A stretch of 38,564 nucleotides of DNA from Siminovitchia fordii DSM 16014 = CIP 108821 (GTDB lineage: Bacteria > Bacillota > Bacilli > Bacillales > Bacillaceae_C), in assembly GCF_000374565.1 (NCBI RefSeq), contig NZ_KB894714.1, positions 1 to 38,564 on the forward strand, given 5' to 3'. The notes beneath the pieces were generated by a model. The model was not told the origin of the DNA and did not search any database. It was given only the letters and a program-made list of their open reading frames with translations. Shown piece by piece: positions 1 through 38,564 of the stretch. A program made the position numbers and the translations under genes. Within the stretch, counting starts at the first letter, position 1, and the number at the start of each line of letters is the position of its first letter.

Positions 1-1
1 A

Positions 2-724
2 GACGGCACTTTCAACATTGTCACGAATAAAGGGGTCCATTTTTCAAAATCGATTATTATTACTGCAGGAAACGGCGCTTTCCAGCCCCGCAAGCTGAAA
101 TTGGAAGGGGAAGAAAGATTCGAGGAAGCGAACCTGCACTATTCTGTTCAGAATCTGGGGCAATTCGAAGGCAGAAAAGTCGCTGTATTCGGCGGTGGAG
201 ATTCCGCAGTCGACTGGGCGATGATGCTTGAACCGATCGCAGAGAAAGTGATGATCATTCACCGCCGTGATAAATTCCGTGCGCATGAGCACAGTGTTGA
301 ATTGCTGCAGCAATCAAAAGTTGACATTTTAACGCCGTATGTGCCTGTTGAGCTCAATGGAGATGAAAGAGTGGAAAACGTGGTCGTTCAGGAAGCAAAG
401 GGCGAAGAGAAGCTTAAGCTTGAAGTGGATGACGTACTGGTGAACTATGGCTTTATCTCATCTTTGGGGCCGATCAAGGACTGGGGCCTGGAAATCGAGA
501 AGAACTCCATCCTGGTGAATTCCAAAATGGAAACAAACATCGAAGGCATTTATGCGGTCGGAGATATTTGCACGTATGAAGGAAAAGTGAAGCTGATCGC
601 AACTGGATTCGGCGAAGCGCCGATTGCTGTGAGCAACGCGAAGGTCTATATGGATCCGACAGCGAAGCTGCAAACCGTTCACAGCACAAGCCTGATGGAA
701 GAAAAGAAGACATCTTTAGTATAA
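2..724 (+). CDS. Ferredoxin-NADP(+) reductase, thioredoxin-reductase-like type (5' end outside window)
   Basis: This is the C-terminal 240 codons of an FAD/NAD(P)H oxidoreductase; the reading frame is open from base 2, so the start lies upstream. The nucleotide-binding motif GGGDSAVDW and the late FAD motif YAVGD are visible. The CxxC redox pair that thioredoxin reductases carry between the two nucleotide-binding regions is absent, which points to the YumC-type ferredoxin-NADP reductase. The stop is 14 nt before a ferredoxin gene, so the two are co-transcribed. Inferred role: passing electrons from NADPH to that ferredoxin and on to the Rieske oxygenase at 1170. It is probably a dedicated second copy rather than the housekeeping enzyme; that part is inference from context. 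Confidence 0.88.
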
Positions 725-738
725 GGAGAGTTGTAAAA

Positions 739-996
739 ATGGCGTTATACGTAAAAGTTGACCAAGATACATGCATCGGCTGCGGAGCGTGCGGTGAAGT
801 AGCTCCCGACATTTTTGATTACAACGAGGAAGGCATCTCATTTAGCCTGTTGGATATGAATGTTGGTGCCGTTCCGGTACCGGAAAATGTAGTTGACGAT
901 TTGGAAGATGCGCGAGATGAATGTCCGACAAGCTCAATCAAAGTGGAAGAGGAGCCGTTCTCCGATCCGGCTTTATTGCAAAATAAAGTTGTTTAG
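739..996 (+). CDS. Ferredoxin, single 4Fe-4S cluster
   Basis: An 85-residue acidic ferredoxin. Cluster ligands are visible as C12, C15 and C18 (CIGCGAC) with C62 followed by proline (ECP), the pattern of bacterial monocluster 4Fe-4S ferredoxins. The Shine-Dalgarno AAGGAGAG lies just before the ATG, 14 nt after the reductase gene. Position between a reductase and a Rieske oxygenase suggests it is the electron shuttle for that oxygenase. Using a 4Fe-4S ferredoxin with a TrxR-like reductase differs from the classical 2Fe-2S or flavin/2Fe-2S reductase partners of Rieske oxygenases. It may also serve other enzymes. Confidence 0.93.
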
Positions 997-1021
997 GATA
1001 TACAGTCCAATCGATGGGATT

Positions 1022-1056
1022 GAGTGCATTTGCACTCTATGAGCACAAATGCACTC
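1022..1056. promoter_or_regulatory. Candidate enhancer (UAS) copy 1: paired GAGT-N8-ACTC palindromes
   Basis: Two 16-bp half elements, GAGTGCATTTGCACTC and GAGCACAAATGCACTC, are separated by TAT. The same architecture occurs at 5069 and 10592, each upstream of a sigma-54 promoter. Here the element ends 55 bp before the -24 GG. As RNA it could also fold into an 11-bp hairpin, so a second role as terminator of the ferredoxin transcript is possible. The recurrence argues for a protein-binding site. Confidence 0.72.
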
Positions 1057-1109
1057 GCTTTCGTTTTTATAAAACCTTATACCTATAAGTTTTTGCCTGA
1101 CAAAAAAGT

Positions 1110-1125
1110 TGGTACGGATTTTGCG
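1110..1125 (+). promoter_or_regulatory. Sigma-54 promoter P1 (Rieske oxygenase gene)
   Basis: TGGTACG, 4 nt, then TTGCG fits the -24/-12 sigma-54 consensus with exact GG-N10-GC spacing (GG 1111-1112, GC 1123-1124). It lies 45 bp before the ATG at 1170 and downstream of the paired-palindrome element. The expected start of transcription is about 1136. Confidence 0.85.
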
Positions 1126-1169
1126 AATATAAAAATCAAGAAGTTTGAGAAGAGAAGGGAGTTTTTAAA

Positions 1170-2213
1170 ATGGCTACAACAACACAGACTTTGGAGTACA
1201 CACTCCCCTATAAAAATTATGTTGATCCAAAAGTTTTTGAGGAAGAGAAAAAAAAGATTTTCCGCAACAGCTGGGTACTGGCAGGCCATACAAGCCAAGT
1301 TGAAAAAATCGGCGACTTCTTCACCTTTGATATTGCTGACCAGCCGTTGATCATCAGCAGAGACAAAAATAATGAAATTAATGCTTTTTACAACATCTGC
1401 CCTCATAGAGGTTCAAAGGTAGAGAAAAGCGAGTCCGGAAATAAAAGGGTTTTCATGTGCCAGTACCATGGGTGGACGTTCCAATTGGATGGCAAGCTGA
1501 ATAAAGCGCCGAATTTTAATACAAATGAGCTGGGCAAACACAGCTGCATGACGAAGGTAAATTTGGAAGTGTATAAAGGGATGATCTTCATCAATCTGGA
1601 TCCTGCGGCAAAGCCAATGGCTGACACCCTCGGAGACTTTATGAAAGACCTTGAAAAGTATACGTTCCTTGAATCATTGAAAAAAGTACGTGTTACAACT
1701 AGGGTTATTGAAGCCAACTGGAAAGCGGTTATAGACAATTATCTTGAATGTGATCACTGTAAAATTGCCCATCCGGAATTTTCAAAGACGTTTGATATGA
1801 AAAATTACTATATCGATCTGCATGACAATTTTTCATGTCAATATTCAAAAATGACCAGCAAGACAGATGAAGACCGTGAAGAACATGCGAATTTTTATTG
1901 GGTTTGGCCGAATCTAATGGTCAGCATTTACCCGGGAGAAGACGGAAATATGACAACAAGTCAAATACTTCCATTAGCCCCTGATAAATCCCTGGCTATT
2001 TACAGCTACTATTTTAAATCTGATGAAATATCCAAAGAGAATGAAGAACTGATCAGATTTGTCGATCAGGTCCGCCTGGAAGATTTCGACCTTGTTGAAA
2101 TACTGCAAAAAGGTTTTGATACACAAGCATTTGAAAGAGGGATCTACTCTCCGACTGAATATGCCATCAAGTATTTCCATCGGCGTTATGAAGAGGAAAT
2201 GAAAGCAGACTAA
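1170..2213 (+). CDS. Rieske-type non-haem iron oxygenase, alpha subunit (quaternary-amine type suspected)
   Basis: A 347-residue terminal oxygenase. The Rieske 2Fe-2S ligands are C77, H79, C97 and H100 (CPH and CQYH). The mononuclear iron site is H196 and H201 (H-x4-H), with Asp305 or Asp307 as the likely third ligand. The residue expected to bridge the two metal centres is Glu193, three before the first histidine. Glutamate there is described for carnitine oxygenase CntA, whereas ring-hydroxylating dioxygenases have Asp. The gene follows its reductase and ferredoxin and is driven by sigma-54 promoter P1. The window has a BCCT transporter and a betaine-aldehyde-type dehydrogenase, so C-N bond oxidation of a betaine, choline or carnitine-like compound is a fair inference. 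The substrate is not established; aromatic substrates seem less likely. Confidence 0.87.
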   Translation: MATTTQTLEYTLPYKNYVDPKVFEEEKKKIFRNSWVLAGHTSQVEKIGDFFTFDIADQPLIISRDKNNEINAFYNICPHRGSKVEKSESGNKRVFMCQYHGWTFQLDGKLNKAPNFNTNELGKHSCMTKVNLEVYKGMIFINLDPAAKPMADTLGDFMKDLEKYTFLESLKKVRVTTRVIEANWKAVIDNYLECDHCKIAHPEFSKTFDMKNYYIDLHDNFSCQYSKMTSKTDEDREEHANFYWVWPNLMVSIYPGEDGNMTTSQILPLAPDKSLAIYSYYFKSDEISKENEELIRFVDQVRLEDFDLVEILQKGFDTQAFERGIYSPTEYAIKYFHRRYEEEMKAD

Positions 2214-2230
2214 ATCACATCTTCTAACAG

Positions 2231-2255
2231 GACTCCTTTCTGTATGAAGGGAGTC
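2231..2255 (+). terminator. Hairpin after the Rieske gene
   Basis: GACTCCTTTC pairs with GAAGGGAGTC over a 5-nt loop (one G-U). There is no strong T run directly after it, so it may be a weak terminator or an mRNA 3'-end stabiliser. Confidence 0.5.
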
Positions 2256-2268
2256 TGCATATGTAAAT

Positions 2269-2297
2269 TTTTCAGGTGTATGTTACATTGATATAAT
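2269..2297 (+). promoter_or_regulatory. Probable sigma-A promoter of the amino acid dehydrogenase gene
   Basis: TTTTCA, 17 nt, TATAAT at 2292-2297, ending 39 bp before the ATG at 2337. The -10 is perfect and the -35 is weak. No GG-N10-GC match was found here, so this gene seems not to use sigma-54 directly. Confidence 0.5.
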
Positions 2298-2336
2298 ACC
2301 TGGCAGGGCAGCAATCACATCTTAGGAGGAATCACA

Positions 2337-3512
2337 ATGTCTAAACCCTATCTAGTAGTAGAATGGAATGATACTGAAACAGATGCGAAAGGCTGGATGG
2401 TCGTCCATAATTTTGTGAAAGGTTATACAGGCGGCGGCACAAGGATGCATCCGACAGTGACAAAAGAGGAAGTGGAAAGGCTTGCAGAAGCAATGGCCTA
2501 TAAATATGTAGCAAGCGAATCGGAAACGACAGGGGGATGCAAAGCCGGCATCTCTTACGATTACAAAGCTCCGGATGCATATGACGTATTGCGAAGGTTC
2601 TTAATCGCTATGATGCCTTATGTTGATAATGGTGTCTCATTGGGAAGTGACCTTGGAACGAAGTATGAAGATGTCTTGAATATCTTCCATGAATTCGGGA
2701 TCGATATTCCATTGACCCAGTCTATGAAAAAAGATCCTGCTGTTCTTCAAGGAATCAAGGATTATGATGAACTATTATCAAAAAGAATTGACGGTCTTCT
2801 TGTCAATGACGTCGTGACCGGATATGGCGTCGCTTTTTCAGCAGATGAAGCCTGGAAGTTTAAAAAAGGGAAGGAAGGCGCAAAGGTTGTCATCCAAGGA
2901 TTCGGCTGTGTTGGTGCAAGTTGTGCGTTGAAACTCTCCCAATTGGGATATAAAGTGGTTGGAATATCAGATGCTAATTTGCTTGTAACATGTGAAGAAG
3001 GTTTGGATGTACAAAAGCTCATTGATCATAAAAACGTGTATGGTGAAATGGATAAAAATCACTTTGATCCTGCCTATGAGGTAAGACCAAACTCTGAATG
3101 GCTTGATGTCGACTGTGATATTTTGATCCCTTGTGCTTTGGAAGATGTCATTAACGGATCCAACGCAGAAAAGGTAAATGCGAGCCTGGTCGTGGAAGCG
3201 GCTAATATTCCGATTTCTGCAGAAGGGGACGAAATTATCAAGGAAAGAGGGATTGATATCGTCAACGACTTCGTTGCCAACCTTGGAGCAATACGTGCTT
3301 ACGACGCAGTCATTTTCGGACTGGTAGAAGCTGAACCGCAAGCCGTGATCGATGATATCGAAAGGCTTTGCCGGAAAAATGTGTTCCGTCTGTTTACAGA
3401 ATCAAAGGAGCAAAACAGATATCAAAGAGATGTAGCATATGAAATTTTTAAGCCTGCAAAGAGCGATTCATTGGAATATACATCACCAAGTCCAACGTCA
3501 ACTGTCCAATAA
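2337..3512 (+). CDS. Glu/Leu/Phe/Val dehydrogenase family amino acid dehydrogenase, divergent
   Basis: A 391-residue NAD(P)-dependent amino acid dehydrogenase, expected to deaminate an L-amino acid to its 2-oxo acid and ammonia. It shows GGGTR (32-36), the catalytic lysine K69 in GGCKAGI, the catalytic aspartate D105 in SDLGT, and a Rossmann loop GFGCVG (188-193). Two family signatures are altered: the usual GGAKGGI is GGCKAGI, and the usual EGANGP-like segment reads EAANIP. This suggests a substrate other than glutamate or leucine. The Shine-Dalgarno AGGAGG is 7 nt before the ATG. It sits between the Rieske gene and an amino acid permease; with the ThDP enzyme and aldehyde dehydrogenase downstream it would complete an amino acid to 2-oxo acid to aldehyde to acid route. 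That pathway is inference. Confidence 0.85.
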   Translation: MSKPYLVVEWNDTETDAKGWMVVHNFVKGYTGGGTRMHPTVTKEEVERLAEAMAYKYVASESETTGGCKAGISYDYKAPDAYDVLRRFLIAMMPYVDNGVSLGSDLGTKYEDVLNIFHEFGIDIPLTQSMKKDPAVLQGIKDYDELLSKRIDGLLVNDVVTGYGVAFSADEAWKFKKGKEGAKVVIQGFGCVGASCALKLSQLGYKVVGISDANLLVTCEEGLDVQKLIDHKNVYGEMDKNHFDPAYEVRPNSEWLDVDCDILIPCALEDVINGSNAEKVNASLVVEAANIPISAEGDEIIKERGIDIVNDFVANLGAIRAYDAVIFGLVEAEPQAVIDDIERLCRKNVFRLFTESKEQNRYQRDVAYEIFKPAKSDSLEYTSPSPTSTVQ

Positions 3513-3516
3513 TTGA

Positions 3517-3553
3517 AGGCGGAAGATGCAAATAGGCATCAACCGCCTGTTTT
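3517..3553 (+). terminator. Intrinsic terminator after the amino acid dehydrogenase gene
   Basis: AGGCGG-AA-GATGC pairs with GCATC-AA-CCGCCT, followed by GTTTT. Confidence 0.82.
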
Positions 3554-3557
3554 AAAA

Positions 3558-3572
3558 AGAAAGCGCTATAAT
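3558..3572 (+). promoter_or_regulatory. -10 element (TATAAT) overlapping a cre-like site
   Basis: TATAAT lies at 3567-3572 ahead of the permease gene, with no good -35. The overlapping AGAAAGCGCTATAA matches about 11 of 14 positions of the CcpA cre consensus, so carbon catabolite repression is possible. Confidence 0.4.
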
Positions 3573-3591
3573 ACGGAAATGGGGAAAGTGA

Positions 3592-5025
3592 ATGCAAGAA
3601 CAGGTGAGTCAACCTAAAGAATTGAAACGTTCAATGAAAAGCCGTCATTTGTTTATGATGTCAATCGGAGGGGTCATCGGAACAGGGTTATTTCTGGGGT
3701 CGGGGTATTCCATAAGTGAAGCCGGTCCTGCGGGTTCAATTACCGCTTATCTGTTTGGTGGCCTGGTTATGTACCTGGTCATGGTTTGTCTTGGGGAATT
3801 GTCGGTAGTCATGCCAGTATCGGGATCATTCCAAGCTCACGCTGAAAGATTTATCGGTCCTGCGACCGGATTTATGATTGGATGGACTTACTGGCTGAGC
3901 TGGGCCATTTATGTAGGGTTGGAGTTTATTGCGGCCGGATTGCTCATGGCCAGATGGTTTCCGGATGTGCCTGTATGGGTCTGGTGCACAACTTTTGCTT
4001 TAATCCTATTCGGTATCAATGCTTTGACGGTAAGAAGTTTTGCAGAGACGGAATATTGGTTTTCCGCTGTTAAAGTCATTGCTGTCCTCTTCTTTATTGT
4101 AGTAGGCGGGGCGGCGATCTTTGGACTCATTCCGATTAAAGGGGAATCTGCACCGTTCCTTTCAAACTTTTTCAGTGACGGATTGTTTCCAACAGGATTC
4201 ACAGGTGTTTTTATCTCTATGATGACGGTTGTATATGCCTTTATGGGTTCGGAAATTATGGGAGTTGCAGCGGGAGAGACAGAAAATCCCGAAAAAAATA
4301 TTCCAAGAGCGATTCGAAGCATTGTTATCCGTATCTTAGTTTTTTATGTACTGGCAACCTTTGTTTTATCAGCAATCGTTCCATGGAAAGAAGCTGGGGT
4401 GCTTGAGAGCCCGTTTGTAACCGTATTCGATATGATCGGTATCCCCTATGCTGCTGATATTATGAACTTTGTCATCTTAACCGCCATTTTATCGGTTGGT
4501 AATACAGGTTTATTCGCTTGTACAAGAATGCTGTTTTCGCTTTCCCAAAGCGGACAGGCTCCACGCGTATTTGGAAAAGTGAACAAGCGCGGAGTACCAA
4601 TGAACGCATTGTTGGTCACCCTAGTGTTTGCCTTGCTATCCTTACTTACTAGTGTCATCGCAGAAGAAACGTTATTCGTTGTACTGTTAGCAATCAGCGG
4701 TGTAGGCGGCGTCGTTACATGGATGGCAATTGCGTGGGCCCAGTACCGATTCCGCAAGCAATATATTGCAGACGGAGGAAGATTGGAAGATTTGAAGTTT
4801 AAAGTTCCTTTTTTCCCGCTAGTTCCATTTCTAGCCTTGATTATGTGTGTCGGCCTCGTTGTATTTACCGCATTTGATCCAACGCAGCGTACATCGCTGT
4901 ATATAGGATTCGGTTTCGTCGCACTTTGCTATGTATTCTACTATTTTAAATTTAAAAGGAATAAGGTGGATGCTACTGTTGCTACTGTTCTGACGGATGA
5001 AAAGCCTGATAAGCTAGTTCAATAA
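3592..5025 (+). CDS. Amino acid permease, AAT/APC family
   Basis: A 477-residue, about 12-helix membrane transporter. It carries the APC hallmark GGVIGTGLFLGSG in the first helix and the conserved segment EIMGVAAGETENPEKNIPRA in the central region, as in the LysP/RocC/RocE and S-methylmethionine permease group. These proteins import L-amino acids by proton symport. The start has GGGGAAAG 6 nt upstream. It follows the amino acid dehydrogenase, so it may import that enzyme's substrate. The group includes carriers for basic amino acids, but specificity cannot be read from sequence. Confidence 0.88.
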   Translation: MQEQVSQPKELKRSMKSRHLFMMSIGGVIGTGLFLGSGYSISEAGPAGSITAYLFGGLVMYLVMVCLGELSVVMPVSGSFQAHAERFIGPATGFMIGWTYWLSWAIYVGLEFIAAGLLMARWFPDVPVWVWCTTFALILFGINALTVRSFAETEYWFSAVKVIAVLFFIVVGGAAIFGLIPIKGESAPFLSNFFSDGLFPTGFTGVFISMMTVVYAFMGSEIMGVAAGETENPEKNIPRAIRSIVIRILVFYVLATFVLSAIVPWKEAGVLESPFVTVFDMIGIPYAADIMNFVILTAILSVGNTGLFACTRMLFSLSQSGQAPRVFGKVNKRGVPMNALLVTLVFALLSLLTSVIAEETLFVVLLAISGVGGVVTWMAIAWAQYRFRKQYIADGGRLEDLKFKVPFFPLVPFLALIMCVGLVVFTAFDPTQRTSLYIGFGFVALCYVFYYFKFKRNKVDATVATVLTDEKPDKLVQ

Positions 5026-5068
5026 TTTTCTATCTTTCAAAATATCATTTTCTCACCTCGACAAAACT

Positions 5069-5103
5069 GGGTTTAAAAATACTCTATGAGTATAAGAACA
5101 CTC
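5069..5103. promoter_or_regulatory. Candidate enhancer (UAS) copy 2: paired GAGT-N8-ACTC palindromes
   Basis: GGGTTTAAAAATACTC, TAT, GAGTATAAGAACACTC. The core ATACTC-TAT-GAGTAT is a perfect inverted repeat. It ends 42 bp before the -24 GG of P2. Unlike copy 1 the outer arms do not pair, so this copy is no terminator hairpin. Confidence 0.75.
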
Positions 5104-5143
5104 ACGTAATACATCTCTGAGCCATTTATCAGTTCTTCTAACT

Positions 5144-5159
5144 TGGCATGGAAATTGCA
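5144..5159 (+). promoter_or_regulatory. Sigma-54 promoter P2 (symporter/ThDP/ALDH operon)
   Basis: TGGCATG, GAAA, TTGCA: a near-consensus -24/-12 with exact GG-N10-GC spacing (5145-5146 and 5157-5158). Predicted transcription start is near 5170, leaving a leader of about 325 nt before the DUF3311 gene. Confidence 0.9.
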
Positions 5160-5170
5160 AATATAGAATT

Positions 5171-5495
5171 GGAATGTCAGAAGGGAGAGAAGCTTTATCA
5201 TTTAGATGGACTCTGCGTGCCCAGACCTCACAAAATGGGGACCATCTTCATTGCAGGATAGTTATGGATTAGCCGGTAGGAAAGTAGGCCTTCAACAGAA
5301 GAAAAAATGGCTGAACATTCGTGAACATCGTTGAATGAATACGACCAAAATCAAATAGCGATTTAAAACAGATCCATTTATACAGATGAATGCGCTGCAC
5401 ACAAATTTACAGATAACTGGAAACGGTTCATCTTTTTGTGGACATGGTTTCATCACGAATCAGCGGCAGTATAATTCGACCAGGAGGTTCAGCTA
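5171..5495 (+). other. Long untranslated leader of the P2 operon
   Basis: No recognised riboswitch is seen. An ATG at 5206 opens a 42-codon frame to TGA at 5334, but it has no close Shine-Dalgarno site. A cre-like TGGAAACGGTTCAT lies at 5418-5431, one base short of the usual spacing. The leader is much longer than those of P1 and P3. Confidence 0.4.
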
Positions 5496-5696
5496 ATGAA
5501 GAAAAGATTCTGGCTGTATATTTTCAGTATGATACCCGCAATCGGCAGCTTGACTGTCATCAATAAAATTGAACCATATGTCCTTGGGATGCCATTTGTA
5601 TTGTTTTGGCTGATGCTGTGGGTCGTGCTCACTTCCCTTTTCTTATACATTGTCAACATACTTGATCCTGCAAATGAAGGGGAAGATGACATTTGA
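5496..5696 (+). CDS. DUF3311 small membrane protein, symporter partner
   Basis: A 66-residue protein with two predicted transmembrane helices (about 4-22 and 30-55) and an acidic tail. The segment PFVLFWLMLWVVLTSLFLY is typical of DUF3311 proteins, which are encoded directly upstream of sodium:solute symporters much as YhdT accompanies PanF. AGGAGG precedes the ATG by 9 nt. Its TGA overlaps the TTG start of the symporter (TTGA), so the two are translationally coupled and probably act together in the membrane. It is the first gene of the P2 operon. Confidence 0.85.
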   Translation: MKKRFWLYIFSMIPAIGSLTVINKIEPYVLGMPFVLFWLMLWVVLTSLFLYIVNILDPANEGEDDI

Positions 5697-7195
5697 ATAT
5701 TTCACTTGCAATCACATTCGGTATTTTGGCACTGGCATGTTTATTGGGTATCCGGGCACGAAAAGGCAAAAATATGGACATGGAAGGATGGGCCGTCGGC
5801 GGCAGAAGCTTCGGACCAATCGTCGTATTTTTCCTGTTGGCTGGCGAAATGTTCACGACGTTCACCTTTTTGGGTGCAAGCGGAATGGCCTATGGAGTAG
5901 GGATGCCTGCGGTTTACGCATTTAACTGTTTCTACTTTGTGATTGCTTACTGGCTGCTACCGCCTATTTGGAAATACGCCAAAAAGAACAACGTCATTTC
6001 ACAATCCGATTTTTATGTAAAAAAATATGATAGTGTAGGTCTAGGGGTTGTGGTCGCCCTCATTGGGGTGATAGCCTCTGTTTCCTACCTCGTCATGCAA
6101 TTTGTCGGCTTGGGGATTATTGTTTCATCGTCGTCCTATGGAGCTATTTCATCCGGGTTGGCTGTTGTAATCAGTGGTTTGATTGTTGCTATATATGTAA
6201 CGGTTTCCGGAATGCACGGATCGGCTTGGACAGCCATTATGAAAGATATCTTGACCCTGGGGGTCATTGTGTTCATGGGTTTTTATTTTCCAATCTATTA
6301 TTATGGAGGATTTAGACCGATGTTCCAGGCCATAGAAAGCGCGCATCCGGAGATGCTTCTATTTCCGGCTGAAGGTTTGAGCATTACTTGGTTTATCACC
6401 ACAACAATCATGCTCGCTTTGGGTTTTTATCTGTTTCCACACATGCAAAGCGGAGTCTTTTCGTCAAAAAGCGCGAAAGCGTTGCGATGGAATGCTGCCA
6501 GTATGCCGTTATACCAACTGATTATTGTGTTTTCCATCATTATCGGATTTTCGGCCATTATTCAGGTTCCGGGTTTGGACGATGCCGACATGTCTTTATT
6601 CAAACTTGCCCAAGCTTCTTTTCCACCTTGGTTTGTGGGGATGATTGGAGCAGCAGGAGCATTGGCCGCACTCGTCCCAAGCTCTATCGTTCTGCTGTCA
6701 TCGGCAACACTTTTATCCAAAAATATATATAAAGTATGGAAGCCTGAAACGACAGATAAGCAGATAAATAATTTGAGCCGTTCTCTTGTCCCTGTATTGG
6801 TTGTATTTGCAGTCTTTTTTGCATTGAATGAATCCAAGCTGATCGGCCTGATCTATATTATGGTGTACAGTATCATCGTCCAATTGTTCCCTGCTTTGTT
6901 CTTCAGCTTACTGAAAAAGAATCCGGTCAACAAAATCGGGGCATTGACAGGGATGATTGTCGGTGTACTCATCGTCATCTATTCAACGCTGACTGACACG
7001 ACGATGGCTACGCTATTCCCAAACCTTCCGGGCTACATCAAAGACTTTGATACTGGGCTTGTTATTTTGATCATCAACTTTATCGTGACGTACGTTGTGG
7101 GCGTTGCCACAAACAAAGCGGTAAAAAGCGAGACTGGCAGCCTGCGGGGAGAATCCGAAAGAAAAATGGACTTTCATCATATGAAGGTTAAATGA
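5693..7195 (+). CDS. Sodium:solute symporter (SSS) family transporter
   Basis: A 500-residue protein with about 13 transmembrane helices and the SSS architecture. The TTG start is chosen because it overlaps the preceding stop codon (TTGA) and AAGGGGAAG lies just upstream. Members import organic acids, amino acids, choline, pantothenate and similar solutes with Na+. It lies in the P2 sigma-54 operon before the ThDP enzyme and aldehyde dehydrogenase, suggesting it carries a substrate or intermediate of that pathway. Specificity is unknown; a monocarboxylate or amino acid is as likely as a quaternary amine. Confidence 0.88.
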   Translation: MNISLAITFGILALACLLGIRARKGKNMDMEGWAVGGRSFGPIVVFFLLAGEMFTTFTFLGASGMAYGVGMPAVYAFNCFYFVIAYWLLPPIWKYAKKNNVISQSDFYVKKYDSVGLGVVVALIGVIASVSYLVMQFVGLGIIVSSSSYGAISSGLAVVISGLIVAIYVTVSGMHGSAWTAIMKDILTLGVIVFMGFYFPIYYYGGFRPMFQAIESAHPEMLLFPAEGLSITWFITTTIMLALGFYLFPHMQSGVFSSKSAKALRWNAASMPLYQLIIVFSIIIGFSAIIQVPGLDDADMSLFKLAQASFPPWFVGMIGAAGALAALVPSSIVLLSSATLLSKNIYKVWKPETTDKQINNLSRSLVPVLVVFAVFFALNESKLIGLIYIMVYSIIVQLFPALFFSLLKKNPVNKIGALTGMIVGVLIVIYSTLTDTTMATLFPNLPGYIKDFDTGLVILIINFIVTYVVGVATNKAVKSETGSLRGESERKMDFHHMKVK

Positions 7196-7262
7196 AAGTG
7201 GCAGCTGCTTTGCTGCGTTAGCATTTTTAATTATCGTAGAAAAACATCTTGGGAGGATCATA

Positions 7263-8972
7263 ATGAATAATCAAGTAGAACATGCAGTATTAGAACCAAA
7301 AAATAACCAGACAGAATACACAGTTGCAGATGCGATTGTGGAAGAGCTTGTGGCTGCTGGAGTCGAGGTTATCTTCGGAATCGTAAGTATCCATAATATG
7401 CCGATCTATGATGCAATGCTTCGGAACGGAAAGATCCGCATGGCAACTGCTCGTGGCGAAAGTGGTGCGGTCAATATGGCAGATGCGTATTCGCGTGCGA
7501 CCGGTAAACTTGGCGTCGTCCTGACAAGCACGGGAGCCGGTGCAGGAAATGGTGCAGGTTCATTGACGGAAACATGGAACTCCGGTACACCTCTTCTTCA
7601 TATTACGGGTGAAGCTGATTCCAACTATATCGGAACAGACCAACGATATATTCATGAATGTAAAGACCAATTGAAAATGATGGACGGTGCAAACAAAGCC
7701 GCTTATCTTTTGAAACGCCCGAAATTGATCACGCCGTTCATGCGTAAAGCGATCAATGAGGCACAGACTGTGCCGACAGGACCTGTCACTGTTCAGATTC
7801 CAACAAATTTCCAAGCGATGATCATTCCTAAAAACCAATTGGTTGAAGTGCAAACAGTAGAGAATGCAGAGACTAAAATCAACCTTCCGGCTGAAGTGGT
7901 TGAAAAAATCGCCGCGGCAAAAAGACCTGTCATCTGGGCAGGAGACGGAGTGATCCATTCAGGAGCATCGGAAGAACTATTGGCGCTGGTGGAGAAAATT
8001 CAGCCTGCAGTTGTTACAAGTGAATCCGCAAAAGGTGCCATTCCTGAAGAACACCCTCTTTGCATCGGAAACTTTGCGTGGTTCCCTCGATTTGAGGAGC
8101 TCTTGAGCAAGGCAGATTTGCTCATCAGCATTGGAGTACGTTTCCGCGGTGGGGAAACAAACGGCTGGACTTCCCCAGTACCTGAAAATCACATTAATAT
8201 CGATCTGAATCCAAATGCGTTTAACCGCAGTTTTGATACACTTTTCGGATTGGTCGGTGATGCCAAAGCCGTCTTACATGAAATCAACAAAGCGTTGACA
8301 GATAAGGACATCAATCCTGATGCTGCTTATGTGGAAGAAGTTAAAGCATGCCGCCAAGGCGTTCGCGACGATCTCTGCAGCACGATCGAGCCTTATGGAG
8401 ATATCGCTTCAATTATGAATGACAAGCTTCCTGAAAATACAGTGCTAGTGACAGATGTGACCATCCCAGGATATACTTGGGCAAATAAATTGGTTGATGT
8501 TCATGAACCAAGAAATTACCTCTACATGACAGGCGGAGGAATCGGACAAGGTTTGCCGATGGCAATCGGCGCCAAAGTCGGCCAGCCGGAAAAACCTGTC
8601 GTTCTTGTTGCAGGAGACGGCGGTTTTATGGTGAATGCGGGTGAGATGATCACGGCAGTCCAGGAAGATGCACCAATCATCGTCTTATTATTCGATGATG
8701 GAGGCTACGGAATTTTAAAATATTATCAAGAGGCTGCTTATGGAAGAAAGACGGCTGTTGATTTGCAAAACCCTGATTTCGTTATGATGGCCAAATCCAT
8801 GGGCTTTGAATCAGAGAAAGTGACATCTGTTGAGGAATTTGAAAAAGGACTGGACAACGCCATTGCCAGTAAAAAACCTTATATGGTTGTTGTTGATGTA
8901 GAAGCAGTCGGAGTTCTTCATTATAAAGATTCCGACGAATACATCCGTTCTTTCCGCCCGCACGGAGAATGA
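7263..8972 (+). CDS. ThDP-dependent enzyme, acetolactate synthase/2-oxo acid decarboxylase superfamily
   Basis: A 569-residue protein with the three-domain layout of the ThDP decarboxylase/synthase family. The cofactor-activating glutamate is E66 within RGES; most relatives have HE here. The Mg-ThDP motif starts GDGG (451-454) and ends with DDGG (478-481), where NN or DN is usual. These changes set it apart from true acetolactate synthase, and no regulatory subunit gene is nearby. Standing just before an aldehyde dehydrogenase and in an island with an amino acid dehydrogenase, a 2-oxo acid decarboxylase making an aldehyde is the best inference, analogous to the AruI step of arginine catabolism. 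A carboligase or lyase remains possible. GGGAGG precedes the ATG. Confidence 0.82.
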   Translation: MNNQVEHAVLEPKNNQTEYTVADAIVEELVAAGVEVIFGIVSIHNMPIYDAMLRNGKIRMATARGESGAVNMADAYSRATGKLGVVLTSTGAGAGNGAGSLTETWNSGTPLLHITGEADSNYIGTDQRYIHECKDQLKMMDGANKAAYLLKRPKLITPFMRKAINEAQTVPTGPVTVQIPTNFQAMIIPKNQLVEVQTVENAETKINLPAEVVEKIAAAKRPVIWAGDGVIHSGASEELLALVEKIQPAVVTSESAKGAIPEEHPLCIGNFAWFPRFEELLSKADLLISIGVRFRGGETNGWTSPVPENHINIDLNPNAFNRSFDTLFGLVGDAKAVLHEINKALTDKDINPDAAYVEEVKACRQGVRDDLCSTIEPYGDIASIMNDKLPENTVLVTDVTIPGYTWANKLVDVHEPRNYLYMTGGGIGQGLPMAIGAKVGQPEKPVVLVAGDGGFMVNAGEMITAVQEDAPIIVLLFDDGGYGILKYYQEAAYGRKTAVDLQNPDFVMMAKSMGFESEKVTSVEEFEKGLDNAIASKKPYMVVVDVEAVGVLHYKDSDEYIRSFRPHGE

Positions 8973-8977
8973 GGCGG

Positions 8978-9020
8978 ATCGGCGGCCATACGAGGGACAA
9001 AACCGAGTATGGCTGCCGAT
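8978..9020 (+). terminator. Long hairpin between the ThDP and ALDH genes
   Basis: ATCGGCGGCCATAC pairs with GTATGGCTGCCGAT (one G-U) and is followed by TCAATTTTA. The weak T run suggests partial termination or mRNA processing, which would lower ALDH expression relative to the upstream genes. Confidence 0.65.
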
Positions 9021-9076
9021 TCAATTTTACAAGAGAAACCTTATGAAAGCTTGCAAACTAGGGAGGCATCAAGGTT

Positions 9077-10549
9077 ATGGCACAAAACTTGAAACTGTAT
9101 ATTAACGGGGAATGGGTGGATTCAAGCAACCCGGAAATGCAAGACATTCTAAATCCTGCCAATCAGGAAGTCATTGCCAAAGCCCCAAAAGCAACGAAGG
9201 AAGAGACGGAAGAAGCGATAAAAATCGCAAAAAGCGCGTTTGAAAGCGGAGCATGGTCTGACAGGACTCCGCAAGAAAGGGCGAAAGTTTTACTTCAGAT
9301 TGCAGAGAAGATGGAAGAGAACTTGGATGAGCTTGCGGAACTGGAAATGAAAAACAACGGGAAGACCCTAAGGGAAGCACAGTCGGACGCCGCGGATGCA
9401 GCCAACACTTTCCGTTATTATGCGGGACTCCTCGATCATCCTTCTGGAGTAACGTACCAAGCGATAGAGGATTTGCAAACAATGATTGTCAAAGAGCCGA
9501 TGGGGGTTGCAGGACTGATTGTTCCCTGGAACTTCCCGCTATTAATGAGCGTCTGGAAAATTGCCCCTGCGCTGGCGGCAGGCAACTCCATTATTTTAAA
9601 ACCGGCCGAAATCACTCCGGTAACGGCTGTCAAAGTATTTGAATTGATAGATCAGACCGATTTACCAAAAGGCATCGCACATCTTGTGATGGGGTCCGGT
9701 TCAGTTGTCGGCCAGACCATCGCTGAAAGTGATGATGTCGATGTCGTTTCCTTTACAGGAAGCACAGGGGTGGGTCGGAACATCATGCAAGCCGCTACAG
9801 GCAATCTGAAAAAAGTTTCCTTGGAATTGGGTGGGAAGTCACCTAATATCATTTTTGATGATGCTGATTTGGAGACAGCGGTTGACTATGCTCTGTTTGG
9901 AATTTTTATGGGGTCTGGTCAGGTTTGCTCATCCGGAAGCCGTATTTTGGTACAAGAAGGAATCTATGATGAATTCGTGGCAAAATATGTGGAAAAAGCA
10001 AAAGGGATCAAAGTCGGCCCAGGGAATGACGAAAGCTCACAAATGGGGGCGATTGTCAGCGAAAAGCACATGGAAAGTATTTTGGAATATATCCGGATTG
10101 GGAAAGAGGAAGGCGGTAATCTTGCTTGCGGCGGAAGCCGGATTCAGAGGGACGGCATGGAAAAAGGGTTCTTTATCGAGCCGACCGTCTTCACGGATGT
10201 AACAAGCGACATGAAAATTGTGCGCGAAGAAATTTTTGGTCCTGTTGTCGCTATCCAAAAATTCAAGGATGAAGCCGAAGCAGTACGCATTGCGAACGAT
10301 ACGGAATTCGGCTTGGCAGGCGCTGTGTTTTCCGAAGACCAAAATAAAGCGATGCGCGTTATCCGAAAAGTTCGCGCGGGAATTACCTGGGTGAACGCCT
10401 ATCATCTGACGAATGTTCAAGCTCCGTGGGGAGGCTACAAACAGAGCGGAATCGGAAGAAGCCTTGGAACTTATGGATTGGATGAATATCAAGAGACGAA
10501 GCAAATCAATATTAACCTGGATCCGAAGCCAATCCGCTTTTTTGAGTAA
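9077..10549 (+). CDS. NAD(P)-dependent aldehyde dehydrogenase, betaine-aldehyde-dehydrogenase-like
   Basis: A 490-residue ALDH with all catalytic landmarks: N152 in PWNFP, K175 in LKPAE, FTGSTGVG, general base E250 in LELGGKSP, and nucleophile C284 in GQVCSSGSR. Length and motifs match the GbsA/BetB and gamma-aminobutyraldehyde dehydrogenase group. It oxidises an aldehyde to the acid. In context the aldehyde would come from the ThDP decarboxylase or from Rieske cleavage (for example betaine aldehyde, malic semialdehyde or a trimethylamino-aldehyde). GGGAGG lies 12 nt before the ATG. It is the last gene of the P2 operon. Confidence 0.93.
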   Translation: MAQNLKLYINGEWVDSSNPEMQDILNPANQEVIAKAPKATKEETEEAIKIAKSAFESGAWSDRTPQERAKVLLQIAEKMEENLDELAELEMKNNGKTLREAQSDAADAANTFRYYAGLLDHPSGVTYQAIEDLQTMIVKEPMGVAGLIVPWNFPLLMSVWKIAPALAAGNSIILKPAEITPVTAVKVFELIDQTDLPKGIAHLVMGSGSVVGQTIAESDDVDVVSFTGSTGVGRNIMQAATGNLKKVSLELGGKSPNIIFDDADLETAVDYALFGIFMGSGQVCSSGSRILVQEGIYDEFVAKYVEKAKGIKVGPGNDESSQMGAIVSEKHMESILEYIRIGKEEGGNLACGGSRIQRDGMEKGFFIEPTVFTDVTSDMKIVREEIFGPVVAIQKFKDEAEAVRIANDTEFGLAGAVFSEDQNKAMRVIRKVRAGITWVNAYHLTNVQAPWGGYKQSGIGRSLGTYGLDEYQETKQININLDPKPIRFFE

Positions 10550-10552
10550 GAT

Positions 10553-10580
10553 AAGGCCGATCCTTTAAGCCGGCTTTTTG
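10553..10580 (+). terminator. Intrinsic terminator of the P2 operon
   Basis: AAGGCCG pairs with CGGCTTT (one G-U), running into a five-T tract, directly after the ALDH stop. Confidence 0.7.
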
Positions 10581-10591
10581 ATGGCAGAAGT

Positions 10592-10626
10592 GAGTTCGTA
10601 CGCACTCTATGAGTGTCCATGAACTC
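10592..10626. promoter_or_regulatory. Candidate enhancer (UAS) copy 3: paired GAGT-N8-ACTC palindromes
   Basis: GAGTTCGTACGCACTC, TAT, GAGTGTCCATGAACTC. It ends 54 bp before the -24 GG of P3, nearly the same distance as copy 1 (55 bp). Confidence 0.75.
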
Positions 10627-10678
10627 ACTTCATTTATAAATAAAGCCTCAGTTACATTCGTTACGGGAAAATATATTT

Positions 10679-10694
10679 TGGTATAGTTATTGCA
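10679..10694 (+). promoter_or_regulatory. Sigma-54 promoter P3 (BCCT transporter gene)
   Basis: TGGTATA, GTTA, TTGCA with exact GG-N10-GC spacing (10680-10681 and 10692-10693). Predicted transcription start is near 10706. Confidence 0.87.
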
Positions 10695-10800
10695 ATAATA
10701 TATATGACAATTTTAGAAAGGAGAGGGGATTAGCCTATACTTATAAATAGAGCACGTTGTAGGCAAAATGAAATTGAATCGTTGTAAAGCAAGTACTTTT

Positions 10801-10816
10801 TTAAAAGCGCTTACAT
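10801..10816. promoter_or_regulatory. Probable cre (CcpA) site in the BCCT leader
   Basis: TTAAAAGCGCTTACAT matches the cre consensus at all but about one position. It lies downstream of P3 and just before the Shine-Dalgarno site, where CcpA would act as a roadblock. This suggests repression in the presence of preferred sugars. Confidence 0.55.
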
Positions 10817-10833
10817 CTTTTTAGGAGGTTTTT

Positions 10834-12396
10834 ATGGAGCAATCGAAGGTTGATAGAATGATATTCTTCTCGGCTCTGGCTGTCATTAGCATTTTTACTG
10901 TACCCATTTTAATCAATCCTGAAAAAGGAAATCAATTTCTGGGATCCATACTAGGATTTATTGGAGGGAAGTTCGGCTCTTTATATTTGTTGACTGCTTT
11001 TTTAATATTCGTGGCTTTGTTATATTTGGCCATGAGTAAGTATGGGAATATCAGGCTTGGCAATCCTGAGCAAGGCCCGGAGTTCTCGACCCTTAGCTGG
11101 ATCGCGCTTATTTTTACATCAACAGCAGGTTCAAGTCTGCTCTACTGGGGATTTATAGAATGGTCGTATTATTATACTGCACCGCCATTCGGGATGACGC
11201 CTGGAAGTACGGAAGCTGCGGAGTGGGCGTCCACATATGGCATATTCCACTGGGGCTTTATGGGTTTTTCCATTTACTGTTTGCCTACGATTGCCTTGGC
11301 TTATGCTTTATTTGTAAAAAAGATTCCGAATCTGCGATTGAGTTCGGCATGCCGCGGAGTGCTCGGTGACCGCGTCGATGGTCCACTTGGAAAATGTATT
11401 GATGTTATGTTCATGTTCGGGATTGTTGGAGGTGTTGGAACATCCCTCGGTCTTGGAACACCGATGCTTGCCGAAGCACTTTCCAATTTATTGGGAGTAA
11501 AGCGTTCTTTGATGCTGGATGTGGGCATTCTTTCATTTTGGACTCTTATTTTTACTTCCAGCGTTTATTTTGGCTTGAAAAAAGGTCTTAAAATATTGAG
11601 TGATGTCAACACGGCTTTGTACTTCGTGTTTGCTGCGTTCTTTTTTATCGTCGGTCCTACAGTGTTCATCCTTAACAAGTTTACGGACAGCATGGGCTTA
11701 CTTGTTCAGAACTTCCTGAGAATGAGTCTGTATACGGACTCTGTAGGCGGATCGTCATTTGCACAGGATTGGACCATCTTTTACTGGGCATGGTGGTTTG
11801 CCCTCGCGCCGTTCATGGCGATGTTCACTGCGCGGATTTCAAAGGGAAGAACTATTCGCGAAGTGATTGTCGGAATGTGTGTGGCAGGTACACTTGGCTG
11901 TGCGCTAGCATTCGCTATATTTGGCAATACGAGTATGTATTTTGAGTTAAATGGTATTCTTCCGATTGTGGACATTGTACAAAATGAGGGAGCACCAGCT
12001 GCGATTGTAGCAATTATCCAAGCTATGCCGCTCGGTACGACTGTCTTGCTGACCGTGTTTGTTATCCTGGCTTTCATTTTCCTTTCTACTACAATTGATT
12101 CGGCAGCTTATACTTTATCTTTTATGTCTTCGAAGGCAGCCACGGAGAAACAGGAGCCGGCAAGATGGATCAGAGTTTTCTGGGCGGTGATGATCGGTGC
12201 TGTGGCGGTCATCCTGATGTATGGTGGAGGGTTATCTGCTTTGCAGACGCTGTCAGTCATTACAGGCTTCCCGATTATGTTCATTTGTATAATCATCGGT
12301 ATTTCTTTATTCAAATGGCTAAAAGAAGACTTTGCAAAAAGTGTAGACCGACAGCCTGTTTCTAAAAATTACTCAGATGAGAAAATTTCCAGTTGA
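10834..12396 (+). CDS. BCCT family transporter, CaiT-like
   Basis: A 520-residue, about 12-helix betaine/carnitine/choline transporter. It closely follows CaiT over the core: RLGN near 74-77, PEFSTLSWI, YYYTAPPFG (112-120), GTSLGLGTP, the aromatic segment FYWAWW (316-321) and ARISKGRT. In that segment M328 aligns with the CaiT substrate-site methionine (Met331), whereas BetP has valine. The position of CaiT Tyr327 is Leu here and the second half (APFM) is BetP-like, so the site is a hybrid. It may exchange or import a carnitine/betaine-like solute. Its own sigma-54 promoter, the shared enhancer element and a cre site tie it to catabolism rather than osmoprotection. AGGAGG precedes the ATG. 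Confidence 0.93.
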   Translation: MEQSKVDRMIFFSALAVISIFTVPILINPEKGNQFLGSILGFIGGKFGSLYLLTAFLIFVALLYLAMSKYGNIRLGNPEQGPEFSTLSWIALIFTSTAGSSLLYWGFIEWSYYYTAPPFGMTPGSTEAAEWASTYGIFHWGFMGFSIYCLPTIALAYALFVKKIPNLRLSSACRGVLGDRVDGPLGKCIDVMFMFGIVGGVGTSLGLGTPMLAEALSNLLGVKRSLMLDVGILSFWTLIFTSSVYFGLKKGLKILSDVNTALYFVFAAFFFIVGPTVFILNKFTDSMGLLVQNFLRMSLYTDSVGGSSFAQDWTIFYWAWWFALAPFMAMFTARISKGRTIREVIVGMCVAGTLGCALAFAIFGNTSMYFELNGILPIVDIVQNEGAPAAIVAIIQAMPLGTTVLLTVFVILAFIFLSTTIDSAAYTLSFMSSKAATEKQEPARWIRVFWAVMIGAVAVILMYGGGLSALQTLSVITGFPIMFICIIIGISLFKWLKEDFAKSVDRQPVSKNYSDEKISS

Positions 12397-12412
12397 ATAA
12401 GACGAAAATTTC

Positions 12413-12452
12413 AAAATGTACAAAGGCCTCTATTGAAGTCTTTGTACATTTT
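12413..12452. terminator. Bidirectional terminator between BCCT and splB genes
   Basis: AAAATGTACAAAG pairs perfectly with CTTTGTACATTTT. A and T runs on both sides let it serve the convergent transcripts. Confidence 0.92.
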
Positions 12453-12459
12453 TTAAAAC

Positions 12460-13488
12460 TCAAGTGAAATATTCAATTTTCCCTTCAGGGAAATAGGTGT
12501 GTATATATTCGAACAGGGTTTCCTTCATTTCCGATTCTTCCTCTTTTGGATAAATATATTTTCCAATGCCGTACTTTCCCCATTTATAGCGGCGCTTTTC
12601 TTCATCCAGCTCGAGTTTGGTCATCGGGTAGTTTTTTTGGATAACTTTTTTGGCCGGCTTTGTAAAACGGTGCTGGATCAATTCGAAAGTAATATCCCCT
12701 TTTGCATCGTCAGGAAGGTCGTGGCTTAGGCGTTCAAACAATTCCTTGTAACCTTCCTTCCACCCTTCGAACAAATAGATAGGTGCGATAATGAATCCTA
12801 ATGGATATCCGGCGTGGGCTACTTTAGCAGCGGCTTCGATCCGGTCGGCTAATCGGGATGTGCCCGGTTCAAAATATTTGATGACGTAATCGGCGTTCAT
12901 GCTGAAACGAAAGCGGGTACGGCCATTATGTTTGGCATTAAGTAAATGATCGACATGGCTGAACTTGGTAACGAACCGGAGTCTGCCCAAATCAGACTGG
13001 CCAAAATATTCAATAGCTCTTTTTAATGTATGAGTCAGATGGTCAACTCCCACAATATCAGACGTACAAGAAGCCTCGAATCGGGTAATCTCGGGGCTGC
13101 GCTCATCCATGTAGTTTTGAGCTGCTTCCAGAATTTCATCCACATTGACATATGTACGGATATACGGCTTGCTTCCCATTGTAGTCTGCAAATAACAGTA
13201 GTGGCAATGTCCCATGCACCCTGTTGCAAAAGGGATCGCATATTCTGCCGATGGCTTCGAGGTATCGAATTTCAACGTTTTGCGAATCCCTACGACAAGT
13301 GTTGATTTTGCTATACGATATCGTTGAAAATCATTTTCGCCCGGCAGGTTCCGGACTTGATTATGCGAAGTCGTATAACGGATCTCTTTGCCCATATCGG
13401 TGAACTGTTTGAAAAGCTGCTGTCCCAGTGGATATTCCAGTGCCTTTGGTTCGAAATAAACAAGCTGGGGCATAAAAGGTTTAACCAT
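12460..13488 (-). CDS. splB: Spore photoproduct lyase (radical SAM)
   Basis: A 342-residue enzyme that repairs 5-thyminyl-5,6-dihydrothymine lesions in germinating spore DNA by radical SAM chemistry. Cluster ligands C91, C95 and C98 (CMGHCHYC) and the hydrogen-donor cysteine C141 (EASCTSD) sit at the positions known for the B. subtilis enzyme, which has the same length. AAAGGAG lies 8 nt before the ATG. It follows splA, as in Bacillus, where the pair is made in the forespore under sigma-G. It marks the host as an endospore former. Confidence 0.96.
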   Translation of the reverse strand: MVKPFMPQLVYFEPKALEYPLGQQLFKQFTDMGKEIRYTTSHNQVRNLPGENDFQRYRIAKSTLVVGIRKTLKFDTSKPSAEYAIPFATGCMGHCHYCYLQTTMGSKPYIRTYVNVDEILEAAQNYMDERSPEITRFEASCTSDIVGVDHLTHTLKRAIEYFGQSDLGRLRFVTKFSHVDHLLNAKHNGRTRFRFSMNADYVIKYFEPGTSRLADRIEAAAKVAHAGYPLGFIIAPIYLFEGWKEGYKELFERLSHDLPDDAKGDITFELIQHRFTKPAKKVIQKNYPMTKLELDEEKRRYKWGKYGIGKYIYPKEEESEMKETLFEYIHTYFPEGKIEYFT

Positions 13489-13519
13489 AATGATTTCTCC
13501 TTTGAATAAGAATAGGGAA

Positions 13520-13765
13520 TCAGTGGTCCACTGCTCCGAAATAGTAATTGTAGGCTTCCTCAGCTTCTTCAGCCGTACGATATACCGCCATTTCTTCCGT
13601 TAAAGGATAATAAGTCTCATACAAAAAAACGGCGAGCTCCCCCGGACGATCCGGATCATTGACCACAGCGGCTTCCTGGATCATGGCAACATTTTGTGTG
13701 TGGGGGTTACGGTATAACACATAGACAATATCTCCCGGTGAGAGAGATGGCTCAAATATTTCCAT
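13520..13765 (-). CDS. splA: SplA, transcriptional regulator of the spl operon
   Basis: An 81-residue acidic protein with the SplA pattern PGDIVYVLYRNPHTQNVA and LAVFLYETYY. In B. subtilis SplA is a TRAP-like negative regulator encoded just before splB. Here the gap to splB is 31 nt. The Shine-Dalgarno AAAAGGAGC lies in the loop of a 6-bp hairpin formed by ACACGC and GCGTGT (13770-13796), which could limit its translation. I could not place a convincing sigma-G promoter upstream. Confidence 0.92.
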   Translation of the reverse strand: MEIFEPSLSPGDIVYVLYRNPHTQNVAMIQEAAVVNDPDRPGELAVFLYETYYPLTEEMAVYRTAEEAEEAYNYYFGAVDH

Positions 13766-13959
13766 GAAAACACGCTCCTTTTTACTGTTAGCGTGTCTTG
13801 TTTGGTGTAGAAAATACGTATAAAGTGTTTGGGGGTAGCTTTGTGATGGAGGCTATTAACGAGTAGACCATAGGGAAGTCTTAACATTTTAGAATTTGCT
13901 ATAGGAATTAAGCATTTGGAGGATATATGTATTATAGTATATTCTTTCTATATTTTAAA

Positions 13960-14172
13960 AAGTGGTTCTCAATTAGGGCAGTAAAAAAATGCAACGCGTC
14001 AGCCTTGGAGGATTGCGAGGAGGCAGTCACAGCAATTCGACTTGATACTTGCCGCTATGGCGCCTAGCCGACTTAAAGCGCCACGTCCTGTGGCTTTGTC
14101 GGCACTAGGACCTCCTGTCCATCGGAGCTGGACATTACGTAACCTTTGTTTGAAGAGAAAATTCGGTAAAGC
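13960..14172. repeat. GC-rich structured intergenic element, possible dispersed repeat
   Basis: An untranslated block, clearly richer in G+C than its AT-rich left flank. It holds a nested dyad at 14063-14109: CCTAGCCGAC pairs with GTCGG and CTAGG, enclosing CCAC/GTGG. A second stem is TGTCC/GGACA (14116-14134). Short frames on both strands cross it but have no ribosome-binding site or recognisable product. It resembles the palindromic intergenic elements scattered in Bacillaceae genomes, but I cannot confirm other copies. The flanking 13800-13959 is AT-rich with no gene seen. Confidence 0.4.
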
Positions 14173-14175
14173 AAA

Positions 14176-14204
14176 GAGAGGGTCCAGCCCCGCTGAACCC
14201 TCTC
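14176..14204 (-). terminator. Intrinsic terminator of the zinc-ribbon operon
   Basis: GAGAGGGT pairs with ACCCTCTC, with inner CAGC/GCTG. On the minus strand it is followed by TTTGCTTT. Confidence 0.82.
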
Positions 14205-14206
14205 CT

Positions 14207-16075
14207 TCATATTTCCTTTGTCTCCAACAGCTCATATAGTTGAAATTGCCTGTCGATCCTTTTGATGACGTTTTTTGTACGGAATTTTTTCGTGCTTGAT
14301 GAGTCCTTCTTATGGATATTGAATTCTTCTATGGTGACTACTTCCCATGTGCTGTCTCCTGTTTTACTGACTGATTCGACATTGGTGGAGAGTATTTCTT
14401 CCGTAATGCCTTTAGAGGCGATATAGTGGAGGTAATCACGCTGTTCGTTCAATCTGGGCCCGTTGGAAGCAATCATAGGTTCGACGACTGAAAAATCATT
14501 GGTATTCAAAGCTTGAACGCTTTTTTCATTGTATGTCGCCATGAAGATCTCAAAATCGGCAGCAGACACGTCTGAATCTCCAGTAGTCTCGGAGGATTTT
14601 TCAGACGCACTGCCTTTTGAGGCTTCTGTATCCTTACTAACTGTCACGGCTCCGTCCGTATTGGAAGGACTGTATAATTTATTGGATCCTTCCAATGTAA
14701 CTGTCGGTTCCATGTCATTTCCGAACCAGGAAGAACTGCATCCATTCACCTTCCAGCTGTTGTCTTTTTTGTAAAAAAGAAGATCCATATCACAAGAGTC
14801 TATACGCTCTGTTATACTTGGCTTATCGCCTTTATAGTAGGAATCGGCCTGAAAAGTGAATCTTGCAGGAAACCCAACCCCTATGGTATTATTTTCGTTT
14901 TCATTGTAATGGATATCCTCCAGGTTAAGCTCAATCTTTTCCAATTTTCCTGTAAAGAGCTCATCACTGTCTCTGTTGTAACTGAAATCAGATTGAAAGT
15001 CTTCCTTCATTGAACTTGTGATTGTTGTGAATTTGGCTGTATCCCAAGCGGCGTGAGCCTGGAGATATTCTTCCCCATATGCCAGAATCAGTTCGGATAG
15101 GGAGTCGGTCAATTCCTTATTTATAGTGTACGGAGTTATATTGACAGTGTCGTTTTTAATCTTTACCTTTTCCGACTTGATTTCACCCCACGGAAGTTCG
15201 ACAACCGGAACGACAGTTGTTTTGCCATCAAGTTTCAGTGGACCGAATTTTTCAATCTTCATCTCCTTGTCAAACTTCACTTTTTTATCATTAATAAGAA
15301 CGTGGGCTTTCGAGACCGGTGCATTAGCCGTATCCAAGTAAAGATTCACATAAGCTGCCTCCAAATCCACCCGGTGAGGGACAGGATCGCTATATTCGTC
15401 CAAAACAGTCAGTTTTTCTTTTGTTTTCACTTCGGTATATTCTCCGCTAAAACTGCTATCCAGATCGTAGATCCCGGGAGCCATCGGTCCGTGGACGACC
15501 GTCTCTTCTCCGCTTTCCTTGATAGATACCTCTTGACCGTTAAAAGTCGTTTTTACATTCTCAAACGGAAGGCGAAGTTCAACGTACTGCGGTTTTACAA
15601 GAATACTGTGCCGTTTGAAAATACCGAGCCACTTGCCATTTTCCACGACGATAAAAAGTCCTTCGTCAGGATAACCGCCGCCCATTGACATAGACCGCAT
15701 ATTCATTTCAATAAACTCGGGTTCTTCTTTTGCCAAAGCGAGAAGTCCTTTCGCCTCTCCTTTTGAAATGAACTTACCGTGATGTACAATTGTCACTTTT
15801 TGTAGGGCGTTGGCGTCATTTGTCTGAATGGCTTCAGTGAATTTTTGGGCAATGTTTTGCGCCGATACCTGGGAACTTCCCCAGAAATAGAAAGCTCCCA
15901 GTAAAATGACTGCTGCGCCAACAATACTGCCAATCAGTTTATTCTTTTTGGATACACTTATTGAAGTGGAACTTCGGCTGGCCTGCGGTGAGACATGCTC
16001 TACCTTACGCCCGCATTCCATGCAATGATTTTCCGCCCCTTTCAGGGGCTTTCCGCATTCTTGGCAAAAATTCAT
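14207..16075 (-). CDS. TcaA/YvbJ-like zinc-ribbon membrane protein
   Basis: A 622-residue protein. An N-terminal zinc ribbon has C4, C7, C18 and C21. A basic, serine-rich stretch leads to one transmembrane helix (about 47-66), and a large, mostly extracytoplasmic region follows. This matches the TcaA/YvbJ architecture; TcaA influences glycopeptide susceptibility in Staphylococcus and YvbJ is uncharacterised. A low-complexity Ser/Thr/Glu/Lys linker near residues 485-510 separates the repeated extracellular domains from a C-terminal NTF2-like segment. AGAGGT lies upstream of the ATG. It follows the Yip1-like gene by 25 nt, forming an operon. Likely role: a cell-envelope sensor or scaffold; that is inference. 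Confidence 0.78.
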   Translation of the reverse strand: MNFCQECGKPLKGAENHCMECGRKVEHVSPQASRSSTSISVSKKNKLIGSIVGAAVILLGAFYFWGSSQVSAQNIAQKFTEAIQTNDANALQKVTIVHHGKFISKGEAKGLLALAKEEPEFIEMNMRSMSMGGGYPDEGLFIVVENGKWLGIFKRHSILVKPQYVELRLPFENVKTTFNGQEVSIKESGEETVVHGPMAPGIYDLDSSFSGEYTEVKTKEKLTVLDEYSDPVPHRVDLEAAYVNLYLDTANAPVSKAHVLINDKKVKFDKEMKIEKFGPLKLDGKTTVVPVVELPWGEIKSEKVKIKNDTVNITPYTINKELTDSLSELILAYGEEYLQAHAAWDTAKFTTITSSMKEDFQSDFSYNRDSDELFTGKLEKIELNLEDIHYNENENNTIGVGFPARFTFQADSYYKGDKPSITERIDSCDMDLLFYKKDNSWKVNGCSSSWFGNDMEPTVTLEGSNKLYSPSNTDGAVTVSKDTEASKGSASEKSSETTGDSDVSAADFEIFMATYNEKSVQALNTNDFSVVEPMIASNGPRLNEQRDYLHYIASKGITEEILSTNVESVSKTGDSTWEVVTIEEFNIHKKDSSSTKKFRTKNVIKRIDRQFQLYELLETKEI

Positions 16076-16100
16076 ATATCTGTACCTCTTTTTTTACATT

Positions 16101-17000
16101 TTAAAAAATATTAATAGAATCCAATATGTAGTTCATAAGCGAATCCGCAAGGACGGCAAATACAATCGAAAATAAAACTGAAGACAAAATAATATAAGAT
16201 AGGAAACCGTACAGTGGGTCCATCCCTTTGGCTTGTATAGATAAAAACCTTCCAATCAGATATAAGGGCAGTAAAATAAATGGCAAACCAAGAGTGATGA
16301 ACATCAGCATATTTCCGGCAATGTATGATTTCAACAGCAGAAGCAGGAATGAAACGGCCGCCAATAAAATAATAGGAGTAAGATGCGCACCGTAAATGCT
16401 TACAATCTTTTTATATGACATGTTTGGTCCGAAAAACCTATTAGCTAAAAATAAAGCGAATGTTACTACACCTGAGAGAATGGCTATTGATATGACTGTG
16501 CCAAGCAAAACAGTAATAAATGAAGGTCCTGCTTGATCCAAAAAGTCAAAGCCGGTACTAGGTGTGGAATTGAATGCTGCTAATGATACTAAAACTGCAA
16601 ATACAGCAATGGAAATCAGCCCATTGATAAATTCGCGCTCCGAGTTCTCAAAAATCTTCGATGGATGTTTTAAATATTGAAGATAATAGCTCCAGTACAT
16701 TTTGGATGTTTCTTTTACTTTTTCTACATGGATATTAGGCTGCTGCGGCTGGCCTGCATAGGCAGCGGCGGTTTCATGTTGAGTCGCATCAGGCTGTGTT
16801 GCCCCCTGGCTTGGATCTGCGTTCCCGGTATGGTGCACTCCCGGATGATTCATTGGCTGCACCGCTGTAGCCTGGTCAGGGTTTGCCTCCGATTGCACCG
16901 TTTCGGATTGTGCTGGAGCCATCTGCTCCACCAACTTTGTACCGCATTTTCCGCAAAACTTTCCTGCAGCCTGTTCATGGCCGCATGATTGACATACCAT
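16101..17000 (-). CDS. Zinc-ribbon plus Yip1-like multi-pass membrane protein
   Basis: A 299-residue protein with an N-terminal zinc ribbon (C3, C6, C16, C19). A hydrophilic linker rich in Gln, Pro, Ala and His runs to about residue 95. Five to six transmembrane helices follow in the C-terminal two thirds, resembling Yip1-family membrane domains. AGGAGG precedes the ATG. It is the first gene of a two-gene operon with the TcaA/YvbJ-like gene, and both share the same zinc-ribbon type. Function unknown; a role in envelope homeostasis with its neighbour is plausible. Confidence 0.72.
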   Translation of the reverse strand: MVCQSCGHEQAAGKFCGKCGTKLVEQMAPAQSETVQSEANPDQATAVQPMNHPGVHHTGNADPSQGATQPDATQHETAAAYAGQPQQPNIHVEKVKETSKMYWSYYLQYLKHPSKIFENSEREFINGLISIAVFAVLVSLAAFNSTPSTGFDFLDQAGPSFITVLLGTVISIAILSGVVTFALFLANRFFGPNMSYKKIVSIYGAHLTPIILLAAVSFLLLLLKSYIAGNMLMFITLGLPFILLPLYLIGRFLSIQAKGMDPLYGFLSYIILSSVLFSIVFAVLADSLMNYILDSINIF

Positions 17001-17221
17001 TGTTTAGTTCCTCCTATATTTCCTTTTTGTATTTAACATGCTTTTTGAAGTGATTTCATACTAGTCACCTCATTTTTACTGGATTATAAATAGGATAATA
17101 GAACTATTCGAATGAAAAAAATATTTATTTTTTCATCCAAAATAAGCCTCCACCCCCTATATATTCCTTAAACCTTACCATATTTTTTAATAGATTTCTA
17201 TTTTTTTAGACAAAAGGAACC

Positions 17222-17235
17222 AGGTCTATAGACCT
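17222..17235. promoter_or_regulatory. Perfect 14-bp palindrome upstream of the sigma-54 activator gene
   Basis: AGGTCTATAGACCT is fully self-complementary. With its flanks it becomes a 22-bp dyad, AACC...TGTT, with one mismatch. It lies about 50 bp before a putative -35, and no T run follows, so it looks like an operator rather than a terminator. The rest of 17001-17343 is AT-rich promoter DNA without genes. Confidence 0.55.
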
Positions 17236-17283
17236 TGTTTCTATGCGAAACGCAGATGACAGCTGAGGTCAAGTTTTTATTGC

Positions 17284-17312
17284 TTCAATTTTCCTATAAT
17301 TCTTTTTATAAT
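17284..17312 (+). promoter_or_regulatory. Possible sigma-A promoter of the activator gene
   Basis: TTCAAT, 17 nt, TATAAT (17307-17312). The -10 is perfect and the -35 poor. It ends 31 bp before the TTG start. Confidence 0.45.
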
Positions 17313-17343
17313 AGAGGTATCCTATAAGTTGGGGTGATCTATC

Positions 17344-19287
17344 TTGATAGACAAAAAGTTGATGAGGAAGTTATGGGAGGATTTTGTATATCGGGGGCAT
17401 CTCAACAGGTCGATCAAACCAGAAATTCAGGAAGCGTGGCTGCGTTCTAGGGAATACGGCGTAAATCCGCATGTCCGAAGTGGGACTCAGATTCTGACCA
17501 GCGAAGGGTTGGCTAAACTGCAGCAGCATAATCATGAGCTTATATGTATTTCTCTTCCCTTGATGGAGAATCTTTATTCCTTTGTGAAAGGTTCAGGGTT
17601 TCTGGTCATTCTTTGTGATGAAAATGGTTACTTGATGAAGACGCTGGGAGATGAGGAAACGTTCGAACTGGCAAATAGGATAAAATTTATCGAAGGGGCA
17701 TCGTGGAGTGAGGAGGCGATGGGGGCGAATGCCATCGGAACGTGCATCGCAATGGATGGCCCCATCCAAGTGTGGGCATCTGAGCATTATACGGAAGCTT
17801 GCCATCCTTGGACTTGTTCAGCAGCACCCATCCATGATTCAGAAGGAGAAATCATCGGCATTTTAAATATATCCGGTCCCGTGGAAAAGGTACACCCGCA
17901 TACTTTGGGGATGGTTGTATCTACAGCGGCGGCGATTGAAAAACAGTTGCAGATTATTGAAAAAACACGGGGAAATGCAGTTATGAAAAGTCTGCTGGAG
18001 GCGACGACCGATACTCTTTCCGAAGGTATGATTATCATTGATACTGCAGGAAAAATTTTAAAAACAAATGAAATTTTACATCGGATTATCGATAAAAAGG
18101 AGCATGAGTTAGCAGGCAAGGATATCAGTGAGGTTTTTGATAATCGATTTTTTAAGGAAATCAGCTCATCAAAGGCCAATGTCGTTGACAAGGAAATAAA
18201 GCTGAAAATATCCGGCAGCGAGGGGCAAGTCGGGGTGCTGATTACGTCAAAAGGAATATTTCAGCATAAAAAGAAAATCGGGAAGCTACTGACCATTAAA
18301 GAAATACATAGAGTAAGACAGATGATCAATGAGTTTTCCGGTAATCAGGCAAAAGTGACGTTTCGTGACATTGTAGGAGAAAGTGAAAAAATCAGGAAGG
18401 TAGAGCTCGAGGCTATTGCCGCAGCCCGTTCCGATTCTAATGTTTTGTTGACAGGTGAAAGCGGGACAGGAAAGGACATTTTTGCGCAGGCGATCCATAA
18501 TGAAAGCGATCGGAGGTACAAGCCTTTCATTGCCATTAATTGCGGGGGGATTCCACGAGATTTGCTGGGGAGTGAATTGTTCGGATATGAGGATGGGGCT
18601 TTTACCGGTGCAAGGCGCGGCGGAACGCCAGGAAAATTTGAATTGGCCGAGGGCGGGACGATATTTTTGGATGAAATTGGTGAAATGTCCCTGGAAATGC
18701 AAGTGCTGCTTTTAAGGGTCCTGCAAGATAAAGAGGTAGTCAGAATCGGAGGATATAAAGTCGTCCCAGTCAATGTGAGGATCATCGCTGCTACAAATAA
18801 AAATCTGCAAGAGGAAGTGGAGAAAGGGAACTTTCGAGAAGACTTGTTTTTTAGGTTGAACGTCATTCCGATTACCCTTCCACCTTTAAGGGAGCGTTGC
18901 GATGATATTCCCCGTTTGGCAGAGTACTTCATTGAAAAACTTGCTATGCGGATCGGAAGATCTCCCCTGAAAGTGAAATCTGCTTTTTACGAGACACTTC
19001 AACAATATGAATGGCCCGGAAATGTGCGCGAACTTCAAAACATATTGGAACGAGCAATTGTAAAATGTACTGGAAAGATGCTGGGGCCGGAAGACTTGCC
19101 TGCGGATCTCTTTGCTGATTCCCAAACGGCGACCGAGAAGGAATTGCCGATGAAAGATGAGATCAAGAGACAGGCATTGGTGCAGTCGATTAAACTATGC
19201 GATGGAAATTATAGCCGTGCGGCAAGACATCTGGGGGTTTCCCGGAGCACACTCTACAGGCAGATGGAAAAATACGGAGTGAGGTAA
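17344..19287 (+). CDS. Sigma-54-dependent transcriptional activator (GAF-PAS-AAA+-Fis)
   Basis: A 647-residue enhancer-binding protein. An N-terminal GAF-type sensor region (about 60-205) resembles AcoR-class activators, and a PAS-like domain covers about 212-290. The AAA+ domain has Walker A GESGTGKD (371-378), the sigma-54 loop GAFTGA (418-423), and Walker B GGTIFLDEIGEM (437-448). A Fis-type helix-turn-helix ends the protein (NYSRAARHLGVSRSTLYRQM). The TTG start is preceded by GGGGTGAT. It is the only activator in the window, while four sigma-54 promoters surround it. Two distinct enhancer motifs exist, so it probably controls either the dehydrogenase operon at 20728, as AcoR does for aco genes, or the left island. 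The ligand is unknown. Confidence 0.93.
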   Translation: MIDKKLMRKLWEDFVYRGHLNRSIKPEIQEAWLRSREYGVNPHVRSGTQILTSEGLAKLQQHNHELICISLPLMENLYSFVKGSGFLVILCDENGYLMKTLGDEETFELANRIKFIEGASWSEEAMGANAIGTCIAMDGPIQVWASEHYTEACHPWTCSAAPIHDSEGEIIGILNISGPVEKVHPHTLGMVVSTAAAIEKQLQIIEKTRGNAVMKSLLEATTDTLSEGMIIIDTAGKILKTNEILHRIIDKKEHELAGKDISEVFDNRFFKEISSSKANVVDKEIKLKISGSEGQVGVLITSKGIFQHKKKIGKLLTIKEIHRVRQMINEFSGNQAKVTFRDIVGESEKIRKVELEAIAAARSDSNVLLTGESGTGKDIFAQAIHNESDRRYKPFIAINCGGIPRDLLGSELFGYEDGAFTGARRGGTPGKFELAEGGTIFLDEIGEMSLEMQVLLLRVLQDKEVVRIGGYKVVPVNVRIIAATNKNLQEEVEKGNFREDLFFRLNVIPITLPPLRERCDDIPRLAEYFIEKLAMRIGRSPLKVKSAFYETLQQYEWPGNVRELQNILERAIVKCTGKMLGPEDLPADLFADSQTATEKELPMKDEIKRQALVQSIKLCDGNYSRAARHLGVSRSTLYRQMEKYGVR

Positions 19288-19725
19288 TAGCACGGTAGTG
19301 GCTTCGTTTTGTCGGGGAGAATAGGACGGAAATCAGCGTTCAAACGATTATCATGCTTTTCGTACAATAAACCCGAAAACACATGATTCCCGGATATTGA
19401 ATCAATCGCTATTATAGTTCATTATAAAAGAGTTGTAAGGTTTAATTACAAACATGTTATTTAAGATTCAACCCTCTTATTTCAATGAAGGGTCTTATAG
19501 TAGAAATATATCCATTGTTTTTTATATAAATTTTTGAATAATAAAACTTGTCATTTTAAGAAAGAGGGGTGTTCAATTTTGAAGAAGAGATCACTTACGT
19601 TTCTTTAGGATATGGATACTCCCACTGCTGTTTTTTTCTGGAAAGTTTTCAAAGGGTGAAGTGTGTCCAAAAATTGTTGTTCTAGTCGAAAACTACAGAA
19701 TAAATTTAAAATGGCGAGGTGAAAA
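19288..19725 (+). other. 438-base intergenic stretch, possible gene remnant
   Basis: An inverted repeat TTGTAA-N7-TTACAA lies at 19433-19451 and a weak ACCCT/AGGGT hairpin near 19470-19490. Near 19579 a TTG preceded by AGAGGGGTG starts a basic N-terminus (MKKRSLTFL) that stops at once. A -1 shift would continue into a hydrophobic signal-like stretch, which could be the wreck of an exported-protein gene. Nothing else is seen. Confidence 0.3.
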
Positions 19726-20124
19726 ATGGTGTACGAAAAAATTATAAGAAAAAATCCAACAACCATGCCAGCACCAGTTGGTCATTACACCCACATTACA
19801 AAAATTCCCAGGAACGCAGAACTGTTTGTGACGTCAGGTCAAATCGGTGCAGATCATGATGGAAATTTACCCGAACAAATGAATTCGCAAGTCAAAAATA
19901 CGTTCACAAATATAAAAACTGTATTAGAGTCTGAAGGGTTATGCAATGAAAATATTATAAAAGTGAACATTTGGGCAACTGAACAAATCGATTGGGATTT
20001 TTTATATGATGAGTGGGAAAAGTTATTCAGTAACGAATATCCTGCAATGACCATCGGGTATATTTCAGAATTGGGATTACCTGAGATAAAGATTGAGATA
20101 GAAATATGGGCTGCTAAAGTATAA
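19726..20124 (+). CDS. RidA/YjgF-family protein lacking the catalytic arginine
   Basis: A 132-residue member of the Rid (YER057c/YjgF/UK114) family, trimeric proteins whose RidA branch hydrolyses reactive enamine/imine intermediates. The C-terminal signature is PAMTIGYISELGLPEIKIEIE. Canonical RidA has an arginine after PA (PAR); here it is M108, so deaminase activity of the classical kind is doubtful and a Rid2-7-like role is more likely. The start ATG follows GGCGAGGTG. It stands alone between the activator and the dehydrogenase operon with its own terminator. Function inferred only at family level. Confidence 0.85.
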   Translation: MVYEKIIRKNPTTMPAPVGHYTHITKIPRNAELFVTSGQIGADHDGNLPEQMNSQVKNTFTNIKTVLESEGLCNENIIKVNIWATEQIDWDFLYDEWEKLFSNEYPAMTIGYISELGLPEIKIEIEIWAAKV

Positions 20125-20147
20125 GTTTAATCAGACATACTTCACTG

Positions 20148-20184
20148 AAAACATGGAACGACTTGAATGCTTCCATGTTTTTTT
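20148..20184 (+). terminator. Intrinsic terminator of the RidA-like gene
   Basis: AAAACATGGAA pairs with TTCCATGTTTT and runs into a long T tract. Confidence 0.9.
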
Positions 20185-20569
20185 GTGATTGTCCAAGGAT
20201 TTCAATTAATTTTAAGATGAATCTGCTTCAGTCAAAGGATAGATTTTCCATCTCAATTACCGAGATGTGATACATCTGTAATTGAAAATATACTGAATAT
20301 GAGTAGAAATGAATCACTACATATTTTGGGTAGAGTGGTATGCCCAGCTAATGGATGACAGAGAAAGGTCTGGATATTTATAGGTTTCATTCAAGTGAAA
20401 ATTTCTGTAGTGACTTTTATTTTTTTGAAACGAAAAATGGAGTCTTCCATATTGTGAGTAAGTATTAATGAAGAAGTAGTAGCCAACCCTATGATACTAA
20501 TGTGATTTCTTTTCACCGACGGGTGCATGAGTGCCCAAATTTAAACATGAAGTTTCTGTACGGACTTTT
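20185..20569 (+). other. Gene-free stretch with a nested dyad
   Basis: At 20254-20284 CAATTAC and AGATGT pair with ACATCT and GTAATTG, leaving a 2-nt bulge. An alternative CATCTC/GAGATG stem (20249-20266) excludes it, so two folds compete. A 24-codon frame at 20309-20383 has a protein-like, aromatic-rich composition but no ribosome-binding site; it may be a remnant. No intact gene is seen. Confidence 0.3.
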
Positions 20570-20628
20570 TGTCCCGTTTTGGTACAGTGTCTCATCTATG
20601 AAAGGACACTTTGTATCAAAACGGGACA
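20570..20628. promoter_or_regulatory. Paired upstream activating sequences of the dehydrogenase operon
   Basis: TGTCCCGTTTTGGTACA (20570-20586) and TGTATCAAAACGGGACA (20612-20628) are each an imperfect TGTNCC-N5-GGNACA dyad. They are also inverted copies of each other, with perfect 12-bp outer arms. Centres are 42 bp apart, four helical turns, which suits two activator dimers on one DNA face. The second ends 43 bp before the -24 GG. Confidence 0.75.
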
Positions 20629-20669
20629 TATTTTTTATCGAAAGGCGTTGAATTCAGGGGATTGAAAAT

Positions 20670-20685
20670 TGGAACAAAACTTGCT
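20670..20685 (+). promoter_or_regulatory. Sigma-54 promoter P4 (dehydrogenase operon)
   Basis: TGGAACA, AAAC, TTGCT with exact GG-N10-GC spacing (20671-20672 and 20683-20684), 43 bp before the ATG at 20728. Confidence 0.85.
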
Positions 20686-20727
20686 GTTTATCATTAGTAG
20701 ATCTTTAAAGAAAAAGGAGGAACAAAC

Positions 20728-21711
20728 ATGACAGTACCTTTGGACAAGTTGAAGTGGATGTATGAAATGATGGCGAAGAGCCGTTATTACGAGGATCAAA
20801 TGGCTGAAGTGTATTTGGAAGGCAAAACTCCTGTTTTCAATATAGGGGCGGGCACTGTTCCGGGCGAGATGCATTTGTCGACTGGACAGGAGCCTGCCGC
20901 GGTAATTTGTGCCCATCTGACGAAGAATGACACGGTGACATCCCCGCATCGCCCGCATCATCATGCGATTGCAAAGGGGGTCGACTTGAACAGAATGACA
21001 GCTGAGATATTTGGCAAGGAAACAGGTCTTTCAAAAGGCAAGGGCGGCCATATGCATATATTTGATCCGGACGTAAAATTCTCATGCAGCGGAATAGTCG
21101 GAGCGGGGATTCCGCAGGCAGCCGGCGCGGCACTAGCTGCAAAAATGAACGGAAAAGACTGGGTTGCGGTCGCATTCCTAGGAGAGGGAGCAGCAAATTC
21201 AGGAGCTTTTCATGAAACGCTCAACATGGCTGCGCTTTGGAAATTGCCGCTGATTTTAGTAGTTGAGGATAATGCCTACGGAATCTCGGTTCCGAAAAAG
21301 GCATCGACTTCTATTGAATCGAATGATCTGAGAGCGCCAGCTTACGGAATCGAAGGCGCTTATGTAAAAGATAATGATCCGATCGAAATGTATAAAGTTT
21401 CAGAAGCTGCTGTAAAAAGGGCCCGTAATGGAGAAGGCCCGACCATAATTGAAATCGAGACTTTCAGGTATCTCGGCCATTTCCAAGGTGACCCGGAATT
21501 GTACCGTGAAAAAGGGGAAGTACCTGCGTTAAGGGAGCGCGATCCAATTTTACGGGTAAGAAAACTGTTGACCGACGAGTACGGTGTAGCCGAATCCGAA
21601 GTGGAAGAAATCGAATCGAAAATCAGGGCGGAAGTCGACGAAGCGTACAATTTTGCAAGAGAAAGCGAGTTTCCAAAGCCGGAACAAGCACTTGCCGACA
21701 TGTTTAATTGA
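20728..21711 (+). CDS. Acetoin/2-oxoacid dehydrogenase complex, E1 alpha subunit
   Basis: A 327-residue ThDP-dependent E1 alpha. It shows HRPHHHAIAKG (74-84) at the active site, KGKGGHMHI (103-111), and the ThDP motif GEG (152-154) to N182 in DNAYG. It is closest in pattern to AcoA-type acetoin dehydrogenase subunits (HxHxIAKG, AEIFGK.TG..KGKGG.MHI). AGGAGG precedes the ATG. It heads a three-gene operon under a sigma-54 promoter, the usual control of aco operons in Bacillus. Likely reaction: oxidative cleavage of acetoin or a related alpha-hydroxyketone/2-oxo acid to an acyl-CoA. Substrate not proven. Confidence 0.88.
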   Translation: MTVPLDKLKWMYEMMAKSRYYEDQMAEVYLEGKTPVFNIGAGTVPGEMHLSTGQEPAAVICAHLTKNDTVTSPHRPHHHAIAKGVDLNRMTAEIFGKETGLSKGKGGHMHIFDPDVKFSCSGIVGAGIPQAAGAALAAKMNGKDWVAVAFLGEGAANSGAFHETLNMAALWKLPLILVVEDNAYGISVPKKASTSIESNDLRAPAYGIEGAYVKDNDPIEMYKVSEAAVKRARNGEGPTIIEIETFRYLGHFQGDPELYREKGEVPALRERDPILRVRKLLTDEYGVAESEVEEIESKIRAEVDEAYNFARESEFPKPEQALADMFN

Positions 21712-21786
21712 ACGGACTGAACCAAAGGTTTGAGAGTCTTACATTTTAGGGTTGAGAAAAATGCAGATTGGAAAGGAGAAAATTCG

Positions 21787-22809
21787 ATGGAAACGACGAA
21801 AAAAAGATTGTTGACCGGAAATAAAGCTATGGCCGAGGCGATTGCTTTTGAAATGGAAAACAACAACGAAGTATTTGTTCTTGGAGAAGACGTCGGCAAG
21901 TACGGTGGAATTTTTGGATCGACTGAGGGGCTTCTTGATAAATTCGGAGCGGACCGTGTGATCGATACGCCCATTTCGGAAACGGCGATTATCGGAGCGG
22001 CAATCGGTGCTGCAGCCGAAGGCATGCGCCCCATTGCAGAGCTGATGTTTGTCGACTTTTTTGGGGTATGCATGGACCAGATCTACAATCATATGGCAAA
22101 AATACAATATATGTCCGGTGGCAGCGTCAAGCTTCCAATGGTACTGATGACCGCGGTTGGCGGAGGATATAATGATGCTGCACAGCATTCGCAGACGTTA
22201 TATGCCACTTTTGCGCATATGCCCGGGCTGAAGGTTGTAGCACCTTCTACGCCATATGACTTAAAAGGCATGATGACTTCCGCGATCCGCGATGACAACC
22301 CGGTATTTTTCATGTTCCACAAATCGCTTCAGGGTCTTGGCTGGATGGATCAACTGGATGAATCTATCGGACATGTGCCCAAAAATACCTACACTGTTCC
22401 GCTTGATAAAGCGAAGGTCGTCCGTGAGGGCAGTGACGTGACAATCGTAGGCGTTCAAATGATGACGCACTACGCAGTGCAGGCAGCAGAGGAATTGGCC
22501 AAAGAAGGTATTGAGGCAGAAGTCATAGATTTGCGGTCGTTGAAGCCGATCGACAAAGATACCATCATTGAATCCGTAAAAAAGACACACCGCCTTGTTG
22601 TCGTTGACGAAGATTACCTTTCTTATGGAATGACCGCTGAGATTTCAGCGATTATAGCGGAGGAAGCCCTATATGAACTGGAGGCGCCCGTCAGAAGACT
22701 GGCCATCCCAGACGTGCCGATCCCTTACAGCGATCCGCTTGAAGATTTTGTCATTCCCGGTCCTGACTCAATTTTTAAAGCGGTAAAAGAATTAATGGAA
22801 ACGTATTGA
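21787..22809 (+). CDS. Acetoin/2-oxoacid dehydrogenase complex, E1 beta subunit
   Basis: A 340-residue transketolase-like E1 beta. It has GEDVGKYGGIFGSTEGL near the N-terminus, DTPISETAIIGAAIGAA, and a C-terminal domain with DLRSLKPID. The ATG at 21787 is chosen because AAAGGAG lies 9 nt before it; an upstream in-frame TTG at 21730 has no such site. It pairs with E1 alpha 75 nt upstream to form the alpha2-beta2 decarboxylating component. The intervening sequence holds no terminator. Confidence 0.92.
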   Translation: METTKKRLLTGNKAMAEAIAFEMENNNEVFVLGEDVGKYGGIFGSTEGLLDKFGADRVIDTPISETAIIGAAIGAAAEGMRPIAELMFVDFFGVCMDQIYNHMAKIQYMSGGSVKLPMVLMTAVGGGYNDAAQHSQTLYATFAHMPGLKVVAPSTPYDLKGMMTSAIRDDNPVFFMFHKSLQGLGWMDQLDESIGHVPKNTYTVPLDKAKVVREGSDVTIVGVQMMTHYAVQAAEELAKEGIEAEVIDLRSLKPIDKDTIIESVKKTHRLVVVDEDYLSYGMTAEISAIIAEEALYELEAPVRRLAIPDVPIPYSDPLEDFVIPGPDSIFKAVKELMETY

Positions 22810-22831
22810 TTGCTTCTAAGGAGTGAAATTC

Positions 22832-23947
22832 ATGATGGAAGTGAAAATGCCAAGGACATCCGATGAAATTGAAGAAAGTCTCATTGTTTTTTGGCATGTG
22901 GAAAAGGGAGATTCTGTTGAAGAAGGTGATGTACTTGTAGAAGTACAGACGGAAAAAGCTGTATTTGAAATAGAAGCTGAAATGGAAGGAATCATCAGTG
23001 AAATTGTAGTAAGAAGAGGAGAATCCGCTAAAGTCGGGGATGTCCTTGCGAAAATTGAAAGAGAAGCCCCCGGCAATTCTAAAGAAGCAGATTCCAAGAC
23101 CGATAATAAAATTGGTAAGGAAAAGATTCCTGAATCTTTGTTTGTCAGAATCTCTCCAAGATTGAGGAAACTGGCAAGAGATCTGAAAGTCGATCTGACC
23201 GAAGTGAAAGGAACAGGAAAAGAAGGAGCAATCACTAAAAAAGACATTGAAAATGTAGCGGAAGGGGGAGGAGCTCACCAAGAAACCGGCGTGGTGACAG
23301 AGATGTCCGGCATTCGCAAAACAATCGGAACCAGGATGATGACAAGCTTGCAAGAGTCGGCGCAGTTGACCTTGACCTCATGGGTAGATGTGACGGAACT
23401 GGTAAAAAGGCGTCAGGAAAGCGGCTCAAACGTGAGCTGGAACGCTCTTATTTCCTATGCGGCCATTAAAGCGTTGAAGCAGCACCCCGCTGTAAACGCC
23501 CATGTTCAAGGAGAGAATATCATCTGGCATGAAAATATTCATTTGGGAATCGCAGTGGATACAGCAGAAGGAGTGTATGTACCGGTTCTTAAAGAGGCCA
23601 ATCAAATGTCACTCTCCCAGTTGGATCAAGAGTTGAAGGAAATCGTGAAAAGTGTAATGTCTAAAAACTTGTCAAGTGTAACATTGAAAGGAAGCACTTT
23701 TACCGTGACGAATCTTGGGAATTTCGGCATAGGTTTCTTTACTCCGATCCTCAATCCTCCTGAGGCCGGTATTCTCGGTGTCGGAAAAATTGAGCCCCAT
23801 CTAATCATGGAAGAAGGGGAAGTCGTACAAAGGGAGCGGATTCCACTCAGCCTGACGATTGATCACCGTGTGGTTGATGGAGCACCTGGGGCCAAACTAT
23901 TGCAGACAATTGCAGATCAATGCCAATCGCTTGCTGAAGAATTATAA
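22832..23947 (+). CDS. Dihydrolipoamide acyltransferase (E2)
   Basis: A 371-residue E2. An N-terminal lipoyl domain carries the lipoylated lysine at K42 in TEKA. A charged linker and a peripheral-subunit-binding domain (about 95-140, RISPRLRKLARDL) follow, then the CAT domain with catalytic DHRVVDG near the C-terminus. The ATG at 22832 is preferred: a GTG at 22823 overlaps the Shine-Dalgarno AAGGAG itself. It completes E1-E2 of the complex. No E3 lipoamide dehydrogenase gene follows, so E3 must be supplied from elsewhere. A terminator ends the operon. Confidence 0.92.
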   Translation: MMEVKMPRTSDEIEESLIVFWHVEKGDSVEEGDVLVEVQTEKAVFEIEAEMEGIISEIVVRRGESAKVGDVLAKIEREAPGNSKEADSKTDNKIGKEKIPESLFVRISPRLRKLARDLKVDLTEVKGTGKEGAITKKDIENVAEGGGAHQETGVVTEMSGIRKTIGTRMMTSLQESAQLTLTSWVDVTELVKRRQESGSNVSWNALISYAAIKALKQHPAVNAHVQGENIIWHENIHLGIAVDTAEGVYVPVLKEANQMSLSQLDQELKEIVKSVMSKNLSSVTLKGSTFTVTNLGNFGIGFFTPILNPPEAGILGVGKIEPHLIMEEGEVVQRERIPLSLTIDHRVVDGAPGAKLLQTIADQCQSLAEEL

Positions 23948-23955
23948 AGAGATGC

Positions 23956-23988
23956 GAAGAAGCTGACAGCTTAACAGCTTCTTCGGTT
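23956..23988 (+). terminator. Intrinsic terminator of the E1-E2 operon
   Basis: GAAGAAGCTG pairs perfectly with CAGCTTCTTC over a 9-nt loop, followed by GGTTT. Confidence 0.8.
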
Positions 23989-23991
23989 TGT

Positions 23992-24270
23992 ATGAATTGC
24001 AGAAAGGTCAAAATATCGAATACATCATTGAACTGGGAGTGCATAAATGTGAATTGGGCTTACTTATCTGCTGACAAAGGCAGCATGACTACCGTACATC
24101 GAATTTCCGCTAATGAAAATTATACGTATGATTGGGAAGGTCTATACAAAAATTGGAATTGTTTATTTGTTAATCTCAAATGGCTGTCTGAGAACTGGGA
24201 GTCCCATTACGGGGATCAATTTGAGAGAAAAGAGGCTATTTATCGTAATCCTATTAGAAAAGAAACCTAG
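23992..24270 (+). CDS. Tryptophan-heptad repeat ORF, doubtful small protein
   Basis: A 92-codon frame without a Shine-Dalgarno site. Its Trp residues recur every seven residues (NWECINVNW; DWEGLYKNW, then Leu and Trp at further multiples of seven). The DNA shows a degenerate 21-bp period (AACTGGGAG..., AATTGGGCT..., GATTGGGAA...). It could encode a short coiled-coil-like peptide or be decayed repeat DNA that happens to stay open. It lies between a terminator and the formamidase promoter. No function is proposed. Confidence 0.3.
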   Translation: MNCRKVKISNTSLNWECINVNWAYLSADKGSMTTVHRISANENYTYDWEGLYKNWNCLFVNLKWLSENWESHYGDQFERKEAIYRNPIRKET

Positions 24271-24321
24271 CTGAATAGTAATTTGCTTTTTCGCTTGAAA
24301 TATAAGACTCGTCTGAATTGT

Positions 24322-24350
24322 TTGACTAATATGAACTATTATTTTATACT
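24322..24350 (+). promoter_or_regulatory. Sigma-A promoter of the formamidase gene
   Basis: TTGACT, 17 nt, TATACT: a strong vegetative promoter 66 bp before the ATG at 24416. Confidence 0.8.
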
Positions 24351-24415
24351 GGATGGGCATACATTATTTTCACCCGAAGAGTTTTACATAAAATGGTCAG
24401 GGAGGAAGTAGTAAG

Positions 24416-25594
24416 ATGCCAAAAACATTGTTTAAGCTGGATTTGAGCAAGACGATGGAGGAGCAGGCCCACCCGGGCCATAACAGATGGCACCCGGATA
24501 TACCTGCAGCATTTGCAGTGGATCCCGGAACAGCGTTCCGGATGGACTGCAAGGAGTGGACAGACGGACAGATAAAAAACAACGATGACCCCACTGATAT
24601 CCGTAAAGCAAATTTGGAACGAGTCCATGTGTTGAGCGGGCCAGTCTATGTCAATGGAGCAGAACCAGGAGATTTATTGGTAGTTGATATATTGGATGTT
24701 GGTGTTCACCAAGGTTACGAATGGGGATTCAATGGAATTTTTGCCAAGGAAAATGGAGGAAGTTTTCTTGTTGACCATTATCCTGAAGCGCAGAAATCCA
24801 TTTGGGACTTTGAAGGGATCTATACAACATCGCGGCATGTTCCTGGAGTGAAATTCGCAGGAATTGTCCACCCGGGTCTGATTGGAGTGGCGCCGTCGAT
24901 GGAACTTTTACAAAAATGGAATAAAAGAGAGGAAGAACTGAAAGCGACCAATCCTGACAGGACTCCTCCGCTCGCTAATTTGCCGACACCTGAAAGTGCA
25001 GTGCTTGGTACACTGAAAGGCGAAGATTTTGACAGGGTAGCTGCTGAAGGAGCAAGAACGGTGCCTCCGAGGGAAAACGGTGGAAACTGTGACATTAAAA
25101 ATCTATCAAAAGGCTCAAGAATCTTTTTCCCGGTATTTGTGGACGGAGCAAAATTATCGGTGGGGGATCTTCACTTCTCGCAAGGCGATGGAGAAATCAC
25201 ATTCTGTGGCGGTATCGAAATGTCCGGATGGATCGACTTGAAGGTCGACGTCATCAAAGGCGGAATGGCAAAATATATGATCAAGGATAATCCTGTGTTC
25301 AAGCCAGGGCCGGTAGATCCTCTATATTCGGATTTTCTCGTGTTTGAGGGAGTATCTGTTGATGAGAAAGATGGAAAACAGCATTATATGGATGCGAATA
25401 CGGCTTTCCGCAGGGCATGCCTGAATGCAATTGAATATTTAAAAACACAAGGGTTCACAGGTGAACAGGCATATATGCTGTTGAGCTCTGCGCCGGTTGA
25501 GGGGCGGGTCGCGGGGATTGTAGATATTCCGAACGCCTGCTGTACAGTTGCGATTCCTACCCAGATTTTTGATAAAGATATTACACCAAAATAA
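24416..25594 (+). CDS. Acetamidase/formamidase family amidohydrolase (FmdA-like)
   Basis: A 392-residue cytoplasmic amidase of the FmdA/AmdA family, releasing ammonia from formamide, acetamide or related short amides. Family features include HPGHNRWHPDIP near the N-terminus, RHVPGVKFAGIVHPGLIGVAPS in the middle (148-169), ENGGNCDIKNL, and a C-terminal cysteine pair in NACCTVAIPT. Length is typical. GGGAGG lies 11 nt before the ATG. An FmdB-type zinc ribbon follows by 30 nt, the same order as the formamidase fmdAB pair of methylotrophs. It has its own sigma-A promoter, so it is separate from the sigma-54 units. A nitrogen-scavenging role is likely. Confidence 0.88.
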   Translation: MPKTLFKLDLSKTMEEQAHPGHNRWHPDIPAAFAVDPGTAFRMDCKEWTDGQIKNNDDPTDIRKANLERVHVLSGPVYVNGAEPGDLLVVDILDVGVHQGYEWGFNGIFAKENGGSFLVDHYPEAQKSIWDFEGIYTTSRHVPGVKFAGIVHPGLIGVAPSMELLQKWNKREEELKATNPDRTPPLANLPTPESAVLGTLKGEDFDRVAAEGARTVPPRENGGNCDIKNLSKGSRIFFPVFVDGAKLSVGDLHFSQGDGEITFCGGIEMSGWIDLKVDVIKGGMAKYMIKDNPVFKPGPVDPLYSDFLVFEGVSVDEKDGKQHYMDANTAFRRACLNAIEYLKTQGFTGEQAYMLLSSAPVEGRVAGIVDIPNACCTVAIPTQIFDKDITPK

Positions 25595-25610
25595 AAGTAA
25601 ACGAAAAATA

Positions 25611-25619
25611 GGGGGGGGG
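25611..25619 (+). repeat. G9 homopolymer in the FmdB ribosome-binding region
   Basis: Nine consecutive G residues, 5 nt before the TTG start of the zinc-ribbon gene, take the place of the Shine-Dalgarno site. Length changes by slippage would alter ribosome binding. Confidence 0.7.
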
Positions 25620-25624
25620 ATATC

Positions 25625-25897
25625 TTGCCAAGTTATACTTTCCGCTGTGATGACTGCGGAGAATTCACCTTGTTTTTCAGGTCGATGGGTGGAAACAAGG
25701 GGAGTGCTGTATGCCCAACATGCAGTGAAGATTCTAAGCGTGTTTTTTTACCGCCCAATCTGTATTCCATGCCGCATGAACTTAGGTCGAGGATCGAAAA
25801 GGGCATGGAGCCCCGGCGCATGACTCGCGAAGAATTGGGGCAAAAAAGGATTCCTAAACAAAGGTCTTCCATGGCGAGCCGTCCGTGGCAGGCTTAG
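25625..25897 (+). CDS. FmdB-family zinc-ribbon protein
   Basis: A 90-residue protein with the FmdB zinc ribbon: C8, C11, C30 and C33 in the PxYxFRCxxC...CPxC arrangement. A basic, methionine- and arginine-rich C-terminal tail follows. The TTG start is the only one that keeps the whole ribbon, and it sits 5 nt after a G9 tract. FmdB proteins accompany formamidase and have been called regulators, but their mechanism is unclear. Co-transcribed with the formamidase gene and ended by a terminator. Confidence 0.85.
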   Translation: MPSYTFRCDDCGEFTLFFRSMGGNKGSAVCPTCSEDSKRVFLPPNLYSMPHELRSRIEKGMEPRRMTREELGQKRIPKQRSSMASRPWQA

Positions 25898-25906
25898 GAA
25901 AAGAGA

Positions 25907-25932
25907 TCCCGTTCCAGATGGAGCGGGTTTTT
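25907..25932 (+). terminator. Intrinsic terminator of the formamidase operon
   Basis: CCCGTTCC pairs with GGAGCGGG (one G-U), followed by six T residues. Confidence 0.9.
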
Positions 25933-26405
25933 TGAGTCTTTTAAACTGCTTTCGTAAATAAATGTTGTGGTATTTATTTTCGTCGTTTTGGCCGTCGTTG
26001 ATGGCACCTGCAGGGGTATTTAGGTGTTATGGGCTCAATTATTAGGATTGAATGCTTCATTACATGTTGATTGTGTACAACAAATTATGGAAAATCATGC
26101 CCCTTTCTATTTAGGTAAGCCTTGATTCAGTGACTTTCTCCTCAGGAAGCAGCACAGCATACTATAATCAAACTCGTACGGTTGTATTTCTATAAAATGA
26201 ATAGGCCCTCTCCATCATACTTCAATACATATTGATTTACTCCCTGAATGAACGGCGAAACGGTAAAGGATAAGCAGTGGAAGTTTTACGAAAAATTTGT
26301 AAAACGAAAGACACATCTCCCTTTCAATCTACATTATTAGAGAAAGGACAAGCCTCTTGTCTGTGGAATATTATTTAGTACAACCAAATCTTGGGAGGGT
26401 CGGTG
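25933..26405 (+). other. Gene-free stretch before the MerR-like gene
   Basis: It contains an AAATAAAT/ATTTATTT hairpin near 25957-25980, GTTTTAC-N9-GTAAAAC (26283-26305), and GACAAG-CCT-CTTGTC at 26347-26361, a candidate operator 45 bp before the next gene. A 30-codon frame at 26248-26340 has protein-like composition but no ribosome-binding site. No intact gene is seen. Confidence 0.35.
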
Positions 26406-26921
26406 ATGGAAAAAGTGTTGTATACTTCCGGGGCAGCCAAGGAGTTGGGAATAGGGGTCAGTACCCTCAGGAATTATGCTGTTGTACTGGAATCAAAAGG
26501 ATATCATTTTGAGCGAGGATCGAATAATGGACGTATTTTCAGAGAGAAGGATATTACACAGATACAGGAAATGATAGAGAGAATGTCGGAGGATGGGATT
26601 ACTGTAGATCAGGCGGCAGAGATAACAGCAGGCCAATCAGGTAAAATAGAAGTGTTGGTGACCGAATCTGAAGAAAGAGTGGAACTGGATATAGACAGGC
26701 TCTGTGAAAAGATCACTCTGTTAGAGGAGCAGCAGACGAATTTGGCGGAAATGAATCGGAAGCTCGCGCTTCAGGTGGAACGGCTGACGGAAAAAATTGA
26801 AGAACGGGAAAGGGATCAGCAGCTATTTGAGATGATGGAAAATGCGCGTAACCGGAAGAAAAGAAAGGGGATGCCCTTTTTGCGGTCTTTTACATTTTCT
26901 GACAAAAAATCATTGATTTGA
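26406..26921 (+). CDS. MerR-like helix-turn-helix protein with C-terminal coiled coil (DUF3967-like)
   Basis: A 171-residue protein from the ATG at 26406, which has GGGAGG 8 nt upstream; an in-frame TTG at 26391 precedes that site and is rejected. Residues 1-70 form a MerR-type winged helix (YTSGAAKELGIGVSTLRNYA, then a wing with NNGRIF). From about 95 to 145 runs a Glu/Leu/Arg-rich coiled coil, and a basic tail RKKRKG follows. The layout resembles DUF3967 proteins and RacA-like DNA-binding proteins of Bacillus. It is monocistronic. It may be a local regulator or a nucleoid/chromosome-organising protein. Confidence 0.75.
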   Translation: MEKVLYTSGAAKELGIGVSTLRNYAVVLESKGYHFERGSNNGRIFREKDITQIQEMIERMSEDGITVDQAAEITAGQSGKIEVLVTESEERVELDIDRLCEKITLLEEQQTNLAEMNRKLALQVERLTEKIEERERDQQLFEMMENARNRKKRKGMPFLRSFTFSDKKSLI

Positions 26922-27084
26922 CGCTTTTTCTTTGCGATTCAGTTCATATGGGCTGAAGGGAACTATTAAAGCTTTTATTCCTTTAAAGCGCTATTCATTG
27001 TGAGGGATCAGAGGAAACGACGAAAAGTTGGAGGAAGCTTCGGAAAAGGCCAAAGGCAAAGTATAAAATGTAATGGAGATATAG

Positions 27085-27261
27085 ATGATAAATGAAAAAT
27101 TGCAGGACGAAGACAAAAGGGGTAAACGATCAAGCGAAGGAAAAATACCGAATGTAAAGAAAGAGGACTGGGACAGAAAGTGGAAATCAACCTTGACAGG
27201 AGCTTCCAAAAAAGGAAGGCCTGTATTTCGGATGTCTGGGTTTTGGAGTGGTACCACTTAA
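27085..27261 (+). CDS. Small hydrophilic protein, 58 residues, unrecognised
   Basis: An ATG preceded by GGAG at 6 nt opens a 58-codon frame rich in Lys, Glu, Asp and Arg, with tryptophans near the middle and end. No transmembrane segment or known motif. A strong terminator follows at 27325, supporting a real transcript. A competing frame runs on the opposite strand but lacks a ribosome-binding site. Function unknown. Confidence 0.45.
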   Translation: MINEKLQDEDKRGKRSSEGKIPNVKKEDWDRKWKSTLTGASKKGRPVFRMSGFWSGTT

Positions 27262-27324
27262 AAATAGTATTCACATGAATATAAATTCGGACGATCAAGC
27301 ATCCAAAACAAGTGATCATGGACT

Positions 27325-27356
27325 GGAGGCTTCACGAATGTGAAGCTTCCTCTTTT
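27325..27356 (+). terminator. Intrinsic terminator after the small ORF
   Basis: GGAGGCTTCAC pairs with GTGAAGCTTCC (one G-U), followed by TCTTTTT. Confidence 0.85.
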
Positions 27357-27471
27357 TACATAAAAATTCTCCAAAAAAAAGTTTATTATAGGGAAGGCAG
27401 GGAATATTGAACAAGAATGTTTTAATTTTGGACACATTTTTTTATTTTTTTCTGAAAGCGATTCAAATCAG

Positions 27472-27499
27472 TTGAAAAGTGCGTTAAAATAAGTATAAG
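27472..27499 (+). promoter_or_regulatory. Sigma-A promoter of the 50-residue ORF
   Basis: TTGAAA, 16 nt, TATAAG, ending 28 bp before the TTG start at 27528. Nothing else is seen between the terminator at 27356 and this promoter. Confidence 0.65.
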
Positions 27500-27527
27500 A
27501 TGTTAAATCTTAAATGAGGTGGTCTTT

Positions 27528-27680
27528 TTGCATAGAGATCATGAACAACTTGAAAAATTTATTGATAGTCTTGCTGAAATGGGAGTGGATATTTCAGTCA
27601 CCAAATCCCGGCTGGAACTTTTCAAAGTTCTCGACGAAGTACAGGCTGTCCCAGGGTATACCGAATACCATGTAGAATAA
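27528..27680 (+). CDS. Small acidic protein, 50 residues, unrecognised
   Basis: A TTG start with GAGGTGG 6 nt upstream gives a 50-residue, helix-rich acidic protein ending in PGYTEYHVE. It is too short for many gene finders. A sigma-A promoter precedes it and a very stable terminator follows 7 nt after the stop, so it is probably a genuine single-gene transcript. No motif or membrane segment is recognised. Confidence 0.62.
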   Translation: MHRDHEQLEKFIDSLAEMGVDISVTKSRLELFKVLDEVQAVPGYTEYHVE

Positions 27681-27687
27681 AAGCGAA

Positions 27688-27714
27688 GCGGGCTGGTACA
27701 ACGTACCAGCCCGC
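27688..27714. terminator. Strong hairpin between convergent genes
   Basis: GCGGGCTGGTAC pairs perfectly with GTACCAGCCCGC over a 3-nt loop, between the 50-residue ORF (+) and the YqaA-like gene (-). Confidence 0.85.
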
Positions 27715-27732
27715 ATTGTTATATTATTTGCT

Positions 27733-28317
27733 TTATGCTGTTTTCTTTCTGGTGAGGATCAGACGGTAAATAATGAAAGCGATGACTGCCAATCCGCCGA
27801 TACCCAGTGTAATCAAAGTAAAGTTTTCTTCAATAAACGGCTTGGCTCTGACGCCGAGGGCCGCAATGATTGCTGCTTCCAGGAAAAAGCGTCCGCCTCT
27901 GCCCAAGATGGACCAAAAAACAAGTGTCCTGATTTTTATCTTGGAAATCCCTGAAAAGATCGTAAACACTTTGTAAGGGACAGGTGTAAACGCCGCTATT
28001 AAAATCGCCATTGCACCGTATCTTTCAAAATAATACTCAACCTTGTCAATTTTGTCCGCCTTGATAAAACGGAGCAATATGGGTCTTCCAAGTTTTTTTC
28101 CGATGTACCATCCAAGCAGTGCCCCCAGGATGGACGCAACGGTAGTGTAAAATGCATACAGCCAGACTTTGTCAGGGGAGGCGATCCCCATAGGAATTAA
28201 CATGACCTCTGGAATAATCGGTGAAAAAGCTGAATCCGTAAAGGAAACAATCAAAAGTCCCAATACCCCGTAATCCATCAGCCAGTCTTCGATAACTGCA
28301 AGCCATTCTGATATCAT
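27733..28317 (-). CDS. YqaA/DedA (VTT/SNARE-associated) family membrane protein
   Basis: A 194-residue membrane protein with about four to five hydrophobic segments. It has the family pattern: FTDSAFSPIIPEVMLIPMG near the N-terminus, GALLGWYIGKKLGRP (64-78), then AAFTPVPYKVFTIFSG and the late GRGGRFF. DedA-family proteins affect membrane potential and include lipid transporters/scramblases; the YqaA branch is uncharacterised. AAAGGAG lies upstream of the ATG. Single gene, with its own terminator region shared at 27688. Confidence 0.85.
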   Translation of the reverse strand: MISEWLAVIEDWLMDYGVLGLLIVSFTDSAFSPIIPEVMLIPMGIASPDKVWLYAFYTTVASILGALLGWYIGKKLGRPILLRFIKADKIDKVEYYFERYGAMAILIAAFTPVPYKVFTIFSGISKIKIRTLVFWSILGRGGRFFLEAAIIAALGVRAKPFIEENFTLITLGIGGLAVIAFIIYRLILTRKKTA

Positions 28318-28433
28318 TCAAATATACTCCTTTAAGCCCGTAAACGACGGATTGCTAAAAAAAGTATAGCATTATTCCAACCGTACGTCAGCAGAATTTG
28401 GTGGTATAACCTATGAAATATGTCTTTTTTTAG

Positions 28434-28473
28434 ACAAAAAAACAGGAAATGATTGTCGAAAGACATCATTTCC
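28434..28473 (-). terminator. Intrinsic terminator of the CNNM/CorC gene
   Basis: On the minus strand GGAAATGATGTC pairs with GAC-A-ATCATTTCC, followed by a run of T residues. Confidence 0.88.
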
Positions 28474-28523
28474 CTGGAAATAAAACAGAAGCCTGTCTAT
28501 TTCATTTTGGCACAGTATCCTTT

Positions 28524-29816
28524 TTATGCGGTCACTTCAACTTCGCAAATGTGGTTACCTTCCATTAATTTTACATGAAATTTGTACCCCTCATCTTCGA
28601 TCGTGTCGCCTTGCTGCAAGTCATACTTTTGGGTCAGGAGCCAGCCCCCGATCGTATCAATGTCTTCACAGCGAAGGTGGATGCCAAGCAAATCATTTAC
28701 TTCCTCAATCAACACTTTTGCATCTAGCAAATAATGTTTATCACCCAATTTTCGTATAAGCGGCATTTCGTCTTCATCAAATTCGTCACGTATCTCGCCA
28801 ACAATCTCTTCCAGTATATCCTCAGCCGTCACGATTCCCGCCGTTCCCCCATATTCATCGAAGAGGACGGCCATATGGTTTCTTTCCTTTTGCATTTTTA
28901 CCAAAAGCCGCTGGATGGGAATTGTCTCAATCACGCTGATGACGGGCATGATGTAATCCGTGATTGGCTGGGAGCCCTTGCAATTTCCCTCGATGCAGTC
29001 AGTTAAAAACTCTTTTATATTCACTACGCCGAGTACTTTATCCTTGTCACCTTCTTCCGTTACAGGGTAGCGTGTCAGGCGTGATTCTTTCACAGTATCC
29101 ATGATTTCATCTATGGAAGCTGACTTGTCAATCGTTACGATTTCTGTTCTGGGCACCATGATTTCCTTTGCTATCCGATTGTCAAATTCGAAGATTTTAT
29201 TGACATATCTGTATTCAGATTGGTTGATCTCTCCACTTTTCAAGCTTTCGGATAGAATGATGCGAAGCTCTTCTTCGGAATGGGCAACCTCACTCTCTGA
29301 TGTAGGCTGGACCCCAAAAATCTTTGTCACCATTCGGGCGGTCCTGTTCAGGAGCCATACGAATGGAAAAAGAATTTTATAAAACCAGACAAGCGGTGTC
29401 GAGACAGCGAGAGCAATTGCTTCCGGTTTGAATATAGCTAGGTTTTTAGGCACCAGTTCACCGAGGATCACACTGACAAAAGTAATGGTGATAAAGGCTA
29501 TTAAAAATGAAAGGATCCCGGCAATTGAATCGGGAACATCAAATCGTTCAAACAAGGGGGTCAAAATCACTTGGACTGTCGGTTCCCCAAGCCAACCGAG
29601 ACCAAGCGATGCAACGGTGATCCCCAACTGGGTGGCAGACAGGTAACCATCCAAATTAGAGATGATACGTTTGGCCACAGGGGCTTTTTTGTTCCCTTCT
29701 GCAATTAGCTGGTCCAGACGTGAACTCCGTATTTTTACAATCGCGAACTCGGATGCAACAAAGAATGCTGTAATTCCTATAAGAAAAAATACGAGAAATA
29801 GTTTAAGGGCGAACAA
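28524..29816 (-). CDS. CNNM/CorC (HlyC) family Mg2+/Co2+ efflux-type transporter
   Basis: A 430-residue protein: an N-terminal CNNM (DUF21) membrane domain with about four hydrophobic segments (1-185), a CBS pair (about 200-330, EIMVPRTEIVTID at its start), and a C-terminal CorC_HlyC domain. Relatives such as MpfA/YhdP export Mg2+. The only usable start is a TTG, since an in-frame stop lies three codons upstream. Its AAGG ribosome-binding core is buried in a hairpin and a short upstream ORF overlaps it. It lies next to mgtE in the same direction, pairing a Mg2+ exporter-type gene with an importer. Confidence 0.88.
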   Translation of the reverse strand: MFALKLFLVFFLIGITAFFVASEFAIVKIRSSRLDQLIAEGNKKAPVAKRIISNLDGYLSATQLGITVASLGLGWLGEPTVQVILTPLFERFDVPDSIAGILSFLIAFITITFVSVILGELVPKNLAIFKPEAIALAVSTPLVWFYKILFPFVWLLNRTARMVTKIFGVQPTSESEVAHSEEELRIILSESLKSGEINQSEYRYVNKIFEFDNRIAKEIMVPRTEIVTIDKSASIDEIMDTVKESRLTRYPVTEEGDKDKVLGVVNIKEFLTDCIEGNCKGSQPITDYIMPVISVIETIPIQRLLVKMQKERNHMAVLFDEYGGTAGIVTAEDILEEIVGEIRDEFDEDEMPLIRKLGDKHYLLDAKVLIEEVNDLLGIHLRCEDIDTIGGWLLTQKYDLQQGDTIEDEGYKFHVKLMEGNHICEVEVTA

Positions 29817-29848
29817 TGGAGCGCCTTACTACGGAATACCCGCAGCAA
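29777..29848 (-). CDS. Upstream ORF overlapping the CNNM start, possible leader peptide
   Basis: A TTG at 29848 follows a strong GGAGGAGGTG site (29863-29854) by 5 nt and opens a 23-codon frame. It runs through the hairpin 29823-29851 and stops 37 nt inside the CNNM gene in another frame. Translation of it would melt the stem that hides the CNNM ribosome-binding core. No peptide function is known. Confidence 0.5.
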   Translation of the reverse strand: MLRVFRSKALHCSPLNYFSYFFL

Positions 29849-29851
29849 GGC
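29823..29851 (-). promoter_or_regulatory. Hairpin sequestering the CNNM ribosome-binding site
   Basis: GCCTTGCTGCGG pairs with CCGTAGTAAGGC (two G-U) over a 5-nt loop. The 3' arm contains the AAGG that precedes the TTG start at 29816. Confidence 0.6.
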
Positions 29852-29863
29852 TTCACCTCCTCC

Positions 29864-30020
29864 ATTTGTTAAAATTGTTTTGTTTATTGTTGTTCAATCA
29901 CCCGGCATGGCTGCTCCTGAAGCCTGCCGGGGAGGGAGTCCTTGTACTATATTATGCATTCATAGTACAAAGTCGGTTACTCATTGACTTGACTCCCTTT
30001 ACTTAAATTTTACCCATAAA
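29864..30020 (-). promoter_or_regulatory. Structured 5' leader of the CNNM gene, class not recognised
   Basis: On the minus strand three elements follow in order. An outer stem AGGGAGTC/GACTCCCT encloses a hairpin TTGTACTAT/ATAGTACAA. A hairpin CCCGGCA-GGCT/AGCC-TGCCGGG comes next. An unstructured A/T-rich stretch leads to the upstream ORF. I do not find the conserved core of the M-box (ykoK) or of the yybP-ykoY Mn2+ riboswitch. It could be an unrecognised cation-responsive leader. Confidence 0.45.
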
Positions 30021-30048
30021 CCGACAACTTTTATCATTCATTTAAGTG

Positions 30049-31407
30049 TCACGTAAGCTTGGTGAGAAAATGGGTAGCAATGGAAAAGTATGTGACCAAG
30101 GAAAAAATATCATTGACTGTTGTGATCAGCGGACCGGATGCAACTGCAGGGTCCATTTTCAACTTGTATAAAATCAGTGGAATGATTGTCCCTGCGAATG
30201 TCCCGATAATCAAAGTAAGGAATAATGAGCCTCCGACTACAATTCCCAGGTAAAAATTGTGCTGCCAAACAAATGCAATGATGGCAATGAGCAGCCCGCA
30301 AGTCATTCCTATTAATAAGCTGACACGGAACTCCCGCCAAAGAAGTTTAACAGCTGTCTTCATATCAACTTCCCTCTCTGCTAATCCACGTACGACAACT
30401 GCAAGCGATTGTGTACCAGTATTTCCGGTCATTCCTGCTATCAGCGGCATGAAAAAGGCGAGAGCCACCACTTGCTCCAGCGTCTCTTCGAACCTTGAGA
30501 TGATGCTTCCTGATACAAGGCCTATAAACAGGAGAGCGATGAGCCACGGCAGCCTGCGGATTGCTGCAGGGACCGGTTTTGTGTCAAAGTCGATTTCTTT
30601 ATTCATAGCAGAAATTTTACTGATGTCTTCGCCGGCCTCGTGGATGATTGTGGTCACCATGTCATCAAAAGTGATAATCCCCACAAGGACCTCATCTTTA
30701 TTTACCACAGGGAGCGCTGTAAAGTCGTACCGCTGAAGCAAGCGCACAATCTCACTTCTTTTCGACATAACCTCGACAGATATGATTTTTTCGACCATGA
30801 TATTTGTTACTTTTTCTTCGGGTTCGGTGATGATCAAATCTCTGTACGGAACCGTCCCTTCAAGATGGCCGTCATCATTCACAACGTAAATATGGTTGAG
30901 GCTTTCAGAATATAGGGCCAATGTTTTCAGCTTTTCAACAGCCTGCCCCACTGTAAAACGTGAATTGACTGACACATAACGGTTTGTCATTAAACTTCCG
31001 GCCGTGTTCTCAGGGTATTTAAGAATTTGCCGGACATATGCCGCTTCAGTCTCTTCCATTTCTTCCAAAAAAGATTCCACATCCGCTTTTGGATAGTGGC
31101 GGAACAGCCGTGAAAGGAAATTGACATTCAATAATGCCAGCACCCGATTTGCTTTTTCTGGACCAATTTTACTTAAAATCTCCAGTTGAAGTTTAATGTT
31201 TACACGCTGTATCAGGCTTGCCAGAGTTGAAATGCTTAAATGTTCAAGCATGGCACCCCTGAAGCGTTCGGGCAGATTCTGAATGATGGAGGCCATCCTT
31301 TCCGGACCGCAGGATTCAAAAGTCTCATTTACTTGATCAAAATCTTCACTTTTAATATGGTCAATGATTTGTAGTGTTAATTCTTTTTCTTTCTCTCTTG
31401 CCAGCAC
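30049..31407 (-). CDS. mgtE: Magnesium transporter MgtE
   Basis: A 452-residue Mg2+ channel: an N-terminal superhelical domain (to about 130), a CBS pair (about 135-250, starting TAGSLMTNRYVSV), a connecting helix and five transmembrane helices with the pore motif PLIAGMTGNTGTQS. It imports Mg2+ and is gated by cytoplasmic Mg2+ at the N and CBS domains. A GTG at 31407 with AGGTGAT 5 nt upstream is preferred; a GTG three codons further up (31416) lies inside that site. It has no room for a long riboswitch leader, unlike B. subtilis mgtE. It is divergent from the gene at 31527. Confidence 0.93.
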   Translation of the reverse strand: MLAREKEKELTLQIIDHIKSEDFDQVNETFESCGPERMASIIQNLPERFRGAMLEHLSISTLASLIQRVNIKLQLEILSKIGPEKANRVLALLNVNFLSRLFRHYPKADVESFLEEMEETEAAYVRQILKYPENTAGSLMTNRYVSVNSRFTVGQAVEKLKTLALYSESLNHIYVVNDDGHLEGTVPYRDLIITEPEEKVTNIMVEKIISVEVMSKRSEIVRLLQRYDFTALPVVNKDEVLVGIITFDDMVTTIIHEAGEDISKISAMNKEIDFDTKPVPAAIRRLPWLIALLFIGLVSGSIISRFEETLEQVVALAFFMPLIAGMTGNTGTQSLAVVVRGLAEREVDMKTAVKLLWREFRVSLLIGMTCGLLIAIIAFVWQHNFYLGIVVGGSLFLTLIIGTFAGTIIPLILYKLKMDPAVASGPLITTVNDIFSLVTYFSIATHFLTKLT

Positions 31408-31526
31408 ATTTATCACCTATCCAATCAATTTGTTGTGAATATGTAATATAAGTCTCAGTAAATATTTGATATTATAGAAATATACTGTAGGTATATCGTA
31501 TGACTATATTTGTGGGGGCAATCTCA

Positions 31527-32297
31527 TTGAAAAATCACACAGCTGGGAGAAATATCATATACATACACATGAATCATACCGCCCGGTATATTTTGTCATC
31601 TGGTATTCAGTTTCCCGATTTTATGAAAGGTATTCCTATTAAGCCGTCAAATCTTTTATTACTCAAACATAAATTCGAAGATGGCTATTTTAATATGCAT
31701 ACCCGGCTGAATTTTGTAACAGGCGATAATATTGAACAACTTCTGGAAGATGAAGTATTCCGTTACGGTGAATTTTGCTGGGCAGATTTTTCAGATGAGG
31801 AAGGTTTGAATGAACTGACTGGTCAGGAACTGGCTGAATTGCTCTATTTGGGTCATATCAAATCACCTTTGAGACCTCCCTTTTACAGAATGCTAGGAAA
31901 TCAATTTGTTTACCTGACTGGGGAAGACGGCACATTCAATAAAATTTACTATAAAAAATGGGAACATTTCTTTTCCATGATCGGCGTTGTTATTTCACAC
32001 AGAGTGAGTCCCGGAAAGGAAAGAACTTTGTTCGGACGCCGGAAATACCGCCAGGCGCCTTTTGTACCGGCCGAAGTCATGCAACTATTGAGCGGACAGA
32101 TGAGAGAAGGAGTCATTTTTTCCATTGATAAAATGGTGGGCGACAGGTTAAAAATTGAAATACCGATTTGGATTGTCGGCGATTTTTTGGATATGGATGA
32201 AATGTATGAAGTATATATGGAGCAAAGCAGGCGTGCGCCTGATGGCAGGCTTGTCCTTGATCGGAAAGCCGGGGAATGGCAGGCCTTGTTGGAGTAA
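31527..32297 (+). CDS. Conserved hypothetical cytoplasmic protein
   Basis: A 256-residue soluble protein, from a TTG at 31527 that has GTGGGGGCA 8 nt upstream; an ATG at 31500 lies before that site and an ATG at 31569 lacks one. It is rich in aromatic and acidic residues, with no signal peptide or membrane helix. I do not recognise a domain. The N-terminal MNHTARYILSSGIQFPDFMKGIP and central GEFCWADFSDEEGLNELTG segments could be used for family searches. It is divergent from mgtE and followed by its own terminator, so it is monocistronic. Confidence 0.7.
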   Translation: MKNHTAGRNIIYIHMNHTARYILSSGIQFPDFMKGIPIKPSNLLLLKHKFEDGYFNMHTRLNFVTGDNIEQLLEDEVFRYGEFCWADFSDEEGLNELTGQELAELLYLGHIKSPLRPPFYRMLGNQFVYLTGEDGTFNKIYYKKWEHFFSMIGVVISHRVSPGKERTLFGRRKYRQAPFVPAEVMQLLSGQMREGVIFSIDKMVGDRLKIEIPIWIVGDFLDMDEMYEVYMEQSRRAPDGRLVLDRKAGEWQALLE

Positions 32298-32309
32298 ATG
32301 TGGTGGCAG

Positions 32310-32339
32310 ATACAGCTTCCTTTACGGGGCTGTATTTTT
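32310..32339 (+). terminator. Intrinsic terminator after the hypothetical gene
   Basis: ATACAGC pairs with GCTGTAT, running into five T residues. Confidence 0.8.
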
Positions 32340-32425
32340 AATGGAAATATTTAAAAGGGTTTGATCCGGCTGAACCGAAATATGGATATTCCTCGTTAAT
32401 ATAGAGGGTATTTACTGAAAATAAA

Positions 32426-32445
32426 GAACCCCTGTGTCGGGGTTC
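32426..32445 (-). terminator. Intrinsic terminator of the DAACS symporter gene
   Basis: GAACCCC pairs with GGGGTTC; on the minus strand TTTATTTT follows. Confidence 0.85.
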
Positions 32446-32451
32446 ATAAGG

Positions 32452-33633
32452 TTAAATTGCCGCTTTTTCTTCTGCCATAGAATCTTTGCGGTTGATTTTA
32501 TCCATAATTGCTGTAATCGCACCGTCCCCTGTAACGTTACAAGCTGTGCCGAAGCTGTCCTGAGTAATGTAAAGAGCGATCATTAGAGCGGTCATCGTAG
32601 GGCCGAAGCCAAGCATGGACTCCAATAAGCCGATTGCTGCCATGACGGCTCCACCGGGAACTCCTGGAGCAGCAACCATTGTAATACCAAGCATCAATAT
32701 GAAAGGTAACATGGTGGCGAATGCATAGCCTTGCCCTTGCATGAACATGACGGCCATGGAGCAGCTCACCAACGTGATGGTGCTTCCGGATAAATGAATG
32801 GTTGCAAGCAATGGAACCGTAAAATCTGCAACCCTTTCCATTTTAATCACCTGTTTGGCCTGTTTTAGAGTGACTGGAATCGTTGCTGCTGAAGATTGAG
32901 TTCCTAGCGCAGTAAAATATGCCGGGCTCATTGTTTTCAACATCGAAAATGGATTCCTTTTTTGTACGGAGCCGGCAATGGTATATTGAATGATCAAATA
33001 GACAATATGAAGAATAATGATCATGGCAAAAACTTTGATGAATATGCTCAATATGGAGCCTACTTGGCCGGCATTGGTCATATTCGCAAATATACCGAAT
33101 ATGTGGACTGGCAATAAAGGGATGATCACCTTCTCAATTACAAGATGAATGATGTCCCTAAAGTCGGTGGACAGTTTCAAAAGCAGATCGCTTTTGATCG
33201 CTGCGATGCCAATTCCGATAACAAAGGATAATAGCAAGGCAGTCATGATGCCCATCAATGGTTCCATCTCAATGTTGAAGTAAGATTTTAAAAGCGCATC
33301 TTCCGGATTGGCGAATTCTTTCAGTGATTGATTGGCCAAAATGGAAGGATAAAGCGTTTTTGCAGTAATAAACGCAAGCAACCCCGCTCCGATTGTTGAG
33401 ATATAAGCAATGGCTGCAGTCCATCCGAGCACCTTTCCGGCACCTTTTCCAATGGCCCCGATTCCGGGAACGATAAAGCCGATGATCAACAGGGGGATGA
33501 TGAAGCCAAGGAAATTCCCGAAAAGGCCGTTGAACGTTGCAAATATCCGAATAAAAGGATTTGGTGCAACGAGCCCAATTAAAATACCGAGCACAATCGC
33601 AAGGACGATACGCGGCAATAAGCCGAATTTCAT
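32452..33633 (-). CDS. Dicarboxylate/amino acid:cation symporter (DAACS family)
   Basis: A 393-residue secondary transporter with about eight helices and two re-entrant loops. It shows the substrate-site signatures TQSSAATIPVT (first hairpin) and CNVTGDGA (helix 8), and the second hairpin APGVPGG. Family members take up glutamate, aspartate, C4-dicarboxylates or serine/threonine with Na+ or H+. The ATG at 33633 is chosen because GGAGG lies 9 nt before it; an earlier ATG at 33648 overlaps that site. An extended -10 (TGCTAGAAT on the minus strand) lies at 33684-33692. Specificity is not predictable. Confidence 0.9.
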   Translation of the reverse strand: MKFGLLPRIVLAIVLGILIGLVAPNPFIRIFATFNGLFGNFLGFIIPLLIIGFIVPGIGAIGKGAGKVLGWTAAIAYISTIGAGLLAFITAKTLYPSILANQSLKEFANPEDALLKSYFNIEMEPLMGIMTALLLSFVIGIGIAAIKSDLLLKLSTDFRDIIHLVIEKVIIPLLPVHIFGIFANMTNAGQVGSILSIFIKVFAMIIILHIVYLIIQYTIAGSVQKRNPFSMLKTMSPAYFTALGTQSSAATIPVTLKQAKQVIKMERVADFTVPLLATIHLSGSTITLVSCSMAVMFMQGQGYAFATMLPFILMLGITMVAAPGVPGGAVMAAIGLLESMLGFGPTMTALMIALYITQDSFGTACNVTGDGAITAIMDKINRKDSMAEEKAAI

Positions 33634-33692
33634 AATATGAACCTCCATGGAAAATAGTGGAGAGCGTTAAGAGCCCCAGCATTATTCTAGCA

Positions 33693-34014
33693 TAATAAAA
33701 TAAAGATTTCTTTATATATTAAACTTATCAGTGCGACCGGTTTTTTACATCTGATTGGGACGGGCTGATTTTTTACTATTGCTGCCCCAACCCCATTTAA
33801 AAGATCCTATGAAAATCAGCATCTGTCAGATCCCCGCTACACGCAATCCGGACACAGGGCATACGATGAAACTGGGCGGACGCCGATCTTTCATAAGGGT
33901 TTCGGAAACACAAAAAAAATCAGCAACCCTCGTTATTCTATTTCACTTTTCTTCTTTGTTTTATCAAAAATCATGTTAAAATTATAAAGATGTCATGGAG
34001 ATGGAGGATAAAAA
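33693..34014 (+). other. Divergent intergenic region before ddl
   Basis: No gene is supported; a 74-codon frame at 33755 has no ribosome-binding site and an unnatural composition. A likely ddl promoter is TTATCA (33961-33966), 16 nt, TATAAA (33983-33988). GGAGATGGAGG precedes the ddl ATG. Confidence 0.5.
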
Positions 34015-35070
34015 ATGAAATTGTGTTTGTTATACGGTGGTAAATCTGCTGAGCATGAAGTTTCCTTACAAACCGCTAAAGCAGTCATACATGCACTTGA
34101 TAAAGATAAATTTGATATTTTTCCGATTTTCATTACAAAAGAAGGTAAGTGGGTCCAGGGTCCCGAAATTACAGGTCCTGTGGAAGATGTAAAATTACTG
34201 CAGTTTCCAAGTGATCAAGAATCTTCTGCAAATGAAATCATGCCCTCTTCACTGAATACAGGCTTTGATATGGTATTCCCACTTCTCCACGGACCCAATG
34301 GGGAAGATGGAACGGTGCAAGGAATGCTAGAACTTTTAAATATTCCATATGTAGGGAACGGGGTACTGGCTTCTTCTGCGGGTATGGATAAAGTAGTCAT
34401 GAAAAATATTTTTTCGCAGGCTGGTCTGGAACAGGTGGGGTATGTTTCTTTTATCCGCAGCACGTGGGAAGCTGACCGCGAAGCGGCTTATAAGGAAGTA
34501 GAAGAAAAAATCGGATATCCGAGCTTTGTAAAACCGGCCAATCTCGGTTCAAGTGTCGGAATCAGCAAATGCGATAATCGGTCTCAATTAGAAGCGGCCT
34601 TTGAAGATGCTTTCCGCTATGATAGGAAAATCATCATCGAAGAAGGTGTCATTGCCAGAGAAATTGAAGTCGGTATTCTTGGAAATGATGAACTGTCATG
34701 CTCTGTTGCAGGGGAAATAGTTCCGAAAAAAGAATTTTATGATTATGAGGCGAAATACGAAGACGGCTCTACAGAACTTGTCATTCCCGCCGATATTTCT
34801 GAAGCAGTGTACAATCAAATTAGAGAAATGGCTTTCACAGCATATAAATCACTGGACTGTTCAGGCTTGGCCCGGATGGACTTTTTCGTGACGTCAGACG
34901 GTAGAGTTCTGATCAATGAGGTAAATACAATGCCTGGATTCACCCCATTTAGCATGTTCCCGCTCCTTTGGAAAAATTCCGGCATTCCATACCCTGGGTT
35001 GATCGAGCGCCTTGTAGACCTAGGAAGGCAGCGTTACGAGGAAAAACAAAAGATCATCCATAGTTTTTAA
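34015..35070 (+). CDS. ddl: D-alanine--D-alanine ligase
   Basis: A 351-residue ATP-grasp ligase making D-Ala-D-Ala for peptidoglycan. The N-terminal [12 protein letters not shown], the [15 protein letters not shown] segment, the ATP-grasp lysine in [15 protein letters not shown], and the C-terminal GLARMDFF and [10 protein letters not shown] (metal ligands) are all present. Size is typical. It lies 14 nt before murF, the gene for the enzyme that uses its product, as in Bacillus. Cytoplasmic and expected to be essential. Confidence 0.96.
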
Positions 35071-35084
35071 AAAGAGGGATTACG

Positions 35085-36467
35085 ATGATTCAAAGGACAA
35101 TTGGGCAAATAGCCAATATGATCAAATTAGAAAATGATGTACAAAAAGATTTTAATACAGTGGTAAAAGGTGTATCGATTGACTCGCGTAAAATTTCCCC
35201 GGGAAACTTGTTCATCCCATTTAAAGGGGAGCAGACTGACGGCCACCAATACGCGGAAAAAGCATTAGATCAAGGGGCGGCCGCTGTTTTCTGGCAGGAG
35301 GATGTTCCGGATCCGCCTACGAACGGCCCGGTTCTTATCGTGAAAGATACGTTGCTTGCCTTACAAGAACTGGCGAAAGCATACCGCGATCAGCTATCTG
35401 TAAAAGTGGTTGGAATAACAGGCAGTAATGGGAAAACAACCACGAAAGACATAACAGCTTCGGTCCTCAGTGAAACATACCGGGTACAAAAGACAGAAGG
35501 CAATTTCAATAACCATATTGGACTTCCGCTTACCATCCTGGCTCTTGAAGAATCAACCGAGATTGCAATCCTTGAAATGGGGATGAGCAGCAGGGGAGAA
35601 ATTTCTCTACTGACAAAAATTGCTCGGCCTGATGCGGCAATCATTACAAATATCGGGGAAGCCCATCTTCTTGATCTTGGCTCCCGTGAAGAAATTGCCG
35701 CTGCCAAATTTGAAATCACCGAAGGATTGGCACCGGACGGTCTTTTCATTTTTCCAGGGAACGAGCCGTTATTACAGGAAAAAGTTGCTTCGCTTAAGAA
35801 TGTCCGGTTGGTGACATTTGGAGATTCACTGGAAAATGACGCATATCCAATGGAATTGACATTAGAAGAGAGAGGCAGTACTTTTACAACATCAATTTTT
35901 CCAAATGAGCAATTATTTTTGCCTATTGCAGGGAAACATAACGTTATGAATACACTGGCGGCACTGCTTGCCGCAAAGGAATTTTCAGTCCCGGCGAGTG
36001 ATGTGAAAAACGGTTTAAATTCCGTAAAACTGTCTACCATGAGAATGGAATGGCACAAAGGGATCAACGGAACAACCATCCTCAACGATTCCTATAATTC
36101 AAGTCCGACGGCTCTCCGAGCCGTGATTGGAATGCTTGAAAGCATGGATGGCGATAAGGACAAGATTGCAGTGCTCGGAGACATGCTTGAGCTCGGAGAC
36201 AAAGAAAAAGAATACCATGAGCAAATAGGGGAAGAGATCGATCCGACCAAAATAAAATATGTTTATACATATGGAGACCTTGGGAAATGGATAGCAAAGG
36301 GAGCTGAAAAGAATTTCCCGGATGGACATGTGTTTTCATTCCAGGACCAGGGTGAACTGATTGATTCTCTTAAAGACAAAATTTCAGGCGGCGAACTGAT
36401 TGTTGTCAAAGCATCGCGCGGCATGAAGTTGGAAAAAGTGGTTGAAGCATTATCCGTTGTGGAATAA
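35085..36467 (+). CDS. murF: UDP-N-acetylmuramoyl-tripeptide--D-alanyl-D-alanine ligase
   Basis: A 460-residue Mur ligase adding D-Ala-D-Ala to the UDP-MurNAc-tripeptide. The P-loop is GSNGKTTT (113-120); EMGMSSRGEI, the NHIGLPLT segment and the C-terminal NDSYNSSPTA are diagnostic. AAAGAGGGATTACG precedes the ATG. It forms an operon with ddl. A complex terminator hairpin separates it from cshA. Confidence 0.96.
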   Translation: MIQRTIGQIANMIKLENDVQKDFNTVVKGVSIDSRKISPGNLFIPFKGEQTDGHQYAEKALDQGAAAVFWQEDVPDPPTNGPVLIVKDTLLALQELAKAYRDQLSVKVVGITGSNGKTTTKDITASVLSETYRVQKTEGNFNNHIGLPLTILALEESTEIAILEMGMSSRGEISLLTKIARPDAAIITNIGEAHLLDLGSREEIAAAKFEITEGLAPDGLFIFPGNEPLLQEKVASLKNVRLVTFGDSLENDAYPMELTLEERGSTFTTSIFPNEQLFLPIAGKHNVMNTLAALLAAKEFSVPASDVKNGLNSVKLSTMRMEWHKGINGTTILNDSYNSSPTALRAVIGMLESMDGDKDKIAVLGDMLELGDKEKEYHEQIGEEIDPTKIKYVYTYGDLGKWIAKGAEKNFPDGHVFSFQDQGELIDSLKDKISGGELIVVKASRGMKLEKVVEALSVVE

Positions 36468-36503
36468 GAGCTTTTTCGGGGCGGAAACATCGCCCCGGCA
36501 ATT

Positions 36504-36573
36504 AGGTGCTGTTACCTCCCGCCTAAACTTTTAATATTCAAACGGTTGAGGTGGGAGATAGCGGCACCTTTTT
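36504..36573 (+). terminator. Long bipartite terminator after murF
   Basis: AGGTGC...CTCCCGCCT pairs with AGGTGGGAG...GCACCT, then TTTTT. A separate CGGGGCG/CGCCCCG hairpin lies just before it (36478-36497). Confidence 0.75.
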
Positions 36574-36605
36574 GAAAAAACAGAGGGCTGCCAAATGAAT
36601 GGAAA

Positions 36606-36634
36606 TTGTCACCACCAAATTTTAGTGATAGAAT
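36606..36634 (+). promoter_or_regulatory. Sigma-A promoter of cshA
   Basis: TTGTCA, 17 nt, TAGAAT. The leader carries a GAAGC-TTTC-GCTTC hairpin just before the Shine-Dalgarno site. Confidence 0.7.
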
Positions 36635-36712
36635 TAGCAACATCGTTTATAGTTTTCGAATGAAGTGAAGCTTTCGCTTCAACTTGAAGTAATAAAAGGA
36701 GATTGAGAAGCA

Positions 36713-38143
36713 TTGACGAAGTTTTCAGATTTAAATTTGAGTCCATCTATTCTTAAAGCAGTAAATAGAATGGGCTTTGAAGAAGCTACACCGATACAGG
36801 CAAAAACGATTCCACTCAGCATGCAGGGAAAGGATTTGATCGGACAGGCCCAGACCGGTACCGGAAAAACTGCGGCGTTCGGCATCCCTTTGATTGAAAA
36901 AATAGATCCAAGAGATCATACTGTCCAAGGAATCATCATTGCACCTACGCGTGAGCTGGCTATCCAGGTCTCAGAGGAGCTATACAAAATTGCTATCGAC
37001 AGCCGGGTCAGGGTGCTGGCGGTTTATGGAGGTTCGGATATTCAGCGTCAGATTAGAGCATTGAAAAAAGGTCCGCAAATTGTTGTTGGAACTCCGGGCC
37101 GTGTGCTAGATCACATTAAGCGCCGGACTTTGAAATTGGGTAAAGTTCATACTGTTATCCTGGATGAAGCAGATGAAATGCTGAACATGGGTTTTATCGA
37201 CGATATCGAGTCTATTTTAGAAACTGTTCCTGAAGAAAGACAAACATTGTTGTTTTCAGCAACAATGCCGGAACCTATCCGCCGGATTGGTGAACGTTTC
37301 ATGAAGTCGCCCGAACTTATAAAGGTACAGGCGAGGGAAATGACTGTTCCGCTGATAGAGCAATACTTTATAAAAGTCCCTGAAAGGGAAAAATTCGATG
37401 TTCTCTCACGTCTGCTTGATGTGCAGTCGCCTGAGTTGGCGATCGTTTTTGGCCGTACAAAGCGTCGCGTCGACGAATTGTCCAACGCTTTGACAGTCCG
37501 TGGGTACACAGCAGAAGGCATTCATGGCGATTTGAGCCAAGCGAAGCGCCTGTCCGTTTTGCGTAAGTTTAAAGAAGGTAAAGTGGATGTGCTTGTCGCT
37601 ACCGACGTCGCAGCCAGGGGATTGGACATTTCAGGTGTAACGCACGTTTACAACTATGATATCCCTCAAGACCCTGAAAGCTATGTTCACCGTATCGGAC
37701 GTACGGGACGTGCCGGAAAAGAGGGAATTGCCGTTACATTTGTCAGCCCGCGGGAAATGGGATATCTCCGGATCGTTGAACAAACGACGAAAAAACGGAT
37801 GAATCCAATGCGACCGCCTACTTGGGACGAAGCGCTGGAAGGCCAGCAGCGATTGACCATGGAAAAATTGAATGAAACGATTGAAGAAGGAAACCTGGAT
37901 GAATACAGGGCCACGGCTGTTGACCTAGTAAACGAGCATAACGCTGTAGAAGTCATTGCTGCAGCATTAAAGATTATCACAAAAGAACCGGACAAAACAC
38001 CTGTCCATATTACAGAGGAAAAGCCGTTGCCTTCCAAGCGTGACCACTTCCAAGGTGGACGAGGAAGAAGAGGAAAACATGGCCAGTCCTCCTATAAAGG
38101 GCACCGAAAAACACAACGTCGTTCAGGAAATCGTAGACCTTAA
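36713..38143 (+). CDS. cshA: DEAD-box RNA helicase CshA
   Basis: A 476-residue ATP-dependent RNA helicase. Motifs in order: AQTGTGKT (I), PTRELA (Ia), GTPGR (Ib), DEAD (II), SAT (III), and [10 protein letters not shown] (VI), then a dimerisation region and a basic Arg/Gly/Lys/His-rich tail. It follows CshA of B. subtilis closely, and the murF-cshA order agrees. It acts in ribosome assembly and RNA turnover, especially in the cold. The TTG start has GGAG 11 nt upstream. The basic tail is shorter than in B. subtilis. Confidence 0.95.
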
Positions 38144-38162
38144 CAGGGAAAGCGGCCACCTC

Positions 38163-38196
38163 AAAAAAACAATCGGAGATATCCGATTGTTTTTTT
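38163..38196 (+). terminator. Intrinsic terminator of cshA
   Basis: ACAATCGGA pairs with TCCGATTGT over GATA, flanked by A7 and T7 runs, so it can also act on the other strand. Confidence 0.93.
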
Positions 38197-38240
38197 GTTA
38201 GAATATGGTGGGTGGATAAATATCTAAAAAATAGAAAGAA

Positions 38241-38564
38241 TCCCGGAAGTGAAGAGTAAATCACGAAAGTGAAGAGTAAATCCCGAAAGTGAAGAGTAAA
38301 TTTCGAAAGTGAAGAGTATTTCCGGAAAGTGAAGAGTAAATCCCGAAAGTGAAGAGTAAATTTCGAAAGTGAAGAGTATTTCCGGAAAGTGAAGAGTAAA
38401 TCCCGAAAGCGGAGAGTAAATCTCGAAAGTGGAGAGTAAATCACAAAAGTGAAGAGTATTTCTCGAAATTGAAGAGTATTTGCGGAAAGTGAAGAGTATT
38501 TGCGGAAAGTGAAGAGTATTTGCGGAAAGTGAAGAGTATTTGCGGAAAGTGAAGAGTATTTGCG
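38241..38564. repeat. 20-bp tandem repeat array, truncated by the window end
   Basis: Sixteen full copies in exact 20-bp register plus 4 bases, with consensus TCCCGAAAGTGAAGAGTAAA. The 60-bp blocks 38281-38340 and 38341-38400 are identical, a higher-order duplication. The last four full copies (38481-38560) are identical TGCGGAAAGTGAAGAGTATT. Because 20 is not a multiple of three, any frame through it repeats every 20 residues. The minus-strand frame there is not considered a gene. Confidence 0.95.

Follow-up and report, generated by a model that had tools for sequence, protein, structure and literature searches.

Three 35-bp elements in a stretch of 38,564 nucleotides from the soil bacterium Siminovitchia fordii (hereafter the window) are very probably tandem upstream activating sequences for a PAS-AAA+ bEBP encoded on another contig, C34, which would drive a four-promoter regulon serving to break down a trimethylammonium compound. 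The kind of regulon is ordinary; the assignment is new. It provides one operator and regulon for a σ54 activator family that occurs beside carnitine-monooxygenase-type Rieske oxygenases (loci in Siminovitchia, Peribacillus, Neobacillus, Sporosarcina, Aneurinibacillus and others) and allows nine unlike genes to be tested as a single pathway. It also corrects the natural mis-assignment of the sites to the nearest activator gene. Carnitine-monooxygenase-type Rieske chemistry can release trimethylamine, and the operator would provide a direct handle for finding such catabolic genes in other genomes.

Tandem palindromes and σ54 promoters in the window

The double motif GAGT-N8-ACTC/TAT/GAG-N9-ACTC is present in the window in three copies, at 1022-1056, 5069-5103 and 10592-10626 (Table 1). 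Direct reading of the letters bore out the common plan described in the earlier note, including the restriction of variation to two four-base ends (GGGT and GAGC). TAT joins the distal and proximal palindromes in all three copies, the centres of the two palindromes of enhancer 1 are separated by 19 bp, and the inner N8 shows partial symmetry, with 4 to 7 of 8 possible pairs per unit. The core ACTC-TAT-GAG, said to be invariant, is identical in the three window copies, but TAT is not fixed in orthologous sites, where the spacer reads TAT, TGT or ACT (promoter orientation) and one palindrome is lost in some cases. At up to two mismatches, the window gave three matches to the double motif compared to none in 100 dinucleotide shuffles, and a scan of the whole 4.5-Mb genome, as the note had proposed, returned only the three island copies. 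With three mismatches, one further place and copy 3 read backwards were added, the reversed-pattern control giving one. The single 16-bp palindrome is at chance level genome-wide (33 places vs 29 for the control), so that the evidence rests on pairing and promoter context, and a genome-wide use of the single palindrome was rejected. A palindrome copy near another bEBP, on contig C14, is a terminator-like hairpin with longer arms. An Rfam scan of the window yielded no match at gathering scores.

Each copy is shortly followed by a perfect GG-N10-GC in full consensus context, namely TTGGTACGGATTTTGC (1109), TTGGCATGGAAATTGC (5143) and TTGGTATAGTTATTGC (10678). The distance from the motif end to GG is 54, 41 and 53 bases for copies 1, 2 and 3, respectively, a range of 41-54 bp where 42-55 bp had been claimed. 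As anticipated, these promoters precede the Rieske gene, the symporter/ThDP/ALDH operon and the BCCT gene (3/3 in the window). The exact sequence TTGGYAYN5TTGC occurs in the window at these three sites only; when one mismatch was allowed, 6 matches were obtained vs 3.1 expected, and thus only exact promoter matches carry weight. A composite enhancer+promoter pattern retrieved five promoters from the own genome and none with the control: the three of the window, that of the reductase/ferredoxin genes on C34 and that of a paralogous cluster on contig C11, the last two extending the regulon past the window promoters. Among 299 genomes of the order, the composite was found at four places outside the own genome (control, 2); three, L130-L132, are bEBP/reductase or Rieske/BCCT loci, and the fourth, L133, adjoins a different bEBP.

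Table 1. Sites, promoters and genes of the window discussed in the text.
Feature	Position	Strand	Sequence	Remark
FAD reductase, C-terminal part	101..724	+		ORF from 101
Enhancer 1, distal palindrome	1022..1037	+	GAGTGCATTTGCACTC	motif match, shuffle test
Enhancer 1, proximal palindrome	1041..1056	+	GAGCACAAATGCACTC	motif match, shuffle test
σ54 promoter before Rieske gene	1109..1125	+	TTGGTACGGATTTTGCG	exact consensus match
Rieske oxygenase	1170..2213	+		nearest (best) solved relative, carnitine monooxygenase CntA (E 2e-58)
Glu/Leu/Phe/Val-type dehydrogenase	2337..3512	+
Amino-acid permease	3592..5025	+		nearest curated model, S-methylmethionine permease, below cut-off
Enhancer 2, distal palindrome	5069..5084	+	GGGTTTAAAAATACTC	motif match, shuffle test
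Enhancer 2, proximal palindrome	5088..5103	+	GAGTATAAGAACACTC	motif match, shuffle test, enhancer+promoter composite search
σ54 promoter, symporter/ThDP/ALDH operon	5143..5159	+	TTGGCATGGAAATTGCA	exact consensus match
Sodium:solute symporter	5693..7195	+
ThDP-dependent enzyme, related to 2-oxo-acid decarboxylases	7263..8972	+		NF005470 above cut-off
Aldehyde dehydrogenase, betaine-aldehyde-dehydrogenase-like	9077..10549	+
Enhancer 3, distal palindrome	10592..10607	+	GAGTTCGTACGCACTC	motif match, shuffle test, enhancer+promoter composite search
Enhancer 3, proximal palindrome	10611..10626	+	GAGTGTCCATGAACTC	motif match, shuffle test, enhancer+promoter composite search
σ54 promoter, BCCT gene	10678..10694	+	TTGGTATAGTTATTGCA	exact consensus match
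BCCT (betaine/carnitine/choline) transporter	10834..12396	+
GAF-AAA+-HTH_8 activator (DhaR/AcoR-like)	17344..19287	+		assigned to E1/E2 operon
Separate enhancer	20570..20628	+	TGTCCCGTTTTGGTACA...TGTATCAAAACGGGACA	assigned to 17344 activator
σ54 site before E1-alpha gene (20728)	20669..20684	+	TTGGAACAAAACTTGC

Conservation of the sites and their probable cognate activator

The motif is also found upstream of orthologous genes in relatives, which supports the earlier view that the shared sites, with their σ54 promoters, define one regulon. At island-type loci, counted over related species that are not independent samples, 19 of 23 promoters are preceded by a site (≤2 mismatches) whose end lies 48-53 bp from TTGG, compared to 0.42 expected, and 11 of 23 by a pair (≤2 mismatches in total) at 19-21 bp (0.000 expected); the symporter site of the window ends 39 bp before TTGG, outside the 48-53 bp range. 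Two units 19-33 bp apart lie upstream of 27 of the 74 related bEBP genes, the spacing being 19 bp at 2 loci, 20 at 11, 21 at 4 and 31-33 at 10; the 19-bp centre spacing singled out in the note is the commonest value in Siminovitchia. In the five island-type Neobacillus loci and in L045, the distal palindrome has degenerated and no pair is detected at the thresholds used, and the pair of L046 appears only with four mismatches in all, suggesting either that a single dimer sometimes suffices or that the operator tolerates more variation than the pattern allows. At L049 and L050, the Rieske genes have enhancer-like sites but no palindrome precedes the bEBP gene, which is not divergent. When the double pattern was searched in 397 genomes of the order, 7 genomes other than the own one matched (reversed control, 4). 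The only relevant locus among them, L038 of G342, carries the site between ferredoxin and Rieske genes, with one mismatch when read opposite to the promoter strand and two on the promoter strand, and the other six matches fall in unrelated places.

The gene for the PAS-AAA+ activator, ortholog of P0001, is located on C34, divergent from the reductase/ferredoxin genes and about 0.6 kb past the left window edge, a placement that relies on 83 identical codons shared by the contig ends. The start of the FAD reductase gene, with its own σ54 promoter and enhancer, is on the same contig. A profile search of P0001 revealed PF00158 (the σ54-interaction AAA+ domain, E 1.2e-69) and a PAS domain. Among 34 genomes of the family, the double site (≤2 mismatches) is present in three, and the same three encode a close bEBP ortholog (88-100%), the next best bEBP matches being 57-58% paralogs; it is this co-occurrence that led us to name the C34 bEBP as the likely cognate activator. 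In all three genomes, the intergenic region between the divergent bEBP and reductase genes contains a perfect GAGT-N8-ACTC and a σ54 consensus site facing the reductase. More generally, an exact palindrome lies within 250 bp upstream of 59/74 related bEBP genes compared to 2/261 control genes. In the protein itself, the loop typically reading GAFTGA in bEBPs is GAFTNA; among P0001-type proteins it reads G[AS]FTNA in 10/15 and G[AS]FTGA in 5/15, whereas all 59 paralog-type proteins have G[AS]FTGA. The GAGT sites most likely belong to this activator, so that the enhancer, for which the note knew no regulator, can now be linked to one particular bEBP gene close to the window edge.

The earlier note had pointed instead to the GAF-type activator at 17344, which lies 5 kb from the island and was the sole bEBP recognised in the scan of window proteins. 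In four genomes (G024, G025, G027 and the own one), however, this type of activator adjoins the E1/E2 operon, which has a different, conserved enhancer of its own, GTCCC...GGGACA, and promoter TTGGAAYAAAWCTTGC. The link to this operon is not universal, since the stretch of G028 that carries a 66% homolog (residues 1-589) lacks E1/E2 genes, but both the double site and a close P0001 ortholog are missing from this genome and from G024, which has an 87% homolog. The 19.9-kb stretch read in G024 contained no GAGT-N8-ACTC site and no Rieske island, and the HTH of 17344 is unlike that of the P0001 family. As co-occurrence of the sites with 17344 across genomes was not found, this protein was rejected as their owner, and we give almost no credence to its binding them. 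A rather doubtful possibility is that the C34 bEBP shares the sites with a second activator, its 57% paralog on C11. The recognition helices are near-identical (ISQTKASRLIREY vs ISQTQAAKLIREY), the paralog has GAGT-N8-ACTC sites before its own gene and before its reductase, and paralog-type loci in other species also have tandems, with a spacing of exactly 19 bp in 2/59. Nevertheless, most of the paralog-type tandems (21/23) are spaced at 20 or 31-33 bp, and G026 retains the paralog yet lacks the double site at ≤2 mismatches. Cross-binding by the C11 paralog would be compatible with the C34 bEBP as activator and not exclusive of it.

Palindromes could also act as RNA stems, in a transcription terminator or hairpin. 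Copies 1 and 3 indeed fold strongly (z -4.9 and -7.8), and copy 1 lies about 25 bp downstream of the ferredoxin gene and is followed by a U-rich run; a double use as terminator and enhancer may occur at these two copies. By contrast, copy 2 folds no clearly better than shuffles (z -0.94), so that a stable hairpin with a U-run is not a property of every copy and the terminator was rejected as a general explanation. The sites moreover keep a narrow distance from σ54 promoters, and single ones also occur upstream of divergent bEBP genes, which makes this explanation highly improbable. A separate repressor or another non-bEBP regulator could also bind the palindromes, which are common operators of many factor families. 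The position of the sites upstream of -24/-12 promoters and before the bEBP's own gene, together with their tight co-occurrence with bEBP genes, argues against such a regulator, which we consider very unlikely.

Proposed mechanism and pathway

Under control by the C34 bEBP, each 35-bp element would be a tandem upstream activating sequence some 40-70 bp upstream of the -24 box, made up of two 16-bp GAGT-N8-ACTC operators with 19 bp between their centres, each probably occupied by one dimer of the PAS-AAA+-HTH protein. As in the bEBP family, the PAS domain would sense an inducer, and the bound dimers would assemble the AAA+ ring, whose ATP hydrolysis would open the σ54-polymerase complex. The regulon would comprise the reductase and ferredoxin genes, the Rieske oxygenase gene with those of the dehydrogenase and permease, the symporter/ThDP/ALDH operon and the BCCT gene, and its products would jointly import and oxidise a trimethylammonium compound.

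Judging from gene content, the island most likely serves the catabolism of such a betaine-type compound, possibly trimethyllysine via delta-valerobetaine. The permease would import the amino acid and the ELFV dehydrogenase would yield the 2-oxo acid; the ThDP enzyme would decarboxylate it and the BADH-like ALDH would give delta-valerobetaine (5-trimethylaminovalerate); the BCCT protein would transport betaines, and the CntA-like Rieske system would liberate trimethylamine. That the regulon represents an undescribed aerobic trimethyllysine route, under a dedicated GAFTNA-loop PAS bEBP and a GAGT-N8-ACTC enhancer class widespread in Bacillaceae and neighbouring families, is a tentative proposal that we regard as rather unlikely.

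Comparison with known systems

Neither the enhancer nor the regulon is named in the titles or abstract starts of the open-licence PMC literature among the matches listed, nor are they mentioned in the excerpts available of PMC6615313, PMC4279683, PMC4941409, PMC4428206 and PMC12316311, to which the comparisons below are limited. The EBP groups reconstructed in Clostridiales share with the present system, and with bEBPs in general, inverted-repeat UAS, often several per promoter and usually beside the bEBP gene; fifteen groups have TGT-N10-12-ACA and others have other motifs (PMC6615313). These UAS are mostly 100-250 bp upstream (PMC6615313), vs about 40-85 bp here, and the strings 'GAGT', 'betaine' and 'carnitine' are absent from the main text of that paper as excerpted.

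GabR of Bacillus thuringiensis, described as a PAS-AAA+-HTH bEBP controlling gabT for GABA use, binds close upstream of the σ54 promoter, over a 21-bp inverted repeat with 5 bp in between, and reportedly leaves the promoter of its own gene unbound (PMC4279683). By this description, GabR resembles the C34 bEBP in domain plan and in paired repeats near a σ54 promoter, and the primer letters of the gabT site contain GAGTC/GACTC (PMC4279683), compatible with GAGT/ACTC half-sites; it differs in its gabT/GABA target and in the reported lack of binding to its own promoter. A search of the order with the published B. thuringiensis letters of the gabT promoter and primers matched 0/397 genomes, and the GabR link thus remains a lead. 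SoxR of the same species, a σ54 activator for sarcosine, reportedly binds at an 11-bp inverted repeat that lies 54 bp ahead of the soxB start (PMC4941409), and it has a PAS domain (PMC4428206). Like the C34 protein, it is a PAS bEBP, and it controls N-methyl amine catabolism; the A/T-rich repeat and the sarcosine oxidase locus, rather than a Rieske one, set it apart.

HTH scores against Pfam HTH_50 were 20.3 and 26.2 bits, under the curated cut-off of 27. We take this model to be the TyrR-type HTH; TyrR boxes read TGTAAA-N6-TTTACA and are unlike GAGT-N8-ACTC. The paralogous C11 cluster looks like a carnitine-to-malate route. The island resembles the CntAB carnitine monooxygenase clusters in its CntA-type Rieske protein and differs from them in adding an amino-acid dehydrogenase, a ThDP enzyme and an amino-acid permease, for none of which, to our knowledge, carnitine breakdown has a need.

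Double sites and σ54 promoters

Direct reading of the window confirmed the positions and sequence plan proposed in the earlier note for the three 35-bp elements (GAGT-N8-ACTC, TAT, GAG-N9-ACTC), which precede the Rieske gene, the symporter/ThDP/ALDH operon and the BCCT gene. With up to two mismatches, this double motif was found exactly three times in the window, always on the plus strand, and never in 100 shuffles of the window. As also proposed, a σ54 promoter follows each element, with an exact TTGGYAYN5TTGC in all three cases and nowhere else in the window; allowing one mismatch gave a small excess (6 observed vs 3.1 by chance).

The expectation that double sites are confined to this island held genome-wide at up to two mismatches, only the window's three being found. 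At three mismatches one extra place appeared on contig C17, copy 3 also matched read backwards, and the reversed-pattern control gave one match. The lone 16-bp palindrome was at chance level (33 vs 29 for the reversed control). A composite pattern, in which this palindrome has a σ54 promoter 25-85 bp downstream, marked five promoters (in six rows, the BCCT promoter accounting for two; control 0): the window's three, that of the C34 reductase and that of the reductase in a paralogous cluster on contig C11.

In blind scans of the order, the double pattern at up to two mismatches matched 8 of 397 genomes, own genome included (reversed control, 4 genomes); in six of the seven others the site had two mismatches and lay in places without any regulon gene. 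In the seventh (locus L038) it lies between the ferredoxin and Rieske genes, with two mismatches on the promoter strand and one on the opposite strand. The composite pattern matched 5 of 299 genomes, own included (control 2), the four others being two bEBP/reductase intergenic regions, one site before Rieske-BCCT genes and one adjoining another bEBP gene.

Features of the window and of related contigs
Feature	Location	Remarks
Element copy 1	window 1022-1056	before Rieske gene
Element copy 2	window 5069-5103	before symporter/ThDP/ALDH operon
Element copy 3	window 10592-10626	before BCCT gene
Membrane-like ORF, 66 aa	window 5496-5696	ATG at 5496, read by eye; overlaps symporter start
GTCCC...GGGACA enhancer of second σ54 unit	window 20570-20628	conserved; also in G024, G025, G027
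σ54 site of second unit	window 20669-20684	
bEBP gene	C34 919-2289 (L025)	divergent from reductase
Perfect unit GAGTTATTTGGAACTC	C34:877-892	bEBP/reductase intergenic
TTGGCATGGTTTTTGCT	C34, bEBP/reductase intergenic	oriented toward reductase
Paralogous cluster	C11 1156-9421 (L027)	bEBP (57%), reductase, ferredoxin, Rieske (49%), ALDH, dehydrogenase, BCCT

Several side observations concern these promoter regions. By eye, several Rieske promoters (window 1060-1105 and L041-L047, for example) are separated from their enhancer by a recurring A/T-rich stretch (TTTTTAAAACCT...GGCTTTT...AAAAAG), possibly a bend. The 66-aa ORF, preceded by a leader of ~330 bases, probably encodes the symporter's small partner. 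In the BCCT leader, TTAAAAGCGCTTACA (window 10801-10815) resembles a CcpA cre box, a possible sign of catabolite repression.

The probable activator gene on contig C34 and conservation of the putative operator

The window spans the entire contig C30 (38,564 bases), and the left neighbour of the island lies outside it. The same-genus genome G027 shows the island running on leftward, with genes for a ferredoxin and an FAD reductase and a divergent one for P0001, a PAS-AAA+ protein with an HTH at its C-terminus. In the own genome, C34:2-250 and the window start (101-349) encode 83 reductase residues with 100% identity; this terminal overlap indicates an assembly break inside the reductase gene and places the bEBP start (C34:919) ~0.57 kb beyond the left end of the window. 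Among 34 family genomes, close P0001 orthologs were found only in G027 (100%, itself), G025 (96%) and the own genome (88%, C34), the next-best matches reaching 57-58%; these three are also the genomes with double sites at up to two mismatches, a co-occurrence that makes the C34 activator the probable owner of the GAGT sites. A second, weaker unit lies 21 bp from GAGTTATTTGGAACTC. The activators of L039-L048 and C34 have a GAFTNA (or GSFTNA) loop replacing GAFTGA (among named loci, 10 of the 15 proteins of P0001 type); paralogs retain G[AS]FTGA.

A Rieske-protein scan of named genomes yielded 80 loci. With an alignment of at least 380 residues as the threshold, 74 of them contain a related bEBP gene. 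An exact GAGT-N8-ACTC lies within 250 bp upstream of 59 of these 74 genes (69 at up to one mismatch), compared with 2 of 261 control genes of the same loci (18 at up to one mismatch), one of the two exact controls being a short match to the bEBP family itself; the loci are akin to one another, and neither these counts nor those that follow are independent. Split by best query, the exact unit precedes 10/15 P0001-type and 49/59 paralog-type genes. Within the same 250 bp, no unit was found even at one mismatch in L111, L112, L049, L050 and L091; L111 and L112 encode Alicyclobacillus proteins, 35% identical and with a different recognition helix. Two units precede 27 of the 74 genes, spaced by 19 (2 loci), 20 (11), 21 (4) or 31-33 bp (10).

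Among 23 hand-chosen promoters of island-type loci, 19 have a unit whose end lies 48-53 bp before TTGG (shuffles predict 0.42); the symporter promoter of the window, with 39 bp, belongs to the other four. Two units spaced 19-21 bp, with no more than two mismatches in total, occur at 11 of the 23 (0.000 expected). The TAT spacer, described earlier as invariant, is not conserved: related loci show TAT, TGT or ACT in promoter orientation. The five island-type loci of Neobacillus retain GAAC-N8-ACTC-like sequences as the proximal unit, and their distal unit is degenerate. A second G027 Rieske gene (~83% identical to the window's; L011 3-335, L010 19187-19900) heads the ThDP/ALDH operon with its own enhancer, the distal unit being readable as GAGT-N10-ACTC.

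Alternative regulator and alternative reading of the elements

The window also holds a second σ54 unit (17344-25594), with a GAF-type activator and E1-alpha/E1-beta/E2 and formamidase-like genes. This 17344 activator (GAF-AAA+-HTH_8) had been the candidate regulator of the GAGT sites. It lies close to the E1/E2 operon in the own genome, G025, G027 and G024, and GTCCC...GGGACA arms with a TTGGAAYAAAWCTTGC promoter lie upstream of that operon. G024 encodes a homolog (87% identity), and neither GAGT-N8-ACTC nor a Rieske island was found in its 19.9 kb stretch, nor any double site genome-wide. The activator's proximity to the E1/E2 operon, and its presence in G024 with no GAGT site on that stretch, thus make its ownership of these sites very unlikely. 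Around a 66% homolog in G028, the stretch examined contains no E1/E2 genes; association with that operon is thus not universal.

The elements might instead be read as RNA hairpins, with which copies 1 and 3 are compatible but copy 2 is not; copy 1 may double as the terminator of the ferredoxin gene.

Proposed mechanism and pathway, and known relatives

Since GAGT-N8-ACTC often stands alone upstream of bEBP genes, we take it to be the unit operator; most simply, one unit would be the site for one dimer. In the tandem, centres lie 19 bp apart and the proximal unit ends ~40-60 bp before the -24 box, a geometry that, by analogy with the bEBP family, would suit a pair of dimers on which an AAA+ ring nucleates to remodel the σ54 complex.

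A single pathway is supported by the gene order of Neobacillus, where the Rieske, ThDP, ALDH, dehydrogenase and permease genes are consecutive and in the same direction. The Rieske protein is nearest to carnitine monooxygenase and the ALDH to betaine aldehyde dehydrogenase; the ThDP enzyme scores above the NF005470 cut-off, its relationship to 5-guanidino-2-oxopentanoate decarboxylase falling below cut-off; the island transporter is a BCCT. Action in the order amino-acid dehydrogenase, 2-oxo-acid decarboxylase, aldehyde dehydrogenase and Rieske cleavage would suit trimethyllysine degradation via delta-valerobetaine, a reading that we rate as rather unlikely. On C11, the bEBP gene is preceded by two GAGT-N8-ACTC-like units spaced by 33 bp, and the dehydrogenase resembles, by eye, isopropylmalate/D-malate enzymes; we infer what looks like a carnitine-breakdown cluster.

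GabR of B. thuringiensis is reported as a PAS bEBP whose footprint of 96 bp covers 21-bp inverted repeats near a σ54 promoter (PMC4279683). The published primer letters include GAGTC/GACTC, so the GAGT-N8-ACTC operator class may already be represented at the GabR site. What is new here is the operator and regulon assignment for a σ54 activator of an otherwise known kind.
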